From positions 38,167-102,166 of the forward strand of contig JAFTWA010000058.1 of NCBI GenBank assembly GCA_017465565.1: a DNA stretch of 64,000 nucleotides. The letters are read 5' to 3'. Positions 1 to 64,000 of this stretch are shown here, piece by piece. A program made the translations under genes and the position numbers. The notes below the pieces were generated by a model, which searched no databases, had not been told where the DNA came from, and saw nothing but the letters and a program-made list of their open reading frames with translations. Positions within the stretch are counted from its first letter, which is position 1, and every line of letters starts with the position of its first letter. The stretch comes from Tyzzerella sp. GTDB lineage: Bacteria; Bacillota; Clostridia; Lachnospirales; Lachnospiraceae.

Positions 1-336
1 AATATGCCTGAAAGTGGAAATTATAAGTATATTATGTTGACAGACGACAAGTATGCGGTACGTCTGCTTGGGAAAGTGAAGCAGAATGTAATGAGTTCTG
101 ATGCTAAAAAGTACATTTCAGCACATACGAGTGCGAATTTGTGCTGGCATATGAAAAATGCCGGTATTATAACCTGCAAGGAAGAGATTATCGAGATTTT
201 AAATGGAGAAAGAGGGAATGAACAGATAACGTGTTGTTATTCTGAAACATATGCCCTCTTTCCGGAAATGCAATCAGTGAGGTGTGAAGTGCTGGCAGAA
301 CAGGTTATGCAAGGAGCAGTGAAAATTTATATGTAA
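1..336 (+). CDS. 3' end of an unrecognised protein (partial at window edge)
   Basis: An open frame runs in from the window edge and stops with TAA at 334-336. A Met codon lies at position 4, but no ribosome site can be seen, so this is most likely the C-terminal ~110 residues of a longer protein. The segment is soluble and mixed in composition, with Cys residues in the motifs NLCWHM and ITCCYS and no membrane segment. I do not recognise the family. Its end overlaps the convergent AraC gene by 10 bases. It could equally be a complete small protein if a ribosome site lies outside the window. Confidence 0.5.
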   Translation, partial: NMPESGNYKYIMLTDDKYAVRLLGKVKQNVMSSDAKKYISAHTSANLCWHMKNAGIITCKEEIIEILNGERGNEQITCCYSETYALFPEMQSVRCEVLAEQVMQGAVKIYM

Positions 337-1232
337 GGAATATTGTTAAATTTGGGTGTTTTATTTTTGTATTCCATCGGTGTGCATTTCATGTATCTTT
401 TGAAAATCTGGCTGTAGTAGGAAGGGCTGGAAAAACCTACCATAGATGCAACCTCTGTAATACTGTCCGTTTTCTTTAATAGCGGAAGGCTGTTTTGAAT
501 TTTCAGGTATAAAATATAGTCGAAGATAGTCATTCCCATGTGCTTTTTGAAGAAACGACAGCATTCGCTCTTGCAGATATTTGCAGACTTTGCTACATCT
601 TCCAGAGACAACTCCTGGTTATAGTGCTCCTCAATGAAAAGGAGGATATCACGGAGGCGCTGAAGATGTTGCTTTGGTTTTGGCGCATGATCAGGCTGCA
701 AAGAAAAATATTGATAAAATTTTTGCCAGATATTCAAAAGCAGCATATGTACCCGTAACTCGAAGTCTGCAGGTTCATTCTGGGACAACTCATATATTTG
801 ACGAATATTTTCGAGAACCTCTTTCTGCCAGAGAACGGAAGTTTTTAGAACAAGTGAAGCCCATAACTCGTTGAAGGTTATGAAATTAACATATTTGGTA
901 CTTAGGATACTATTTTCATATCCATATAAAAAACGAGGATGGAATGTGACGGATAAATAAGTACATTCCTTGCCATCCTTCATGTGTCCTGAATGCAGGG
1001 AGTTGCTGTTGCAAAATATGCCATCGCCAGCGGAAAGCATATAGGTATTATCTTCAACCTGATACTCAATTTCTCCCGACAAAATAAGAGTCAGCTCTAC
1101 CTCTGGATGCCAGTGCCATAGAAAAAGTCCCTTCTCATAAGACTCTATTTTTTCAATACTTATATTTACTGGAAATGCATAATTTCCATGTTCTTTTAGT
1201 TCTTTTTGGTTTTTCTGTGTAATAATCTGCAT
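327..1232 (-). CDS. AraC-family transcriptional regulator with N-terminal cupin
   Basis: A 301-residue DNA-binding regulator. The N-terminal half (about 15-140) is a cupin-like ligand pocket containing HWHPEVELTLILSGE and the typical SAGDGIFCN strand. The last ~100 residues hold the two AraC helix-turn-helix motifs (LSLEDVAKSANICKSE and ITEVASMVGFSSPSYYSQIFKR). The start is set at the ATG at 1232, which has AAGGA about ten bases upstream; the frame can be extended ten codons to a TTG, but without a ribosome site. It is divergent from galK across 122 bases, so control of the gal operon by a sugar is the natural inference; the inducer is not visible. Relatives regulate many carbohydrate operons, so the galactose link rests on position only. 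Confidence 0.9.
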   Translation of the reverse strand: MQIITQKNQKELKEHGNYAFPVNISIEKIESYEKGLFLWHWHPEVELTLILSGEIEYQVEDNTYMLSAGDGIFCNSNSLHSGHMKDGKECTYLSVTFHPRFLYGYENSILSTKYVNFITFNELWASLVLKTSVLWQKEVLENIRQIYELSQNEPADFELRVHMLLLNIWQKFYQYFSLQPDHAPKPKQHLQRLRDILLFIEEHYNQELSLEDVAKSANICKSECCRFFKKHMGMTIFDYILYLKIQNSLPLLKKTDSITEVASMVGFSSPSYYSQIFKRYMKCTPMEYKNKTPKFNNIPYI

Positions 1233-1354
1233 AAATCTCAATATCCTTATAGAATAGTCCAATATTGTTATTGTGAAAACAAAAAAATCTCACTATCATT
1301 ATAAATGTAAAGCAAAAAGACTATATTTGCAAGAGAAAGAAGGTCGAATGTAAC

Positions 1355-2521
1355 ATGTTAGAAAAATTAAGACAGGAATTTGAAAAAAAATTTGGGGCTC
1401 ACGGAGATGTACGCGCATATTTTGCGCCAGGCCGTGTAAACTTAATCGGTGAACATACAGATTACAATGGTGGTCATGTATTTCCATGTGCACTCACAAT
1501 CGGTACATATGCAATCGCGAGAAAAAGAGACGATAACAAATTGAGATTTTACTCTATGAACTTTGACAAGATGGGGATCGTTGACACAGATTTAGATGAT
1601 TTAACGCCTTACAAGGCAGCAGGCTGGACAAATTATCCGAAGGGAGTTATCTGGGCATTTGAAAAGAGAGGCATGAAGCTCCCAGCAGGTCTTGATGTTT
1701 TGATTTACGGAAATATTCCAAATGGTTCAGGACTTTCTTCTTCTGCATCATTGGAAGTGTTAACAGGTATCATGTTAAAAGACATGTTTGGCTTTGATGT
1801 GTCTATGGTAGACATTGCGCTTATCGGACAATACTCAGAAAATAACTACAACGGATGTAACTGTGGTATCATGGACCAGTTTGCAAGTGCGATGGGAAAG
1901 AAGGATAATGCAATTTTCTTAGATACAAATACATTGGAATATGAATATGCGCCAGTTGTATTAGAAGATGCAAAAATTGTTATTGTAAATAGTAAGGTAA
2001 AACACAGCCTTGTGGATTCTGCCTACAATGACCGCAGAAATGAATGTGAGACAGCTTTGAAGGAACTTCAAGAAGTAATTGATATCAAAACACTTGGTGA
2101 TTTGACAGAAGAGGAATTTGAAGCTCATAAGGATGCAATCAAGTCTGAAATCAGACAAAGACGCGCAAAACATGCTGTATATGAAAATCAAAGAGCAATC
2201 AAAGCTGTGGCAGCTCTTAAGGCAGGGGATATTGAAACATTCGGTAAGCTTATGAATGCTTCTCACGTTTCGCTTCGTGACGACTATGAAGTATCTTGTA
2301 AAGAAATCGATATCTTAGTAGACCTTGCATGGGCAATTGACGGCGTAGTTGGTTCACGTATCACAGGCGGCGGATTCGGGGGCTGCACAGTAAGTATCGT
2401 AAAGAATGACGCAGTTGATAATTTTGTATCTACAATCGATGCAAAATACGAGGAAAAAGTAGGACACAAAGCAGAAATCTATGTAGTAGATATCGGTGAA
2501 GGAGCACACGTTTTAAACTAG
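1355..2521 (+). CDS. galK: Galactokinase
   Basis: Phosphorylates alpha-D-galactose to galactose 1-phosphate with ATP, the first committed Leloir step in the cytoplasm. The 388-residue protein has all GHMP-kinase signatures: the galactokinase motif GRVNLIGEHTDYNGG (about 27-41), the phosphate-binding loop PNGSGLSSSASLE (about 124-136) and the C-terminal GSRITGGGFGGC motif (about 331-342). Length is normal for the family. The start has AAGAAGG upstream, and a nearby earlier ATG is followed at once by a stop. It leads a galK-galT-galM operon with gaps of about ten bases and AGGAGG ribosome sites in front of the next two genes. The AraC gene upstream is divergent and may control it. Confidence 0.97.
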   Translation: MLEKLRQEFEKKFGAHGDVRAYFAPGRVNLIGEHTDYNGGHVFPCALTIGTYAIARKRDDNKLRFYSMNFDKMGIVDTDLDDLTPYKAAGWTNYPKGVIWAFEKRGMKLPAGLDVLIYGNIPNGSGLSSSASLEVLTGIMLKDMFGFDVSMVDIALIGQYSENNYNGCNCGIMDQFASAMGKKDNAIFLDTNTLEYEYAPVVLEDAKIVIVNSKVKHSLVDSAYNDRRNECETALKELQEVIDIKTLGDLTEEEFEAHKDAIKSEIRQRRAKHAVYENQRAIKAVAALKAGDIETFGKLMNASHVSLRDDYEVSCKEIDILVDLAWAIDGVVGSRITGGGFGGCTVSIVKNDAVDNFVSTIDAKYEEKVGHKAEIYVVDIGEGAHVLN

Positions 2522-2531
2522 GAGGACAACT

Positions 2532-4022
2532 ATGTTTTTTACAAATATTAAAAAATTAGTGCAGTATGGAATTAATACTGGACTCACACCAGAATGTGAA
2601 CGTATTTATACAACAAACTTATTGTTAGACTTATTTAAAGAAGACAATTACGAGGACACAGATATTTCTGGAGAAGAAATTGTATTAGAAGAGGTGCTCG
2701 CGGCATTATTGGATGAAGCAGTTGCGAGAGGTATTATTGAAGACAGCATTGTATACCGCGACCTCTTTGATACCAAGCTGATGAACTGTCTGATGCCAAG
2801 ACCAGCACAGGTGCAGGAAGAATTTTCACTCCGATATGAAGTATCTCCAAAGGAAGCGACAGATTATTTCTACAAATTAAGTCAGGACAGCGATTATATT
2901 CGCCGCTATCGTGTTGCGAAGGACCGCAAATGGAAGGTGGACAGTGCATACGGTGAAATTGATATTACGATTAACCTCTCAAAACCAGAGAAGGATCCTA
3001 AGGCAATCGCAGCAGCAAAGCTTGCAAAGGCAAGCAGCTATCCAAAATGTCTTCTCTGTGTAGAAAATGAAGGATATGCTGGGCGTGTAAATCATCCTGC
3101 AAGAGAAAATCACCGTATTATGCCAATTACAGTAAACGACAGCGCGTGGGGCTTCCAGTATTCTCCATATGTGTACTATAACGAACACTGTATCGTATTT
3201 AATGGGCAGCACACACCAATGAAAATTGAAAAAGCAACATTTATTAAGCTTTTTGATTTTGTAAAATTGTTCCCACATTATTTTCTTGGTTCAAACGCAG
3301 ACCTTCCAATCGTTGGCGGTTCAATTTTAAGCCATGACCATTTCCAGGGCGGACATTATACATTTGCCATGGCAAAAGCAGAAGTGGAAGAGACATTTGA
3401 AATCAAAGGTTTTGAGGACGTAGAAGTTGGTATTGTAAAATGGCCATTATCGGTACTTCGTCTCAGAGGAAAGGATGAAAAACGTTTGATTGACCTTGGA
3501 GCACACATCTTGGATGTTTGGAGAGGCTACACAGACGAAGCAGCATTTGTATTCGCAGAGACAGACGGAGAACCACACAATACAATTACTCCAATTGCAA
3601 GAAAGGTTGGAGATACGTTTGAATTGGATTTGGCACTTCGCAATAACATTACAACAGAAGAGCATCCACTTGGCGTTTACCATCCACATGCAGAGCGCCA
3701 TAACATCAAGAAAGAAAATATCGGTCTTATCGAAGTTATGGGTCTTGCTGTACTTCCAGCACGTCTCAAAGAAGAGATGGAAATTCTGGCGGATTATCTT
3801 GTGAATGGCAAGGATATTAGAAGCAATGAAAAGATTGAAAAACATGCTGAATGGGTAGAAACATTTGTTTCAAAATACGATGCCCTCACAGAGAAAAACG
3901 TAATGGGAATTCTGGAAAAAGAGATTGGAATTGTATTTACAAAGGTTCTGGAAGATGCAGGTGTATTCAAGTGCACAGCTGAGGGCAGAGAAGCATTTAA
4001 GCGGTTTATTGCCACATTATAG
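2532..4022 (+). CDS. galT: UDP-glucose--hexose-1-phosphate uridylyltransferase (Firmicute class II)
   Basis: Exchanges the UMP group between UDP-glucose and galactose 1-phosphate, giving UDP-galactose and glucose 1-phosphate. At 496 residues this is the long GalT type of Firmicutes rather than the ~350-residue enterobacterial type. Visible family segments are CLLCVENEGYAGR (about 173-185), the His-rich GGSILSHDHFQGGHY (about 263-277) around the nucleotidylation region, and NNITTEEHPLGVYHPH later on. TAGGAGGACAAC spans the galK stop and sets the start, so the two genes are translated from one message. galM follows 11 bases later. No galE (UDP-galactose epimerase) is present in the window, so that step must be encoded elsewhere. 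Confidence 0.97.
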   Translation: MFFTNIKKLVQYGINTGLTPECERIYTTNLLLDLFKEDNYEDTDISGEEIVLEEVLAALLDEAVARGIIEDSIVYRDLFDTKLMNCLMPRPAQVQEEFSLRYEVSPKEATDYFYKLSQDSDYIRRYRVAKDRKWKVDSAYGEIDITINLSKPEKDPKAIAAAKLAKASSYPKCLLCVENEGYAGRVNHPARENHRIMPITVNDSAWGFQYSPYVYYNEHCIVFNGQHTPMKIEKATFIKLFDFVKLFPHYFLGSNADLPIVGGSILSHDHFQGGHYTFAMAKAEVEETFEIKGFEDVEVGIVKWPLSVLRLRGKDEKRLIDLGAHILDVWRGYTDEAAFVFAETDGEPHNTITPIARKVGDTFELDLALRNNITTEEHPLGVYHPHAERHNIKKENIGLIEVMGLAVLPARLKEEMEILADYLVNGKDIRSNEKIEKHAEWVETFVSKYDALTEKNVMGILEKEIGIVFTKVLEDAGVFKCTAEGREAFKRFIATL

Positions 4023-4033
4023 GAGGATTTTTT

Positions 4034-5065
4034 ATGCAGACAAGAAGTTTTGGGAAAAGCAAAAATGGTGAAGAAACAACTTTATACACATTTACAAATA
4101 AAAATGGTATGACTATGGAAGTGACTGATTTTGGTGCAACATTGTATGCGCTTATGGTGCCAGATAAGGATGGAAATCCATGTGATGTGGTGCTTGGTTA
4201 TGACACTCCAGTACAATATGGAAATAGTGGAACTGGATTTGGTGCTACCATCGGAAGAAATGGTAACCGTATCGGTAAAGCGCAGTTTACACTGAATGGA
4301 AAAACATATGAGTTAGACAAAAATAATAATGGAAATAACTTACATAGCGGTAAGAATCATTACCAGCACCGTATGTGGACTGTAAAAGAAACGACAGAAA
4401 ATAGTATTACACTTTCGCTTCACAGTCCAGATGGTGACCAGGGATTTCCAGGAACATTTGATGTAGATGTAACTTACACAATCACAGATGACAATGAACT
4501 TAGAATTGATTACAATGGTGTGTCTGATGCAGATACTATCGTAAATATGACAAACCACAGCTATTTTAACTTGAATGGACATGCTTCAGGAAGCATCGAA
4601 CAGCACGAACTTTGGATGGATGCAGATGCATTTACACCAACAGACGTGGAACTTATTCCAACAGGTGAGATTAGACCGGTAGAAGGAACACCAATGGATT
4701 TCCGTGTGAAGAAGTTAGTGGGAAGAGACATTGATGCGGATTATGAAGCGTTGACATTTGGTGGTGGATATGACCACAACTGGTGTCTCAATAATAACGG
4801 GGAATTCAAGAAGGTTATAGAGCTTGCAGCAGATGTAAGTGGAATCAAGATGGAAGTTTACACAGACCTTCCGGGTGTTCAGATTTACGCAGGTAATTAC
4901 CTGAAAAACGAACCTGGAAAAGGCGGAATCTTCTATAAGAAACGTCAAGGAATCTGCTTTGAGACTCAAGGATACCCAGATTCTATGAATCATGACAACT
5001 TCCCAAGTGTTGTATGTAAGGCTGGGGAAGCCTATAAGACAACAACAATTTACAAGTTTGTATAG
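4034..5065 (+). CDS. galM: Aldose 1-epimerase (galactose mutarotase)
   Basis: Interconverts beta- and alpha-galactose, supplying the alpha anomer for galactokinase. The 343-residue beta-sandwich protein has the family landmarks: GATIGRNGNRIGKAQF near the N-terminus, MTNHSYFNLNGH around the catalytic His (about residue 177), and the C-terminal GICFETQGYPDSMNH that carries the catalytic Glu. TTATAGGAGGATTTTTTATG joins it to the end of galT. It is the last gene of the operon and is followed by a long inverted repeat lying between it and the convergent tmRNA gene, which probably ends transcription from both sides. Confidence 0.97.
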   Translation: MQTRSFGKSKNGEETTLYTFTNKNGMTMEVTDFGATLYALMVPDKDGNPCDVVLGYDTPVQYGNSGTGFGATIGRNGNRIGKAQFTLNGKTYELDKNNNGNNLHSGKNHYQHRMWTVKETTENSITLSLHSPDGDQGFPGTFDVDVTYTITDDNELRIDYNGVSDADTIVNMTNHSYFNLNGHASGSIEQHELWMDADAFTPTDVELIPTGEIRPVEGTPMDFRVKKLVGRDIDADYEALTFGGGYDHNWCLNNNGEFKKVIELAADVSGIKMEVYTDLPGVQIYAGNYLKNEPGKGGIFYKKRQGICFETQGYPDSMNHDNFPSVVCKAGEAYKTTTIYKFV

Positions 5066-5076
5066 AAATGCAAAGA

Positions 5077-5479
5077 AAAAGGGGCTATTGCAAAAGTAGT
5101 ATAGCCGAGTCGGAAAAATATCCGTGATTTAAGACACAAGTTCATTGTTTGGATGGATTTGTGTCTTTTATTATGCATAAAACTGAATATTGCAAAAAAA
5201 GTTCCATATAGAGAAAAATTGATTCTTCAGGCCCCGAAATCATAGTAAAATCCAGAAAAATTCCTTGTTTTTTCCCTATGGCAGAAAATAATTTCGTGCA
5301 GCCCTGGGTTTTGCTCAAAAGCGGGGCTTGGCAACAGAATTTTTCTCTATATGGAATTTTTTGCAATATTCAGTTTTATGCATAATAAAAGACACAAATC
5401 CATCCAAACAATGAACTTGTGTCTTAAATCACGGATATTTTTCCGATTCGGCTATACTACTTTTGCAATAGCCCCTTTT
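5077..5479. repeat. Long inverted repeat, MITE-like, between galM and ssrA
   Basis: Two arms of about 140 bp (5077-5219 and 5338-5479) are inverted copies differing by about one substitution (GAGTCGG versus GAATCGG) and a small indel after TTGCAAAAAA. They enclose a ~118-bp centre with no recognisable gene. The ends read AAAAGGGGCTATTGCAAAA. A 74-residue minus-strand frame inside it resembles nothing I know. Transcription from either side would give a very long RNA hairpin, so it can act as a terminator for both galM and ssrA. The form (long terminal inverted repeats, no transposase) fits a non-autonomous mobile element; the ends recall IS1182-type tips, but that is from memory. Confidence 0.85.
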
Positions 5480-5481
5480 AG

Positions 5482-5825
5482 TGGACCTGAGGGGAATCGA
5501 ACCCCTGTCCGAAAGCCCATCCATCAAGGCATCTCCCATCACAGTCATTATTTTGACATTCCCTCCATCAGACGCCTAATGACAGGCTTCTGACTTTAGT
5601 AGCTTCATAAGTTCTTCCATCCCCTCAAAGCTTTGGGAACGAAGTGCCTCACCTCGTTGAAGCCGGACGCTTAGGCAGTGAGCGACCTAAGGCCGACTGC
5701 TGCCACTAGGCAGCGTACGCTAAATTATCGTTTGCGTTTAATTTTAAAGTACGGATTGTTACGCGGTCCCGCCCCGCGGATGGCTTCCTCAACTTCAAAA
5801 CCCCCGTCGAAACCAGTACAAGCCC
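5482..5825 (-). ncRNA. ssrA: Transfer-messenger RNA (tmRNA)
   Basis: Rescues stalled ribosomes by acting first as an alanine tRNA and then as a message for a degradation tag. The 5' end GGGCTTG (5825-5819) pairs with the 3' CAGGTCC (5489-5483) to give a seven-pair acceptor stem with two G-U pairs. TTCGACGGGGG follows the 5' end and the T-arm GGTTCGATTCC precedes the 3' end, as in all tmRNAs. The tag frame runs from resume codon GCA at 5735 to TAG at 5708-5706 and reads ANDNLAYAA. The bases after the discriminator A read CTA rather than CCA, so the CCA tail seems not to be encoded. The inverted repeat begins at once beyond this point. Confidence 0.97.
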
Positions 5826-5859
5826 TAAAGTAACGTGTCTGGTTCGCAAACGTATATGA

Positions 5860-5888
5860 ATTATAAATTAAGAAAAGGTACTTGTCAA
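5860..5888 (-). promoter_or_regulatory. ssrA promoter
   Basis: Read on the minus strand: TTGACA (5888-5883), a 17-base spacer and TATAAT (5865-5860), a consensus housekeeping sigma promoter. Transcription would start near 5852, leaving a leader of about 25-30 bases to be removed at the mature 5' end. Confidence 0.85.
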
Positions 5889-5890
5889 GG

Positions 5891-5919
5891 TCTTGTGTTT
5901 TTTCTTCCTTTGTTATACT
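5891..5919 (+). promoter_or_regulatory. Promoter of the M50/LytTR/GHKL operon
   Basis: TCTTGT, 17 bases, then TATACT (5914-5919) preceded by TGT, that is an extended -10 with a weak -35. It lies 35 bases upstream of the protease start codon and is divergent from the ssrA promoter, which it nearly touches. Confidence 0.6.
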
Positions 5920-5953
5920 ATTTTTGTATGTTTAATGAAATACAGGTGATTTT

Positions 5954-7048
5954 ATGAAAAAAGCATTAGTTATGGTTCTTAGCATGATTATCGGTGGCGC
6001 AGGTGGATTCTTTGGTGCCATGTACATTGATTCTTTGGGTGGTTCTTTGATGGATTTGGCCCTGTTTGTGGTGGCGATTGCAGTGGCATCTTATCTGCAA
6101 ATCATCATACATGAGGGAGGACATTTAATCTTTGGTCTCCTTACAGGCTATCGTTTTGTTTCTTTTCGAATTGGAAGTATTATGATTTACAGACATAAAG
6201 GACAAATAAAGTTTGGAAAATATTCTCTTGCAGGAACCGGTGGGCAATGCCTTTTGTCACCGCCTGACATGATAGATGGAAAGATGCCATATGTGCTTTA
6301 TAATCTGGGTGGCATCATTATGAACCTAGTTGCGTCGCTGTTCTGCGCGCTGATTCTTTTCGTTAAGCCAGGGATGTTGATTTCTTGTTTCTGTGTTGGA
6401 ATGATAGCAATAGGAATTCTTATCATAATCACAAATGGATTGCCAATTCAAATGGGTGAAGTGGATAACGACGGCCGAAATGCCATGAACATGGGGAAAA
6501 GTCCAGAGGCACTCCGGAGTCTTTGGCTTCAACTGAAAATTAACGAGTATATGACGGAAGGGATTCGCCTGAAGGATATGCCAGAAGAGTGGTTTTTAAT
6601 GCCAACAGAAGAAGCGATGGCAAATGGCATGGTGGCATCGATAGGCGTATTTCACTGTAACCGTCTGATGGACGAAGGGGATTTTCCAAAAGCAGGGCAG
6701 AAGATAGAAGAACTTCTGGCAATGAAGACGGGAATGATTGGGATTTACAGAAGTCTTCTCACGCTGGATTTGGTTTACTGTGAGCTTATGGGTGAGAGAA
6801 GAAAAGAAATATTAGACCGGATGAAGCAGAAAGATATGACATCACTCATGAAAGCCATGAAAAATTTCCCGGCTGTCCTTCGGTCGCAGTATGCATATGC
6901 TGCTCTGGAAGAAAAAGATATGCAGAAGGCAGGTCAAATAAAGAAGAATTTTGAAAAGATAAAAAACAGTTATCCATATCCACAGGAAATTGAGGGAGAA
7001 TGTGAACTTATAAAGAATGTAGATAGTATGAGGGATAGTAATGAATAA
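5954..7048 (+). CDS. M50-like membrane metalloprotease (site-2-protease type)
   Basis: A 364-residue integral membrane protein. Residues 1-60 hold a signal-anchor-like helix and a second hydrophobic helix containing H53-E-G-G-H57, the HExxH zinc motif of the M50 clan. After two more hydrophobic stretches (about 112-160) comes NGLPIQMGEVDNDG (161-174), placed like the NxxP...D/NDG third-ligand motif of site-2 proteases. The C-terminal ~180 residues are soluble and helical, with the look of a TPR-like solenoid. The gene overlaps the next, a LytTR regulator, by eight bases, and a GHKL kinase follows, so cleavage of a peptide or membrane regulator linked to this signalling pair is likely. No substrate gene is visible. 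Family placement is from motifs only. Confidence 0.75.
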   Translation: MKKALVMVLSMIIGGAGGFFGAMYIDSLGGSLMDLALFVVAIAVASYLQIIIHEGGHLIFGLLTGYRFVSFRIGSIMIYRHKGQIKFGKYSLAGTGGQCLLSPPDMIDGKMPYVLYNLGGIIMNLVASLFCALILFVKPGMLISCFCVGMIAIGILIIITNGLPIQMGEVDNDGRNAMNMGKSPEALRSLWLQLKINEYMTEGIRLKDMPEEWFLMPTEEAMANGMVASIGVFHCNRLMDEGDFPKAGQKIEELLAMKTGMIGIYRSLLTLDLVYCELMGERRKEILDRMKQKDMTSLMKAMKNFPAVLRSQYAYAALEEKDMQKAGQIKKNFEKIKNSYPYPQEIEGECELIKNVDSMRDSNE

Positions 7049-7757
7049 GAAGTATCGCATTGCTATCGTGGAAGATGAATTGGAATTCCGCGAACAGCTA
7101 CAGAATTATTTAAAAAAATATGAAGAAGAAAATGGTATTTCTTTCCATATCTCTGAGTTTGAAGATGGAACAGATATCGTAGAAAATTATAAAAATGAAT
7201 ACGATATTATTTTATTGGACATAGAGATGCCGAAGTTAAATGGCATGGACGCAGCAGAAATGATTCGTGAGAAAGATGAAAATGTGGTTATCATGTTTAT
7301 CACGAATATGGCACAGTATGCAATTCGAGGTTATTCTGTAGGGGCACTCGATTTTGTGATGAAACCGATTACATATTATACCTTTGCCATGAAGATGACA
7401 AGGGCGCTTAAGCGAGCGCAAAAGCGGGAACAGAAATCGCTTATGTTAAATACGCCAGATGGAATCAAAACATTGCAAATCAAACAGATTTATTATGTGA
7501 AAATAGAAAACCGCATGTTACATTACTTTACGGATGAAGGTGAAATTATAGTACGGGGAACACTTCAGAGTGCAGAAGAACTTTTAAAGCCATATCCGTT
7601 TGCAAAGTGTAATCAGGCATATCTTGTAAATTTGATGCATGTAAAAGAAGTGAGGAAAAGCATTGCAACTGTAGGACCATATGAAGTGGAAATCAGCAGA
7701 AGAAATAAAACAGCATTTCTCCAAGCACTGACAGAGTCGATGGGAGGTAACCTATAA
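7041..7757 (+). CDS. LytTR-family response regulator (AgrA-like)
   Basis: A 238-residue DNA-binding response regulator. The receiver domain (about 5-120) has the acidic pair E11-D12, the phospho-acceptor D60 in LLDIEMP, and K107 in FVMKPI. The C-terminal ~100 residues (about 140-236) are a LytTR domain, with IYYVKIENRMLHYFTDEG and the typical FAKCNQAYLVNLMHVKEV. It starts eight bases inside the end of the protease gene, with GAGGG upstream, and its stop TAATG overlaps the kinase start. Phosphorylation by that kinase is the obvious inference. Target sites of such regulators are paired direct repeats; none is convincingly visible near this operon. Confidence 0.93.
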   Translation: MNKKYRIAIVEDELEFREQLQNYLKKYEEENGISFHISEFEDGTDIVENYKNEYDIILLDIEMPKLNGMDAAEMIREKDENVVIMFITNMAQYAIRGYSVGALDFVMKPITYYTFAMKMTRALKRAQKREQKSLMLNTPDGIKTLQIKQIYYVKIENRMLHYFTDEGEIIVRGTLQSAEELLKPYPFAKCNQAYLVNLMHVKEVRKSIATVGPYEVEISRRNKTAFLQALTESMGGNL

Positions 7758-9040
7758 TGGGAATATTGCAAATCTGGATTCTGCAGATGACCTTTTGGGT
7801 GAGCGGAGCGATTTTCTCATGCTCAATGGAAAAAAGAGAACGTTTTGGAGTCAGGGCAGGTATCTTTGCGATTCTGGCAATTGTTGAAGGAATCATTTTT
7901 CAACTTTTATGGGGCGGACAAATGTGGCTTGTGCTGGGCGGACGAGTTGTCTCTGCTGTTTTGATGGTTATTATTCTTTGGTGTTGCTGGCAGATAACCT
8001 GGACAGTCTCAGTTTACAATGCTATCTGGGGAATGTCTGTGTGGCAGCTTGCGTTAGAACTGTGGAAGGTGGCCCGATTTTGGGAAAACAGTGTGTTTAT
8101 AGAAAATGTGCTGGCGGATGTTTTGTTGATTTTGGGTTTGTTCGGTGGAAGTTTTGTTATATGCGCCTGTACTATAGCGAGATGGATGCCAAAAGACCGA
8201 AAAAAGAAAATTGGTCCTAGACAATTATCATCGGCAATTTTAATATTTTTAATTATTGAAATGCTGGCATATTCACCGACATTAAGTGGATTTACTGCAT
8301 ACAACGAAGATTGGAAATTCTTATATTTATCTCAATTAATGTGTCTGGTAATTTTATACCTGCAAAATGAACTTTTTAAGAAGAGTGAAATGAAGCAGGA
8401 ATTAGCACTTATGAATCTTCTATGGAAAAAAGAGCAGGACCAGTACCAGCTTACAAAAGAGAATATTGCACTGATTAATCAAAAAAGCCATGATTTAAAG
8501 CATCAGATAAGGGCGCTTCGTAAGGCAAGCAAGGAAGAATTAGATACATACTTGGATGAGATGGAAGACAGTGTTCGTATCTATGAGGCAATTGTAAAAA
8601 CTGGGAATGATGTTTTTGATACAATTCTGACAGAGAAAAGTCTCTACTGTAAAGACAGGGGGATACAGGTTTCCTGTGTGGCAGATGGAAGTCAGATGGA
8701 TTTTATTAATACAGTTGATTTATACGCAATACTTGGAAATGCAATGGACAATGCAATTGAAGCGGTTGAAAAATTCGATGAATTGGAAAAACGTCAGATT
8801 GATGTTATGATTTACCGACAACAGAATTTCCTGGTAATGAACATTATTAATCCAATCGATGGAAATCTGATTTACGAGGGTGAATTTCCTGTAACAACAA
8901 AAGGTGATAAGAAGTTTCATGGTTATGGACTTAGAAGTATAAAATATATTTTGAATAAATATGATGGTGTCTTAAATATTAGCGAGGAAGATGGGTGTTT
9001 TTCTTTGAAAATTTTAATACCGATTCCGAATGAACAATAA
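7757..9040 (+). CDS. GHKL-domain sensor histidine kinase (AgrC-like)
   Basis: A 427-residue membrane sensor. The N-terminal ~205 residues form about six hydrophobic segments with no large external domain, the layout seen in peptide-sensing AgrC/ComD-type kinases. The cytoplasmic part has a coiled-coil linker, the phospho-acceptor H245 in KSHDLKHQIRALR, the N box LGNAMDNAIEA (about 330-340) and the G box HGYGLRSI (about 391-398). Translation is coupled to the response regulator by a TAATG overlap, and a strong terminator directly follows the stop. The absence of an extracellular sensor domain suggests that the signal is a peptide or a membrane event. Its link to the M50-like protease rests on the operon. 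Confidence 0.92.
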   Translation: MGILQIWILQMTFWVSGAIFSCSMEKRERFGVRAGIFAILAIVEGIIFQLLWGGQMWLVLGGRVVSAVLMVIILWCCWQITWTVSVYNAIWGMSVWQLALELWKVARFWENSVFIENVLADVLLILGLFGGSFVICACTIARWMPKDRKKKIGPRQLSSAILIFLIIEMLAYSPTLSGFTAYNEDWKFLYLSQLMCLVILYLQNELFKKSEMKQELALMNLLWKKEQDQYQLTKENIALINQKSHDLKHQIRALRKASKEELDTYLDEMEDSVRIYEAIVKTGNDVFDTILTEKSLYCKDRGIQVSCVADGSQMDFINTVDLYAILGNAMDNAIEAVEKFDELEKRQIDVMIYRQQNFLVMNIINPIDGNLIYEGEFPVTTKGDKKFHGYGLRSIKYILNKYDGVLNISEEDGCFSLKILIPIPNEQ

Positions 9041-9083
9041 AAGAGGTTTTGTTCGTCAAAATGACGAATAGAACCTCTTTTTA
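9041..9083 (+). terminator. Rho-independent terminator after the GHKL kinase
   Basis: AAGAGGTT..GTTCGTCA, a loop of AAA, then TGACGAA..GAACCTC followed by TTTTT. The stem has more than 13 pairs with small bulges and begins directly after the stop codon. Confidence 0.88.
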
Positions 9084-9198
9084 CTTACCGCTTAGGACAC
9101 AAAAACGACCGCTTGTGAAATTTCGATAAAAGTTGGTAGAAATTGATATAATTTATGGGTAAATTGCCCAAAATCACTGGAAATTGTGTAAATATGCA

Positions 9199-9256
9199 TG
9201 TTATAATGATAGAAATGTATATTGGCAAAATGCGTGATGCTATACGTTTTGCCAAT
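9199..9256 (+). promoter_or_regulatory. Extended -10 promoter and inverted-repeat operator of the glycoside operon
   Basis: TGTTATAAT (9199-9207) is an extended -10 with no clear -35. Just downstream, ATTGGCAAAA (9221-9230) and TTTTGCCAAT (9247-9256) form perfect ten-base inverted arms 16 bases apart. A dimeric repressor bound there would sit at the transcription start and block the promoter. No regulator gene is adjacent, so the protein that binds it is unknown. Confidence 0.65.
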
Positions 9257-9281
9257 AATGTGGTAAGAAAGGGGAAAATGG

Positions 9282-11216
9282 ATGAGAAAGATCACAAAAC
9301 TCATGGCCGGATGGAGTTTTACCGACCAACAGGGAAACAGAACAGCTGTTCAATTGCCACATACATGGAATGCGAAGGACGGACAAGACGGTGGAAATGA
9401 CTACTGGCGTGGCACATTGGTATATGACAATCATTTTGCGAAACCAGAATACAATGCAGAAAAAGAATGTGTATACTTACAATTCCATGGTATTAATGCA
9501 AGTGCAAATATTATTTTGAATGACGAATCTGTATGTAAACATGATGGAGGATATTCCACATTTCGTGTAGAAGTAACAGAGAAACTCAAGGAAGATAATA
9601 GTATCGTTATTGAAGTGGATAACAGTGTAAATGACCGTGTATATCCACAAAAAGCAGATTTTACATTTTATGGTGGAATCTATCGTGATATTGAAATTTT
9701 AGTGGTTTCGAAAGAACACTTTGATTTGGACTATTATGGTGGTCCAGGTATGAAATATGTAACAAAAGTGTCTGGAAAAGATGCAGAGGTACATGTAAAT
9801 ACTTATATAAATGAAGCGGCAAAGAGTGCAAACGCTAAAGTTGTAGTTGAACTATCCGATGACAGGGGAAATGTAGTTGCAGATGCAGAAGGCTTGGATG
9901 TAACTCTTGATATTCCAAACGTACATCTCTGGGATGGTTTGGAAGACCCATATTTATATCAAATTAAAGCTACTTTAATTAAAAATGGAAATGAAGTAGA
10001 CGAAATTTCATGTAACTGCGGTGTTCGTACATTTGAATTCAGTCCAAAAGACGGATTTCATCTGAATGGAAGACCATATCCACTTCACGGTGTGTCTCGT
10101 CATCAGGATTTTAAAGGTATTGGAAATGCAATTTCAAGAGCAGAACATGACAGAGATATGGAACTTATCCGTGAATTAGGTGCGAATACGATTCGTTTGG
10201 CACACTATCAGCATGACCAGTATTTCTATGATTTATGTGATAAAGCCGGAATGATTGTCTGGGCGGAAATTCCTTACATTTCAGAGCATTTGGCAAACGG
10301 AAATGAGAACACAATTTCACAGATGAAGGAATTGATTATTCAGAATTACAATCATCCAAGTATTGTGGTTTGGGGTGTTTCAAACGAAATTACAATTTCA
10401 GGAAGACAGTACAAGAAGCAAATGCTTGCAAACCACCATGCATTAAATGACTTGTGTCATGAAATGGACCCTACTCGTCCAACAACACTTGCTTGTTATG
10501 CAATGTGTCCACACTGGCATCCAGTTGCTCACATCACCGATTTGGTTGGATGGAACTTATATCTTGGATGGTATGTGCCATTCTTGTGGTTAAATGATTT
10601 ATGGATTAAATTTTGGCATTTCCTATATCCAAACCGCTGCTTGTGTTATTCAGAGTACGGTGCAGAGGGTATGCCAAATCTTCACTCTAAGAAACCAAAA
10701 CGTGGAGATAATTCAGAAGAATACCATTCTAAATATCATGAATATATGCTCGAATGCTTCAAACGCTTCCCATATATGTGGGCGCATTACTACTGGAATA
10801 TGTTTGACTTCGCGGCAGATGCCCGTAATCAGGGCGGCGAGCCAGGTATGAACCATAAAGGTTTAATTACATTTGACCGTAAGACAAAGAAAGATGCATT
10901 CTACTTATACAAAGCATACTGGAATAAGAAGGATAAATTCGTTTATCTTGCTGGCAGACGCTATGAATACCGCAGCGCAGCGCAGCAGACGATTACAGTT
11001 TACTCTAACTTAGATGAAGTTTCTTTATATCACAATGGCAAACTTGTTGGAACCAAGAAGGGCGAAAACGTATTCAAATTTGATATTACTTTAGAAGCAG
11101 AGAATAAGTTAGAAGTAAAAGCAGGTGATTACACAGACAGCTGTGTGATTTATAAAGTAGATGAAGAGAAACCAGAATATCGCTTGGCAAAAGGCGATAG
11201 TTCGAACTGGATGTAA
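9282..11216 (+). CDS. Glycoside hydrolase family 2 protein
   Basis: A 644-residue exo-acting glycosidase with no signal peptide, so probably cytoplasmic. Order: jelly-roll sugar-binding domain (about 1-150, with PHTWNAKDGQDGG and FYGGIYRDI), immunoglobulin-like domain (about 155-260), and TIM barrel from about 265. Catalytic residues are visible: acid/base E369 in VVWGVSNE and nucleophile E458 in CYSEYGAEG. Substrate cannot be read directly; the family covers beta-galactosidase, beta-glucuronidase and beta-mannosidase. The NKG motif typical of glucuronidases is not seen, which leans towards a galactoside-type substrate. It starts at 9282 behind AAAGGGG; an ATG four bases earlier is out of frame. 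The operon continues with a GH3 enzyme and a sugar symporter. Confidence 0.93.
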   Translation: MRKITKLMAGWSFTDQQGNRTAVQLPHTWNAKDGQDGGNDYWRGTLVYDNHFAKPEYNAEKECVYLQFHGINASANIILNDESVCKHDGGYSTFRVEVTEKLKEDNSIVIEVDNSVNDRVYPQKADFTFYGGIYRDIEILVVSKEHFDLDYYGGPGMKYVTKVSGKDAEVHVNTYINEAAKSANAKVVVELSDDRGNVVADAEGLDVTLDIPNVHLWDGLEDPYLYQIKATLIKNGNEVDEISCNCGVRTFEFSPKDGFHLNGRPYPLHGVSRHQDFKGIGNAISRAEHDRDMELIRELGANTIRLAHYQHDQYFYDLCDKAGMIVWAEIPYISEHLANGNENTISQMKELIIQNYNHPSIVVWGVSNEITISGRQYKKQMLANHHALNDLCHEMDPTRPTTLACYAMCPHWHPVAHITDLVGWNLYLGWYVPFLWLNDLWIKFWHFLYPNRCLCYSEYGAEGMPNLHSKKPKRGDNSEEYHSKYHEYMLECFKRFPYMWAHYYWNMFDFAADARNQGGEPGMNHKGLITFDRKTKKDAFYLYKAYWNKKDKFVYLAGRRYEYRSAAQQTITVYSNLDEVSLYHNGKLVGTKKGENVFKFDITLEAENKLEVKAGDYTDSCVIYKVDEEKPEYRLAKGDSSNWM

Positions 11217-11250
11217 TTCATCTAACATAAAAAGAAAGGGAGAAAAATTT

Positions 11251-14200
11251 ATGGACAAGAAAGAAATCAAGGCTCGCAAAAAAGCCTACAAAAAAGCTTT
11301 GAGAAAGGCTAGAAGACCTTGGAAATTCTTAACTATCCTCAGTGCACCTCTTGCAATTATTTTCACAGTGATGTTGATTATTGTTTCAATGTTTGACAAC
11401 ACAGTTGCATTATTTGTAGGTGGTACATTCTGGAAATTAGAAAACGAAGATCCAAGTGCAATTTACTATGAAAGTGATTTTGCAACAAATGAAGAAAGAA
11501 TTGAAAAAGGTGCTGAACTTGTAAAAAAAGTTGAAGCAGAAGGTGCATCTCTTTTAACAAATGAAAACAAAGCACTTCCACTTGCGAGTGGCTCTAAAGT
11601 AAGCTTGTTCTCAACTTCATCTGTAAACATTGTTTATGGTGGTACAGGTTCGGCAAACGTAGATGCTTCACAATGTGATAACTTAAAAACAGCATTAGAG
11701 AAAGAAGATTTTACGGTAAATCCAACATTATGGGATTTCTACTTGACAGGTGAGGCTGCTGAATATACACGCGGTAATGCAGGGGCTGTAGTGCAAGACT
11801 CTGCAACAGCTAGTGGATATGGAACAGCAGAAATTGTAGAAGCTCCATGGAAGCTCTACACAGAAGATGTAATTAATTCTGTTGGCGAATATGGTGATGC
11901 AGCAATCGTTGTATTATCACGTATCGGTGGAGAAGGTGCAGACAGCTATTTCGATGATAAATTAGGTGATGGTAAAAACTATCTTGCATTAAACGATATC
12001 GAAAAAGAAATGATGACTAATATCAAAGCATTAAAAGATGCTGGAAAAATTAGCAAAATCGTGGTATTAATTAATACTTCAAACGCTCTTCAGGTTGATT
12101 TCTTAAAGAACAACGAGTATGGAGTAGACGCTGCACTTTGGATTGGCGGTGTAGGACAGACAGGTCTCAATGCGGTGGCTGAAATCTTAAGTGGTAAAGT
12201 GAACCCATCAGGCAGCCTGCCAGATACATACTGCTATGACAACTACTCAAGCCCAGTTATGCAAAACTTTACACCAGTTGTTTACGAAGGCGACACAAGC
12301 AAGATTCCTGCACATGCAGATACATACATGGTATACCAAGAAGGTATCTATGTAGGTTACAAATATTATGAAACACGTTACGAAGATTACGTAATGGGTA
12401 CAGGTAATGCAGGTGAATACGCTTATGGCGATGACGTTGCATTCCCATTCGGTTATGGTCTCAGCTATACAGAATTCGAATACAGCGATATGACGCTTGC
12501 CTATGATGAAGCTACAACAACATATACAATCAACGTGAAAGTTACAAACAAAGGTGAAGTAGCAGGTAAAGAAACAGTTCAAATCTACGTTTCTAGCCCA
12601 TACACACAATACGATATTGATAACAAAGTGGAAAAAGCTTCCGTATCATTAGTTGGATTTGATAAGACAGACATCTTAGAGCCAGGCGCATCTGAAACAT
12701 TGACAATCGAAGTGGATGGCGACTATGTAGCAAGCTACGACGCTTATGGCGCTGGCACATATATCTTAGACGCTGGTGATTACTACTTCACAGCAGCTAC
12801 AGATGCCCACAATGCAGCGAACAACGTATTAGCAGCAAAAGGTTACACAGCAGAAAGTACAAATGGCCGTATGGACGCAGCTGGTAATGCTTCATTAGTA
12901 ACAAAATGGAACAATCCAGAATTAGACACTGTCACCTACGCTACAAGCGATGCTGGTACAGAAATCAATAACAAATTAAATGCTTCTGACCCTAACATGA
13001 ACGAAGAAGTAGACGACATTGTATACTTGACACGTAATGACTGGGAAGGTACAATGCCAAGCTTAGAAAAGACAGTTAAAATCGTATTGAACGAGTATCT
13101 AATTCAAGCTTTACAAGATCAACAATACACTTCAGACCCAAGTTCTGCAGTATCAATGCCTAGACTTGGTGCAGACAACGGTTTGAGACTTTACGACATG
13201 ATCGGTCTTGATTATGACGATCCAAAATGGGACGAGTTATTAGATCAACTTACATTTGATGAAATGGTTTCATTGATTGGTGATTCATTCCACTGGACAA
13301 TGCCTGTAATATCAGTTCAGGCACCTGGAACACGTGATGAAAATGGTCCTCAGGGATTAACAGTTGCTTTATTCGGCAGCCAGCTTGGTGTTGAAACGAC
13401 AGCCCTTACTTCAGAAGACGTGTTAGCAGCTACATTTAACAAAGATTTAGTATATGAAATTGGTAATATCGTAGGTAACGACTGTTTAGAAGCAGAAATC
13501 ACATTCCTCTATGGTCCTGGTGCAAATACACACAGATCTCCATATGGTGGACGTAACTTCGAATACTATTCAGAAGATGCTGTTTTATCATCAGAAATTG
13601 GTAAAGCAGAAGTAAAAGGTATTGAAGACAAAGGTGTATTCGTAGTAATGAAACACTTTGCATTGAATGATTGTGAACAAGACAGAATCGGTCTTGGTGT
13701 TTGGTTAAACGAACAAGCTGCTCGTGAAATCTATTTAAGAGCATTCCAAGGTGCCTTAGAAGACTCACAAGCTGGTGGAAATGGTGTTATGATGGCTTAT
13801 ACTCGTTGGGGTGCTCAATGGTCAGGTGCTAACGCAGGACTAGTTAAGGGTATCTTAAACGAAGAATGGCAATGTAATGGTCTTCAAATTACTGACAACG
13901 TACTCAACACAATGGTTAATGGCGTTGATGGTGTAATGGGCGGAACCACAACATACGATTCAATGCTTACATTCATGATTACTAATAATGGATTAGCAAA
14001 ATATGAAGACGATCCTGTAGTAGTTTCAGCTATGAGAGAAGCTTGTCACCATAACTTGTATGCAATTGCAAATTCACAGGCAATGAATGGTATCGGAGCA
14101 AACACAACAATTGAAAGAACAGAGCCTACAGTTAAAGTTATGTGTCAGATCTTATCTTGTGGATTCTGGTTCTTGCTTGTACTCTCGCTGGTACTCTGGA

Positions 14201-14280
14201 TTATCAAAGTAAGCAAGTTCAGAAAATCAGAAGAATATATCAGCTATAAAGAATTTAGAAAATCATTAAAAAACAAATAA
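11251..14280 (+). CDS. Membrane-anchored GH3 glycosidase with swapped domain order
   Basis: A 1009-residue protein related to family 3 beta-glucosidases, but built back to front. A Lys/Arg-rich start and a hydrophobic helix (about 23-50) are followed by the usual C-terminal GH3 domain (GASLLTNENKALPL, then FPFGYGLSYTEFEY) and an Fn3-like domain. The usual N-terminal barrel comes second, with KHFALNDCEQDR and a nucleophile motif QITDN where most relatives have SDW. A second hydrophobic helix near 968-988 and a basic tail end the protein. Both tails should be cytoplasmic and the enzyme outside. The start is at 11251 behind AAAGGGAG; the frame is open further back but overlaps GH2. Swapped GH3s are known from Butyrivibrio and Ruminococcus; double anchoring is less usual. 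Confidence 0.9.
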   Translation: MDKKEIKARKKAYKKALRKARRPWKFLTILSAPLAIIFTVMLIIVSMFDNTVALFVGGTFWKLENEDPSAIYYESDFATNEERIEKGAELVKKVEAEGASLLTNENKALPLASGSKVSLFSTSSVNIVYGGTGSANVDASQCDNLKTALEKEDFTVNPTLWDFYLTGEAAEYTRGNAGAVVQDSATASGYGTAEIVEAPWKLYTEDVINSVGEYGDAAIVVLSRIGGEGADSYFDDKLGDGKNYLALNDIEKEMMTNIKALKDAGKISKIVVLINTSNALQVDFLKNNEYGVDAALWIGGVGQTGLNAVAEILSGKVNPSGSLPDTYCYDNYSSPVMQNFTPVVYEGDTSKIPAHADTYMVYQEGIYVGYKYYETRYEDYVMGTGNAGEYAYGDDVAFPFGYGLSYTEFEYSDMTLAYDEATTTYTINVKVTNKGEVAGKETVQIYVSSPYTQYDIDNKVEKASVSLVGFDKTDILEPGASETLTIEVDGDYVASYDAYGAGTYILDAGDYYFTAATDAHNAANNVLAAKGYTAESTNGRMDAAGNASLVTKWNNPELDTVTYATSDAGTEINNKLNASDPNMNEEVDDIVYLTRNDWEGTMPSLEKTVKIVLNEYLIQALQDQQYTSDPSSAVSMPRLGADNGLRLYDMIGLDYDDPKWDELLDQLTFDEMVSLIGDSFHWTMPVISVQAPGTRDENGPQGLTVALFGSQLGVETTALTSEDVLAATFNKDLVYEIGNIVGNDCLEAEITFLYGPGANTHRSPYGGRNFEYYSEDAVLSSEIGKAEVKGIEDKGVFVVMKHFALNDCEQDRIGLGVWLNEQAAREIYLRAFQGALEDSQAGGNGVMMAYTRWGAQWSGANAGLVKGILNEEWQCNGLQITDNVLNTMVNGVDGVMGGTTTYDSMLTFMITNNGLAKYEDDPVVVSAMREACHHNLYAIANSQAMNGIGANTTIERTEPTVKVMCQILSCGFWFLLVLSLVLWIIKVSKFRKSEEYISYKEFRKSLKNK

Positions 14281-14302
14281 TTAAAGTAAGAAGGAATAAT
14301 AA

Positions 14303-15865
14303 ATGGGAAACGAACAAAAAGCAGCAAACACAGGAGTGAACCGTGCTAAGATGTATCAATTGGCACTGTTCCCACTCAACAACGGTGCGACAAACGTTTA
14401 TTATGTATTAATCTTGTCTTATATCGCAACATTCGGTAACAATGTACTAGGTATTGCTACTGTATTTGCATCAGTAATGGTAACAGGTATGCGTGTATTT
14501 GATGCCATTACTGACCCAATCATTGGGGCATTAATGGACCGTACAAATGGTAAATTTGGTAAGTTCAGACCGTTCATCGTAATTGGTAACGCGATTATGG
14601 CAATTTCTGTTATTGTGTTATACATGGTAACACCACTTATCCCGGCAGATATGGTTGGCTTGCGTTATGCGGCATTTATACTCTTATATGCAGTATGGGT
14701 AATCGGATACACATTCCAGACATCAGTAACTCGTTCTGGACAGACTGTATTGACAAATGACCCTAACCAAAGACCATTATTCACAATTTTTAATACCATT
14801 GGTTCTATGGCAGGTATGGGACTTATGCAGTTTTTGGCGCCAATCGTTCGTTCAAACGTAGCGGACTATGACAGTGCAAGCTTTTATGCATTCTTAACGC
14901 CAATTGGCGTGGGCGTATCGATTGTTCTTAGTATTTTAGCTATCATCGGTATCTGGGAAAAGGATAACTCAAAATACTTTGGTATCGGTGGAGACAAGCA
15001 AGAAAAGACAAAGATGTCAGAATATATCGAAATCATCAAAAACAACAATCCAATGCAGCGCTTAATGGTTGCAGGTGCTGGATGTAAATTGGCATTATCG
15101 ATTGCGACAAACTTAACAGTACTTTGTATGTTATACGGGTGTATGATGGGCAACTACGATGGATTATACTTACCAATGATGGTAGTTGGTTATGTATGCT
15201 CGGTACCATTCTTCATGTTGACAGTGCGTACCTCTCAAAAACAGGGTCAAAAGGCGTCCTTAATGAAGTACGTAGCAATTGCATTTGTATGCTATATCGG
15301 TGTTTTAGCACTGCTCCTTCTCTGGAAGCAGGGCAATCCAGCATGGAATATGAGATTGGATGTATCTTTTAAACTGTTCGGTGGAAATATAGATTTTAGT
15401 TTTGGTACCAACTTATATACAATCTTATTCATTATCTTCTTTGGTATTGGATATGGAGCATACTACTCAACAGCAGATATGCCAATCCCAATGGTAGCTG
15501 ACTGTTCAGACTACGAAACATACCGCTCAGGAAAATACATTCCAGGTATCATGGGAACATTATTCTCATTAGTAGATAAATTAGTATCTTCATTATCAGC
15601 TACAGTAGTAGGTATTGCAGTTTCTGTTATCGGATTGGAAAACCTGCCAACAGCTGAAACTCCATATGCACCAGGAATGAACTGGGTTGTTATCGTATTA
15701 TTCTGTATCATCCCAATGGTGGCTTGGGCAATTACGTTACTCGTAATGAAGGGCTATGAATTAACGGGTCCCCGTATGAAAGAGATTCAAGCAATCAATA
15801 CACAGCGTAAGGAAGCAATCGCTAATGGAATGAGTATGGAAGAAGCAATGGAAAAATACAAATAA
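14303..15865 (+). CDS. GPH-family sugar:cation symporter
   Basis: A 520-residue membrane transporter of the glycoside-pentoside-hexuronide:cation symporter family (melibiose carrier type, MFS fold), with about twelve hydrophobic helices. Landmarks are the early DAITDPIIGALMDRTNGKFGKFRP loop (about 72-95), where the acidic residues bind the coupling cation, and the central loop with EKDNSKYFG between the two six-helix halves. It lies 22 bases after the GH3 gene, behind GAAGGAA, and ends the operon at a terminator. It would import a glycoside or oligosaccharide, with external cleavage by the anchored GH3 and internal cleavage by GH2. The exact substrate is not readable. Confidence 0.93.
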   Translation: MGNEQKAANTGVNRAKMYQLALFPLNNGATNVYYVLILSYIATFGNNVLGIATVFASVMVTGMRVFDAITDPIIGALMDRTNGKFGKFRPFIVIGNAIMAISVIVLYMVTPLIPADMVGLRYAAFILLYAVWVIGYTFQTSVTRSGQTVLTNDPNQRPLFTIFNTIGSMAGMGLMQFLAPIVRSNVADYDSASFYAFLTPIGVGVSIVLSILAIIGIWEKDNSKYFGIGGDKQEKTKMSEYIEIIKNNNPMQRLMVAGAGCKLALSIATNLTVLCMLYGCMMGNYDGLYLPMMVVGYVCSVPFFMLTVRTSQKQGQKASLMKYVAIAFVCYIGVLALLLLWKQGNPAWNMRLDVSFKLFGGNIDFSFGTNLYTILFIIFFGIGYGAYYSTADMPIPMVADCSDYETYRSGKYIPGIMGTLFSLVDKLVSSLSATVVGIAVSVIGLENLPTAETPYAPGMNWVVIVLFCIIPMVAWAITLLVMKGYELTGPRMKEIQAINTQRKEAIANGMSMEEAMEKYK

Positions 15866-15880
15866 ACTTCTAAAGAAAAG

Positions 15881-15917
15881 CAGCTCTGGAGAAATATCTC
15901 TGGAGCTTCTTTTTTGT
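15881..15917 (+). terminator. Rho-independent terminator after the symporter
   Basis: AGCTCTGGAGA (15882-15892), a four-base loop and TCTCTGGAGCT (15897-15907), an 11-pair stem with two G-U pairs, followed by TCTTTTTTG. Confidence 0.88.
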
Positions 15918-16024
15918 TTGCAGAATAGATGGATATTTGATATCAAAAATAGTATAATGGAAACACAGATTTTACATAAATCTCTGATAGTATGGAAATA
16001 AGTAGACTATGAAGAGGTGTGATT

Positions 16025-16702
16025 ATGCAAAAAATGAAAATTTTAGTTGTAGATGACGAAAGTAGAATGCGTAAATTAATCCGCGACTTTTTAGAGCGGG
16101 AAGGATATCAGATTCTGGAGGCAGCGGACGGAGTAGAAGCTTTAGATTTATTTTATGAATATAAGGATATTGATTTGATGATTCTGGATGTGATGATGCC
16201 GAAAATGGATGGCTGGCAGGTGTGTAAGGAGGTACGTGAACGCTCCAAGGTACCAATTATGATGCTGACTGCACGTGCAGAAGAACAGAGCGAATTAAAG
16301 GGATTTGAACTGGGAGTGGACGAGTACATTGCAAAACCATTTAGCCCAAAGATTCTTGTGGCAAGAGTGGGTGCCCTCCTGAAACGCGCGAAAAATGCGG
16401 TGGAAGAAGCTTCCATTAATGCTGGCGGCATTGTGATTGACAAGAACGCCCATTTGGTAACCATTGATGGTGAGGTTGTGGATTTGAGTGTAAAAGAATT
16501 TGAACTTCTCACATATTTTATTGAGAACCAGAAGATTGCATTGTCGCGGGAGAAGATTTTAAATCATGTGTGGAATTATGATTATTTTGGTGATGCGAGA
16601 ACGATTGACACACATGTGAAAAAGCTCCGCAGCAAAATGGGTGAAAAAGGAAATTACATTAAAACAATCTGGGGAATGGGATATAAGTTTGAGGTGGAAT
16701 AA
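16025..16702 (+). CDS. OmpR/PhoB-family response regulator
   Basis: A 225-residue two-component transcription factor. The receiver domain (1-120) has D10-D11, the phospho-acceptor D55 in LMILDVMMPKMDGW, and the TAR...AKPF switch and Lys motifs (K106 region). The C-terminal winged helix (about 130-225) ends in RTIDTHVKKLRSKMG and IWGMGYKFE, typical of OmpR/PhoB. The start is the ATG at 16025, seven bases after GAAGAGGTG; a GTG two codons earlier is too close to that site. Its stop overlaps the kinase start (TAATG). A TATAAT at 15953 with no clear -35 may be the promoter. The signal and target genes are unknown; hisH and hisF follow on the same strand. Confidence 0.94.
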   Translation: MQKMKILVVDDESRMRKLIRDFLEREGYQILEAADGVEALDLFYEYKDIDLMILDVMMPKMDGWQVCKEVRERSKVPIMMLTARAEEQSELKGFELGVDEYIAKPFSPKILVARVGALLKRAKNAVEEASINAGGIVIDKNAHLVTIDGEVVDLSVKEFELLTYFIENQKIALSREKILNHVWNYDYFGDARTIDTHVKKLRSKMGEKGNYIKTIWGMGYKFEVE

Positions 16703-18183
16703 TGAAGAAATCAATAAGACGGCAGATTGCCACGATTTTTATTGCTTTAGTATGCTCAATTCTTGTGATTTCAATTTTGATTAACAGCCAGTTCCTGGAA
16801 AGCTACTATATTCATAATAAACAATCAACATTAATAGAGCTTTACAGCGAAATTAATAGGAAAGTGACAACTGGAAAAGTCATCACGGAAGAGACACGGG
16901 CAGCGCTGAGTGAATTAGTCGAGAATGGAAATATTACATTTGTAGTCATTGACCAGGCGAATGCACAGACCCTGACAGCTACACCGAATGATATGAAGAC
17001 CAAGGAAATGGTGGCGCAGCTGGTGGAGTATTTATTCAGCCAAAATCCTATGAATGTAACTGTATTAAAACGCAGTGAGACATATCAGATTCATAGCACC
17101 AGTGATAGGGTAAGTGGCGGTGAGTACATTGAGATGTGGGGATATTTGGATGATGGAAAAGCATTTCTGCTAAGAAGTCCGCTGGAAAGTATTCGGGAAA
17201 GTGTAGCTTTGGCAAACGAGTTCTTGATTTATATTGTCATCGTGATGGTTGTTGTGGGAAGTATTTTTGTATGGTATTTTTCAAAACGGATTACGAATCC
17301 AATTTTGGAGCTTGCCAATCTTTCAAAGCGCATGGCGGATTTGGATTTCGAAGCGAAATATACAAGCGGTGGAAAGAACGAAATCGGCGTACTTGGAGAG
17401 AATTTCAACAGTATGTCTGAAAAGCTGGAGCAGACTGTTTCAGAACTTAAAAATGCAAACTACGAGCTTAAGAAGGATATTGAGAAAAAGGAAAAAATCG
17501 ATACCATGCGTACCGAGTTTATCGGAAATGTATCCCATGAGCTGAAGACTCCAATTGCATTAATTCAAGGCTACGCGGAGGGGCTGAAGGAAGGAATTTC
17601 GGAAGACCCGGAAAGCAGAGCATTTTATTGTGATGTTATTTTAGATGAAGCCAATAAGATGAATCAGATGGTAAAAAATCTGTTGACACTGAATCAATTA
17701 GAATTTGGGCAAGAAGAGGTTTCCTTTGAGCGCTTTAATCTGGTAGAATTAATAGAGGGCGTAATCCAAAGCTGTGAAATTTTAATTCAGCAAAAGAGAG
17801 CAGAGGTGCGGTTTGAAACGAAAGAGCCAATATATGTGTGGGCGGATGAGTTTAAAGTAGAGCAGGTGTTCCGAAACTACTTGAGCAATGCTTTAAATCA
17901 TGTGGAAAACGAGCGGATTATTGATATCCGCATCAGCCGAAATGACGAGAAGGAGACTGCCCACGTGTCGGTATTTAATACTGGCAAACGAATTCCAGAA
18001 GAAGACATTGACCAAATCTGGAATAAGTTTTATAAAGTAGACAAGGCGCATACAAGAGAATATGGTGGAAATGGCATAGGACTTTCGATTGTAAAGGCCA
18101 TTATGGAATCCTTCCAGAAGGAGTACGGCGTTATAAACTATGAAAATGGGGTCGCTTTCTGGTTTGAATTAGACTTGAAATAG
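16702..18183 (+). CDS. Membrane sensor histidine kinase (HAMP/HisKA/HATPase)
   Basis: A 493-residue partner of the preceding regulator. Helix one (about 8-30) and helix two (about 173-195) enclose an external sensor domain of about 140 residues. Then come a HAMP segment (about 196-248, starting SKRITNPILELANLSKRM), a HisKA domain with phospho-acceptor H279 in NVSHELKTPIALIQGY, and the ATPase domain with the N box FRNYLSNALNHV (about 392-403), the F box WNKFYKVD and the G box GGNGIGLSIVKAI. Translation is coupled to the regulator by a one-base overlap. The ligand of the external domain cannot be told. Similar pairs in Firmicutes often sense cell-envelope stress. Confidence 0.94.
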   Translation: MKKSIRRQIATIFIALVCSILVISILINSQFLESYYIHNKQSTLIELYSEINRKVTTGKVITEETRAALSELVENGNITFVVIDQANAQTLTATPNDMKTKEMVAQLVEYLFSQNPMNVTVLKRSETYQIHSTSDRVSGGEYIEMWGYLDDGKAFLLRSPLESIRESVALANEFLIYIVIVMVVVGSIFVWYFSKRITNPILELANLSKRMADLDFEAKYTSGGKNEIGVLGENFNSMSEKLEQTVSELKNANYELKKDIEKKEKIDTMRTEFIGNVSHELKTPIALIQGYAEGLKEGISEDPESRAFYCDVILDEANKMNQMVKNLLTLNQLEFGQEEVSFERFNLVELIEGVIQSCEILIQQKRAEVRFETKEPIYVWADEFKVEQVFRNYLSNALNHVENERIIDIRISRNDEKETAHVSVFNTGKRIPEEDIDQIWNKFYKVDKAHTREYGGNGIGLSIVKAIMESFQKEYGVINYENGVAFWFELDLK

Positions 18184-18197
18184 GAGGCAGAAGATAG

Positions 18198-18806
18198 ATG
18201 ATTGCAATCATTGATTATGATGCAGGGAATATAAAAAGTGTAGAGAAAGCGCTGCAGAGGATGGGCGCTGACGTAGTGATTACAAAAGATGCCGAGGAGA
18301 TTCTTCAGGCAGATAAAGTTATTCTTCCAGGTGTAGGAGCCTTTGGTGATGCAATGGCGAATCTGAAGAAATATAATCTGGATGACGTGATTTATAAGGT
18401 GGTGGAAAATGGAACACCATTCTTGGGAATCTGTCTTGGATTGCAGCTCTTATTTGAGAGAAGTGACGAGACACCAGGTGTGGATGGACTCGGAATTCTG
18501 AAGGGGGAAATTTTGCGTATCCCAGAATGTGGAGACTTGAAAATTCCACATATGGGATGGAATTCACTAAAGCTTCAGAATCAGGGACGACTGTTTGCAG
18601 GTCTTTCTGAGGAGTCGTATGTGTACTTTGTGCATTCTTATTATTTAAAGGCAGAAGAGGAGGAAATTGTCAAAGCCACAGCAGAGTATGGCGTGACAAT
18701 TCACGCTTCGGTAGAAAAGGGAAATGTATTTGCCTGTCAGTTTCATCCGGAAAAGAGCAGTGATGTGGGCTTACAGATTCTGAAAAATTTTGTGGAACTT
18801 AATTAG
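18198..18806 (+). CDS. hisH: Imidazole glycerol phosphate synthase, glutaminase subunit
   Basis: Releases ammonia from glutamine for the HisF partner, which closes the imidazole ring in histidine synthesis. The 202-residue class I glutaminase has its nucleophile C79 in [11 protein letters not shown], the oxyanion segment PGVGAFGDA (about 44-52) and the catalytic pair H183/E185 in [15 protein letters not shown] overlaps the end of the kinase gene and leads into the ATG after about ten bases, so it is cotranscribed with the two-component genes. No other his genes are in the window; only the hisH-hisF pair sits here, so the rest of the pathway must be elsewhere. Confidence 0.96.
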
Positions 18807-18817
18807 GAGACAACGAG

Positions 18818-19579
18818 ATGTTTACAAAAAGAATTATTCCTTGTTTAGATGTACATAATGGGCGCGTCGTGAAGGGCGTGAATTTCGTGGATTTAGTGGA
18901 TGCAGGTGACCCTGTGGCAATTGCGAAAGCTTACGATGAAGCAGGCGCGGATGAGATTGTATTTTTAGATATTACAGCATCCTCGGATGCCAGAGAAACT
19001 GTGGTGGATATGGTGCGGCAGGTCGCGGCAAATGTATTTATTCCATTTACAGTTGGCGGAGGAATCCGCACGGTCGATGATTTTAAAGCGCTGCTTCGAG
19101 AAGGCGCAGATAAGATTTCGATTAATTCTTCGGCGATTAACAGGCCGGAGTTAATCAGCGAGGCGGCGGAAAAGTTTGGAAGCCAGTGTGTGGTTGTTGC
19201 AATTGATGCAAAGAAACGGGCAGACGGAACTGGCTGGAATATTTATAAAAACGGCGGACGCATTGATGTGGGGATTGATGCAGTGGAGTGGGCGAAGAAG
19301 GTTGAAGCGCTCGGTGCCGGAGAGATTCTTCTTACGAGCATGGATGGCGACGGAACCAAGGCAGGATACGATTTGGAGCTTACCAGAGCCATTTCGGAAA
19401 GCGTCTCAATTCCAGTGATTGCATCCGGCGGCGCTGGAACCCTGGAGCATTTCCATGAGGCGTTAACAGAAGGGAAAGCAGATGCGGCACTTGCGGCTTC
19501 GTTATTCCATTTTAAAGAGTTAGAAATTCGGGAAGTAAAACAGTATCTGAGAGAAAAAGGCGTTTCGGTCAGATTATAG
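18818..19579 (+). CDS. hisF: Imidazole glycerol phosphate synthase, cyclase subunit
   Basis: Uses ammonia from HisH to convert PRFAR into imidazole glycerol phosphate and AICAR, which joins histidine and purine synthesis. The 253-residue beta-alpha barrel shows the catalytic D11 in [15 protein letters not shown], the second acid in VVAIDAKK (near residue 130), and the phosphate-binding loops [10 protein letters not shown] (about 81-90) and [11 protein letters not shown] late in the protein. It follows hisH by 11 bases with TTAGGAGA upstream. Length and motifs are complete. ung follows nine bases on, extending the same operon. Confidence 0.97.
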
Positions 19580-19588
19580 GAGGTAATT

Positions 19589-20263
19589 ATGCCGGCTATT
19601 AATGGCGATTGGTTAGAAGCATTAAAAGGTGAATTTGGAAAAGAATATTATAGAAAATTATTTGCTAAGGTGAACGAGGAATACCGCTCATACCGGATTT
19701 TTCCACCGGCAAATGATGTGTTTAACGCATTTCATTTGACTCCGCTAAAAGAGGTTAAGGTGGTTATCTTGGGGCAGGACCCATATCATGGGGAAAGCCA
19801 GGCGCATGGCCTTTGCTTTTCTGTAAAGCCAGAGGTGGAAATTCCACCATCTTTAGTGAATATTTATAAAGAACTGCATGACGACCTGGGATGCACAGTA
19901 CCAAGTCATGGGTATCTGGAAAAATGGGCAAAGCAGGGTGTGTTGATGCTAAATACAGTGCTTACGGTACGCGCGCATCAGGCGAATTCCCATCGTGGCA
20001 TTGGCTGGGAGGAATTTACGGACGCTGCCATCCGAGTTTTGAATACACAGGACAGACCGATTGTATTTATCCTGTGGGGTAGACCAGCACAGATGAAGAA
20101 GTCGATGTTACATAATCCAAAGCATCTGATTTTGGAAGCACCACATCCAAGTCCACTGTCATCCTATCGGGGATTCTTTGGAAGTAAACCATTTAGTCAG
20201 ACAAATAGATTTTTAGAACAACATGGCGTGGCACCAATTGACTGGCAGATTGAAGAAGTTTAG
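19589..20263 (+). CDS. ung: Uracil-DNA glycosylase
   Basis: Cuts uracil from DNA to start base-excision repair. The 224-residue family 1 enzyme has the water-activating motif [18 protein letters not shown] with D64, and the DNA-intercalating loop [11 protein letters not shown] with H186. Length is normal. It starts behind AGGAGGTAATT, nine bases after hisF, and lpdA follows at once (TAGGAGG spans its stop). Placement in an operon with histidine genes and a dehydrogenase looks like chance co-transcription rather than shared function. Confidence 0.97.
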
Positions 20264-20273
20264 GAGGCCATTT

Positions 20274-21698
20274 ATGAGGGAAAGATATGATTTGTTAATT
20301 ATCGGTGCCGGACCGGGCGGATATGTGGCTGCGAAGAAAGCGGCCCGTCTTGGAATGTCAGTTCTCATTGTAGATAAAAAGGAAGTGGGTGGAACCTGCG
20401 TAAACCGTGGATGTATTTCCACGAAAGCACTGATTCATTCAGCCATGCTTTTTCACGATATGAAAGAGTGCGAAATGTTTGGTCTTTCAGCCGAAAATGT
20501 AAACTTTGACCTGCAGAAAATTTATGAATATAAGGACCAGTCCGCAGCAGCAATGCGCCAGGATTTGGAAACGGAATTTGCAGAACTCGGGATTCGTTTT
20601 GTGAAGGGTAAAGCGGTAATTCATGGCGGAAAGAATGTACATATAACCATGGATGACGGAAGCGTGGAGATTTGTCACGGTAAAAATATCCTGATAGCTA
20701 CTGGCGCAAAAGCAAGATATGCAGATATTCCGGGAATGGAGCTTCCAGGCGTGATGACAAGCGAAGAACTTCTGACTTCAAATGAAAGTCAATATGGAAG
20801 GCTTCTCATCCTGGGCGGTGGTGTTATTGGTCTGGAGCTTGCGACTGTGTTTAATGCGCTTGGAACAGAGGTAACGGTTATTGAATCGGCTGGCAGATTG
20901 CTTCCTAAAATGGATAAAGAGTTCTCAGAAGCCCTGGAAGAGATTCTGGTGGAAAGAGGAATTAAGATATATAAAGAAAGCGTGTTAGAGCGCGTGACAG
21001 ATAAGAACGGCTTACATTGCCACTTTGTTGCTAATGGTGAGAGCAAGAAAGTAGACGTAGATGCGGTTCTGGTGTCAGTCGGAAGAAAGCCAAATACAGA
21101 AGGATTATTTGCACCAGATTTACCAATCCGCACGGAAAAGGGTGCTGTTGTGGTAGATGATTTCTTTATGACAAGTATTCCGGGAATCTATGCGATTGGC
21201 GATGTGATTGGCGGTGTACAGCTTGCCCATGTTGCATCTGCGCAGGCTAGTTATGTAGTGGAACGTATGAATGATTTGGAGCCGACTAATATACTGGATA
21301 TGGTGCCAACGGGGCTCTTTGTAAAGATGTCCATTATTCCAAGCTGTCTCTACACTGACCCAGAGATTGCGTCGGTGGGGCTTTCAGAAGAAGAGGCTAA
21401 GAAATACGGCGTTCCAGTAAGATGCGGAAGATGTATTATGAAGACAAATGGCCAGTCGATTATTAAGAAAGAGAGAACTGGTGTTATTAAAGTTGTATTT
21501 GCAGCAGACAGCGATGTGCTTTTAGGAGCACAGATGCTTTGCCCGAGGGCAACCGATATGATAGGGGAGCTTGCGACGGCCGTTGCAAATGGTCTTACTT
21601 CGAGACAGCTCATGTATGCAATGAGGGCTCATCCAACATTTAATGAGGCGATTGCGAGTGCGGTGGAAGACAGCAGGGGACAGAAGATTTCTTGGTAA
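20274..21698 (+). CDS. lpdA: Dihydrolipoyl dehydrogenase-type flavoprotein disulfide reductase
   Basis: Reoxidises dihydrolipoamide with NAD+ in 2-oxo-acid dehydrogenase or glycine-cleavage complexes. The 474-residue protein has an FAD motif GAGPGG (11-16), the redox-active disulfide C42-VNRG-C47, a second Rossmann motif GGGVIGLELA (about 180-189), the ATGAKAR and AIGDVIGG segments, and the C-terminal HPTFNEA with the active His-Glu. The start is the ATG at 20274 behind TAGGAGGCC; the frame runs 17 codons further into ung with no ribosome site. There is no lipoyl domain and there are no E1/E2 or gcv genes nearby, so its partner complex is elsewhere, or it serves another thiol substrate. Confidence 0.9.
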   Translation: MRERYDLLIIGAGPGGYVAAKKAARLGMSVLIVDKKEVGGTCVNRGCISTKALIHSAMLFHDMKECEMFGLSAENVNFDLQKIYEYKDQSAAAMRQDLETEFAELGIRFVKGKAVIHGGKNVHITMDDGSVEICHGKNILIATGAKARYADIPGMELPGVMTSEELLTSNESQYGRLLILGGGVIGLELATVFNALGTEVTVIESAGRLLPKMDKEFSEALEEILVERGIKIYKESVLERVTDKNGLHCHFVANGESKKVDVDAVLVSVGRKPNTEGLFAPDLPIRTEKGAVVVDDFFMTSIPGIYAIGDVIGGVQLAHVASAQASYVVERMNDLEPTNILDMVPTGLFVKMSIIPSCLYTDPEIASVGLSEEEAKKYGVPVRCGRCIMKTNGQSIIKKERTGVIKVVFAADSDVLLGAQMLCPRATDMIGELATAVANGLTSRQLMYAMRAHPTFNEAIASAVEDSRGQKISW

Positions 21699-21742
21699 TC
21701 TGTTTGAGTAGAATAGTTTTAGGCGGTCGAAAGCAAGTTTTT

Positions 21743-21994
21743 GGGTATATGCAAAATTTTTGGAATCCTATACCCAAAGTGAGCAATGAAAACCACAAAT
21801 TCTCTTGCTTATTTATCTGTTTTGGGCATATAGAGAAAAAGTATATTTAAATACCCATGAATTTGATGATTTTGTGGGTATGGCGGACATATTTTCATGC
21901 ATATACCCAATGGGGTAGAAAAACACGACGTTTTTATATAAAATTAAGAAGAAATTGGGTATAGAGCGTAAAAAATATGTATATACCCAAAGTG
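21743..21994. repeat. Four GGGTAT...ATACCC palindromic units between lpdA and a membrane protein
   Basis: The 380-base gap 21699-22078 holds no gene. It contains four successive inverted pairs: GGGTAT 21743 with ATACCC 21770; GGGCAT 21824 with ATACCC 21851; GGGTAT 21876 with ATACCC 21903; GGGTAT 21958 with ATACCC 21983. Spacing between units is about 82, 52 and 82 bases. The first and last end in the same string ATACCCAAAGTGA. Each could fold into a short stem or bind a dimeric protein. The function is unknown. Confidence 0.7.
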
Positions 21995-22078
21995 AAAAAT
22001 AACATGATAAAAAAGGGCAGGATATTGATAGAGTATCTTGCCTTTTGTCGTCTTTATAAGTATAAGGAGGCGGTGAGT

Positions 22079-22870
22079 ATGAGAAAGAAGAAAATATGGA
22101 TACCGATTTTAATAGTTTTTGGAATTTTAGTCTTCGGATTATTTATAATGTATCGCTATTCTCTAGGTATTACGGTAGGTCGCTGTTTGGTTGCCGTTGA
22201 TGGTTCGTACCTTCTTGTAGATGACAACAGTCCGACAAAAATATCAAATTGTTCATCAAATGAAGAACTGTTTTCGAATTTGAAAACCGGGGATAAGATT
22301 CTTGTAGTTCATGATGGTGTAAATGAGAGCTATCCAGGACAGACAGGGGCATATTTCTGTCTGCGTCTTGGGGGCGGAAGTATAGATGATATTTCTGATG
22401 AAGTGATTAGTGAACTTACGGAACTTGGCTGGCTTAAAGGCGATGTAGAGGATATGGTTTTAGAAAACACGAAAAGAGTGGAGTATAGTTACGAAGATAA
22501 ATACATGTCTCTAGAGATTCCGGAAGGCTGGAAGTATTCTATTACAGAATACAGTGAAAGTGCCTATGCAGTGGGGATTAGCTTCTGGCCAGAGGGATAC
22601 TCAGAAGGGAAACTTTCCTTACAATACTTTCTGAGTGGATTTGGCGTGTGTGGTACGGGTTTGACAGAATCTGATATTACACTTGGCAATATGAAGGCAA
22701 AGAGAGGAATTTATGACGGTGATGCCCTTTGGAGTTTCATTAGTTTTATTCCTACAGCAAGAGATTACGCTGTTATAAATGAAGGTGCAGAAGAATGGTG
22801 GCAGGAGCACGGTGACATGGCGATGGCAATTCTTCAAACGATTCAAATCGGCGGAACGGAAGTGCAGTAA
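22079..22870 (+). CDS. Membrane-anchored protein of unknown function
   Basis: A 263-residue protein with a basic start (MRKKK) and one hydrophobic helix (about 5-26), so probably anchored with the rest outside the cell. Residues 30-105 look like a small beta-rich domain of the OB/YobA type (VAVDGSYLLVDD, TGDKILVVHDG), and residues 135-255 form a second globular domain (MSLEIPEGWKYSITEY, FWPEGYSEGKLSLQYFLSGFGVCGTGL). I do not recognise a named family. The start is at 22079 behind TAAGGAGGCGGTGAGT; the open frame reaches back to 21977 without a ribosome site. It is a single-gene unit downstream of the repeat cluster. Confidence 0.75.
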   Translation: MRKKKIWIPILIVFGILVFGLFIMYRYSLGITVGRCLVAVDGSYLLVDDNSPTKISNCSSNEELFSNLKTGDKILVVHDGVNESYPGQTGAYFCLRLGGGSIDDISDEVISELTELGWLKGDVEDMVLENTKRVEYSYEDKYMSLEIPEGWKYSITEYSESAYAVGISFWPEGYSEGKLSLQYFLSGFGVCGTGLTESDITLGNMKAKRGIYDGDALWSFISFIPTARDYAVINEGAEEWWQEHGDMAMAILQTIQIGGTEVQ

Positions 22871-22920
22871 GAATATTTTTTTGAAGTCCGTACATACTAT
22901 CTGAGAAAGGAGTGGTATGC

Positions 22921-23064
22921 ATGGAAAAGAAAAAGGAAAAAGACAAGATAAAGATTTATAAAGACGATTACGACGATGACAATATTCCAGAAATAGACCT
23001 TCCGAAAACTACGGATGTTATTCCGGATGAGGTGCCACGTCGTGATGGTCCTGGTGGCGAATAG
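22921..23064 (+). CDS. Small acidic/basic protein ending RRDGPGGE (47 residues)
   Basis: Begins MEKKKEKDKIKIYKDDYDDD and ends PDEVPRRDGPGGE. It starts at ATG 22921, six bases after GAAAGGAG, and ends at TAG 23062-23064. Charged residues dominate and there is no membrane helix or Cys, so it is probably soluble or intrinsically disordered. A terminator hairpin overlaps its last codons, which supports a real transcript end here. It follows the membrane-anchored unknown by 50 bases and may be its operon partner. I do not recognise a family, but the defined Gly/Pro-rich tail looks like a conserved motif. Confidence 0.6.
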   Translation: MEKKKEKDKIKIYKDDYDDDNIPEIDLPKTTDVIPDEVPRRDGPGGE

Positions 23065-23081
23065 GATACTCCTATTCGCCA
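23055..23081 (+). terminator. Hairpin terminator overlapping the 47-residue gene end
   Basis: GGCGAATAGG, loop ATACT, CCTATTCGCC, then ATCATTTTC. The ten-pair stem is perfect but the T tract is poor. Confidence 0.65.
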
Positions 23082-23127
23082 TCATTTTCTTGTAAATTAA
23101 GAATATTTGTGTTAGACTGACTATACA

Positions 23128-23185
23128 CTTCAAGCATTCTATTATTCTAAATTTTCATGGCAGTTCGCCAAAATATTTCAATGTT
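23128..23185. repeat. Conserved upstream element, copy 1 (before hicAB)
   Basis: The core, beginning TCTAAATTTTCATGGCAG at 23146 and running to about 23182, matches the sequence at 58204-58239 upstream of the higBA locus. Similarity extends left over CTTCAAGCATTC. It contains TGGCAGTTCGCCA, a foldback with TGGC/GCCA arms. It lies about 60 bases before the hicAB promoter. The rest of 23082-23241 shows nothing else that I can name. Confidence 0.65.
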
Positions 23186-23241
23186 TGAGTTAATATAATA
23201 TGGAAAAGAGGGATGCCTATGATTGTAAAATATTTTACTAA

Positions 23242-23270
23242 TTGACATACGTAATTTTACGTATTAAAAT
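23242..23270 (+). promoter_or_regulatory. hicAB promoter with operator palindrome in the spacer
   Basis: TTGACA (23242-23247), 17 bases, TAAAAT (23265-23270). The spacer is filled by the perfect palindrome ATACGTAA-TT-TTACGTAT (23247-23264). A DNA-binding HicB antitoxin bound there would shut RNA polymerase out, giving autoregulation. Confidence 0.8.
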
Positions 23271-23300
23271 AAAGTTTAGATAAGGTGGTAGATACAGAAG

Positions 23301-23489
23301 ATGCCAATGACACCAAAAGAGGTGATAAAGTATCTCAAGAAAAACGGTTTTAAAGTAATAAGCCAAAGAGGTTCCCATATAAAAATGAAAAATAGTAAAA
23401 CAGGTAGGCAGACAACAGTTCCTAATCATTCCAAATCTATGAAAAAAGGTTTGGAAGATGCAATCTTGAAACAAGCAGGATTAAAATAA
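23301..23489 (+). CDS. hicA: HicA-family mRNA interferase toxin
   Basis: A 62-residue toxin with the double-stranded-RNA-binding-like fold; in known systems it cleaves mRNA and blocks translation until bound by HicB. Family marks are MTPKEVIKYLKKNGFKVISQRGSH with the catalytic His at H26, then KMKN and TTVPNHSKSMKKGLEDAILKQAG. Length is typical. The start sits behind AAGGTGGTAGATACAGAAG, some distance from the best Shine-Dalgarno, so translation may be modest. hicB follows after 17 bases. All key residues appear present, so the toxin should be active. Confidence 0.93.
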   Translation: MPMTPKEVIKYLKKNGFKVISQRGSHIKMKNSKTGRQTTVPNHSKSMKKGLEDAILKQAGLK

Positions 23490-23506
23490 TATAGGAGGTA
23501 ACTAAC

Positions 23507-23905
23507 ATGAACAAATTGTTTTATCCAGCAATTTTCCATAATGCAGAAGAAGGTGGATTCTGGATATCTTTTCCGGATTTCCCAGAGTGTCTCACAGAAG
23601 GCGATGATATGGAACAGGCCTATGAAATGGCGGTTGATGCTTTGGGACTTGTTATTACAAGTAGAACAGAGGAGGGCGAAATAATACCGAAAGCTTCGCA
23701 GGCAGATGAAATTACTGCTGAAGACGGGGTGGTTGTAATCGTTGAATTCGACATGCTGGCATATCAGAAAAAGCATAATTCAAAAGCTGTAAAGAAGACT
23801 TTGAGTATTCCAGAGTGGCTTAATGAGGAAGCCATAGCAGCAGGTATAAATTTTTCGCAAGTATTACAAGAGGCTTTGATGTTAAAACTAAATATAAGTA
23901 GATAA
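23507..23905 (+). CDS. hicB: HicB-family antitoxin
   Basis: A 132-residue antitoxin. Residues 1-70 are the HicB fold that plugs the toxin (YPAIFHNAEEGGFWISFPDFPECLTEGDDMEQA), and the C-terminal part (about 98-132: KKTLSIPEWLNEEAIAAGINFSQVLQEAL) is a ribbon-helix-helix DNA-binding domain. It starts behind TATAGGAGGTAACTAAC, a far stronger ribosome site than that of hicA, which would favour antitoxin excess. A terminator follows. The RHH domain fits autoregulation at the palindrome in the promoter. Confidence 0.93.
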   Translation: MNKLFYPAIFHNAEEGGFWISFPDFPECLTEGDDMEQAYEMAVDALGLVITSRTEEGEIIPKASQADEITAEDGVVVIVEFDMLAYQKKHNSKAVKKTLSIPEWLNEEAIAAGINFSQVLQEALMLKLNISR

Positions 23906-23909
23906 TTTG

Positions 23910-23940
23910 GGTCGCTGTTTTTGAAAGCAGCGACCTCATT
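23910..23940 (+). terminator. Terminator hairpin after hicB
   Basis: GGTCGCTG, a ten-base loop and CAGCGACC form a perfect eight-pair stem followed by TCATT. An outer TTTGGGT/ACCCAAA pair extends it. Confidence 0.65.
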
Positions 23941-23987
23941 GACTATTACCCAAAATAAGAGTAGAATCTTAGCAAAAGGAGGTACGA

Positions 23988-25220
23988 ATGTTTATGAATC
24001 AAAAAGTTTATGAAAATTATGCTAAGCTGGCAGTGAAAATCGGTATTAACCTTCAGGAGGGTCAGGATGTAATGATTACCGCATCCACTCGTGTCGGCGA
24101 GTTTGTAAAAGAAATCGTGAAGGTATGCTATGAAAATAAGGCGAGAAGTGTTCGTGTTGAATGGACAAATGAAGAAATTGAAAAATTGCGCTGGTTAAAT
24201 GAAGATGTAGATGTGATGTCAGAAGTTTTAACATGGCAGGAAGAAAAGGCGAAACATCAGGCGGAAACGTTGCCTTGTAAGATTTTTGTTGACGATGCTG
24301 ACCCAGAAGCATATGCAGGTGTTGATGTATCGAAAATGGCAGCAGTTCGTAAAGCAAGATTTTCTGTATTAAAAAAATACCGTGATATGGAAGATAATAA
24401 GAATCAATGGTTAATTGTTGCGGTCCCATCTCCAAACTGGGCGAAGAAAGTATTTCCAGAATTAGAAACGGAAGAAGCGGTTGCAAAACTCTGGGATGCG
24501 ATTATCAAGACAATGCGTCTGGATGCAGATGACCCAGTTCAGGCTTGGGAAAACCATATTGCAAACTTGAATGACAAGAGCACAAAATTAAATGACATGA
24601 ATCTCGATTATTTGACATACAAGGCGGCTAATGGAACAGATTTGACAGTGAAATTACAGCCAAATCATATCTGGCTAAGTGCAAGGGAAACAAACTTAAA
24701 AGGCATTGATTTTACCGCTAATATGCCAACGGAAGAAGTGTTTACAATGCCAAAACGTGATGGCGTTAATGGTGTGGTTATGTCTACAAAACCACTTTCG
24801 TTACATGGACAGCTGGTAGAAAACTTCAAGGTAACATTTAAAGATGGAAAGGCAGTGGAAGTAACAGCGGAAAAGGGTGTAGATGTATTAGAAAATATGT
24901 TAAATATGGACGAAAGCAGCCGGTATTTAGGTGAGGTTGCGCTTGTTCCATTCGACTCACCAATTAATGAGACAGGGTTATTGTTCTCAAATACATTATT
25001 TGATGAAAACGCCTGCTGTCATTTGGCATTTGGTTTTGCGTTCAAGAGCAACATCAAAGGCTATGAAAATATGACAGAAGAGGACTTCAAAGAAGTTGGT
25101 TATAATGATTCTGTTAACCATGTTGACTTTATGATCGGAAGCGAAGATTTAGAAATCATTGGATATGACTTTGATGGTAATGCACACAAAATCTTTGAAA
25201 ACGGAGTTTGGGCAATCTAA
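23988..25220 (+). CDS. M29-family aminopeptidase
   Basis: A 410-residue cytoplasmic metal-dependent aminopeptidase of the AmpS/PepS/aminopeptidase T family, which trims N-terminal residues from peptides. Visible marks are YAKLAVKIGINLQEGQDVMI at the N-terminus, and the metal-binding region with GEVALVPFDSPINETGLLFSNTLFDENACCHLAFG (about 308-343) and the late DFMIGSEDLEIIGYDFDG. Length fits the family. It starts behind AAAAGGAGGTACGA and stands alone, ending at a strong hairpin shared with the convergent Uma2 gene. A second, half-length M29-like protein lies at 50871-51995. Confidence 0.93.
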   Translation: MFMNQKVYENYAKLAVKIGINLQEGQDVMITASTRVGEFVKEIVKVCYENKARSVRVEWTNEEIEKLRWLNEDVDVMSEVLTWQEEKAKHQAETLPCKIFVDDADPEAYAGVDVSKMAAVRKARFSVLKKYRDMEDNKNQWLIVAVPSPNWAKKVFPELETEEAVAKLWDAIIKTMRLDADDPVQAWENHIANLNDKSTKLNDMNLDYLTYKAANGTDLTVKLQPNHIWLSARETNLKGIDFTANMPTEEVFTMPKRDGVNGVVMSTKPLSLHGQLVENFKVTFKDGKAVEVTAEKGVDVLENMLNMDESSRYLGEVALVPFDSPINETGLLFSNTLFDENACCHLAFGFAFKSNIKGYENMTEEDFKEVGYNDSVNHVDFMIGSEDLEIIGYDFDGNAHKIFENGVWAI

Positions 25221-25242
25221 TAGCATTATAACAATTAGTGTA

Positions 25243-25310
25243 AAGGAGCGGTTGCAAAATTAAGAAAAGCTCATTTTTTGATTTTTCTCTTAATTTTGCA
25301 ACCGCTCCTT
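25243..25310. terminator. Bidirectional hairpin between pepS-type gene and Uma2 gene
   Basis: AAGGAGCGGTTGCAAAATTA and its exact inverse form a stem of about 22 pairs with a short loop and T-rich flanks on both strands. It lies between two convergent genes. Its tips (GGAGCGGTTGCAAAA) resemble those of the large inverted repeat at 5077-5479 (GGGGCTATTGCAAAA), suggesting a common origin from a mobile element. Confidence 0.85.
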
Positions 25311-25330
25311 CTTCATATGTCTTTCTTAGA

Positions 25331-26146
25331 TTAATTGTCAGGGTCCCCGTATAAGAAAGCAGCATCCTGCAACATTTCACGAAGGTCAATCCTGCATTCA
25401 CCATCCCAGATTGCAACAGGAATTTCTGTGTCGAAACCATAAATGACCGGATAATTGTCGGAAGCAAAATCATAAACAAGGATGTGTTGTTTTTCTGGGT
25501 CTACAAGCCAAAACTCGCGTACACCAGCATTCAGATATTTGTTGAGCTTTATTATAGTATCCTTCTTTCTGTTAGAAGGAGATAGAACTTCCACCACAAA
25601 ATCTGGTGCACCGTAGACATTGCGGTTGCGGACCTTTGTGCGGTCACAGACAACCAGAACATCCGGCTCTACCATAGTCTTGTTGTCGCAATCTAATTGC
25701 ACTCCCATCGGTGAAACTAGTGGAAGGCAGGAGCCTTTCTTATTTTTTACAAAAAGTTTTAGCTGCAGATAAATTTCTCCTACAATGAGTTGATGTATCG
25801 TCAGCGGAGTTGCCATATCGTAAAATACACCGTCGATTAACTCTGCCCTGCAATCGTCAGGAAGAGAGAAGTAGTCATCTACCGTGTATTCTCCCTGTCT
25901 CTTAGCAAGATATGGGGAAGCAGGTTCACATACCATATTCGCCTGGGCTGGTTCGTTGATAGAGCAGCTATAAGGTTTAGTCTGAAAAATCTGTTCTAGT
26001 GCGAGCAGGGTTTCGTAGCGGGGAGATTCTGTTACACCGCCAAAAATTTTCTGTACTGTACCAAGTGGTACACCAGAAAGGTTAGCAATCTGCTCATAAG
26101 TATAACCGTACTCCTTTTTCTTTTGTCTCATTTCTTCTATTGTCAT
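25331..26146 (-). CDS. HTH-Uma2 fusion protein (restriction-endonuclease-like fold)
   Basis: A 271-residue protein. Residues 1-55 are an XRE-like helix-turn-helix (YTYEQIANLSGVPLGTVQKIFGG). Residues about 90-265 are a Uma2 domain of the PD-(D/E)XK nuclease superfamily, with VDDYFSLPDDCRAELIDGVFYDM, the acidic motif VEPDVLVVCD, then APDFVVEVLSPSNRKKDTIIKLNKY, which supplies the E-x-L...K residues. Uma2 proteins are abundant in cyanobacteria and Firmicutes and their role is not settled. The DNA-binding head suggests action on DNA or as a regulator. It is a single-gene unit with a weak ribosome site (GGTGA). Confidence 0.88.
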   Translation of the reverse strand: MTIEEMRQKKKEYGYTYEQIANLSGVPLGTVQKIFGGVTESPRYETLLALEQIFQTKPYSCSINEPAQANMVCEPASPYLAKRQGEYTVDDYFSLPDDCRAELIDGVFYDMATPLTIHQLIVGEIYLQLKLFVKNKKGSCLPLVSPMGVQLDCDNKTMVEPDVLVVCDRTKVRNRNVYGAPDFVVEVLSPSNRKKDTIIKLNKYLNAGVREFWLVDPEKQHILVYDFASDNYPVIYGFDTEIPVAIWDGECRIDLREMLQDAAFLYGDPDN

Positions 26147-26242
26147 AAAATCACCGGCATTCCTAATTGAATATAGAAATTATAACAAGAAAATGTCCGA
26201 AAAACAACCGTTATTTCCATGAAATATCCAAAAAATAACCGT

Positions 26243-27037
26243 CTATAACAAAATATCATTCTGATAATGACCAAGGAATTGTCTGGTTCGTTCCTCTTTT
26301 GGAGTCTCAAATATTTGAGACGGTGTCCCTTGCTCCAAGATGCATCCGTCATCCATAAAAATGACGTGGTCAGATACATCTCTGGCAAAGGACATTTCGT
26401 GAGTAACGATAATCATTGTGGTGTTGCGGTCGGCCAGTTCTTTGATGACCTTCAGTACTTCTCCTGTAAGCTCAGGGTCCAAAGCAGAGGTTGGTTCATC
26501 GAAACAAAGAATGTCCGGTTGAAGTGCAAGAGCACGGGCAATAGCAACACGCTGGCATTGTCCACCAGAAAGTTGGTGTGGATAATTATTCATACGCTCA
26601 GAAAGTCCCATTTGCTTTAAGAGCGAGATGGCCGCTGTCTTGATTTCTTCCTGAATCTCTTTTTTTCTTGCTTTGTAATCTGGTAATTCTTTTGCTAACA
26701 GTTCTTTTGCCAGCATAACATTCTGCAGTGCAGTGTACTGAGGAAACAGATTAAAAGATTGAAATACTAGTCCAAAGTGAAGTCTCTTTTTCCGAATCTC
26801 AGATTCTTGCTGCGAGGCAGGATTATCAGCATCAAATAATGTTTCGCCATTTACACGAATCATCCCCTTGTCTGGATGTTCTAAAAAGTTTAGACATCGC
26901 AGAAGCGTGGTTTTTCCACTTCCTGAGGAGCCGATAATCGAAACGACCTGTCCTTTTTCCAAAGAGAAGTTAACGTCCTTTAAGACTTCTGTACGACCAA
27001 AGCGTTTGTATATATTTTTTACTTCTAAAATTGACAT
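26243..27037 (-). CDS. Polar amino-acid ABC transporter, ATP-binding subunit
   Basis: A 264-residue ATPase of the GlnQ/HisP type that drives amino-acid uptake. Walker [10 protein letters not shown] (about 36-44), the signature [15 protein letters not shown] (about 155-169), Walker [15 protein letters not shown] (about 175-188) and the switch His in [10 protein letters not shown] are all present. It is the last gene of a three-gene minus-strand operon (binding protein, permease, ATPase) and starts behind AGAGGAGGTGCG. A single permease gene suggests a homodimeric channel. The substrate is a polar amino acid by family; no residue pattern narrows it. Confidence 0.95.
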
Positions 27038-27053
27038 CTTTACGCACCTCCTC

Positions 27054-27740
27054 TTACCGGAAATAATCCAGCTTTTTCTCTAAACGTCCCAGAAGGACTG
27101 TCAAAATTCCGTTGAAAATCAAGTAATAAACTGCGGTAAAGAATAATGGCCAGATGGCACCGGAGATACCTTGTGAGCCTTTCATAAATGCCTGTCCTGC
27201 CCAAATGATTTCCTGAAGCGCGATAATACGTGCAAGAGAAGTATCTTTCACCAGCGTAATAATTTCATTTGACATCGGTGGAATGATGCGTTTAATCATT
27301 TGAAGTAAAGTTACCTTGAAGAAAATCTGGCTCTTTGTCATGCCAAGTACAAGCCCGGCCTCTTCCTGCCCAACTGGTACACTTTGAATGCCGCCGCGGT
27401 AGATTTCCGAAAAATAACAGGCATAATTAAAAATAAAGGATGCAGCCGCTGCAAGGAAACGTCCTTCTTCCCCGCTTCCCCAAATTGGATTTTTGAGCAC
27501 TAAACCAGGGAAATAATAGATAATCAAAAGTTGAATCATAAGAGGAGTTCCTCTTATGATCCATACAATAATTCTGGTAAAGCAGCTAAGTGGTCTGAAG
27601 CGTGACATTGAACCAAAGGCGATTACAAGTCCCAGCGGGATAGCGCCGATTAATGTAACAAAGAATAGCTTCAACGTCTGAATAAAGCCGATATTAAGTG
27701 AGTTTATGACAACCGGCAATTGTTCCATAATAAGTTCCAT
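27054..27740 (-). CDS. Polar amino-acid ABC transporter, permease subunit
   Basis: A 228-residue inner-membrane protein of the HisM/GlnP family, with about five hydrophobic helices and the EAA coupling loop [31 protein letters not shown] (about 131-161), which docks on the ATPase. [15 protein letters not shown] near residue 64 is the classic family motif. It lies between the binding protein and the ATPase genes with gaps of about 20 bases. Confidence 0.95.
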
Positions 27741-27761
27741 ATGTATTTCCTGCTTTCTTAA

Positions 27762-28553
27762 TTATTCCTGAGGAATGATTGCAGCCTGTACGCCATATTT
27801 TTCAGCACACTTCATCATAGAACCGTTTTTCGTGCTGGTTACAAAAAATTCGTTGAGAGCTTCAGCAAGGTCAGAACCTTTACGGAAGCCAACACCAAAT
27901 TCTTCATTGCCAAGACTTACTGTGTATGTCAGATTATCGTAGTTTGTTCCCTCGCCAACAACAGAGCCAGCCATTAACGCATCAATGATTGCGGCATCAG
28001 AAGTACCGCTGGCAACTTCTAATAAGGCGTCTGCCTGTGTTTTCACAGGTGTAAAATTTAATTCTAGGGCTTCTGCCTGTTTTTGCCCGGCACTGCCTGC
28101 TTCTACGGCAAAAGTTAAATCAGAAATACTTTCTACTGTTTGGAATTGGTCAGCTTTATCGGCAGGAACAATAACAACCTGAGAGTTGTTGCAGTATGCA
28201 TTTGTGCATTCCATGCCTTCTAATACTTCATCAACCAACGTCATACCATTCCATACACAGTCGATTGTTTTTCCATCAAGCTCAAAAATTTTGTTGTCCC
28301 AGTCGATTTCAATAAATTCAACTTCTACACCAAGGTTTTTTGCGAAAGCTTTCGCCATATCAGCGTCAAAGCCAATCCATTCACCTTCAGTTTCTTCGTA
28401 GTCCATTGGCGGATATTCTGTGATACCAACTATTAAGGTTCCTTTTTCTTTTACATATTCCATGTCAGACTCTGCTGTGTCATTCCCAGAAGAACAGGCA
28501 GCCATTGATAAAACCATAATCATGCTTAGCATAAGTGCAATTATTTTCTTCAT
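27762..28553 (-). CDS. Polar amino-acid ABC transporter, substrate-binding lipoprotein
   Basis: A 263-residue extracellular receptor. A signal peptide ends in the lipobox LSMAAC, so the mature protein is lipid-anchored at C20. The family 3 fold is shown by GTLIVGITEYPPMDYEE (about 38-54), GEWIGFDADMAKAFAKNLGVEVEF (about 57-80) and the late GNEEFGVGFRKGSDLAEALNEFF. It is the first gene of the operon, behind AAAAGGAGAAATAA, and has its own promoter with a palindrome in the divergent gap. The ligand is probably a polar amino acid such as cystine, glutamine or arginine; the sequence does not decide. Confidence 0.94.
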   Translation of the reverse strand: MKKIIALMLSMIMVLSMAACSSGNDTAESDMEYVKEKGTLIVGITEYPPMDYEETEGEWIGFDADMAKAFAKNLGVEVEFIEIDWDNKIFELDGKTIDCVWNGMTLVDEVLEGMECTNAYCNNSQVVIVPADKADQFQTVESISDLTFAVEAGSAGQKQAEALELNFTPVKTQADALLEVASGTSDAAIIDALMAGSVVGEGTNYDNLTYTVSLGNEEFGVGFRKGSDLAEALNEFFVTSTKNGSMMKCAEKYGVQAAIIPQE

Positions 28554-28576
28554 AATTTATTTCTCCTTTTATGTTT

Positions 28577-28606
28577 ATATTATCTAGCACTTCACTAGAT
28601 TAGCAA
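28577..28606 (-). promoter_or_regulatory. Promoter and palindrome of the amino-acid ABC operon
   Basis: Read on the minus strand: TTGCTA (28606-28601), 18 bases, TAATAT (28582-28577). The spacer holds ATCTAG-N7-CTAGAT (28582-28600), a possible repressor site. Confidence 0.55.
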
Positions 28607-28662
28607 TTTACCATGATAAAGTCAAGAGAAAATATAAAAAAAGGATTTGTAAATTTTTACTA

Positions 28663-28715
28663 TTGACATCTTGCGTGAAAAGTGGTTATATGAACATATG
28701 AACAATCATTCAAAT
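28663..28715 (+). promoter_or_regulatory. Promoter and ArsR/SmtB-type operator of the metal ATPase
   Basis: TTGACA (28663-28668), 17 bases, TTATAT (28686-28691). Over the start site lies ATATGAACAATCATTCAAAT (28696-28715), with TGAA-N6-TTCA at its core, which is the pattern bound by SmtB/CadC/ZiaR repressors. The matching regulator is probably the ArsR-type gene at 31385. Confidence 0.75.
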
Positions 28716-28728
28716 GAGGTGAATAAAT

Positions 28729-30963
28729 ATGTCAGAAAATCATAATCATAAACACGAACATGAATCTTGTAGTTGTGGACACAACCATGACCATGAACAT
28801 CATCATGAAGCATGTTGCTGTGGTCATCACCATGAACAAAAGGAAGATACTTTCGCGCATGTTGACCACAAAATAGAGCAGAAAATTTATATTATAGAAA
28901 ACTTAGGCTGTGCCAACTGTGCTGCCAAAATGGAAAAGAAAATCAATGACCTTCCAGAAGTAGAAGCGGCAACCATCACATTTGCTACAAAACAGCTTCG
29001 TGTTGCGTCGAATCATCACGAGCATTTACTACCAGTTCTACAGGAAATCTGTTCTTCTGTCGAATCAGAAGTTATTGTCAAGCTTCGTGAAGAAGATAAA
29101 CCTAAGAAAGTACAAAAAGGTTTAGGTGAAGAACAGAAGAAGGAAATTGCAAAGATTGCAATTGGAGCAGTTCTTTTTGCTGCAGGAATAATCTTAGAAG
29201 ATGTTTTGAGTATTGTATCTGTAGTGGCTTTCATAATTAGTTATTTATTACTTGGAGGCGAAGTCCTGGGGACGGCAATTAAAAATATTTCAAAAGGTCA
29301 GGTGTTCGATGAGAATTTCCTGATGAGTATTGCAACCATCGCAGCCTTTGTAATTGGCGACTTTGCTGAAGCAGTAGGAGTTATGCTATTCTTCTGTGTT
29401 GGAGAATTGTTTGAAGATATTGCCGTGGAGAAGAGCCGCGGACAGATTATGGAGGCAGTTGATATGCGTCCAGAGACAGTACAATTGGTACATGACCATG
29501 GCGTACATACGATTCCAGCAGCAGAGGCAAAAACCGGCGATATTTTATTAGTACGACCAGGGGATAGAATTCCACTCGATGGTGTTGTTATTGGAGGTGA
29601 AAGCCGAATTGATACTGCGCCGGTAACAGGTGAACCAGTTCCAGTAAAGGTGGTACCAGGAAGCCAGATTGTATCGGGATGCCTTAATACATCTGGAACA
29701 CTTCATATTAGAGTAGAAAAACTTCTGGAAGATTCTATGGTAACAAGAATTTTGAATTCTGTGGAAAACGCGGCGGCAAGTAAACCAAAGATTGACCGTT
29801 TTATTACAAGATTTGCCAGAGTCTACACACCGTTTGTTGTAGTGCTCGCAGTTGCAACAGCGATCTTACCATCTCTTATCACAGGAGATTGGAACAAATG
29901 GATTTATACAGCAATTACATTCTTGGTAATCAGCTGCCCATGTGCATTAGTTCTCAGTGTGCCATTGGCATTTTTCTCGGGCATTGGCGTTGGTTCGAAG
30001 AAAAAGATTTTATTCAAAGGCGGCCTTGCGGTTGAAACACTAGAGCAGGTAAAGGCTGTTGTTATGGATAAGACAGGTACGATTACAAAAGGTGATTTTA
30101 AGGTACAGAAATGCGTAACCGCAGGAAAATATAGTGAGGAAGAGTTGCTTGCTATGGCAGCAGAATGTGAGCTGCAGTCAACACATCCGATTGCAAACAG
30201 CATTGTGGAAGAAGCGATGAGTAGGCACCTTTCATTAGAACATCCGAAGGCTGTCGAAGAGATTGCAGGAAAAGGAATCCATGCAGTGGCTTCAAAAGGG
30301 GAAGTTCTATGTGGAAATAAAGCACTTCTTGAAATGCATGGAATCGAGATTCCAAAGCAAAGAGAATCTCACTATGGAACAGAAGTGTATGTGGCATGTA
30401 ATGGAGAACTTGCGGGTTACTTTGTAATCTCAGATACATTAAAAGAAGATTCGAAAGCAGCTATTTCAAAATTGAAGTCAAAAGGCATCAAGGCAGTAAT
30501 GCTTACTGGCGATGCGTCAGAAAGTGCAGAGGCAGTTGCAAAAGAAACAGGTGTGGAAGAGGTTTATGCGAAGCTTCTACCAGAAGAAAAGTTAGAGCGT
30601 CTGCAAGAAATTCGTCAGAAATATGGCTCTGTGATGTTTGTCGGTGATGGCATTAATGACGCACCGGTTCTTGCCGGGGCGGACGTTGGTGCGGCTATGG
30701 GAAGTGGTGCAGATGCGGCAATTGAGGCAGCAGATGTTGTGTTTATGACCTCCTCAATGGAAGCGATTCCAGAAGCACTTGATATTGCGAAAGTGACCAA
30801 TCGTATTGCAATTCAGAATATTGTATTTGCTTTGGCGATTAAAGCTATGGTTATGGTTTTGGGATTATTTGGATTTGCAAATATGTGGATGGCAGTATTT
30901 GCAGACTCTGGCGTGGCTATGCTATGTGTACTGAATTCCATTCGAATCTTGAGACGAAAGTAG
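28729..30963 (+). CDS. P1B-type heavy-metal ATPase (Zn/Cd/Pb efflux type)
   Basis: A 744-residue membrane pump that exports zinc-group metals. The first ~45 residues are very rich in His with CSCGH and CCCGH clusters, a metal-binding lead-in. Then comes an HMA domain with CANC (about 64-67). The pump core has the CPC ion motif in SCPCALVLSVP (about 401-411), the phosphorylation loop DKTGTITKG (about 447-455), the P1B His-Pro in STHPIANSI, and GDGINDAPVLAGADVGAAMG (about 641-660). CPC with the following SVP and the His-rich head point to Zn2+/Cd2+/Pb2+ rather than copper. An SmtB-type operator covers its promoter, and a matching sensor gene lies 0.4 kb downstream. Confidence 0.94.
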   Translation: MSENHNHKHEHESCSCGHNHDHEHHHEACCCGHHHEQKEDTFAHVDHKIEQKIYIIENLGCANCAAKMEKKINDLPEVEAATITFATKQLRVASNHHEHLLPVLQEICSSVESEVIVKLREEDKPKKVQKGLGEEQKKEIAKIAIGAVLFAAGIILEDVLSIVSVVAFIISYLLLGGEVLGTAIKNISKGQVFDENFLMSIATIAAFVIGDFAEAVGVMLFFCVGELFEDIAVEKSRGQIMEAVDMRPETVQLVHDHGVHTIPAAEAKTGDILLVRPGDRIPLDGVVIGGESRIDTAPVTGEPVPVKVVPGSQIVSGCLNTSGTLHIRVEKLLEDSMVTRILNSVENAAASKPKIDRFITRFARVYTPFVVVLAVATAILPSLITGDWNKWIYTAITFLVISCPCALVLSVPLAFFSGIGVGSKKKILFKGGLAVETLEQVKAVVMDKTGTITKGDFKVQKCVTAGKYSEEELLAMAAECELQSTHPIANSIVEEAMSRHLSLEHPKAVEEIAGKGIHAVASKGEVLCGNKALLEMHGIEIPKQRESHYGTEVYVACNGELAGYFVISDTLKEDSKAAISKLKSKGIKAVMLTGDASESAEAVAKETGVEEVYAKLLPEEKLERLQEIRQKYGSVMFVGDGINDAPVLAGADVGAAMGSGADAAIEAADVVFMTSSMEAIPEALDIAKVTNRIAIQNIVFALAIKAMVMVLGLFGFANMWMAVFADSGVAMLCVLNSIRILRRK

Positions 30964-31005
30964 CTTCTTATAACTCTAGACCTGATTTAGAATAGTTAGA
31001 ATTTT

Positions 31006-31040
31006 AGGTCCAAAATTCTTCGGAGTTTTGGACCTTATCA
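31006..31040. terminator. Hairpin between the metal ATPase and BFD-like genes
   Basis: AGGTCCAAAATTC, tetraloop TTCG, GAGTTTTGGACCT: 13 pairs with one G-U. It lies between convergent genes; T-rich flanks are short, so terminator strength is uncertain. Confidence 0.7.
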
Positions 31041-31043
31041 CTT

Positions 31044-31232
31044 CTAGTTATCCCGTTCTTTTACAAAAAAATCTACAAGATGCTGTATATCCTCATTGCA
31101 GGCTCCGCATACAGTCCCTGCCTCGGTTTTTTCCTGTACCTCTTCTAAAGTACTGGCACCAGCATCTACGGCATCTTTAATCATTCCGTTTGTTATACCT
31201 AAACAATCACATACAACTTTTTCTAAATCCAT
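31044..31232 (-). CDS. BFD-like [2Fe-2S] protein
   Basis: A 62-residue protein of the bacterioferritin-associated-ferredoxin-like fold. Four Cys ligands are placed as C-D-C near residues 7-9 and C-G-A-C near 42-45, with the helical ITNGMIKDAVDAGASTLEEVQEKT between them. The start is the ATG at 31232 behind AAAGGATGGTGC; the open frame extends 18 codons further with no better site. It is convergent with the metal ATPase and divergent from the ArsR gene, so it may be an electron carrier or iron-sulfur sensor within the metal island. Its partner is unknown. Confidence 0.88.
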   Translation of the reverse strand: MDLEKVVCDCLGITNGMIKDAVDAGASTLEEVQEKTEAGTVCGACNEDIQHLVDFFVKERDN

Positions 31233-31308
31233 AATGCACCATCCTTTCTTTTCCATAGAATGTGCAAAAATGGAAAAGTTATACACGAATTAAGGAGAAA
31301 ATAAGTTG

Positions 31309-31360
31309 AAAAAACGGGAGACATCATTCATAATTGAATCTATGAATGGTGTCTTTTAGA
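31309..31360 (+). promoter_or_regulatory. Hairpin/operator upstream of the ArsR-type gene
   Basis: GACATCATTCATA and TATGAATGGTGTC (13 pairs, one G-U) flank an eight-base loop ATTGAATC and are followed by TTTT. The sequence contains CATTCATA/TATGAATG, the same TGAA/TTCA theme as the ATPase operator. It may be the regulator's binding site, a leader terminator, or both. Confidence 0.55.
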
Positions 31361-31384
31361 TGCTGCGGAAAGGAATTAGAGTAG

Positions 31385-31741
31385 ATGGTAAAAGTAGATG
31401 GTTGTGAGACTCATGGACATGCTCATGAGAATTTAGTACATCAGATAGAAGATGGTATGCCAAACGAGGAAACGATTCGTGGTCTGGCAGATTTTTATAA
31501 AGTATTTGGGGATGTGACGCGTATTAAGATTCTCTGCGCATTATTCCAGGCGGAGTCCTGCGTGTGCGGACTGGCAGAAGCGGTTGGAATGACACAGTCT
31601 GCAGTGTCGCATCAGCTTCGTCTTTTAAAACAGATGAAGTTAGTAAAGAACCGCAGGGAAGGCAAGACGGTTTACTATTCGCTTGCGGATTCGCACATTC
31701 AGACAATTTTAAATCAAGGTATGGAACATATTAGGGAGTAG
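31385..31741 (+). CDS. ArsR/SmtB-family metal-sensing repressor
   Basis: A 118-residue winged-helix repressor that leaves DNA when it binds metal. The helix-turn-helix is CGLAEAVGMTQSAVSHQLRLLKQMKLV (about 58-84), followed by the wing NRREGKTVYYSL. In the last helix, D-S-H-(10 residues)-H-I-R-E matches exactly the D-x-H...H-x-x-E spacing of the alpha-5 zinc site of SmtB/CzrA. The His-rich start (GCETHGHAHENLVH) may give a second site. ELCVCG-type Cys residues (ESCVCG) sit at the alpha-3 position as well. It starts behind GGAAAGGAATT. Control of the nearby P1B ATPase is a strong inference from the operator pattern. Confidence 0.93.
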   Translation: MVKVDGCETHGHAHENLVHQIEDGMPNEETIRGLADFYKVFGDVTRIKILCALFQAESCVCGLAEAVGMTQSAVSHQLRLLKQMKLVKNRREGKTVYYSLADSHIQTILNQGMEHIRE

Positions 31742-31750
31742 GAGTTTGTT

Positions 31751-32269
31751 ATGAAAAGAAAAGGATTTATAGGGCTTATAATATTAATGGTTTTACTAAG
31801 CGGGTGCGCATCAAACATTCGTGAAGGCGTCTCGCTGTTAGAAGAGGGAAAATACGAAGACGCGGTGGCAAAGTTTCAGGAAGATATTGATAAAGAAAAG
31901 AATTTGGACGAAGCGTATCGTGGAATGGGTATTGCATATTATGAACAGGAAAGCTATGCGGAAGCAGCAGATTGTTTTAAAACTGCGTTAGAAAATAAAG
32001 CAGAAGAAACTGCGTCTATTTATCATCTTCTTGGGACATGCTATTTGCAGACGGCAGATTATGAAAATGCAGTTTCCAATTATAACAAAGCACTCGCTAT
32101 GGAAGACTGCACAGAGGAAATGAAGAAGGAGATGCTTTTTAATAAAATTGCAGCCTATGAGAATCTTGCTGATTGGGAATCGGCAAAGACTGCAGTTTCT
32201 GAATATTTGGAAGCGTATCCAGACGATGAAAGAGCAATCAAAGAAGCAGAATTTTTGGAGACCAGATAG
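31751..32269 (+). CDS. TPR-repeat lipoprotein
   Basis: A 172-residue protein with a signal peptide ending in the lipobox LLSGC (Cys about 19), so lipid-anchored outside the membrane. The rest is about four tetratricopeptide repeats (for example YEDAVAKFQEDIDKEKNLDEAYRGMGIAYYEQ and YAEAADCFKTALENKAEETASIYHLLGTCYLQ segments), a scaffold for protein contacts. The start is behind TAGGAGTTTGTT, directly after the ArsR stop, and hflX follows after eight bases. Its partner is unknown. Confidence 0.88.
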   Translation: MKRKGFIGLIILMVLLSGCASNIREGVSLLEEGKYEDAVAKFQEDIDKEKNLDEAYRGMGIAYYEQESYAEAADCFKTALENKAEETASIYHLLGTCYLQTADYENAVSNYNKALAMEDCTEEMKKEMLFNKIAAYENLADWESAKTAVSEYLEAYPDDERAIKEAEFLETR

Positions 32270-32277
32270 GAGAATTT

Positions 32278-33525
32278 ATGGCAGAAATGATAGATTTGAA
32301 GGAAACGCAGGAGAGAGTCATCTTAGTCGGTGTCAGTACCAGTGACCATGATGATACAGAAAAGTCGCTGGATGAATTAGAAGAGCTTGCAGCGACTGCC
32401 GGTGCAGTGACCGTGGGCCGCGTGATTCAGAATCTGGACCAGATTCATCCGGGAACCTATGTTGGAAAAGGGAAATTAGAGGAAATCAAGGATTTACTCT
32501 GGGAGACAGAGGCCACAGGCATTATCTGTGACGATGAACTTACCCCGGTACAGCTCGGAAATATGGAGGATGTGCTGGATACCAAGATTATGGACCGAAC
32601 ACTGATTATCCTGGATATTTTTGCAAGTCGGGCATCCACCAATGAAGGGAAGATTCAGGTGGAGCTTGCACAGCTTAAGTATCGCCAGTCCAGACTTGTC
32701 GGTCTTGGAAAATCACTTTCCAGACTGGGTGGTGGAATCGGAACGAGAGGTCCTGGTGAAAAGAAGCTGGAGATGGACAGACGTCTCATCCGTGACCGCA
32801 TTGCACAACTAAATCGTGAGTTGAAAGATGTAAAGCGTCACCGTGAAGTGACAAGAGAACAGCGCAGCAGAAATAAAATTCCAGTAGTTGCAATTGTTGG
32901 TTATACCAATGCTGGAAAGTCAACGCTGCTCAATAAATTGACAGGTGCAGGCGTGCTGGAAGAGGATAAATTATTTGCAACGCTGGACCCTACAACACGC
33001 AACTTGAAGCTTCCAAGCAAGCAGGAGGTTCTGATGACGGATACCGTAGGATTTATCCGCAAACTTCCACATCATTTGATTGAAGCTTTCAGAAGTACGC
33101 TGGAAGAAGCAAAGTATGCAGACATTATTCTGCATGTGGTAGATGCTTCGAATCCACAGATGGACGAGCAGATGTATATTGTATATGAGACGCTCACCAA
33201 TCTGGAGGTAAAGAATAAGCCGATTATTACTGCATTTAATAAACAAGATAAGGTGGAAGGCGAAAGTATTTTGAGAGATTTCCGTGCAGACCACATTGTA
33301 CGCATTTCGGCGAAGCGCGGGGATGGATTAGATAAACTGCAGGAAATTATTGAAGAAGTCCTCAGGGGACAAAAAGTACTCATCGAGAAGGTGTATACTT
33401 ATGCTGAGGCAGGCAAAATCCAGATGATTCGAAAATACGGAGAACTTTTGGAGGAAGACTATCGCGGCGAAGGCATTTTTGCAAGAGGATATGTACCTGC
33501 GGAAATTTATGAGAAAGTGAAATAG
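32278..33525 (+). CDS. hflX: GTPase HflX
   Basis: A ribosome-associated GTPase; in known cases it splits stalled or hibernating 70S ribosomes. The 415-residue protein has the N-terminal HflX domain (TVGRVIQNLDQIHPGTYVGKGKLEEI), the glycine-rich linker region RLGGGIGTRGPGEKKLE, and a G domain with GYTNAGKST (about 207-215), DTVGF (about 255-259) and a NKQD-type specificity motif (about 323-326). Length is standard. It sits between a TPR lipoprotein and a tRNA methylase and starts behind AGGAGAATTT. Confidence 0.96.
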   Translation: MAEMIDLKETQERVILVGVSTSDHDDTEKSLDELEELAATAGAVTVGRVIQNLDQIHPGTYVGKGKLEEIKDLLWETEATGIICDDELTPVQLGNMEDVLDTKIMDRTLIILDIFASRASTNEGKIQVELAQLKYRQSRLVGLGKSLSRLGGGIGTRGPGEKKLEMDRRLIRDRIAQLNRELKDVKRHREVTREQRSRNKIPVVAIVGYTNAGKSTLLNKLTGAGVLEEDKLFATLDPTTRNLKLPSKQEVLMTDTVGFIRKLPHHLIEAFRSTLEEAKYADIILHVVDASNPQMDEQMYIVYETLTNLEVKNKPIITAFNKQDKVEGESILRDFRADHIVRISAKRGDGLDKLQEIIEEVLRGQKVLIEKVYTYAEAGKIQMIRKYGELLEEDYRGEGIFARGYVPAEIYEKVK

Positions 33526-33531
33526 ACTAAG

Positions 33532-34095
33532 ATGAAGAGTTATCAGATTACGGAGTGGTGTCGCCATTTTATGGCGGACCATGTGAAACCAGGTGATATC
33601 TGTATCGATGCGACTGCGGGAAATGGGAATGATACGCAGTTTCTCTGCGGACTGGTTGGGGAAGCTGGCAAAGTATTTGCATTTGATATTCAGGAAGCAG
33701 CTGTGAAGCATACAAAAGAGCGCCTTTCAAAAGCAGACTTATGTTCGCGGGCAGAAGTGCTCCTGGATAGCCACGTAAATATGGGAAAATATGTGGCAGA
33801 GGGAACCGTTAGTTGTATCACATTCAACTTCGGTTATCTGCCGGGCGGCGACCACAGCCTTGCAACCAAGAAGGACACCAGTCTCATTGCGATATACGAA
33901 GGGCTCCGTCTTCTGAAAAAGGGCGGAATGATGAGTCTTTGCATTTACAGTGGCGGAGACAGTGGTTTTGAAGAGAAGGACGCTATTTTAACTGAACTTA
34001 AGAAACTGGATGGGAAGAAGTATTTGGTAATTTTGAGCGAATATTACAATCGTCCAAATAACCCACCGATGCCAGTGTTAATTATAAAATTGTAA
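33532..34095 (+). CDS. mnmM: Class I SAM methyltransferase of the YtqB/MnmM family
   Basis: A 187-residue methyltransferase. The SAM-binding motif is ICIDATAGNGNDTQFLCGL (about 23-41), and FNFGYLPGGDHSLAT (about 101-115) replaces the usual motif IV; this GYLPGGD element marks the family called putative rRNA methylase, YtqB in Bacillus. YtqB has been reported to be MnmM, the methyltransferase that finishes mnm5s2U at the wobble base of tRNA; I rely on memory for that assignment. It follows hflX by six bases with only a weak ribosome site, so translation is probably coupled. Confidence 0.88.
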   Translation: MKSYQITEWCRHFMADHVKPGDICIDATAGNGNDTQFLCGLVGEAGKVFAFDIQEAAVKHTKERLSKADLCSRAEVLLDSHVNMGKYVAEGTVSCITFNFGYLPGGDHSLATKKDTSLIAIYEGLRLLKKGGMMSLCIYSGGDSGFEEKDAILTELKKLDGKKYLVILSEYYNRPNNPPMPVLIIKL

Positions 34096-34121
34096 CTTTG
34101 AACACAATCAGGAGGAAAAGG

Positions 34122-37100
34122 ATGAGTTTACAATTTGTCATGGGACCTTCCGGCTCAGGAAAGTCCCATTATTTGTATCAGAAAGTAACAGAAGAGTCAT
34201 TACAGAATCCAGATAAGAACTATATTGTTCTGGTTCCGGAGCAGTTTACTATGCAGACGCAGAAGGACCTTGTGATGGCAAGCCCAAGAAAAGGCATTAT
34301 GAACGTGGACGTTCTGAGCTTTAATCGTCTGGCATACCGCATTTTTGAGGAAACTGGGGAAAACCAGAGAGTGATTTTGGATGATGTGGGGAAAAACTTC
34401 GTCATTCGAAAGATTGCCGGGGATTATGAATCTGAATTAAAGATTCTCGGAAGCAATCTGAAGAAAGTGGGCTATATCAGTGAAATCAAATCCATAATTT
34501 CGGAATTTGCCCAATATGATATTCAGGCAAAAGAACTAGAGCAGATGCTGGAAAATGCAGGTGCCAATTCCAACTTGTATTATAAATTGAATGATATAAG
34601 GATGGTATACCAGGGATTTCAGGAGTATCTGCAGGACAAATATATTACTGGAGAAGAAATGCTGGAGATCCTCTGCACGGTTGCTTCAAAGTCGAAGCTT
34701 CTGGCTGGCAGCACACTTGTGTTAGACGGTTTTACTGGATTTACACCAGTACAGAATAAGCTCTTAAGGGAGCTCCTTAAGATTTGTGAAAAAGTAGTGG
34801 TTACTGTAAATATGGATGAAAGGGAAAATCCATTCGTGTATAAACACCCGTATCAGCTTTTTGCACTCAGTAAACAGATGGTGACCTCACTCCTTGCCAT
34901 TGCGAGAGAAGTAAAAGCAGAGATTGAGGAAGCGGTATATCTTTATCAAAAGCCAGTTTACCGCTTTAAAGAAAACGAAGCGCTTGGATTCTTGGAATCC
35001 CATTTGTTCCGCTATTCAAAAGAACGCTATGAAAAAGAGCAGGACAGCGTTCAGATTTGGTGTGCGAAAAATCCTCAGGAAGAGATAGATTTTGTTGCGC
35101 AGAAAATCCGGCAGTTTGTGCGTACAAAAGGATATCGTTACCGTGATGTGGCGGTGATTGCGAGTGACATGAATGCGTACGCAAATCATATTGAGAAGAT
35201 ATTTGAGAGATATGATATTCCAGTTTTCATGGACCATAAAAGAAGCATTCTTCTCAATTCTTTTGTGGAGTATCTTCGGAGCCTGCTTGCAATGGTTGAA
35301 CAAAATTTTACATACGAAAGTGTATTCCGCTATCTTAGAACCGGACTTACGGGCCTTTCTATGGATGAGGTTGATACGCTGGAAAACTATGTCATTGCAC
35401 TGGGGATTCGGGGCTATAAAAAATGGCAGGAAAAGTGGATTCGCAGAACGAATGGCATGGAGGAAACAGAACTCGCGGAAATCAACCGTATCCGGGAAGT
35501 GTTTATCAGTAAAATTGAAGCGGTCACAGAGGTACTAAAACGTCGTCATAAGACAGTTCTTGAAGTGACGCAGGCACTCCATGACTTTTTCTTGCAAGAG
35601 AAACTACAGAAGAGAGTCAAAGAGATAGAGATAAGCTTTGCAGAGCAGGGTGAGCTTGCACTTGAGAAGGAGTATGCACAGGTTTACCGAATCGTAATTG
35701 AGTTGTTTGAGAAATTCGTAGAGCTTCTGGGAGAAGAACGCATTTCTTTGAAAGAATACTGCGAACTGCTGGATGCAGGTCTGGAGCAGGCGAAGGTTGG
35801 TATCATTCCGCCAAGCATTGACCAGGTAGTAGTTGGGGACGTGGAAAGAACCCGTTTGAAAGACGTGAAAGTGATTTTATTTGTGGGTGTGAATGATGTC
35901 TATATTCCAGGCAAAGCGAAAAAAGGCGGTATTTTGTCTGAGCATGACCGTGAACGATTTGCAAAGGATGGGGTGTCACTTGCCCCTTCTGCGAAAGAGA
36001 AAACATTTATCCAGAAGTTTTATTTATATTTGATGCTTACCAAGCCGACGGACTATGTTTTTTTGACATTTAGTAAAGCTGCATCGGATGGGAATTCCCT
36101 GAGACCAGCTTATCTGATTCCAGATGTATTGAAAATGTACCCGGAATTAAAGGTGCAAATGGTAGTGCAAGAGCTTTCAGAAAAAGAATTGACTATGGAA
36201 AGTGGTGTGACTTATCTTGTAGAAGGCTTGCAGCAGAAGCATAAAGGTCTGGGGCCAGAATGGCAGGAGCTTTACAGCTGGTATAAGGCACATCCAGAGT
36301 GGAGTAAAAAGATAAAGCAGATTGTGGAGGCAGCCTTCTATCGAAAACCAGAAGGGTCACTCACTCGCGAGACGGCGAAAAAGCTGTATGGGGAAATCCT
36401 GGAAAACAGCGTGACGCGTCTGGAAAAATTCTCGGCGTGTGCCTATGCCCATTTCCTGACTTATGGGTTAAGGCTAAAGGAACGGGAGGAGTATCAGTTC
36501 CAGGCAGTGGACATGGGAAATCTTTTCCATGGAGCATTGGAGCGTTTTTCGAAGAAATTAGAAAGGGAAGGCTGCAGCTGGACTAACATTTCTGAGGAGC
36601 AGAAGGAAGCATTTATTGACGCAAGTGTGGAAGAATGTATTGTGGATTATGGAAACACCATTCTTTACAGCACTGCGCGGAATGAATATATTATCACACG
36701 ACTCAAACGTATGATGCACCGTACTGTTTGGGCTCTGGCAAAACAACTGGAAAAAGGCGATTTCATTCCAAAGGGATACGAGATTACATTTGGCGGTCTG
36801 AGTGGTATTTCCACAAGTAATATGGAACTTCAGGATTTGGGACGCATGCGCCTGCTTGGAAAGATTGACCGTGTGGATATTTGTGAAGATGACGAACATG
36901 TATATGTGAAAATCATTGATTATAAAACGGGGGCAAAGGCCTTTGATTTGGGTGAACTTTGCTATGGACTCCAGATGCAGCTTGTGATTTATATGAATGC
37001 TGCCACGGAAATGGAGCAGAGGAAGCATCCGGATAAGAAGGTGATTCCGACAGGACTCTTCTATTATCAGATGAAGGACCCGATTGTAGAGAAGACAGCG

Positions 37101-37526
37101 GATGAGGAAATGCTGGAGCATCTGATTTTGAAAGAACTTCGTCCAGATGGTGTAGTGCAGAGTACAGAAGAAGTATTAGAGCATCTGGAACACAGCCTGA
37201 CTGGTACGTCCCAGGTGATTCCGGTTGCACGTAATAAGGATGGAAGTCTTTCGAAGAAATCCAAGGTTTTATCGGAAGAAGAATTTTGGGTAATCTCAGA
37301 GTTTGCAAATAAAAAAGCACAGAAGCTGGGAACCAAAATCCTGGAGGGTGATATTGAAATTGCCCCATATGAGATGGGAGACCGCAGGGGCTGTGATTTC
37401 TGTCCATATCATGCAATTTGTGGATTTGAGGAAAAGATACCGGGATACCATTATCGTAAGATGGACAAATTAGATTCCGAAGAAGCGATTCGGGAAATGC
37501 GCAAGGAGGTAGTGACATGGGAGTAG
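34122..37526 (+). CDS. addB: ATP-dependent helicase/nuclease subunit B (AddB)
   Basis: A 1134-residue subunit of the AddAB helicase-nuclease, which processes double-strand breaks for recombination in place of RecBCD. Walker A GPSGSGKSHYLY lies at about 7-18. The C-terminal RecB-type nuclease has VKIIDYKTGAKA with its catalytic Asp/Lys. An iron-sulfur cluster is supported by FSACAY (about 768) and the late GCDFCPYHAICGF, giving four Cys. The start is the ATG at 34122 behind CAGGAGGAAAAGG; an in-frame ATG at 34098 has no site. Its end overlaps addA by ten bases. Confidence 0.96.
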   Translation: MSLQFVMGPSGSGKSHYLYQKVTEESLQNPDKNYIVLVPEQFTMQTQKDLVMASPRKGIMNVDVLSFNRLAYRIFEETGENQRVILDDVGKNFVIRKIAGDYESELKILGSNLKKVGYISEIKSIISEFAQYDIQAKELEQMLENAGANSNLYYKLNDIRMVYQGFQEYLQDKYITGEEMLEILCTVASKSKLLAGSTLVLDGFTGFTPVQNKLLRELLKICEKVVVTVNMDERENPFVYKHPYQLFALSKQMVTSLLAIAREVKAEIEEAVYLYQKPVYRFKENEALGFLESHLFRYSKERYEKEQDSVQIWCAKNPQEEIDFVAQKIRQFVRTKGYRYRDVAVIASDMNAYANHIEKIFERYDIPVFMDHKRSILLNSFVEYLRSLLAMVEQNFTYESVFRYLRTGLTGLSMDEVDTLENYVIALGIRGYKKWQEKWIRRTNGMEETELAEINRIREVFISKIEAVTEVLKRRHKTVLEVTQALHDFFLQEKLQKRVKEIEISFAEQGELALEKEYAQVYRIVIELFEKFVELLGEERISLKEYCELLDAGLEQAKVGIIPPSIDQVVVGDVERTRLKDVKVILFVGVNDVYIPGKAKKGGILSEHDRERFAKDGVSLAPSAKEKTFIQKFYLYLMLTKPTDYVFLTFSKAASDGNSLRPAYLIPDVLKMYPELKVQMVVQELSEKELTMESGVTYLVEGLQQKHKGLGPEWQELYSWYKAHPEWSKKIKQIVEAAFYRKPEGSLTRETAKKLYGEILENSVTRLEKFSACAYAHFLTYGLRLKEREEYQFQAVDMGNLFHGALERFSKKLEREGCSWTNISEEQKEAFIDASVEECIVDYGNTILYSTARNEYIITRLKRMMHRTVWALAKQLEKGDFIPKGYEITFGGLSGISTSNMELQDLGRMRLLGKIDRVDICEDDEHVYVKIIDYKTGAKAFDLGELCYGLQMQLVIYMNAATEMEQRKHPDKKVIPTGLFYYQMKDPIVEKTADEEMLEHLILKELRPDGVVQSTEEVLEHLEHSLTGTSQVIPVARNKDGSLSKKSKVLSEEEFWVISEFANKKAQKLGTKILEGDIEIAPYEMGDRRGCDFCPYHAICGFEEKIPGYHYRKMDKLDSEEAIREMRKEVVTWE

Positions 37527-40500
37527 TTTTTACAAAAGAGCAGCAACAGGTTATCGACCTTCGAGGCCGCAACATTCTCGTGTCGGCTGCGGCTGGTTCT
37601 GGTAAAACAGCAGTACTTGTAGAACGTATTATCGCGAGGCTTACGAGGGATGAGCATCCAATTGACATTGATGAGCTTCTGATTGTGACTTACACTGAGG
37701 CAGCGGCTGCGGAGATGAAGGAACGTATCCAGAGCGCGATTGAAAAGGCTTTGGAAGAAGATACGGAGAATCTCCATTTGCAGCGCCAGGCGACTCTGAT
37801 TCATCAGGCGCAGATTACCACAATTCATGGATTCTGTTTGTCTGTGATTCGGGATTATTTTCATACCATTGATCTGGACCCGGGATTCCGTATTGCGGAA
37901 GAGGGAGAACTGAAATTATTAAAGCGTGATGTGGCAGAAGAGCTGATTGAACGGTATTATGCAGAAGGCCGTCCGGAGTTTCTGGAATTTGTAGAAAGCT
38001 ATGCTTCTGGGAAGGATGACCGAAAGCTGGAAGAAATCTTGCTGCAGGTATATGAGTTTTCCAGAAGCTACCCGAATCCTGAGAGATGGCTGGAATCCTG
38101 CGTAGAGCAGTATCAGGTGTCAAGTATTTCAGAGTTGGAAGAAAAGCCGTTTGTTCAGGATATCATGGTAGAAATAAAGCGCTGTTTGCGTGGATGGCAG
38201 GAAGAATTGGAATTCGGCATCAGTATTTGTGATTCGGAGGATGGCCCGGCGGCATACCGGGATACGCTCTATGCAGACCAGGCCATGCTTTCAAGACTAG
38301 AAAATATCTCATCCTTCCAGAAAATGCAGGAGTATTTTGGCGGGCTGAAATGGGCTAGAATAGCGACCAACCGTGATAAGACGGTTTCGGAGGATAAGAT
38401 AGCACTCGTCAAGAATCTCCGCGATAAAATCAAGGAATCAGCAAAAAAAATGGCGGAACAGTTTTTCTTCAGTGATGTGGAAGAAATGTATCTGGATATG
38501 TTGGCGGCAAAAAGCAACATGCAGGTACTCGCAAATCTGGTGAAGGAATTTGCAAATGCATTTACGGAAAAGAAACGCAGCAAAAATCTTCTGGATTTCG
38601 GAGACATGGAGCGATATGCACTTCAGATTTTAACTAGAGAAGTGGATGGGGAATTTCTTCCAAGTGCAGTTGCAGAGGAGCTTCAGGAGAAGTTTGACGA
38701 AGTGATGATAGATGAGTATCAGGACAGTAACCTGGTGCAGGAAGCCATTTTGACTAGTGTGTCTAAGGTGTCAAAAGGGATTTACAATATCTTCATGGTA
38801 GGAGATGTGAAGCAGAGTATTTACCGCTTCCGCCTTTCAAGGCCAGAGCTTTTTATGGAGAAATTCCATACCTATAGTTTAGAAGATGGAGAGAAACAGA
38901 GAATCGATTTACATAAGAATTTCCGTAGCCGTGCAGAAGTGCTGGAAAGCACGAATTTTGTGTTTGGGCAGATTATGACGGATGCCTTTGGCGGAATTGA
39001 ATATGATGACAAGGCAGCTCTGTATGTTGGAGCATCTTATGAGGAGATGCCGGGAAATGAGACAGAGGTCCTGCTGATAGATACCGGAGATTTGCAAAAA
39101 CAGGAGAGCAAGGAGTTCGAGGCAAGAGCCGTTGCGAGAAGAATCAAAGAGCTTGTGGGCAGTCATAAAATTCTGGATAAAAAAACGGGAGAATATAGAG
39201 AAGCCCGTTTCAGCGATATTGTGGTTCTTACCAGAAGTCTTATGGGGTGGACCGACGTGTTCTCACAAGTGCTGAATCAGGAGGGAATTCCAACCTATAC
39301 AAGCTCCAGAGAAGGGTATTTTCAGACGAGAGAAATACAGCTTCTTTTAGATTATTTGAGAGTGCTGGATAATCCTAAACAGGATATTCCGTTTGCTGCA
39401 GTTCTGGTATCCATGTTTGCAGAAGTGACAAATGAGGAGTTGGCACTGATAAAAAGCAGCACAAATGAGAAGACCTTGTACGAAAGTGTATGCACGTACC
39501 TGGAGCAGGGAGAAATCCATATTTTGAAGCATAAGCTTCGCCATTTTATAGAACAATTCACAAGATTCAGAGAGCGGGTTCCATATACAGCAATCCATGT
39601 TTTGCTCTGGCAGATTTTAGAGGAGACTGGTTATAAAGATTATGCTGCAGCCCTTCCGGGCGGAGCACAAAGAGCTGCGAATCTAGAAATGCTCTTAGAA
39701 AAAGCAATCACATTTGAAAGTACCAGCTATAAGGGGCTTTTCAATTTCGTGCGTTATATGGAGCAGCTTCACAAATATGATGTGGACTATGGGGAAGCGA
39801 CTATTATGGATGAAAATATGGATGTCGTAAACCTTATGAGTATTCATAAAAGTAAAGGTCTCGAATTCCCGATTGTCTTTGTTTCGGGAATTGGGAAAGG
39901 TTTTAATACTCAGGATGCAAAAGGAAGTATCGTGGTACATCCGGAGCTTGGCGTAGGATTAGATGCGATTGATACGGTTAGACGAACCAAGGCTCCAACC
40001 CTGCTGAAAAGGATGATTCAAAAAAGAATTGTATTAGAGGGAACAGCGGAAGAACTCAGAGTTCTCTACGTAGCGATGACAAGAGCCAAGGAAAAGATGA
40101 TTCTTACAGGAACGGTAAAGAATCTGGGGGATGGCTTGAATCGTTTTATGAAGCTGGAGCGGCGTGAAGAGACGCATCTTTCGTATGTAGATTTAACGAA
40201 GGCAAATAAGTACCTGGATTGGATTTTGCCGGCACTCTATCGAAATCAGTGCTTTGCGCCAGTTTTGGCAGCGTGCGGAGCTGCGGCCCCGTTTTATAAC
40301 TCCATGTTTCGGCGGGAAGTGCCTATTATTGCAAAGCTTTTGGATGTGAAAGAGCTGGTAAATGCGGAAACCGAGAATGAATTTCAAGACCATGTTGTAA
40401 AGAATATCTTGAAGTCCTGGGATGTATCGAAGGTTTACGATACAGAGATTAAGAAGCAGATTGCTACGCAGTTTGCATATCGGTATTCGTATGGGGACAG

Positions 40501-41149
40501 TCAGAAAATCAAGCAGAAGATGTCGGTTTCAGAACTAAAGAAACGCATTTTTATGGAGGAAGAAGGAGAGGAAGCCTTCAAAGAGGAAGAGGTAATTCCA
40601 TTACTTCCAAAATTTGTCCAGGAAAAAGAGGAACTGACAGGAGCCTCCAGAGGAACTGCGTATCACAGATTTCTTGAACTTTTGGATTTTTCAAAAACGT
40701 ATCATGAAGAAGAACTTCAAAAAGTACTACAAGAAAAAGTGGCAGAGCGTTTGATTGATGAGGATATGGCAGAGTGCATTCGCATATCGGATATTCTGAC
40801 ATTTTTACAGTCGAATGCCGGAAAGCGGATGCAAAAAGCAAGTGATGCAGAGAAACTCCATGCGGAGCAGCCGTTTGTTTTAGGCTTGCCTGCAAAGAAT
40901 GTATATTCAGGAGAAACCTCAGAAGAGATTGTGCTGATTCAGGGAATCATCGACGTTTACTTTGAAGAAGACGGAGAGCTTGTGATTCTGGATTACAAAA
41001 CCGATAAGGTATTCCGGGCAGAGGAGCTGGTAGAAAAATACCATGCGCAGCTGGATTATTATGCGGAAGCGCTGGAGCGCCTTACAGGAAAACGGGTGAA
41101 AGAAAAAATCATTTATTCATTTACCTTACAAAAGGAAATTGAGGTGTAA
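37517..41149 (+). CDS. addA: ATP-dependent helicase/nuclease subunit A (AddA)
   Basis: A 1210-residue UvrD-like helicase with a C-terminal nuclease domain, partner of AddB. The Q motif and Walker A read FTKEQQQVIDLRGRN then SAAAGSGKTAVLVERI (about 22-37); helicase motif II is VMIDEYQDSN (about 396-405), motif III GDVKQSIYRFR (about 431-441), and motif VI VLYVAMTRAKEKM (about 848-860). The nuclease signature ELVILDYKTDKV is near 1155. Length is normal. It starts within the end of addB behind AAGGAGGTAGTGAC, so the two subunits are translated together. Confidence 0.97.
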   Translation: MGVVFTKEQQQVIDLRGRNILVSAAAGSGKTAVLVERIIARLTRDEHPIDIDELLIVTYTEAAAAEMKERIQSAIEKALEEDTENLHLQRQATLIHQAQITTIHGFCLSVIRDYFHTIDLDPGFRIAEEGELKLLKRDVAEELIERYYAEGRPEFLEFVESYASGKDDRKLEEILLQVYEFSRSYPNPERWLESCVEQYQVSSISELEEKPFVQDIMVEIKRCLRGWQEELEFGISICDSEDGPAAYRDTLYADQAMLSRLENISSFQKMQEYFGGLKWARIATNRDKTVSEDKIALVKNLRDKIKESAKKMAEQFFFSDVEEMYLDMLAAKSNMQVLANLVKEFANAFTEKKRSKNLLDFGDMERYALQILTREVDGEFLPSAVAEELQEKFDEVMIDEYQDSNLVQEAILTSVSKVSKGIYNIFMVGDVKQSIYRFRLSRPELFMEKFHTYSLEDGEKQRIDLHKNFRSRAEVLESTNFVFGQIMTDAFGGIEYDDKAALYVGASYEEMPGNETEVLLIDTGDLQKQESKEFEARAVARRIKELVGSHKILDKKTGEYREARFSDIVVLTRSLMGWTDVFSQVLNQEGIPTYTSSREGYFQTREIQLLLDYLRVLDNPKQDIPFAAVLVSMFAEVTNEELALIKSSTNEKTLYESVCTYLEQGEIHILKHKLRHFIEQFTRFRERVPYTAIHVLLWQILEETGYKDYAAALPGGAQRAANLEMLLEKAITFESTSYKGLFNFVRYMEQLHKYDVDYGEATIMDENMDVVNLMSIHKSKGLEFPIVFVSGIGKGFNTQDAKGSIVVHPELGVGLDAIDTVRRTKAPTLLKRMIQKRIVLEGTAEELRVLYVAMTRAKEKMILTGTVKNLGDGLNRFMKLERREETHLSYVDLTKANKYLDWILPALYRNQCFAPVLAACGAAAPFYNSMFRREVPIIAKLLDVKELVNAETENEFQDHVVKNILKSWDVSKVYDTEIKKQIATQFAYRYSYGDSQKIKQKMSVSELKKRIFMEEEGEEAFKEEEVIPLLPKFVQEKEELTGASRGTAYHRFLELLDFSKTYHEEELQKVLQEKVAERLIDEDMAECIRISDILTFLQSNAGKRMQKASDAEKLHAEQPFVLGLPAKNVYSGETSEEIVLIQGIIDVYFEEDGELVILDYKTDKVFRAEELVEKYHAQLDYYAEALERLTGKRVKEKIIYSFTLQKEIEV

Positions 41150-41151
41150 AT

Positions 41152-41415
41152 ATGGACTTTATAATTATTTATCTCATCATTATAAATATCATAGCTTTTT
41201 TGGCGTATGGTCTCGATAAATGGAAAGCAAAGAGAGGCAGCTGGCGAATTCCAGAAAAGACACTTCTTTTACTGGCAGTATTCGGTGGCAGCATCGGCGC
41301 ATTTGCAGGGATGCGTGTGTTTCACCATAAGACCCAAAAGGCAAAGTTTTTTCTGGGCGTTCCTATTATCTTTGTCTTACAAATAATTATCATATATTTT
41401 CTTTTTAACCGTTAG
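41152..41415 (+). CDS. DUF1294-family small membrane protein
   Basis: An 87-residue protein with two or three hydrophobic helices. The conserved family core is present: AYGLDKWKAKRGSWRIPEKTLL (about 18-39), GGSIGAFAGMRVFHHKTQKAKF (about 44-65). The function of this widespread family is unknown. It starts two bases after addA behind GAGGTGTAAAT, so it is in the same transcript. No signal peptide is seen. Confidence 0.9.
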   Translation: MDFIIIYLIIINIIAFLAYGLDKWKAKRGSWRIPEKTLLLLAVFGGSIGAFAGMRVFHHKTQKAKFFLGVPIIFVLQIIIIYFLFNR

Positions 41416-41474
41416 AAGCGAATAAAGTGGAAAAAGTAGGAAATCCTCTTACCAAATGGAAAGGGGATTTTACT

Positions 41475-41672
41475 ATGTCTAAGAATAAAAAGAAAGAGAT
41501 TCGTCTGGAGGAACTGACAGCCGAAGAAAAGATGAAATATGAGATAGCAGAAGAGCTGGGACTTTTGGACAAAGTGATGAAGGAAGGGTGGCGTTCCTTG
41601 TCTTCCAAAGAAACTGGGAAAATTGGCGGTCTTGTGACAAAGAGACGACGTGAGATGAGAGTTGAAAAATAG
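41475..41672 (+). CDS. Small acid-soluble spore protein, alpha/beta type
   Basis: A 65-residue DNA-coating spore protein. The family signatures are clear: KYEIAEELGLLDKV (about 20-33) and GWRSLSSKETGKIGGLVTKR (about 38-57), the latter matching the classic W-x-x-L-(S/T)-(S/A)-(K/R)-E-(S/T)-G-x-(I/V)-G-G motif. A basic tail follows. The start is at 41475 behind GGAAAGGGGATTTTACT; an upstream in-frame codon at 41427 has no ribosome site. It should be made in the forespore under sigma G, although I cannot pick a sigma G promoter with confidence. It marks the host as a spore former. Confidence 0.88.
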   Translation: MSKNKKKEIRLEELTAEEKMKYEIAEELGLLDKVMKEGWRSLSSKETGKIGGLVTKRRREMRVEK

Positions 41673-41722
41673 GGCATTTTCTGGTATAATCAGAACTTAG
41701 TTAGGAGAGTTCGGGTGAGATT

Positions 41723-42427
41723 ATGAAAGAAAAAATGCAAGTTCTAGGAGTAGAACTAGATAACTGCACAGCGAAATACGCAATGAAACGTGTTGTGGAA
41801 TATGTGAAGCTGGAACGTATAAATGTGGTTGAGATGGTCACGATGAATACCCTTGCCCGTTTCCAGCAATCGGAAGAGAGCAGGGAGATATTTGAAACCT
41901 TTGATTTGGCACTTCCAAGCGACAGAGGCATTTTGCAGGCGGCAGGAGTCAAAGAAGAGTGGAGACTCAAGGAAGTAGATGAATTCTTGTTTATCAAGAT
42001 GGTTATGCGTTATCTTCAGAAAAACCGCATAAGAGTATTTCTACTTGCAGAGACACAAAGTTCACTTCAGAAGCTGGAAGATTATATACAGGAAGAATAT
42101 GGTAATCTCAGGATTATAGAGAGTGCTTCTTTGGAGGAGCGGGGAAGCTCTGACGATATGCTCCTTAATCTTGTGAATGGTGCAGAGGCGGAATGTGTCT
42201 TATCGACGCTTCCTTCACCGGTGGAAGAGTATTTTATTTCGCGCAATAAGTCTTTGGTAAATGCGAGAATCTGGCTGGGGTTTGGACATTTGATTAACGA
42301 GATTAAAAAAGAGAAAAGAGGCTTTGAGAAAGTGAAAGATTTCCTGTTGCGGAAGATTTTGCAGAAAGAAGTGGAAAAAGAGCGCAGAAAAAATGATATT
42401 GTGAACAATGACAGTATTGAGAATTAG
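41723..42427 (+). CDS. WecG/TagA/CpsF-family glycosyltransferase-like protein
   Basis: A 234-residue GT26-type protein. Family marks: MQVLGVELDNCTAKYAMKRVVEYV at the start, VVEMVTMNTLARFQQSEESREIF (the T-x-N motif, about 35-57), ALPSDRGILQAAG (about 65-77, where active family members have an Asp-Gly pair), and a C-terminal WLGFGHLINEIKKEKRGFEKVKDF. Relatives add N-acetylmannosamine to the undecaprenyl carrier in teichoic acid or polysaccharide synthesis. The P-S-D-R-G reading departs slightly from the usual P-D-G, so activity is not assured. It is a single-gene unit with a TGGTATAAT promoter near 41681 and a strong terminator after it. Confidence 0.82.
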   Translation: MKEKMQVLGVELDNCTAKYAMKRVVEYVKLERINVVEMVTMNTLARFQQSEESREIFETFDLALPSDRGILQAAGVKEEWRLKEVDEFLFIKMVMRYLQKNRIRVFLLAETQSSLQKLEDYIQEEYGNLRIIESASLEERGSSDDMLLNLVNGAEAECVLSTLPSPVEEYFISRNKSLVNARIWLGFGHLINEIKKEKRGFEKVKDFLLRKILQKEVEKERRKNDIVNNDSIEN

Positions 42428-42447
42428 CATAATTAACAAAAAAAGTT

Positions 42448-42489
42448 GAGGAAATGCATAAAAAATTAGCATTTCCTCTTTATTTTTTT
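42448..42489 (+). terminator. Rho-independent terminator after the WecG/TagA gene
   Basis: GAGGAAATGC (42448-42457), an 11-base loop, GCATTTCCTC (42469-42478), then TTTATTTTTTT. The stem is perfect. Confidence 0.93.
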
Positions 42490-42592
42490 GCACTTTTGCA
42501 TTAATATGGAGAAAGGTATATGTTTTTTTGTCTTTTTTGACAAAATTTTATTGGGCAAAATGCATATATAGTCATTGGACGGAGGGATAAAT

Positions 42593-43681
42593 ATGATATC
42601 GAATCAAATACTTCAGAATACAATAGAAGGTTTGAAGTCTATTACGAGAGTTGACTTGTGCGTAATGGATACGGAAGGAAAAGCGCTTGCGGGTACATGG
42701 GTAGGAACAGCCGATTATGAAGCGGCAGCTCGTGCATTTACAGAATCTCCCGCAGAGAGCCAGGTGTTGCAGGGATGTCATTTTTTTAAGATTTACGATG
42801 AATATCAATTAGAGTATGTTTTGCTTGCATACGGAGCAAGTGAAGAGGTTTATACAATCGGAAAGGTAGCAGCATTCCAGATTCAGAATCTTTTGGTTGC
42901 TTATAAAGAACGCTTTGACAAAGATAACTTTATTAAGAATCTGTTACTTGATAATCTGCTCTTGGTAGACATTTACAATCGTGCAAAAAAATTGCGTATT
43001 GACACAGATGCGAGACGTGTTATCTTTATTATTGAGATGATATCTGACAAAGAGGCAAATGCATTAGAGCGTGTGCGTGCAGTCCTTGGTGGAAGAAGTA
43101 AAGATTTCATCACAGCAGTGGATGAGAAAAATGTGATTATTGTCAAAGAAGTCGGCATAAATGACAATTATGACGATATGGAAAAGGCTGCCTGTGATAT
43201 GCTGGAAACATTGAAAGCGGAAGTCGATGCTGAATTCCATATTGCATACGGCACAATCATCAATGACATTAAAGAAGTGTCAAAATCATACAAAGAAGCG
43301 AAGCTGGCGTTGGATGTTGGAAAGATATTCTTTAATGAAAAGAATGTGATAGCCTACAATACATTGGGAATTGGACGTTTGATTTATCAGCTTCCAGTAC
43401 CACTTTGTAAGATGTTTATCCGTGAGATTTTTGAGGGGAAATCCCCGGATGATTTTGATGAAGAAACATTGACAACCATCAATAAGTTCTTCGAAAATAG
43501 TCTGAATGTGTCAGAAACATCCAGACAGCTATATATTCATAGAAATACTTTGGTGTACAGATTGGATAAGATTCAAAAATGCACAGGTCTTGACTTACGT
43601 GTGTTTGAAGATGCGATTACATTCAAGATTGCACTCATGGTAGTAAAATATATGAAATATATGGAGACATTGGAGTATTAA
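42593..43681 (+). CDS. CdaR/PucR-family transcriptional regulator
   Basis: A 362-residue regulator. The N-terminal third (about 1-120) looks like a diacid/GAF-like sensor, the middle is a GGDEF-like degenerate domain, and the end (about 300-355: TINKFFENSLNVSETSRQLYIHRNTLVYRLDKIQKCTGLDLR) is the PucR C-terminal helix-turn-helix. Such proteins usually respond to small carboxylates. The start is at 42593 behind GGACGGAGGGATAAAT; an in-frame start at 42575 has no site. An inverted repeat TTTTGTC-T6-GACAAAA lies at about 42525-42545 in its upstream region and may be its own operator. It is followed after 16 bases by ftsE, an unexpected neighbour. Confidence 0.88.
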   Translation: MISNQILQNTIEGLKSITRVDLCVMDTEGKALAGTWVGTADYEAAARAFTESPAESQVLQGCHFFKIYDEYQLEYVLLAYGASEEVYTIGKVAAFQIQNLLVAYKERFDKDNFIKNLLLDNLLLVDIYNRAKKLRIDTDARRVIFIIEMISDKEANALERVRAVLGGRSKDFITAVDEKNVIIVKEVGINDNYDDMEKAACDMLETLKAEVDAEFHIAYGTIINDIKEVSKSYKEAKLALDVGKIFFNEKNVIAYNTLGIGRLIYQLPVPLCKMFIREIFEGKSPDDFDEETLTTINKFFENSLNVSETSRQLYIHRNTLVYRLDKIQKCTGLDLRVFEDAITFKIALMVVKYMKYMETLEY

Positions 43682-43697
43682 TAATTTAGGAGGAGTT

Positions 43698-44372
43698 ATG
43701 ATAGAATTAAAAGAAGTTACAAAAGAGTACTCGAAGGGAATTGCAGCACTCAATGGTGTCAGTCTTAAGATTGAACAAGGAGAGTTTGTATTCATCGTAG
43801 GGGACAGTGGTTCAGGAAAATCTACATTGATTCGTTTGCTTATGAGAGAGTTGGAACCAACCTCAGGAAGCATCAAAGTAATGGGGAGAAATTTGGTGAA
43901 GATGAGTCATCGTGAGATTCCTTATTACCGCAGAAAAATGGGAGTTGTATTCCAGGACTTCCGTCTTTTAAAAGATAGAAATGTGTATGAAAATGTTGCG
44001 TTTGCGCTTCGCGTAACAGAGACACCAACACGTGTATTGAAGAAAAAAGTACCTGCTGCGCTTTCTCTAGTGGGCTTAGCGCAAAAATATAAATCATATC
44101 CTAAGGAATTATCGGGTGGTGAACAGCAGCGTGTTGCAATTGCAAGAGCAATTGTAAACGAACCTTCGATTCTGATTGCTGATGAGCCGACAGGTAACCT
44201 GGATCCGGCAAACTCATGGGAAATTATGAAGCTATTGGAGGAGGCAAATAATCGTGGAACAACGGTTGTTGTAGTAACTCATAATCATGAGATTGTGAAC
44301 ACAATGAAAAAACGTGTTATTACATTGAATAAGGGTCACATTGTGAGTGATGTAAAAAAGGTGGGCGTATAA
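43698..44372 (+). CDS. ftsE: Cell-division ATP-binding protein FtsE
   Basis: A 224-residue ABC ATPase that with FtsX controls peptidoglycan hydrolases at the septum or, in Bacillus, at sporulation. It has Walker A GDSGSGKST (about 35-43), the Q-loop FQDFRLLKDRNVYENVAFAL, the signature [15 protein letters not shown] (about 139-153), Walker B ILIADEPTGNLDP and the switch H in VVTHNHE. The start is behind TTTAGGAGGAGTT and ftsX begins at the next base after its stop. Confidence 0.96.
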   Translation: MIELKEVTKEYSKGIAALNGVSLKIEQGEFVFIVGDSGSGKSTLIRLLMRELEPTSGSIKVMGRNLVKMSHREIPYYRRKMGVVFQDFRLLKDRNVYENVAFALRVTETPTRVLKKKVPAALSLVGLAQKYKSYPKELSGGEQQRVAIARAIVNEPSILIADEPTGNLDPANSWEIMKLLEEANNRGTTVVVVTHNHEIVNTMKKRVITLNKGHIVSDVKKVGV

Positions 44373-45278
44373 ATGAGAATCAGTACAATTAGATATACAG
44401 TAAAGCAGGGGTTGAAAAACATTGCACACAACAAGATGTTCTCGATTGCTTCTATTGCAACCATGGCAGCATGTATTTTCTTGTTTGGTGTGTTCTACTC
44501 GCTTATGGTAAATGTTACTTATATAGTGGAAAAAGCAGAAGAGGGAGTTGCTATCGTTATTTTCTTTGATAAAGAGGCGACAGACGACGAGGTTGCAAAT
44601 ATTAAGACACAGCTGGAAAAACGGGAAGATGTCCTTGAAGTCAAATACGTAGACGCAGATGCGGCATGGGAAGAATTCTCAAAAGATTACTTTGGGGAAA
44701 ATTCTGACGCACAAGAAGGATTTTCAGAAAATCCATTGGTAAATTCTGATAACTATGAAGTGTATATGCGAAGCATTGAAAGTCAGGCTGAAGTGGTTGA
44801 ATTTGCGGAAGGTCTTCCAGGTGTTCGTAAGGTTAACAAATCGGATATCGTAGCAGATGCACTTTCCAATGTGAATATTTTGTTGGCATATGTTTCAGGA
44901 GCCATTATTCTCATTCTTCTCATAGTAGCGATTTTCTTAATCAGCAATACCGTTACAATGGGTATTACTGTTCGAAGAGAAGAAATTGCAATTATGAAAT
45001 ACATTGGAGCAAAGGACTCGTTTGTAAGAGCACCATTTGTCCTGGAAGGTGTTTTGATTGGGCTGATTGGTGCATCCATTCCTTTGGTTGTTCTGTATTT
45101 TGCATATGGAAAAACAGTTAGTTATATTTTGACGAAGTTTTCGATTTTAAATAACATTTTGGATTTTCTTCCAACAGCCGAAGTGTATAAGACATTACTT
45201 CCAGTGGGTCTGTTGCTTGGCGTAGGAATTGGTTTCCTTGGAAGTTTCTTTACAATTAAAAAGCATCTCAGAGCTTAA
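44373..45278 (+). CDS. ftsX: Cell-division membrane protein FtsX
   Basis: A 301-residue four-helix membrane protein, partner of FtsE. Helix one (about 23-48) is followed by an external domain (about 50-170) that would contact a cell-wall hydrolase or its activator; the remaining three helices lie at about 175-290 with the conserved SNTVTMGITVRREEIAIMKYIGA (about 190-212). The start sits directly on the end of ftsE with no independent strong ribosome site, so translation is coupled. A PDZ protease follows; in other Firmicutes a murein hydrolase with coiled coil often takes that place. Confidence 0.95.
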   Translation: MRISTIRYTVKQGLKNIAHNKMFSIASIATMAACIFLFGVFYSLMVNVTYIVEKAEEGVAIVIFFDKEATDDEVANIKTQLEKREDVLEVKYVDADAAWEEFSKDYFGENSDAQEGFSENPLVNSDNYEVYMRSIESQAEVVEFAEGLPGVRKVNKSDIVADALSNVNILLAYVSGAIILILLIVAIFLISNTVTMGITVRREEIAIMKYIGAKDSFVRAPFVLEGVLIGLIGASIPLVVLYFAYGKTVSYILTKFSILNNILDFLPTAEVYKTLLPVGLLLGVGIGFLGSFFTIKKHLRA

Positions 45279-45301
45279 AAAATTTGTAAGAGGTTTGGAA
45301 A

Positions 45302-46495
45302 ATGGACGAAAAAAAGAATTTTTGGAAAGGGGCGCTGTGCGGCGCCCTTGCCGTATTAATAGTAGTTGGCATTGTAGGCGGCAGTCTGATACTGTTTTTG
45401 CCATCTAAAAAAAAGGATGATGGGATTGTAGCCCAGGCTACAGAAGAAAAATTAAAAACCATACAATCCATTATTGATGATATTTATCTCTATGATGATG
45501 AAATTGATGAGAGTGCATTGCAGGAAGCCATTATTGATGGATATGTAGCTGGACTGAATGAGCCATACACCGTGTATTACAACGAAGAAGAGACGACAGC
45601 CTTGTTTGAATCTACATCAGGAGTTTTCGGTGGAATTGGTGTTCAGATTAGTCAGGACATTACAAGTATGATTATGACTTTTGTGAAGGTTTATGAAAGT
45701 AATCCTGGAGATAAAGCAGGTTTCCTTGATGGAGATATTTTATACAAAGTAAATGGTGAGGATGTAACCGGCCAGGAATTGGATACGGTTGTTACTAAAA
45801 TCCGTGGTGAAGTTGGAACAGAGGTTGAAATCACAGTCTTACGCGGTGACAATCTGGAGGAATATACAGCCACTGTCACACGTGACTTGATTGAAAACGA
45901 TACTGTCAATTATGAAATGAAAGAGAAAAGAATTGGCTATGTTGCAATTTCAGGATTTGAAGAAGTGACATATGCGCAGTTTGAAGATGCATTGACACAG
46001 CTTAAGAGTCAGGGAATGCAAAGTCTTATTATCGACTTGCGTGGAAATCCAGGTGGAAATCTTTCGACGGTTGTCGAGATGTGCGATTTGATTTTGCCGG
46101 AAGGAACCATCGTTTCTGTGAAAGACCGCAATGGTAATGGACAGTTTTACACTTCCGATGAGGAAAACAAGCTGGAAGTACCACTTGTTGTTTTGATTGA
46201 TGGAAATAGTGCAAGTGCTTCAGAAATTTTTGCAGGTGCAGTGAAGGATTTCGGCATAGGAACATTAGTGGGAACCACTACATACGGAAAAGGGATTGTG
46301 CAGAATATTTATCAATTGGATGATGGCACAAGTCTTAAGATTACAAGCTCTGAATATTTCACGCCAAACGGAACTAATATTCATGGTATTGGAGTTGCTC
46401 CAGACGTAGAAATTCCATATGAATATGACGAAAATAATCCAGAGGCAGACAATCAATTAGATAAAGCAATTGAAATTCTTAAAAATGGGATGTAA
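45302..46495 (+). CDS. S41-family C-terminal processing peptidase with PDZ domain
   Basis: A 397-residue exported serine protease of the CtpA/CtpB type. A signal-anchor helix (about 14-36) is followed by an N-terminal helical domain, a PDZ domain (about 100-185: FGGIGVQISQD, GDKAGFLDGDILYKVNGEDVTGQELD) and the S41 core with the catalytic Ser in DGNSASASEIFAGA (near 300-313) and the Lys in TTYGKGIVQ (near 328). In Bacillus CtpB acts in the spore membrane signalling cascade; a sporulation or division role fits the ftsEX operon here. The gene starts 23 bases after ftsX behind AAGAGGTTTGG. Confidence 0.94.
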   Translation: MDEKKNFWKGALCGALAVLIVVGIVGGSLILFLPSKKKDDGIVAQATEEKLKTIQSIIDDIYLYDDEIDESALQEAIIDGYVAGLNEPYTVYYNEEETTALFESTSGVFGGIGVQISQDITSMIMTFVKVYESNPGDKAGFLDGDILYKVNGEDVTGQELDTVVTKIRGEVGTEVEITVLRGDNLEEYTATVTRDLIENDTVNYEMKEKRIGYVAISGFEEVTYAQFEDALTQLKSQGMQSLIIDLRGNPGGNLSTVVEMCDLILPEGTIVSVKDRNGNGQFYTSDEENKLEVPLVVLIDGNSASASEIFAGAVKDFGIGTLVGTTTYGKGIVQNIYQLDDGTSLKITSSEYFTPNGTNIHGIGVAPDVEIPYEYDENNPEADNQLDKAIEILKNGM

Positions 46496-46516
46496 TTTTA
46501 CATTCCATTTTTTTAT
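46482..46516 (+). terminator. Rho-independent terminator at the end of the ctp gene
   Basis: AAAATGGGATGTAA, TT, TTACATTCCATTTT, then TTTT. The stem starts inside the last codons of the gene and has one G-U pair. Confidence 0.88.
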
Positions 46517-46573
46517 GCTCTATGGTAGAATAATTATAGTATGTGATTTTGTGCACAAATGGAGGAAAGAGAC

Positions 46574-47500
46574 ATGATTAACAAATTAGTAACGAACATT
46601 AAAAAAACAAATGCACCAATCGTAGTAGGCTTAGACCCAATGTTAAACTATATTCCAGAACACGTGCAAAAGAAGGCTTTTGCAGAATACGGTGAAACAT
46701 TAGAAGGTGCGGCAGAAGCGATTTGGCAATTCAATAAAGAAATCGTAGACAAGACATATGATTTAATCCCGGCTGTTAAACCACAGATTGCAATGTATGA
46801 ACAATTCGGAATCCCAGGTCTTGTGGCGTTTAAGAAGACAGTGGATTACTGTAAAGAAAAAGGTTTAGTTGTTATCGGAGATATCAAACGTGGTGATATC
46901 GGTTCCACATCAGCAGCTTACGCTGTGGGACATGTTGGACGCGTACAGGTTGGAAGCAAAACTTATGTGCCATTCGACGAAGACTTCGTAACAGTGAACC
47001 CATACCTTGGTTCAGATGGTGTGGATCCATTTATCAAAGTATGTAAAGAAGAAAACAAAGGTATTTTTGTATTAGTAAAAACTTCAAACCCATCAAGCGG
47101 CGAATTCCAAGACCAGTTAATCAGCGGAAAGCCATTATATGAATTAGTTGGTGAAAAGGTTGCAGCATGGGGAGAAACACACATGGGTGACGACTACAGC
47201 TATGTGGGAGCGGTAGTTGGTGCAACCTATCCAGAAATGGGAAAAGTACTTCGTAAAGTAATGCCTAAGACATATATCTTAGTGCCAGGTTATGGTGCAC
47301 AAGGTGGAAAAGGAAAAGACTTAGTACACTTCTTCAACGAAGACGGACTTGGAGCAATCGTAAACTCTTCTCGCGGAATTATTGCAGCTTACAAGCAAGA
47401 AGCTTATGCAAAATTTGGTGCAGAAAACTTTGGTGAAGCTTCAAGAGCAGCAGTAGAAGATATGGTTGCAGACATCAAAGGTGCTTTAGAAAACCGTTAA
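46574..47500 (+). CDS. pyrF: Orotidine 5'-phosphate decarboxylase (long, subfamily 2)
   Basis: Converts OMP to UMP, the last step of pyrimidine synthesis. At 308 residues it belongs to the longer subfamily 2 rather than the ~230-residue type. The active-site cluster is VVIGDIKRGDIGSTS (about 98-112, D-x-K-x-x-D), and IVVGLDPMLNYIP and the late YILVPGYGAQGG supply other substrate contacts. The start is at 46574 behind TGGAGGAAAGAGAC; an upstream in-frame GTG/ATG-type codon at 46559 overlaps that site. It leads the pyrF-pyrK-pyrD-pyrE operon. No PyrR attenuator is visible in front of it. Confidence 0.96.
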   Translation: MINKLVTNIKKTNAPIVVGLDPMLNYIPEHVQKKAFAEYGETLEGAAEAIWQFNKEIVDKTYDLIPAVKPQIAMYEQFGIPGLVAFKKTVDYCKEKGLVVIGDIKRGDIGSTSAAYAVGHVGRVQVGSKTYVPFDEDFVTVNPYLGSDGVDPFIKVCKEENKGIFVLVKTSNPSSGEFQDQLISGKPLYELVGEKVAAWGETHMGDDYSYVGAVVGATYPEMGKVLRKVMPKTYILVPGYGAQGGKGKDLVHFFNEDGLGAIVNSSRGIIAAYKQEAYAKFGAENFGEASRAAVEDMVADIKGALENR

Positions 47501-47511
47501 GGAGAAAAGAC

Positions 47512-48294
47512 ATGGCAGATAGAAAAAAAGAGACAGCGGTAGTTGTTTCCCAGGAACAAATCGCAGAAAATATTTTCAGTATGTGGATTCAGACTAAAGG
47601 CTCACAGACTGCAAAGCCAGGACAGTTTATTTCGATGTACACAAACGATGGCACGAAATTGCTTCCCCGCCCAATCAGTATTTGTGAAATCAATAAAGCG
47701 GAAGGACAGCTTCGTGTAGTGTACCGCGTAACTGGTGAAAACACAGGTACAAAACAATTTTCACAGATGAAAGCGGGAGACACTGTTCCAGTAATCGGAC
47801 CACTTGGAAATGGTTTTCCATTAGAAAAAGCAGAAGGCAAGAAGGCGTTCCTTATGGGCGGCGGAATCGGTGTTCCACCAATTCTTGAGCTTGCAAAACA
47901 ACTTTCATGTGAAAAACAAATCGTAGTCGGATACCGCGATGCGCATACCTTTTTAAAAGAACAGTTTGAAGAAAATGGCTCGCTTTATATTTCTACAGAA
48001 GACGGCAGCGTTGGAACAAAAGGAAATGTTATGAATGCGATTGCTGAAAATCATTTAACAGCAGATATTATTTATGCATGCGGCCCAACTCCAATGCTTC
48101 GCGCAATCAAAACTTTTGCAGAAGAAAATGGAATCGAATGCTACATTTCTTTAGAAGAAAGAATGGCATGTGGAATCGGAGCATGTCTTGCTTGTACATG
48201 TAAATCCAAAGAAAAAGACCATCACACAAATGTACACAACAAACGTATCTGTAAGGATGGGCCAGTATTCTTATCTACGGAGGTGGAAATCTAA
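47512..48294 (+). CDS. pyrK: Dihydroorotate dehydrogenase B, electron-transfer subunit
   Basis: A 260-residue FAD/[2Fe-2S] subunit that passes electrons from dihydroorotate oxidation to NAD+. The FAD motif RPISICEI (about 46-53), the NAD-binding FLMGGGIGVPPILELAKQL (about 113-131) and the C-terminal iron-sulfur motif C-GIGA-C-LA-C followed by a fourth Cys in NKRICKDGPVF are all present. Together with the adjacent pyrD this defines the type 1B (NAD-linked) enzyme. It starts 11 bases after pyrF behind AAGGAGAAAAGAC and its stop overlaps the pyrD start. Confidence 0.96.
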   Translation: MADRKKETAVVVSQEQIAENIFSMWIQTKGSQTAKPGQFISMYTNDGTKLLPRPISICEINKAEGQLRVVYRVTGENTGTKQFSQMKAGDTVPVIGPLGNGFPLEKAEGKKAFLMGGGIGVPPILELAKQLSCEKQIVVGYRDAHTFLKEQFEENGSLYISTEDGSVGTKGNVMNAIAENHLTADIIYACGPTPMLRAIKTFAEENGIECYISLEERMACGIGACLACTCKSKEKDHHTNVHNKRICKDGPVFLSTEVEI

Positions 48295-49196
48295 TGAACA
48301 TGAGTGTAAATATAGCAGGAGTGGAATGGAAGAATCCTGTGACAGTAGCTTCTGGAACCTTTGGATCAGGAGCAGAGTTTGCTGATTTCGTAGATTTGAA
48401 TAAGCTGGGAGCGGTAACAACAAAGGGTGTTGCAAATGTGCCATGGCAAGGAAATCCAACGCCAAGAGTGGCAGAGACCTACGGTGGCATGATGAACGCG
48501 ATTGGTCTTCAAAATCCAGGGATTGATTTATTCTGTGAAAGAGACATTCCATTCTTAAAACAATACGATACAAAGATTATTGTAAACGTTTGTGGTCATG
48601 CACCAGAAGAATATTTTGCAGTAGTAGAAAGACTTGCAAATGAACCAATCGACATGATGGAAATCAATATCTCTTGTCCAAACGTAAATGCTGGCTTTCT
48701 GGCATTTGGACAGGATCCAAAGCAGGTGGAAAAATTAACAGCGGAAATCAAGAAGCTTGCGAAGCAGCCGGTTATTATGAAGTTAACACCGAATGTAACT
48801 GATATTACTGAAATCGCGAAGGCTGCAGAAGCGGGCGGCGCAGATGCTGTCTCCCTGATTAATACATTGACAGGTATGAAGATTGATGTAAATCGTCGTA
48901 CATTTGCAATTGCAAATAAAACAGCTGGAGTATCGGGACCGGCGATTCATCCAATCGCAGTCCGTATGGTATATCAAGTGGCAAATGCTGTTAATATTCC
49001 GATTATTGGTATGGGCGGAATTGCATCCGCAGAGGATGCAATCGAAATGATTCTTGCAGGGGCAAGTGCAGTGGCTGTAGGAACAGCAAATTTCCACAAC
49101 CCAGGAATTACAATGGAAATTGTAGATGGCATTGAGGCTTATATGAAGAAATATGGATTTAATTCAATCAGCGAAATGGTTGGAATCGTAAAATAA
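48294..49196 (+). CDS. pyrD: Dihydroorotate dehydrogenase B, catalytic subunit
   Basis: A 300-residue FMN barrel that oxidises dihydroorotate to orotate. The catalytic Cys is in EINISCPNVNAG (near residue 129), characteristic of class 1 enzymes, and FMN-phosphate contacts are in IIGMGGIASAEDA and SAVAVGTANF. It overlaps the end of pyrK by one base (TAATG) behind GGAGGTGGAAATC, fitting obligate pairing of the subunits. Confidence 0.97.
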   Translation: MNMSVNIAGVEWKNPVTVASGTFGSGAEFADFVDLNKLGAVTTKGVANVPWQGNPTPRVAETYGGMMNAIGLQNPGIDLFCERDIPFLKQYDTKIIVNVCGHAPEEYFAVVERLANEPIDMMEINISCPNVNAGFLAFGQDPKQVEKLTAEIKKLAKQPVIMKLTPNVTDITEIAKAAEAGGADAVSLINTLTGMKIDVNRRTFAIANKTAGVSGPAIHPIAVRMVYQVANAVNIPIIGMGGIASAEDAIEMILAGASAVAVGTANFHNPGITMEIVDGIEAYMKKYGFNSISEMVGIVK

Positions 49197-49219
49197 ATAG
49201 AGACGGAGGTTAAAACGAT

Positions 49220-49900
49220 ATGGATCAATATAAGAAAGAGTTTATCGAATTTATGGTAGACAGCAAGGTTTTAAAATTTGGAGAATTTACATTAAAGAGT
49301 GGCAGAAAATCACCATTCTTTATGAACGCAGGTGCATATGTAACTGGTGCACAGCTTAAGAAACTTGGCGAATACTATGCAAAGGCAATTTACGCAAAAT
49401 ATGGTCTTGACTTTGATGTATTATTTGGACCAGCTTACAAGGGGATTCCAATTGCAGTTGTGACAGCAATCGCATTCAGTGAATTATATGGAAAAGAAGT
49501 TCGTTACTGCTCTGACAGAAAAGAAGAAAAAGACCACGGTGCTGACAAAGGAAGCTTCCTCGGAAGCAAACTGCAGGATGGCGACCGCGTGATTATGATT
49601 GAAGACGTAACTACTTCCGGAAAATCTATGGAAGAGACTGTTCCAAAGGTACGCGGGGCAGCAGATGTAGAAATCAAAGGACTTATGGTTTCCTTAAACC
49701 GTATGGAAATTGGTAAGGGCGGCGAAAAGAGCGCGTTAGATGAAGTGAAAGATTTATACGGATTTGAAACAGCAGCAATCGTATCTATGGCAGAAGTGGT
49801 AGAACATTTACACAATAAAGAATATAACGGTGAAGTTATTATCGACGATACACTCAAAGCAGCAATTGACGCATATTATGAACAGTATGGTGTGAAATAG
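49220..49900 (+). CDS. pyrE: Orotate phosphoribosyltransferase
   Basis: Joins orotate to PRPP to make OMP, the step before PyrF. The 226-residue protein has the PRPP-binding motif VIMIEDVTTSGKSMEET (about 122-138), the catalytic flexible loop DRKEEKDHGADKG (about 96-108), and GEFTLKSGRKSPFFMNAG at the N-terminus. It starts 23 bases after pyrD behind ACGGAGGTTAAAACG. pyrB, pyrC and carAB are not in the window, so this operon covers the last four protein subunits of the pathway only. Confidence 0.97.
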   Translation: MDQYKKEFIEFMVDSKVLKFGEFTLKSGRKSPFFMNAGAYVTGAQLKKLGEYYAKAIYAKYGLDFDVLFGPAYKGIPIAVVTAIAFSELYGKEVRYCSDRKEEKDHGADKGSFLGSKLQDGDRVIMIEDVTTSGKSMEETVPKVRGAADVEIKGLMVSLNRMEIGKGGEKSALDEVKDLYGFETAAIVSMAEVVEHLHNKEYNGEVIIDDTLKAAIDAYYEQYGVK

Positions 49901-49915
49901 TAAGGAGGGCTTTTT

Positions 49916-50065
49916 GTGGAAAAAGTGTATAAAACAATGGGACTCACAGGTGCTGCTGCTATTGCAGTTGGCGTTGTAATTATTGTAATCGGAGTTGCTG
50001 CAGGTGTAGTATCAATTGTGAGCGGAGCTAAATTAATTAATGGCAAAAAGGGTTTGATGTTTTAA
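49916..50065 (+). CDS. Small single-helix membrane protein (49 residues)
   Basis: Starts at GTG 49916 behind a strong TAAGGAGGGC six bases away, immediately downstream of pyrE, and ends with TAA at 50063. One hydrophobic helix (about 9-36, AAAIAVGVVIIVIGVAAGVVSI) is flanked by a short acidic/basic head and a basic tail GAKLINGKKGLMF. A small-residue-rich helix of this kind can oligomerise. No family is recognised. The VanZ gene follows three bases on, so the small protein is part of the same transcript. Confidence 0.72.
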   Translation: MEKVYKTMGLTGAAAIAVGVVIIVIGVAAGVVSIVSGAKLINGKKGLMF

Positions 50066-50068
50066 AAT

Positions 50069-50530
50069 ATGATAAAACGATTTCGTAAATGGGGAAAGGT
50101 TTTGTTCGTATTATATATTCTCTTTTTGTTATATTTCTTAATCTTTTCGGAATGGTACGGAAGGAATGGTGTCATGGAAGACTATCACTATAATCTGGTG
50201 CCATTTCAGGAGATTGAACGTTTTTGGAATTATAGGGACCAGCTGGGGGTGTCCGCTTTTATGAACTTGTTTGGAAATGTAATCATTTTCATGCCACTTG
50301 GTTTTCTTGGGGCAATGGCAAGCCAGCATAGAAGTTTTATTCGGACAACCCTGGATGGTTTTTTGCTTAGTTTGATTGTTGAAGTCTTTCAGTTAATAGC
50401 GATGGTAGGTCGCTTTGATGTAGATGATTTGATGTTGAATACATTGGGAACGATGCTTGGATTCGTTACCTTTATAATATGTAATATAATAAGGAGAATG
50501 TATGGAACAAAAAGAAAGAGAGCGCGATAG
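50069..50530 (+). CDS. VanZ-family membrane protein
   Basis: A 153-residue protein with four hydrophobic helices. The VanZ core is recognised by YNLVPFQEIERF (about 41-52), NLFGNVIIFMPLGFLG (about 66-81), LLSLIVEVFQL (about 99-109) and FDVDDLMLNTLGTMLGF (about 115-131). VanZ itself gives low-level teicoplanin resistance in enterococci; most relatives have unknown envelope roles, so resistance should not be inferred. Its end overlaps the next gene by 29 bases in another frame. Confidence 0.88.
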   Translation: MIKRFRKWGKVLFVLYILFLLYFLIFSEWYGRNGVMEDYHYNLVPFQEIERFWNYRDQLGVSAFMNLFGNVIIFMPLGFLGAMASQHRSFIRTTLDGFLLSLIVEVFQLIAMVGRFDVDDLMLNTLGTMLGFVTFIICNIIRRMYGTKRKRAR

Positions 50531-50870
50531 AGAAAAAGAGCGTGAACGTAATAAACGAAGAAAACGTAAGTATGGACAGGCAAAATTAAAGCATGCAAAG
50601 CGTGGTGTGTATTCCTGCATATCAGCTGGAATTGTGTGTGTGCTTTTGACAATATTACTTGCGATAGCATATACAAGCGGAGGAACTGCGGCTCCGATTA
50701 TCGGGGGCGTTGGGTTAAGCGCAATGGTTCTTTCCTGTGTCAGCCTTTACATGGCGATTAGAGGCTTTAAGGAAAGAGAAAAGGATTATCTTACTTGCAA
50801 AATAGGAATGGGTATAAGCATCTTTCTAATTGTTGGATTTATTAGTATTTTTTGCAGAGGTTTATTTTAA
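50502..50870 (+). CDS. Two-to-three-helix membrane protein with charged N-terminus
   Basis: A 122-residue protein. The first 35 residues are almost wholly Glu, Arg and Lys (KERERDREKERERNKRRKRK), probably a cytoplasmic helix or nucleic-acid/ribosome-facing tail, and the rest has about three hydrophobic segments (about 39-58, 67-86, 102-120). It starts behind AATAAGGAGAATGT, well inside the VanZ gene, and the next gene begins directly after its stop. I recall similar unnamed proteins in Lachnospiraceae but know no function. Confidence 0.78.
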   Translation: MEQKERERDREKERERNKRRKRKYGQAKLKHAKRGVYSCISAGIVCVLLTILLAIAYTSGGTAAPIIGGVGLSAMVLSCVSLYMAIRGFKEREKDYLTCKIGMGISIFLIVGFISIFCRGLF

Positions 50871-51995
50871 ATGAATGAAAGATATGAACTTACGATAGAA
50901 CGTATCCGCGCCATTCTGAATGAAGAGACTGTGGATGTGATTTACAGGGACTATTTCCGAAAAGTAGCGGAATTTATTCTGGAAATTTACGGGATTCGGG
51001 AACGCTTAGAGACGAAGCCGGATTCAGAATGTACGTTGGAGGAACTGGAGACAGAAAATAAAAGTATATATAGCGATGTGACGGGTGCAAATTACGAAGA
51101 AAGCTACGCAAATCCAGTCTATGCCGTGGCAGAACTTGGGGAAGAGATTGGAAAATTGTTGTGTTTCCTGTATGCGGAAATTCGAAGTGAGATTCCACAT
51201 GTGTACGAGAAACGCATAGAATACCTGACAATCTGTAATGAACTTTTCATTGAGATATACAATTGCTTTGAGATGACACCATTTCCATCTTATAAAGAAT
51301 TAAAAGAGATTATTTACTGGTATGCAAGCGATTACTGTGACGTATATGTGGCAGACCGTGTTGCAGAACAGGTGAATCCGAACTACACGTTTGCAAAGGA
51401 TATCATTTTAAATAGCGATTTAAATGATATGCGTTACCTGTATCAGTACGGTGAATATATTTCTGGGAAAGAATTGAAAACAGCGGCAAGTCTAAATGCA
51501 TTGTCGCAAGAGAAAATCAGCGAAATGGTTGGGGAGATGGAAACATTTGAAAAACCAATCGTGGAAATTCGTTACCAGATTGGAAATGAAAGAATTGTTA
51601 GAAAGGTAATGGAGCATCTGGCGGCAAAAGGGCATGAATTTGTAGTCTACCGTGCAGCGGTGAATGCTGTGACAAAAGATGGTTTTGAAAAACTTGGGTA
51701 TTATGGTGGTACACCAAATAAGCAATATGACTATGACCATCAGGCAGACCAAGGCTTGTTCCTAAATAAGAAATTTGTGGAACGTAAATGCGATGTAATG
51801 AAGAATGCATATGAACAGCATAAAGAATTGGCAAAAAAACATGCTGGAGCCATTGTGATAGAGCCTTTTAAAGAAAAGAAGGCTGGCCTGATTCAGAAAT
51901 TAGAAGCGATTACTCTTCGTGAAAGACAGGAGCAGCTTCTTGCATTGCTGGAGGATAAGACAGGGCAGCTGGCAAGTGGTTATAAGTATTTATAA
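50871..51995 (+). CDS. Protein resembling the N-terminal half of a large M29-type aminopeptidase
   Basis: A 374-residue soluble protein. Residues about 225-315 (IVEIRYQIGNERIVRKVMEH, YRAAVNAVTKDGFEKLGYYGG, NKQYDYDHQADQGLFLNKKF) recall the N-terminal half of an approximately 690-residue protein of Clostridia annotated as aminopeptidase, whose second half carries the M29 catalytic residues. Here the frame ends (TGQLASGYKYL) about where that second half would start, and no continuation is found in any frame before purE. It may be a stand-alone domain or a truncated gene. The comparison is from memory. It is the last gene of the pyr-linked transcript. Confidence 0.6.
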   Translation: MNERYELTIERIRAILNEETVDVIYRDYFRKVAEFILEIYGIRERLETKPDSECTLEELETENKSIYSDVTGANYEESYANPVYAVAELGEEIGKLLCFLYAEIRSEIPHVYEKRIEYLTICNELFIEIYNCFEMTPFPSYKELKEIIYWYASDYCDVYVADRVAEQVNPNYTFAKDIILNSDLNDMRYLYQYGEYISGKELKTAASLNALSQEKISEMVGEMETFEKPIVEIRYQIGNERIVRKVMEHLAAKGHEFVVYRAAVNAVTKDGFEKLGYYGGTPNKQYDYDHQADQGLFLNKKFVERKCDVMKNAYEQHKELAKKHAGAIVIEPFKEKKAGLIQKLEAITLRERQEQLLALLEDKTGQLASGYKYL

Positions 51996-52017
51996 AGATA
52001 TCTAAAGAGTGGAATGG

Positions 52018-52057
52018 TTGACATTCTAGAATAGTATTAGTAAAATTACTTATAAGT
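52018..52057 (+). promoter_or_regulatory. Promoter of the purEMND operon
   Basis: TTGACA (52018-52023), 17 bases, TAAAAT (52041-52046), then the perfect palindrome ACTTATAAGT (52048-52057) over the start region. No purine riboswitch fold and no PurR box are evident in the 113-base leader. Confidence 0.7.
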
Positions 52058-52108
52058 GATAATGGATTTATTTTGATTGCTTATAAATAAACCAAGGAGG
52101 AAAGAGAA

Positions 52109-52621
52109 ATGCCAAAAGTAGGTATTGTAATGGGAAGTGACTCGGACTTGAAGGTCATGGGTAAAGCAGCAGACATGCTGGAAAAATTCGGTATCGAGTA
52201 TGAAATGACAATCATTTCAGCACACCGTATGCCAGATGTATTTTTTGAGTATGCGAAATCAGCGGAATCAAAAGATTACAAGGTAATTATTGCAGGAGCA
52301 GGAATGGCAGCACATCTTCCAGGAATGTGCGCAGCAATTTTCCCAATGCCAGTCATTGGAGTTCCAATTTCAGGAAAGAATTTGGATGGTATGGATGCAG
52401 TTTATTCCATCTTACAAATGCCGCCTGGAATTCCAGTGGCAACAGTTGCAATTGATGGAGGAGTGAATGCGGCGATTTTGGCGGCTAGAATCCTTGCGAC
52501 ATCGAATCCAGAATTACTGGAAAAATTAAAAGCTTATTCTGTGGAAATGAAAGAAACAGTACAGGCGAAGGCAGACAAGTTGGACCAATTGGGATATAAA
52601 GAATACATGAAACAAATGTAG
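52109..52621 (+). CDS. purE: N5-carboxyaminoimidazole ribonucleotide mutase
   Basis: Rearranges N5-CAIR to CAIR in purine synthesis. The 170-residue protein has the conserved GSDSDLKVM (about 9-17), [13 protein letters not shown] (about 39-51) with the catalytic His, and [13 protein letters not shown] (about 65-77). This is the class I mutase size. It starts behind CCAAGGAGGAAAGAGAA and leads purE-purM-purN-purD. The partner purK is not in the window. Confidence 0.95.
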
Positions 52622-52641
52622 TTACTATCGGAGGAATGAAA

Positions 52642-53667
52642 ATGGATTATAAGAATGCGGGCGTAGATATTGAAGCTGGTTACAAATCAGTGGAGCTTAT
52701 GAAAAAACATGTACAGGCAACAATGAGACCAGAGGTACTTACTAACATTGGGGGATTTTCTGGTGCATTCTCTATGGAGAAATTTAAAGACATGGAAAAA
52801 CCTACTCTTGTGTCAGGAACAGACGGTGTAGGTACAAAATTAAAATTAGCATTTATTATGGACAAGCACGATACAATTGGTATCGACTGTGTTGCGATGT
52901 GTGTAAATGATATCGCATGTGCAGGTGGTGAGCCTCTGTTCTTCTTAGACTACATTGCTTGTGGCAAGAACGAACCTGAAAAAATCGCTACAATCGTAAG
53001 CGGCGTCGCAGAAGGATGTATCCAGTCTGGAGCAGCTCTTATCGGTGGTGAAACAGCAGAAATGCCGGGCTTCTACCCAGTAGATGAGTACGACCTTGCT
53101 GGGTTTGCAGTTGGTGTAGTAGATGAAAAGGATTTAATCACAGGTAAAGACTTAAAACCTGGAGATGTATTAATTGGTATGGCATCTTCCGGTGTACATA
53201 GTAACGGTTTCTCGTTAGTTCGAAAAGTGTTCTCGATGACAGAAGAATCATTAAGAAGAGAATACGATGCATTAGGATGCTCACTTGGGGAGGCGCTGCT
53301 TGCTCCAACAAAGATTTACGTAAAAGCATTGCGTACGATTAAAGAAGCAGGTGTTAAGATTAAAGCCTGCAGCCATATTACAGGTGGTGGTTTCTATGAA
53401 AATATTCCACGTATGTTATGTGATGGAACACACGCTGTAGTGAAGAAAGACAGTTACCCAATCCCACCAATTTTCAGAATGTTAGCAGTAGATGGCGACA
53501 TCGAAGAACATATGATGTACAACACATTCAACATGGGACTCGGTATGATTGTAGCAGTGGATGAAAAAGACGTTGAAGCTACGCTTGCAGCAATCAAAGA
53601 GGCAGGCGAAGACGGATATGTAGTGGGACATATCGAAGCAGGAGATAAAGGAGTTACTTTATGCTAA
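52642..53667 (+). CDS. purM: Phosphoribosylformylglycinamidine cyclo-ligase
   Basis: Closes the imidazole ring of AIR from FGAM and ATP. The 341-residue protein has [15 protein letters not shown] (about 56-70), [22 protein letters not shown] (about 88-109), [11 protein letters not shown] (about 135-145) and the late [13 protein letters not shown]. The start is set at 52642, eight bases after CGGAGG; an in-frame ATG at 52636 is too close to that site. Its end overlaps purN by seven bases. Confidence 0.96.
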
Positions 53668-54284
53668 GAGTTGTTGTATTGGTTTCCGGAGGCGGAACAA
53701 ATTTACAGGCAATTATAGATGCAGTTTCTTCTGGTACGATTACAAACACAGAAATCGTCGGTGTCATTAGCAATAACAAGAATGCGTATGCCTTGGAGCG
53801 TGCTGCAAAGCATGGCATCAAAAATGTATGTATTTCTCCAAAGGATTTTGCGAGCAGGGCAGAGTTTAACGAAGCTTTATTAGATACGGTAAATCAGTTT
53901 GAGGCAGATCTTCTTGTGCTTGCCGGTTTCTTAGTGGTGATTCCTGAGAAAATGATAGAGAGCTATCGCAATCGTATTATCAACATTCACCCATCCCTGA
54001 TTCCATCCTTCTGTGGAACTGGCTTTTATGGGCTAAAAGTGCATGAAGCTGCATTGGAAAAAGGCGTGAAAGTAGTTGGTGCGACTGTTCATTTCGTGGA
54101 TGAAGGGACAGACACAGGTGCAATTATTATGCAGAAAGCGGTAGGGGTGCAAAAGGGAGATACTCCGGAAATTCTGCAGCGCAGAGTCATGGAGCAGGCT
54201 GAGTGGATAATCCTGCCACAGGCGATTGATCTCATTGCAAATGATAAGCTAGAAATAATCGACGGCAAAGTGTGGATAAAATAG
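53661..54284 (+). CDS. purN: Phosphoribosylglycinamide formyltransferase (folate-dependent)
   Basis: Transfers a formyl group from 10-formyl-tetrahydrofolate to GAR. The 207-residue protein has [14 protein letters not shown] (about 8-21), the catalytic [10 protein letters not shown] (N and H near 107-109) and [13 protein letters not shown] (about 135-147) with the catalytic Asp. Its start lies within the end of purM, so the two are translationally coupled. Confidence 0.96.
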
Positions 54285-54294
54285 GAGGATTCTG

Positions 54295-55566
54295 ATGAAG
54301 GTATTAATTGTTGGAAGCGGCGGAAGAGAACATGCAATCGCATGGAAAGTAGCCCAAAGCGAAAAAGTAGATAAGATTTATTGCGCACCAGGAAACGCAG
54401 GCTGCGCGGAATATGCAGAATGCGTGAATATCGGTGCAATGGAATTTGAAAAGCTCGTTGCTTTTGCAAAGGAAGAGAAAATAGACCTTACGGTAATTGG
54501 TATGGACGACCCATTAGTTGGCGGAGTGGTAGATGCATTTGAAGAAGCAGGCCTTCGTGTGTTTGGTCCTCGCAAAAACGCAGCTATCTTAGAAGGCTCA
54601 AAAGCATTCTCAAAAGATTTGATGAAAAAATACAACATTCCAACAGCTGCATACGAGAATTTCGATAATGCAGAGGAAGCACTCGCTTACTTAGAAACAG
54701 CAAAAATACCAATCGTATTAAAGGCTGACGGACTTGCGCTTGGAAAAGGCGTGTTAATCTGTAATACATTAGAAGAGGCAAAAGAAGGCGTACAGTCTAT
54801 TATGTTAGATAAACAATTCGGCAGTGCTGGAAACCGTATGGTTATTGAAGAATTCATGACAGGACGCGAAGTTTCTGTATTGTCTTTCGTGGATGGAACA
54901 ACCATCAAAACAATGACATCTGCTCAGGACCACAAGCGTGCGAAGGATGGAGACCAGGGCCTTAACACTGGCGGTATGGGTACATTCAGCCCAAGTCCAT
55001 TCTACACAAAAGAAGTAGATGAATTCTGCCAGAAATATATTTACCAGCCAACCGTAGATGCTATGAAGGCAGAAGGCAGAGAGTTCAAGGGAATCATCTT
55101 CTTCGGTCTCATGCTCACAGCAGATGGTCCAAGAGTATTAGAATACAATGCTCGTTTTGGTGACCCGGAAACTCAGGTTGTGTTACCACGTATGAAGAGC
55201 GATATTGTAGAGGTATTCGAAGCTTGTATCGATGGAACACTTGATAAAGTAGATTTGGAATTCGAAGACAACGCAGCAGTTTGTGTAGTGTTGGCTTCAG
55301 ACGGATATCCTTTAAAATATGAAAAAGGATTTGAGATTACAGGACTTGATGAATTCAATAAACACGATGGCTACTATTGCTTCCATGCAGGAACAAAGTT
55401 TGATGACGACAAAATCGTGACAAACGGTGGACGTGTACTTGGGGTAACTGCCAAAGGGAAAGACCTTAAAGAAGCAAGAGCAAATGCTTACGCAGCAACA
55501 GAGTGGGTGAGCTTTGCAAACAAATACAAGAGAAACGATATCGGGAAAGCGATAGACGAAGCGTAA
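54295..55566 (+). CDS. purD: Phosphoribosylamine--glycine ligase
   Basis: Joins glycine to phosphoribosylamine with ATP to make GAR. The 423-residue ATP-grasp enzyme has the N-terminal GSGGREHAIAWK (about 7-18), the GRIP/ATP-grasp elements KADGLALGKGVLIC (about 143-156) and NTGGMGTFSPSPFYT (about 223-237), and NARFGDPETQVVLPRM (about 285-300). It starts behind ATAGGAGGATTCTG and ends the operon at a strong terminator. The purD substrate comes from PurF, which is not in the window. Confidence 0.97.
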   Translation: MKVLIVGSGGREHAIAWKVAQSEKVDKIYCAPGNAGCAEYAECVNIGAMEFEKLVAFAKEEKIDLTVIGMDDPLVGGVVDAFEEAGLRVFGPRKNAAILEGSKAFSKDLMKKYNIPTAAYENFDNAEEALAYLETAKIPIVLKADGLALGKGVLICNTLEEAKEGVQSIMLDKQFGSAGNRMVIEEFMTGREVSVLSFVDGTTIKTMTSAQDHKRAKDGDQGLNTGGMGTFSPSPFYTKEVDEFCQKYIYQPTVDAMKAEGREFKGIIFFGLMLTADGPRVLEYNARFGDPETQVVLPRMKSDIVEVFEACIDGTLDKVDLEFEDNAAVCVVLASDGYPLKYEKGFEITGLDEFNKHDGYYCFHAGTKFDDDKIVTNGGRVLGVTAKGKDLKEARANAYAATEWVSFANKYKRNDIGKAIDEA

Positions 55567-55573
55567 AAATGAA

Positions 55574-55613
55574 GGCTTAGATTATGTGTGCATAATCTAA
55601 GCTTTATTTTTTG
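55574..55613 (+). terminator. Rho-independent terminator after purD
   Basis: GCTTAGATTATG, loop TGTG, CATAATCTAAGC, then TTTATTTTTT. The stem is a perfect 12 pairs. The rest of 55614-55850 is AT-rich and shows no gene or strong structure. Confidence 0.93.
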
Positions 55614-55850
55614 TAGGTTTATTCGATTGTCGAAGTTTTAGCCCGCTTTTTAAAAGCTGATTTTCCTTATACGGAAAAACTTGCTCAAAAATGACAGTTT
55701 TTTGTGAATTTGCTGTAAGTTTTAAATGACTTATTTTCTATAATGAAAAAAACACCTCAAAAACAGTGAAAATCCATGAAAAACGAGATAAAATTTTACA
55801 TGGAGTAATAAAAATATTGTATATGGAAAATGTTGAAATTTCTCTTGCAA

Positions 55851-56474
55851 TTACTCGTCAGTTGATTTCTCGTTATTATGAATTATAATGCCAGTGGTGT
55901 ATTTGTCCTTTAAAATATTGTCGCGAACATATTCTAAATTCACATTAATAGGTTCTTTGGTTATGAATCCATATTGTACGAAGCTGGTAAATGATACGTT
56001 TTCAATTGATTTCAAACAGGTTGGACACTTTGCTTTCGATACTTCAAAATGTATACTTGGGGCTCTTCGCTCGTATTCCAATAGTAAATCACCATCACGT
56101 CGTTTTTCATCTGAAACATCATACAAATTAGTAATATATTCAGAACACTTTTTGCAGTATCCAACCTGCAAGACACTTCCGTATTCTCTATAATGTGAAT
56201 TAAATACAGCATCATTGGTCAGGTGGAGCCTATCATTCGTAAGAATGACAGGCTGTTTTAATAAAGTGGCATATGCCCATAAAACGTAACGGTTACCAGA
56301 TTCTGAACTTTCTGTTTGGGAATAATGAATGCTTATTTCAATATCAGCATCTGAGCTGCTACTATTTTCCAGAGGGACATTGCCACCGAAAGCGTTGCGT
56401 TTTCCGTAGAAGTTTGCGGTAGTAATGTTATCGAATGCGAGCATACTGTCTAACATAGTATCTGACAACTTCAT
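55851..56474 (-). CDS. Hypothetical protein with a zinc-ribbon-like Cys pattern
   Basis: A 207-residue protein of unknown function. Cys residues in GYCKKCSEYI (about 105-114) and KAKCPTCLKS (about 148-157) form two CxxC pairs about 40 residues apart, fitting a structural zinc site. The N-terminal 80 residues are Ser/Asp-rich (ENSSSSDADIEISIHYSQTESSESGNR parts). No membrane helix is seen. Its ATG at 56474 overlaps the last codons of a truncated sigma-factor gene upstream, with a poor ribosome site, so expression would depend on read-through from that remnant. It could be a passenger in a degraded locus. Confidence 0.6.
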   Translation of the reverse strand: MKLSDTMLDSMLAFDNITTANFYGKRNAFGGNVPLENSSSSDADIEISIHYSQTESSESGNRYVLWAYATLLKQPVILTNDRLHLTNDAVFNSHYREYGSVLQVGYCKKCSEYITNLYDVSDEKRRDGDLLLEYERRAPSIHFEVSKAKCPTCLKSIENVSFTSFVQYGFITKEPINVNLEYVRDNILKDKYTTGIIIHNNEKSTDE

Positions 56475-56701
56475 ATATGGTTGCGGCTCCTATCGGCATC
56501 ACCTGGACACTCAGTCTCCTCAATTTTTTCAATATTTTCTGCAATTTTTACAAATGCATGGTGAACTGCGTCTTCTGCATCCTGTTCGTTGTGTAAAATA
56601 TTATTTGCAACATAGAACATGAGCCCTTTGTACTCATTGTAAAGCTTCTCGAACTTTGATTGATCATCTGATGAATCAATCATCAGCATGTAAATTAACA
56701 T
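56471..56701 (-). pseudogene. Truncated ECF-type sigma factor (region 2 only)
   Basis: The first ~62 residues read as the start of an RNA-polymerase sigma factor: FEKLYNEYKGLMFYVANNILHNEQDAEDAVHHAFVKIAENIEKI is region 2.1-2.2 with the DAEDAVHHAF core-binding motif. The frame then changes to an unrelated ending GDADRSRNHI and stops; regions 2.4 and 4, which bind the promoter, are missing. A good ribosome site (ACGGAGGAGAAT) is kept. The remainder has been replaced by the adjoining hypothetical gene, so this looks like a deletion or recombination scar. A short protein might still bind polymerase, but sigma function is unlikely. Confidence 0.78.
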
Positions 56702-56838
56702 ATTCTCCTCCGTAATCCGACCCTATAGTAGTTACTTTGTCATATTAACTTGGAAAAGTCAACGAATTTGTGCATTGGCAAAGTATGTTTTGGTGAAAAA
56801 GGTGCAAACTCTAAGAAAACAAAGCAGAGGCTTTTTTC

Positions 56839-57666
56839 ATGAAGACAAGATTAAAAAAGCGCGTATTATGGATTGTGGTTAGTTTCATAATAGCGTTTGC
56901 TCTTATTATAATACTTCAAAAATTTTTCGCACATTGTGAGGGGTTTTTCACGCCTGATTATCCGCAAGCAGATTTGTCAGAGGAATCGGATTATGAGTTG
57001 ATTTTTCTGCAGACTGGCCTGGGGAGAAGTGCGGCAGATAAATTAATTACACAAGGAGAGTTTCAAGTCATTCTGGATATACAGGACACATTCTTTCGTT
57101 CGGCAGATGTAGAATGTGTTTCTTTGCTGGGGTGGTTTACAAGGGAAGACAGGATAGAGGGGAAAGTAGCTATACCGCTTGTGGATTTGCAGCCAGGAGA
57201 TATTATTTTGACATTATCAACTCATAGCCTTGGGTGGCGACATGGACACGCAGGGTTAGTTTTAGATGAGGACTCAGTTTTGGAGTGTGTTACTTTGGGA
57301 AAGGATTCGGTTATTGTGGATGCAAGTCACTGGAATACCTATTCTAATTTTGCAGTTCTACGTGTAAAACAGAGTGATGAAGAGTTGCGAGAGGAAGTTG
57401 CTTTTTATGCAAAAGAGAATTTGTGTGGAATTCCTTACCACTTGTCATCTGGTTTTATTGGTGAAAAAGCGCCAGAGTTAGACGCACCGCAATTTGGAAT
57501 GCATTGCTCGTATCTTGTGTGGTACGCATGGAATCACTTTGGGTATGATTTGGATTCCGATGGTGGAAGGTTGGTTACGTCATATGATTTGTTACATTCA
57601 GGTTATTTGGAGGTCGTCCAGATTTATGGTATGGATCCACGGGTGTTTATTTTGGATGGTAATTAA
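56839..57666 (+). CDS. Membrane-anchored permuted NlpC/P60-like (YiiX-type) protein
   Basis: A 275-residue protein with a basic start and one hydrophobic helix (about 9-26), so probably anchored with the rest outside. Residues about 115-260 resemble permuted papain-fold NlpC/P60 proteins of the YiiX/YebB group: LQPGDIILTLSTH, then the catalytic-type His in RHGHAGLVLDED (about 134-145), and a late Cys in HCSYLVWYAWNHFGYD (about 223-238). Such enzymes cut peptide or amide bonds, in some cases in the cell wall or lipids. The ribosome site is weak. It is divergent from the sigma-factor remnant. Confidence 0.75.
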   Translation: MKTRLKKRVLWIVVSFIIAFALIIILQKFFAHCEGFFTPDYPQADLSEESDYELIFLQTGLGRSAADKLITQGEFQVILDIQDTFFRSADVECVSLLGWFTREDRIEGKVAIPLVDLQPGDIILTLSTHSLGWRHGHAGLVLDEDSVLECVTLGKDSVIVDASHWNTYSNFAVLRVKQSDEELREEVAFYAKENLCGIPYHLSSGFIGEKAPELDAPQFGMHCSYLVWYAWNHFGYDLDSDGGRLVTSYDLLHSGYLEVVQIYGMDPRVFILDGN

Positions 57667-57746
57667 AGGAAGGTTGTGATAAAATAAAAGTATAGATAAA
57701 CGGAGTGGACATAGTTATGGTAAGTAACAGGGGAGGTGTACGGGCA

Positions 57747-58076
57747 ATGTTAAATTTTAATGATGAGTTTCAATACCTTAGAAAGCAAATGGGGTTGGAT
57801 AGAAAAAAAGTACAGGTGTCTGATGAGAAAGTGAAAGAATTGGAACAACTTAGACGAGAAGGAAAGCAGATGCCAGAAGGATTCAGTTGGCATATGGAAG
57901 GTGGAAAGTATATTTATCACGAGACAGTGCCAAATGAAGTCGGTTTTGAAGATAAGATTGAATATTTAATGATGAAACAGCTCTCATGCATCAATATAAT
58001 TAAGAACTGTGTTGTTTTTATTACTGTTATTGTAGCGGTGGCAGCGAGCATTTTTATTCTTCCGCTTTTCTTTTAA
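57747..58076 (+). CDS. Small C-terminally anchored membrane protein
   Basis: A 109-residue protein. Residues about 1-75 are soluble and charged (MGLDRKKVQVSDEKVKELEQLRREGK, MPEGFSWHMEGGKYIYHE), and the last ~24 residues are a hydrophobic tail (VVFITVIVAVAASIFILPLFF), typical of a tail-anchored protein facing the cytoplasm. The start is set at 57747, eight bases after GGGGAGGTG; earlier in-frame starts at 57705 and 57717 have no site. I do not recognise a family. A probable terminator follows. Confidence 0.7.
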   Translation: MLNFNDEFQYLRKQMGLDRKKVQVSDEKVKELEQLRREGKQMPEGFSWHMEGGKYIYHETVPNEVGFEDKIEYLMMKQLSCINIIKNCVVFITVIVAVAASIFILPLFF

Positions 58077-58089
58077 TAGAAAATTTATT

Positions 58090-58122
58090 GCAATGAGCGT
58101 CATGGATTGTGGCGCTTTTGTT
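58090..58122 (+). terminator. Probable terminator after the tail-anchored protein
   Basis: AGCGTCAT...GTGGCGCT with G-U pairs, followed by TTTTGTTTTG. The 296-base gap 58077-58372 otherwise holds the conserved element and the higBA promoter. Confidence 0.6.
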
Positions 58123-58179
58123 TTGAAAAATTTTATGGTTGGATTGAAAATTCTGCAAAAGTATGTTAATGTAAAAGAA

Positions 58180-58242
58180 AATTTCAAACATTCAAATATC
58201 AAATCTAAATTCTTATGGCACTTCGCCAATAATTCAACGCTA
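58180..58242. repeat. Conserved upstream element, copy 2 (before higBA)
   Basis: TCTAAATTCTTATGGCACTT and the following CGCCAATAATTCAACG (58204-58239) match copy 1 at 23146-23182, and TTTCAAACATTC just before matches CTTCAAGCATTC there. The foldback TGGCACTTCGCCA keeps its TGGC/GCCA arms while the loop differs. It sits about 85 bases before the promoter. Confidence 0.65.
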
Positions 58243-58324
58243 AAAAACATGATGTGTAAGAGTAAATTCTAGTTTGGATAGAACTTAAGATTTCGTATTA
58301 CGAAAGCGGAATAGTAAATTAACA

Positions 58325-58353
58325 TTGACAATATGGCATATATGCCATATAAT
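58325..58353 (+). promoter_or_regulatory. higBA promoter with perfect palindromic operator
   Basis: TTGACA (58325-58330), 17 bases, TATAAT (58348-58353). The palindrome ATATGGCATATATGCCATAT (58331-58350) fills the spacer and enters the -10, the arrangement expected for repression by the HigA-type antitoxin. Confidence 0.85.
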
Positions 58354-58372
58354 AGACAAAGGAGAGATAGTT

Positions 58373-58573
58373 ATAAAATTTGAAGTAATATTTTATGAGA
58401 AGGAAAATGGAAAAAAACCAGTTGAGGAGTTTGTTGGAAAACAAGAGCCTAAGATGCAGGCTAAAATAATTGGATTATTAGATGTATTGAAAGAAAAAGA
58501 AATAATATAGTTAAACGACGTAGAAAAGATTATATTGAAAGGATGAATGATCATGAAAACTTTAGAAGAATTT
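58373..58573 (+). pseudogene. higB: HigB-type toxin with internal deletion
   Basis: The frame from 58373 reads KFEVIFYEKENGKKPVEEF... to LLDVLKEKEII and stops at 58510. This is the start of a RelE/HigB (Gp49-like) toxin, normally about 110 residues. In another frame from 58510, VKRRRKDYIERMNDHENF is the family's typical C-terminal end running into the antitoxin start. The middle, with the RNA-cleaving residues, is gone and the frame is shifted. The expected initiation codon is ATA (58373-58375) rather than ATG. The toxin is therefore almost certainly dead. Confidence 0.8.
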
Positions 58574-58840
58574 AAGCAGGAATTGATGAAGAATCCAGAA
58601 TTCGTGAAAGAATACGAAGCAATTCAGCCAGAAATGGATATTATTCGTGCATTGATTGATGCCAGAATCTCTCAAAACCTTACCCAAAAGGAATTGGCTG
58701 AACGTACAGGGATTAATCAGGCCGATATCAGCAAACTGGAAAATGGAACAAGAAATCCATCCGTAAGACTATTACAACGTCTGGCAGCAGGTATGGATAT
58801 GAATCTGAAGATTGAGTTCATTCCAAAGCAAAAAGTATAG
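58553..58840 (+). CDS. higA: HigA/XRE-family antitoxin
   Basis: A 95-residue protein with an XRE helix-turn-helix (about 46-80: SQNLTQKELAERTGINQADISKLENGTRNPS), preceded by a helical toxin-binding region (LEEFKQELMKNPEFVKEYEAIQPEMDIIRAL). The ATG at 58553, ten bases after GAAAGG, is preferred to one two codons earlier. In the normal arrangement its start overlaps the toxin's end, as the remnant here shows. The domain and the palindromic operator are intact, so it may survive as an orphan repressor, perhaps protecting against related toxins. Confidence 0.9.
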   Translation: MKTLEEFKQELMKNPEFVKEYEAIQPEMDIIRALIDARISQNLTQKELAERTGINQADISKLENGTRNPSVRLLQRLAAGMDMNLKIEFIPKQKV

Positions 58841-58850
58841 TGAGTATATA

Positions 58851-58889
58851 TAGACAAATCTGTGTGAGATGTTATAATATCCATATAAC
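58851..58889 (+). promoter_or_regulatory. Promoter and operator of the gntR-clpC operon
   Basis: TAGACA (58851-58856), 16 bases, TATAAT (58873-58878) with a TG just upstream. GTTATA-N7-TATAAC (58871-58889) overlaps the -10 and is a good candidate for autorepression by the GntR protein. Confidence 0.7.
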
Positions 58890-58912
58890 AAAACATAAGA
58901 AAAGGTGAGATT

Positions 58913-59281
58913 ATGTTAATTAAAATTGATTTTAACAGTGACGAGGCAATCTACATGCAGCTCCGCAATCAGATTATTATGGGGATTGCAACTTCCATGT
59001 TACATGAAGGGGATTCGCTCCCATCCGTAAGACAGATGGCGGATAATATTGGTATCAACATGCATACTGTTAATAAGGCGTATGCGGTCCTTCGCGAAGA
59101 GGGAATTATCCAGCTCGACCGAAGACGCGGGGCAGTGATTGCAATTGATATGAATAAATTGCAGGCTTTAGAGGATATGAAATATCAGCTTCGTCATGTT
59201 CTTGCGAAAGGCAGATGTAAAAATATTACGAAAGAGGATGTCTACGCCCTGGTAGACGAGATTTTTGAAGAATATTGCTAA
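58913..59281 (+). CDS. GntR-family regulator of the YtrA type
   Basis: A 122-residue regulator with an N-terminal GntR winged helix (about 10-75: SDEAIYMQLRNQIIMGI, SLPSVRQMADNIGINMHTVNKAYAVLREEGII) and only a short helical tail, the layout of the YtrA subfamily. It starts behind AAAAGGTGAGATT and precedes clpC by 16 bases. In Bacillus the clpC operon is led by ctsR-mcsA-mcsB; here this GntR gene takes that place, so it may regulate clpC. An inverted repeat over its own promoter supports autoregulation. Confidence 0.9.
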   Translation: MLIKIDFNSDEAIYMQLRNQIIMGIATSMLHEGDSLPSVRQMADNIGINMHTVNKAYAVLREEGIIQLDRRRGAVIAIDMNKLQALEDMKYQLRHVLAKGRCKNITKEDVYALVDEIFEEYC

Positions 59282-59297
59282 ATTTAGGAGGACATAG

Positions 59298-61739
59298 ATG
59301 CAGAAGGATTTTACAAAACAGGCCGAAAAGGTACTCCATACCGCCAGAACTCTGGCAAAGAAATGGAACCATCCATATGTGGGGACGGAACATTTGCTTC
59401 TTGCCTTGAAAAAGGAGTTTACTGGAGTTGCAGGTCAAGTGCTTGCGATGAATGGTGTGGAAGAGGCGAAAGTGGAGAAAGTAATTGATGAATTGATTTC
59501 ACCAATTCAAGACATAAAGAAGAAAAACCTAGAGCTTAGTCCAAGATTGGAATTCTTATTGGACAATGCATTTCAGGAGGCGGTGCGCCTTCATTCCGAG
59601 AAAATTGGAACAGAGCATATGCTGCTTGCAATGATTAAGGATGCTGATTGTGTGGCGACAAGAACTCTTGTCACTTTGAACGTGGATTTGGCAAAATTGC
59701 AGGATGATATTTTAGAGACGATAGGAGCAAATCCAAAAGAATATTTCGAAGAAGGCTATGAAAATGGAAGAGTGCCAGGTGGAATGCTGGAACAGTTTGC
59801 CACAGATTTGACGGCCGAGGCAGAAGAAGGAAAACTGGACCCAGTAATTGGGCGTGAAGCAGAGATTGAACGCTTGATGCAGGTTCTCAGCAGAAGAACG
59901 AAAAACAACCCTTGTCTTGTCGGGGAGCCGGGTGTCGGCAAAACTGCTATTATAGAAGGGTTGGCAATTCGTATTGCAGAGGGCATTGTGCCAGAAAGCA
60001 TGAAAGAAAAACGTTTGTTGACATTGGATTTATCTGGTATGGTGGCTGGTTCAAAATACCGCGGTGAATTCGAAGAGCGTATGAAAAAGCTCCTGCGCGA
60101 AGTGAAGGCAGATGGAAATGTCATCTTATTTTTAGATGAGATTCATACGATTATTGGTGCGGGTGGTGCAGAAGGTTCCATTGATGCGGCTAATATTTTG
60201 AAGCCATCCATGGCGCGCGGCGAGATTCAGTTAATTGGCGCGACCACAATTCGAGAATACCGTAAACATATTGAGAAGGATGCGGCTTTGGAAAGAAGAT
60301 TTCAGCCGATTACGGTAGAAGAACCAGACGAGAAGCTTTGTCTTGAGATTTTAAAAGGCTTAAAAGATAAATATGAAGTGCACCATCATGTAAAGATTGA
60401 AGAGGAAGCGTTATTAGCTGCAGTACAGTTATCGCAGAGATATATCAATGACCGTCATCTTCCAGATAAAGCAATTGATGTGCTGGATGAGGCATGCTCA
60501 AAAGTAAGCCTGACTGGATATAAAGTTCCGGATAAATTGATGGATTTAGAGAAAGCATTCCAAGAAATGTCGATTGAAAAAGAAGAACGAATCAAAAATG
60601 GAGATTTTGCAGAAGCATCACTTATTCATAAAGAACAAGAAAATGTAGGGAAGAAGATTGACAGCATCAAAAGACGTTTCCAGACAAACCAGGAGAAGCG
60701 TGTTCTTGTGGTGGGTGAAGAAGATATTGCAAATGTCGTATCTGCATGGACGAAGATTCCTGTACAAAAATTGACAGAATCGGAAGGTTCCCGCCTGATG
60801 AAATTAGAGCAAACCCTGCACAAACGTGTAGTGGGACAGGACGAAGCCGTAAAAGCGGTTGCCCGTTCCGTGAAAAGAGGCCGTGTGGGACTTAAGAGTC
60901 CAAACCGCCCAACGGGTTCTTTTCTATTCTTAGGACCAACTGGTGTTGGTAAAACGGAACTGGCAAAAGCGCTTGCAGAAGCTTTGTTTGGAAAAGAAGA
61001 TGCAATGATACGTGTCGATATGTCTGAGTATATGGAAAAGCACAGCGTTTCCAAAATGATTGGCTCACCGCCGGGATATGTAGGGCATGATGAGGGCGGA
61101 CAGCTCAGTGAAAAAGTTCGAAGGAATCCATATTCGGTTGTTCTTTTTGATGAAATCGAAAAGGCACATCCAGATGTATTTAATATACTCTTACAGGTTC
61201 TGGATGACGGTCACATTACAGATTCGCAAGGCCGAAAAGTAGATTTCCGAAATACGGTCATTATCATGACATCCAATGCGGGAGCAAAAGCAATCGTGGA
61301 ACCAAAAAAATTGGGTTTTGCGGCAAAAGAAGATGCAGAAGCTGATTATAAAAAGATGAAATCAAATGTGATGGAAGAAGTGAAACGCTTATTCCGTCCG
61401 GAATTCTTAAACCGTATTGATGAGACCATTGTATTCCATTCACTCACCGAAGAGCATATGAAGAAGATTGTCGGTCTCATGTGTAAAGAACTGGTAGGGC
61501 GCGCAAAAACGCAATTGAATATCAACCTTACAATTCGCGATTCTGTAAAGCAGTATATTGTAAAAAAAGGTACCGATAAGAAATATGGTGCCCGTCCGCT
61601 TCGGCGTGCAATTCAGACAGAACTTGAAGATAAACTGGCAGAGGCTATCTTAAGTGGTGAAGTGAAAGCGGGAACAAATGTGGCTGTTGGAGTTTCTAAA
61701 GAAGATATTAAATTTTTTCCAGAGCCAACAAAAAACTAG
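59298..61739 (+). CDS. clpC: ATP-dependent Clp protease ATP-binding subunit ClpC
   Basis: An 813-residue AAA+ unfoldase that feeds proteins to ClpP. The N domain (1-145) holds two Clp repeats; the first ATPase has GEPGVGKT (about 209-216) and FLDEIHTIIGAGG; a UVR-type middle segment (about 425-460) is KEERIKNGDFAEASLIHKEQE; the second ATPase has GPTGVGKT (about 545-552), with SPPGYVGHDEGGQL and the sensor region ending KKYGARPLRRAIQ. The C-terminal D2 small domain completes it. It starts behind TTTAGGAGGACATAG. McsA and McsB (arginine kinase adaptors) are not in the neighbourhood. ClpP is encoded elsewhere. Confidence 0.96.
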   Translation: MQKDFTKQAEKVLHTARTLAKKWNHPYVGTEHLLLALKKEFTGVAGQVLAMNGVEEAKVEKVIDELISPIQDIKKKNLELSPRLEFLLDNAFQEAVRLHSEKIGTEHMLLAMIKDADCVATRTLVTLNVDLAKLQDDILETIGANPKEYFEEGYENGRVPGGMLEQFATDLTAEAEEGKLDPVIGREAEIERLMQVLSRRTKNNPCLVGEPGVGKTAIIEGLAIRIAEGIVPESMKEKRLLTLDLSGMVAGSKYRGEFEERMKKLLREVKADGNVILFLDEIHTIIGAGGAEGSIDAANILKPSMARGEIQLIGATTIREYRKHIEKDAALERRFQPITVEEPDEKLCLEILKGLKDKYEVHHHVKIEEEALLAAVQLSQRYINDRHLPDKAIDVLDEACSKVSLTGYKVPDKLMDLEKAFQEMSIEKEERIKNGDFAEASLIHKEQENVGKKIDSIKRRFQTNQEKRVLVVGEEDIANVVSAWTKIPVQKLTESEGSRLMKLEQTLHKRVVGQDEAVKAVARSVKRGRVGLKSPNRPTGSFLFLGPTGVGKTELAKALAEALFGKEDAMIRVDMSEYMEKHSVSKMIGSPPGYVGHDEGGQLSEKVRRNPYSVVLFDEIEKAHPDVFNILLQVLDDGHITDSQGRKVDFRNTVIIMTSNAGAKAIVEPKKLGFAAKEDAEADYKKMKSNVMEEVKRLFRPEFLNRIDETIVFHSLTEEHMKKIVGLMCKELVGRAKTQLNINLTIRDSVKQYIVKKGTDKKYGARPLRRAIQTELEDKLAEAILSGEVKAGTNVAVGVSKEDIKFFPEPTKN

Positions 61740-61823
61740 TCAATTGGTCTGAATTATTATATACTAATCATATGATATTTCTCAAAAGAAGAAGTAAAAA
61801 AACACTTTTAGGAGGAAAGAAAA

Positions 61824-62237
61824 ATGGCAGTAGTAAAAGAACTATTGAGAGTGGAAAATAATGGAACACTTAGCTTTGGAGATTATACATTGGCTTCTAA
61901 GACGAAGCTGGATGGTGTTGAATTCCAAGGAGATTTATATAAAGTAAAGACCTTTCGGGAGATTACCAAATTAGAAAAGAATGGAATGTTTGTGTACGAG
62001 TCCGTTCCTGGTACAGCAGTAGAAAATTTTGCAGTGACAGACGCGGGAGTTTCGTTCAAGGTTTCAGGTGTTGAACATGCACAATTTACAATTGGTCTTG
62101 CAGAAGAAAGCCCTTACGAAGTGTATGTGGGAGGCGAAAGTGTTGGGCAGATGTCAACGAATTTAAGCGGCAAATTAAGTGCCAGCGTTGATTTGAATGG
62201 CGACACCGGTGTAGAAGTGAAAATTGAAAGACGTTAA
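61824..62237 (+). CDS. Conserved protein of unknown function between clpC and radA
   Basis: A 137-residue soluble, beta-rich protein (MAVVKELLRVENNGTLSFGDY, DLYKVKTFREITKLEKNGMFVYESVPGTAVENF). No Cys, membrane helix or catalytic motif is evident. Orthologues that I recall from Lachnospiraceae are often labelled endosialidase, but nothing in the sequence supports such an enzyme, so I give no function. It starts behind TTTAGGAGGAAAGAAAA, 84 bases after clpC. Its constant place beside clpC and radA may point to protein quality control or repair. Confidence 0.8.
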   Translation: MAVVKELLRVENNGTLSFGDYTLASKTKLDGVEFQGDLYKVKTFREITKLEKNGMFVYESVPGTAVENFAVTDAGVSFKVSGVEHAQFTIGLAEESPYEVYVGGESVGQMSTNLSGKLSASVDLNGDTGVEVKIERR

Positions 62238-62297
62238 TAAATGTTTATGATAAAGAGAGCTGCATAGCCAGCTCTTTTTATTTCCAAGGAGAAATAA

Positions 62298-63653
62298 ATG
62301 GCAAAAGGAAAGAAAAGTATATTTTTCTGTCAGAATTGTGGACATGAAGAAAATAAATGGCTTGGTCAGTGTCCGATGTGCAAGGAATGGAATACATTTG
62401 TGGAAGAAAGTATTTCCATTTCCAAAAGCAGCACAGTAAAACAAGTAAAAGAGGCGGAAGTAGTTGCATTAAAGCAAATAGAGACAGACCATGAAGAACG
62501 AATCCATACACAGATTCATGAATTAGACCGTGTACTTGGCGGAGGAATTGTACCAGGTTCATTGATTCTGGTTGGCGGCGACCCTGGAATTGGAAAATCT
62601 ACATTATTATTACAAGTTTGCCAGAGACTTTGCGAGGACAAAAAGGAAGTTCTCTATATTTCGGGAGAAGAATCGCTTAAGCAGATTAAGCTCCGTGCAA
62701 ACCGCATGGGTGAATTTAAAGAGGATATGTATCTGCTTTGTGAAACAAATCTGGAAGTAATCCGCAATATCATTCAAAAGCGAAAACCAGAAATTGTCGT
62801 AATTGATTCCATTCAGACGATGTATAGCGAGGAAGTGGCTTCTGCCCCAGGAAGTGTATCTCAGGTAAGAGAATCTACAAATGTTTTCATGCAGCTGGCA
62901 AAAGGACTTGGGATTTCCATATTTATCGTAGGACATGTTACAAAAGAAGGAACCGTTGCGGGTCCAAGAGTGCTGGAGCACATGGTGGACACTGTTTTGT
63001 ATTTTGAAGGTGACCGCCATGCATCGTATCGAATTTTACGTGGAGTGAAAAATCGTTTTGGTTCTACAAATGAAATTGGTGTTTTTGAGATGCGCCAGAA
63101 TGGTTTAGTAGAAGTAGAGAATCCATCAGAATTTATGCTGAGCGGAAAACCAGAGCACGCATCGGGTTCTGTGGTTGCATGTTCTATGGAAGGAACGAGA
63201 CCTATTTTATTAGAAATCCAAGCGCTCGTATGTAACAGTAATTTTGGGATGCCGAGAAGAACGGCGGCAGGAACTGATTACAACCGTGTGAATCTGCTTA
63301 TGGCGGTTCTAGAAAAACGTGCAGGAATTCATTTGGCAAACTGTGATGCATATGTCAATATTGCTGGTGGTATAAAAATGAATGAGCCCGCAATTGATCT
63401 TGGAATCGTATTGGCGCTAGTATCAAGCTACAAAAACAAACCGATTGATGAGAAAACGATTGTTTTTGGAGAAGTAGGGCTTAGCGGAGAGGTTCGTGCA
63501 GTCAGCATGCCGGAACAACGTGTCGCCGAGGCGAAGAAGCTTGGTTTTGAAACTTGTATTATTCCAGAAGTATCGAAAGATATGGTAAAAGGAATCAAAG
63601 GGATTAAGGTCGTTGGTGTAAAAACAATTAATGATGCAATACAATTAATATAG
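62298..63653 (+). CDS. radA: DNA repair protein RadA
   Basis: A 451-residue RecA-like branch-migration helicase in recombinational repair. An N-terminal zinc finger has C-QN-C and C-PM-C (about 11-28), Walker A is GDPGIGKST (about 94-102), the RadA-specific motif KNRFGSTNEIG lies at about 250-260, and the C-terminal Lon-like domain includes MAVLEKRAGIHLANCDAYVNIAGG and a GEVGLSGEVRAV stretch. It starts behind TCCAAGGAGAAATAA. clpC and radA are neighbours in many Firmicutes. Confidence 0.97.
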   Translation: MAKGKKSIFFCQNCGHEENKWLGQCPMCKEWNTFVEESISISKSSTVKQVKEAEVVALKQIETDHEERIHTQIHELDRVLGGGIVPGSLILVGGDPGIGKSTLLLQVCQRLCEDKKEVLYISGEESLKQIKLRANRMGEFKEDMYLLCETNLEVIRNIIQKRKPEIVVIDSIQTMYSEEVASAPGSVSQVRESTNVFMQLAKGLGISIFIVGHVTKEGTVAGPRVLEHMVDTVLYFEGDRHASYRILRGVKNRFGSTNEIGVFEMRQNGLVEVENPSEFMLSGKPEHASGSVVACSMEGTRPILLEIQALVCNSNFGMPRRTAAGTDYNRVNLLMAVLEKRAGIHLANCDAYVNIAGGIKMNEPAIDLGIVLALVSSYKNKPIDEKTIVFGEVGLSGEVRAVSMPEQRVAEAKKLGFETCIIPEVSKDMVKGIKGIKVVGVKTINDAIQLI

Positions 63654-63683
63654 AAGAGAAGAAAATTGTTTGTGAATACGTTA

Positions 63684-63716
63684 TAGAGGGCAGAAATTCT
63701 GTCCTCTATTGTATTT
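63684..63716 (+). terminator. Terminator hairpin after radA
   Basis: ATAGAGGGCAGAA and TTCTGTCCTCTAT form a stem with one G-U pair, followed by TGTATTTAT. The T tract is imperfect. Confidence 0.7.
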
Positions 63717-63737
63717 ATAAAAAAACAAAAAAGAGTG

Positions 63738-64000
63738 TTGACATTATAAAAACATGGTGTTAGAATAACATTCGTTGCTGACGAAGCAACAAACGATTTC
63801 GAAAGAAATTAAAAAAAATAAAAAAAGTTGTTGACAAAGGCTGACAAGATGTGATAGTCTAAGAAAGCTGTCGCGAGACAACAAAAAGAACATTGATAAT
63901 TAAACAATAGATGACAAGATAATTCCTGAAAATTTCTAAGAGAAAAATTCAAGAACAGACATTAAATGTCAAACCTAAAAACAGTAAAGTAAGGAAAGAA
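63738..64000 (+). promoter_or_regulatory. Tandem promoters and leader of a probable rRNA operon
   Basis: P1: TTGACA (63738-63743), 17 bases, TAGAAT (63761-63766). P2: TTGACA (63831-63836) with a GATAGT-like -10 near 63853-63858. A small stem GTTGCT/AGCAAC (about 63774-63790) lies between them. The leader contains GAACATTGATAATTAAACAATAG-type sequence (from about 63890), which resembles the processing region before 16S rRNA in Clostridia. No gene starts before the window ends, so the rRNA itself is inferred, not seen. Confidence 0.65.

What the first reader, a model, noticed from the sequence alone, without database searches (positions are those of the whole stretch)
5954..9040. M50-like protease fused by operon to a LytTR/GHKL (Agr-like) signalling pair
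Seen: HEGGH at residues 53-57 and a NGLP...DNDG motif in a multi-helix membrane protein, overlapping by eight bases a LytTR regulator whose stop overlaps a GHKL kinase with about six helices and no external domain. Known: GHKL/LytTR pairs of this layout (AgrC/AgrA, ComD/ComE) sense peptides, and M50 proteases cut membrane-embedded substrates, some releasing peptide pheromones (Eep). Inference: the protease makes or destroys the signal, or is itself the regulated sensor. No Agr-type AgrB or obvious pre-peptide gene is present, so this would be a different arrangement.
Basis: partly seen in the sequence, partly recalled or inferred. Interest (0 to 1): 0.72.

Follow-up and report, generated by a model that had tools for sequence, protein, structure and literature searches.

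The report
Sugar-locus two-component pair, stray protease
The kinase/regulator pair looks like a switch for a neighbouring set of sugar-releasing enzymes (including a probable glucuronidase) rather than a cell-to-cell peptide signal system, and the protease gene in front of it appears to be an unrelated gene that landed there in this one genome.

Summary
In detail: an M50 (site-2-type) protease gene M (5954-7048), a LytTR response regulator R (7041-7757) and a GHKL kinase K (7757-9040) lie head to tail with 8- and 1-base overlaps. The proposed three-gene signalling unit is not supported. Of 96 distinct M relatives elsewhere (86 with at least 700 bp downstream), none has a LytTR/GHKL neighbour; none of 87 fetched K relatives has M within 6 kb. 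K belongs to a branch of GHKL kinases that sit beside glycoside hydrolases: GH3 within 6 kb in 69 of 87, against 1 of 40 more distant GHKL kinases. In the window R-K is followed by a GH2 enzyme with the hexuronidase NxK motif, a membrane-anchored GH3 and an MFS_2 transporter. Between K and GH2 lies ACCGCTTAG-N12-ACCGCTTGT, which has the layout and nearly the letters of the EMSA-tested HdrR LytTR box; it recurs at that place in 7 other loci. Best reading: R-K switches on this operon. M is an independent protease (S2P half plus TPR-like half) found upstream only here, while the genus's usual M copy has decayed. A LytTR-GH3 link was printed in 2010 for one rumen species.

The parts
5954..7048 (+). 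M: M50 (site-2-type) membrane metalloprotease, N-terminal S2P-like half and C-terminal helical TPR-like half
7041..7757 (+). R: response regulator, receiver + LytTR DNA-binding domain; GAGG ribosome-site-like letters lie inside the end of M
7757..9040 (+). K: GHKL histidine kinase, about six membrane helices, no large external domain
9041..9082 (+). terminator-like hairpin with T-run after K (read by eye; not listed by the scanner)
   Evidence: sequence; one search did not list it
9087..9116 (+). LytTR-type direct repeat ACCGCTTAG-N12-ACCGCTTGT, proposed binding site of R
   Evidence: compared with the published boxes read
9123..9152 (+). promoter-like TCGATA-18-TATAAT, -10 hexamer at 9147-9152, 30 bp after the repeat
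9282..11216 (+). GH2 enzyme, nearest solved relatives include FMN-binding gut beta-glucuronidases; NxK and catalytic Glu motifs kept, no C-terminal domain
11251..14280 (+). membrane-anchored GH3 (hydrophobic stretch near each end, C-domain before N-domain), catalytic Asp and Glu kept; the listed ORF starts at 11161, the likely start is 11251
14303..15865 (+). MFS_2 (GPH-type) sugar transporter
5479..5825 (-). tmRNA gene, divergent from M (neighbour, not part of the system)

Best explanation
R and K form a two-component system dedicated to the operon just downstream (GH2 - anchored GH3 - MFS_2 transporter). K senses, at or in the membrane, a molecule that reports the presence of the glycoside (a sugar, uronide or aglycone; inferred, identity unknown) and phosphorylates R. 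R binds the direct repeat at 9087-9116 and turns on the promoter at 9123-9152. The operon then yields an enzyme displayed outside the cell (GH3), an importer and a probable intracellular beta-hexuronidase (GH2). M is an independent site-2-type protease with a TPR-like tail. It was found upstream of R-K in this genome only and is probably co-transcribed with it, but is not beside the system in other species. Shown by computation: gene order, families, association, the repeat and its place. Inferred: phosphotransfer, R binding, activation, substrate, ligand.
For: GH3 lies within 6 kb in 69 of 87 K relatives (48 of 60, 21 of 27) against 1 of 40 more distant GHKL kinases. In a FastTree of 98 kinases a branch with local support 98 holds 60 rows, 52 of them with GH3/GH2; the label needs 8 changes against 32.8 in shuffles. 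R-K-GH2-GH3-MFS_2 in the window's order occurs in L195, L196, L198 and L199, without M within 6 kb. The repeat has one perfect match in the 64-kb window, exactly between K and GH2. The same 9-12-9 repeat is in L195-L200 and L283 at the same place. Among the 30 best GH2 loci (window included) it is in 7 of the 8 with R or K just upstream of GH2 and in 0 of the other 22. PMC6193735 lists HdrR ACCTCTTAG-12-ACCACTTAA (EMSA-tested) and BrsR ACCACTTAT-12-ACCGCTTAT. M: 0 of 96 distinct relatives have LytTR/GHKL genes within 4 kb; M is in 0 of 87 K loci within 6 kb.
Against: No expression or binding data; K's ligand is unknown. The two GH2 genes nearest in identity, G148 (82% over part) and G221 (80%), and G143 (63%) have no R-K pair or repeat beside them in 14, 10 and 13 kb, so the short GH2 clade can do without R-K. 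L292/L340 has R but no repeat, and L283/L339 has only a 117-aa LytTR piece and no K. Outside the GH2-type loci the repeat is weaker: 8 of 34 K-to-GH intervals reach 13 of 16 positions, and at 12 of 16 period 20 (7 of 34) nearly equals period 21 (8 of 34). The letters of the pattern were read off some of these same loci, so their letter match is partly circular. The 8-base M/R overlap with a Shine-Dalgarno-like GAGG inside M argues that M and R are co-translated here, so some functional tie in this one genome is not excluded.
Confidence: 0.75

Rival explanations
1. One reading: M cleaves K, a partner or a pro-peptide and so controls R-K; the three genes form one signalling unit.
For: M, R and K overlap in one apparent operon. 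The protease residues are conserved. M's C-terminal half resembles, among many TPR proteins, the peptide receptors Rap, PlcR and AimR.
Against: 0 of 96 distinct M relatives neighbour LytTR/GHKL genes, 86 of them with at least 700 bp downstream. No M within 6 kb of 87 K relatives. Complete R-K-GH2-GH3-MFS_2 loci exist without it (L195, L196, L198, L199). The LytTR repeat is not upstream of M.
Confidence: 0.12
2. R-K is an Agr/ComDE-type peptide quorum-sensing pair that happens to have glycosidase genes as its targets.
For: Same protein classes as AgrC/AgrA, and 15.8 bits (E 0.006, far under the cut-off of 500) to the AgrC model for K. The LytTR box type is shared with streptococcal bacteriocin and competence regulators.
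Against: No AgrB-like gene beside it; the one AgrB found in the genome lies on contig C32, 1.3 kb from another LytTR gene. The neighbours of the whole branch are mostly glycosidases. Small pre-peptide genes were not searched with a dedicated method.
Confidence: 0.1
3. The target operon serves a different sugar (a beta-galactoside or beta-glucoside) and GH2 is not a hexuronidase in life; the regulatory logic is the same.
For: Leloir galactose genes (named by eye) and an AraC regulator lie just upstream. Some nearest PDB chains are named beta-galactosidase. The GH3 is nearest to beta-glucosidases. NxK alone is not proof.
Against: N-x-K is kept in 6 of 6 full-length GH2s of the window-type loci and in 29 of the 30 best GH2 loci; it separates GH2 hexuronidases from galactosidases in most subfamilies (PMC12243196, passages). 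6MVH is named as an FMN-binding glucuronidase of Roseburia hominis (PMC9377255, passages).
Confidence: 0.25

Closest known systems
LytTR response regulators near secreted GH3 enzymes in Butyrivibrio proteoclasticus B316 (PMC2914790, passages read)
   Same: LytTR regulator close to a secreted GH3 with a C-terminal membrane helix, at three polysaccharide loci; the authors inferred a common function
   Different: One genome, no kinase clade, no binding site and no GH2 hexuronidase partner in the passages read
HdrR/BrsR LytTR regulatory systems of Streptococcus mutans (PMC6193735, passages read)
   Same: Nearly identical direct repeats with 12-bp spacing just upstream of -35
   Different: Those regulators pair with inhibitory membrane proteins and autoregulate; R has a receiver domain and a GHKL kinase, and no such repeat was found upstream of R
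Agr (AgrC/AgrA)
   Same: GHKL kinase with membrane helices and no large external domain (AgrC side recalled); LytTR regulator
   Different: No AgrB beside it; glycosidase neighbours
FMN-binding gut beta-glucuronidases (6mvh, 6mvg, 7kgz)
   Same: GH2 aligned over 621-639 residues, NxK and catalytic Glu kept
   Different: The window protein ends at 644 aa, without the C-terminal domain; FMN binding not tested; the long form (L295-L309) was beside R/K in 0 of 15 loci, with about 1.5 kb seen
Site-2 proteases (RseP, M. jannaschii S2P, SpoIVFB)
   Same: HExxH, N..P and Asp motifs and N-terminal fold
   Different: About 180-residue TPR-like C-terminal half; substrate unknown

Membership tests
M50 / site-2 protease | HExxH and a later conserved Asp as metal ligands | tested here: met
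   H53, E54, H57 and D173 invariant in 55 rows; HExGH in 94 of 96 distinct relatives
M50 / site-2 protease | Profile match and S2P fold | tested here: met
M50 / site-2 protease | Zinc geometry and proteolytic activity | not testable with these tools
   Model coordinates were not at hand and no metal was modelled
GHKL/LytTR two-component system | GHKL ATPase kinase next to receiver-LytTR regulator | tested here: met
   R within 6 kb of K in 58 of 60 and 25 of 27 relatives
Agr quorum-sensing system | AgrB beside the pair | tested here: not met
   The one AgrB found in the genome is at C32:51992-52525, another contig
Agr quorum-sensing system | Pre-peptide gene beside the pair | not tested
   No dedicated search for small pre-peptide genes was run
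LytTR-box promoter target | 9-mer direct repeat, 12-bp spacer, 4-11 bp before -35 | tested here: met
   9087-9116, 6 bp before TCGATA at 9123; layout from PMC6193735
GH2 beta-glucuronidase | NxK motif and catalytic Glu pair | tested here: met
   NHK at 524-526, WGVSNE, SEYGA in the window protein; L198 and L199 did not match the SEYGA-type pattern
FMN-binding GUS | FMN site and C-terminal domain | tested here: inconclusive
   No C-terminal domain after residue 644; FMN residues not examined
Three-gene M50-LytTR-GHKL unit | Conserved co-occurrence in related genomes | tested here: not met
   0 of 96 M relatives, 0 of 87 K relatives

The most novel reading that the evidence does not exclude
In this lineage an intramembrane protease carrying a TPR domain shaped like the Rap/PlcR/AimR peptide receptors has been newly wired, by translational coupling, to a glycoside-sensing GHKL/LytTR pair, so that a peptide or membrane cue gates a glucuronidase operon.
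Probability: 0.1. Interest if true: 0.75.

Novelty: new variant of a known kind. Interest (0 to 1): 0.45.

Why it matters
GHKL/LytTR pairs are commonly taken to sense peptides (recalled). Here a whole branch of them is tied to glycosidase loci, with a predicted binding site in the window-type loci, so a sugar-type signal becomes directly testable. The window-type operon carries a relative of the gut glucuronidases that reactivate mycophenolate (PMC9377255, passages). In the listings of four searches (one search showed 10 of 23 papers) I saw no report of a LytTR or kinase regulator for such enzymes in these bacteria.

Tried and rejected
Three-gene unit: rejected by neighbourhood counts. L026 first looked like an M plus regulator case; its regulator starts 2.2 kb away and reads as an OmpR-type protein by eye. 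Conserved neighbours of M: none; the commonest class, ABC-transporter ATPases (named by eye), was in 9 of 76 loci at varying places. Catalytically dead anchored GH3 acting as K's external receptor: a motif scan suggested it, but the alignment shows the catalytic Asp and Glu in 40 of 40, read by eye. Repeat upstream of R (autoregulation): 0 of 56 near and 0 of 33 control loci. One search used a faulty pattern (period 20); its counts are void and were redone. Plasmid search with M: only two Enterococcus raffinosus records at 32% over half the protein. PDB by sequence for M: nothing meaningful. A paper search for M50 with TPR gave nothing on this protein in the 8 of 19 papers listed.

One search scored at most 4 candidates a genome and at most 3. 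The 40 controls were taken from hits of about 82-111 bits, not all of them. Several near loci end at contig ends. The tree and the repeat scans used the first 60, and near and control sets differ by similarity to K from the start, so the tree is not an independent selection. GtrA-like and GH78 labels were given by eye. The own genome is 88.6% complete.
Full report
Observation. The three genes are as described: M 5954-7048, R 7041-7757, K 7757-9040, all on the + strand, with 8- and 1-base overlaps. Pfam finds Peptidase_M50 in M just above its cut-off, Response_reg + LytTR in R and the GHKL ATPase domain in K. K has six hydrophobic stretches, the last ending at residue 202. A tmRNA gene lies divergently upstream (5479-5825, minus).

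M does not travel with R-K. Of the 96 distinct M relatives, 86 have at least 700 bp downstream and none has a LytTR/GHKL gene within 4 kb of what was fetched; the single hit, in L026, is an OmpR-like regulator 2.2 kb away. Neighbours of M are scattered. The genus's usual M locus is present in this genome as a broken remnant: contig C33 keeps about 81 N-terminal and 45 C-terminal residues at 88% and 87% identity to the intact same-genus copy in G008, in the same gene surroundings, with the middle missing. The window's M is only 46-53% identical to the best matches listed, same-genus copies included. So it is a second, diverged copy at a new place. This fits an independent role for M, though one genome cannot prove it.

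R-K travels with glycoside hydrolases. I fetched 60 K relatives (phmmer 152-504 bits), later the 27 further places listed at 151 bits or more, and 40 weaker GHKL kinases as controls (73-108 bits). Within 6 kb: GH3 in 48 of 60 and 21 of 27 (69 of 87), GtrA-like (by eye) in 22 and 8, GH2 in 13 and 4, MFS_2 in 7 and 0, M in 0 and 0. In controls GH3 was in 1 of 40 and GH2, MFS_2 and M in 0. In a FastTree of 98 kinases (window, the near set and the controls) one branch (local support 98) holds 60 rows, 52 with GH3/GH2; the label needs 8 changes against a shuffled mean of 32.8, and 0 of 500 shuffles were as low. Long branches among the controls make the tree approximate there. The order R-K-GH2-GH3-MFS_2 of the window occurs in L195 (K 55% identical), L196 (55%), L198 and L199, the last two with one small extra frame before the transporter.

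A binding site. Between K and GH2 the window has ACCGCTTAG-N12-ACCGCTTGT at 9087-9116. With the 16-position pattern this is the only match without mismatch in 64 kb; five others need 3 mismatches, and shuffles give a mean of 3.07 matches at that laxness. With a regular expression it is the only hit on either strand. In 34 K-to-GH intervals, 9-base direct repeats peak at a period of 21 (21 of 34; other periods mean 9.9, sd 3.0). The ACCRCTTR pair reaches 13 of 16 positions in 8 of 34 at period 21, against 0-1 at other periods from 15 to 30; at 12 of 16 the contrast is weak (8 at period 21, 7 at period 20). The pattern's letters were read off some of these loci, so the period peak and the published boxes are the independent support. 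The repeat is present in L195, L196, L198, L199 and L200 at the same place (in L195 and L196 it overlaps the last bases of K) and in L197 and L283 with one letter changed. It lies 30-34 bp before a -10-like hexamer, which matches TATAAT at 4 to 6 of 6 letters, four of the eight at 4 only, the best place being chosen. Across the first 100 fetched loci the regular expression hits 7 times in the 60 near loci, 5 of them at this place, and once in the 40 controls. Passages of PMC6193735 give the HdrR box ACCTCTTAG-12-ACCACTTAA, tested by EMSA, and the BrsR box ACCACTTAT-12-ACCGCTTAT, found there by scanning. I conclude, by inference, that R binds here. No repeat was found upstream of R in 56 near loci, so autoregulation through this site is unlikely.

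What the operon does. GH2 (644 aa) is nearest in the PDB to chains named beta-galactosidase or beta-glucuronidase (8ges, 6mvh, 6mvg, 7kgz; E <= 8e-205). PMC9377255 (passages) names 6MVH as the Roseburia hominis 2 FMN-binding glucuronidase. The motif N-H-K and both catalytic Glu motifs are kept in the window protein, and PMC12243196 (passages) states that NxK distinguishes GH2 hexuronidases from galactosidases, though some hexuronidase subfamilies lack it. The window protein lacks the C-terminal domain; PMC9377255 reports that stopping Rh2GUS after residue 644 cut its specific activity eightfold. Homologues of this GH2 at E<=1e-120 are in 73 of 397 genomes, own included. Of the 30 best loci, window included, 8 have R or K just upstream of GH2; the repeat is in 7 of these 8 and in 0 of the other 22, four of which have about 500 bp or less upstream (L285, L290, L291, L294). 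The 15 long-form loci (L295-L309) show no R/K in about 1.5 kb. Longer stretches tell against a strict tie: G221 (80% identical), G148 (82% over part; its GH2 did not match the NxK pattern) and G143 have no LytTR/GHKL pair beside GH2, G439 keeps only a 117-aa LytTR piece with the repeat, G043 has R alone without the repeat, and G296 has R-K downstream of GH3-GH2-MFS_2. The window GH3 has C-domain before N-domain, a hydrophobic stretch near each end and, like 40 of 40 large GH3s aligned (by eye), the catalytic Asp and Glu, so it is probably an active enzyme on the outer face (inference).

Known and new. The link of LytTR regulators with secreted, membrane-tailed GH3 enzymes was noted in 2010 for Butyrivibrio proteoclasticus (PMC2914790, passages), and a LytTR regulator plus kinase is listed in one Roseburia locus (PMC5320581, passages). 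Searches for LytTR with glycoside hydrolase, beta-glucosidase, glucuronidase and GH3 showed, in the listings, no report of the kinase branch, the binding site or the hexuronidase operon; only the papers named here were opened. The one AgrB found in the genome is on contig C32, 1.3 kb from another LytTR gene, so the window pair is probably not its Agr system.

Verdict. Observation confirmed; the three-gene signalling idea fails its own test; the R-K pair is best read as a glycoside-operon switch. Which molecule K senses, and whether M gained any role in this lineage, remain open.

Noticed in passing
G000:C33:26891-27340 (L275:5392-5841, minus): Broken copy of the genus's usual M50 gene: N- and C-terminal ends kept at 87-88% identity to G008's intact gene, middle missing, gene surroundings conserved.
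   Followed up: yes
G000:C32:51992-55373: A probable true Agr locus of the same genome: AgrB at 51992-52525, LytTR at 53791, GHKL kinase match at 54582.
   Followed up: partly
G000:C38:30807-32663 and G000:C22:29807-31678: Two further GH2 relatives in long form (open frames 753 aa, 51-52% identical to the window GH2) in the same genome.
   Followed up: no
window 1355-5065, with AraC-type regulator 327-1262 (minus): Leloir galactose genes (galactokinase-, uridylyltransferase- and mutarotase-like, named by eye) just upstream of the tmRNA gene.
   Followed up: no
L042:5938-8225: Two M50-like genes in tandem, the second with 146 bits to M.
   Followed up: no
window 5954-7048, residues about 184-364: M50 protein whose C-terminal half models as TPR-like helices, top structural rows being Rap, with AimR and PlcR lower; helical-repeat caution applies.
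   Followed up: partly
L339:7067-7500 (G439): Only a 117-aa LytTR-domain piece of R remains before GH2, no K seen in 12.5 kb, yet the direct repeat is intact.
   Followed up: no
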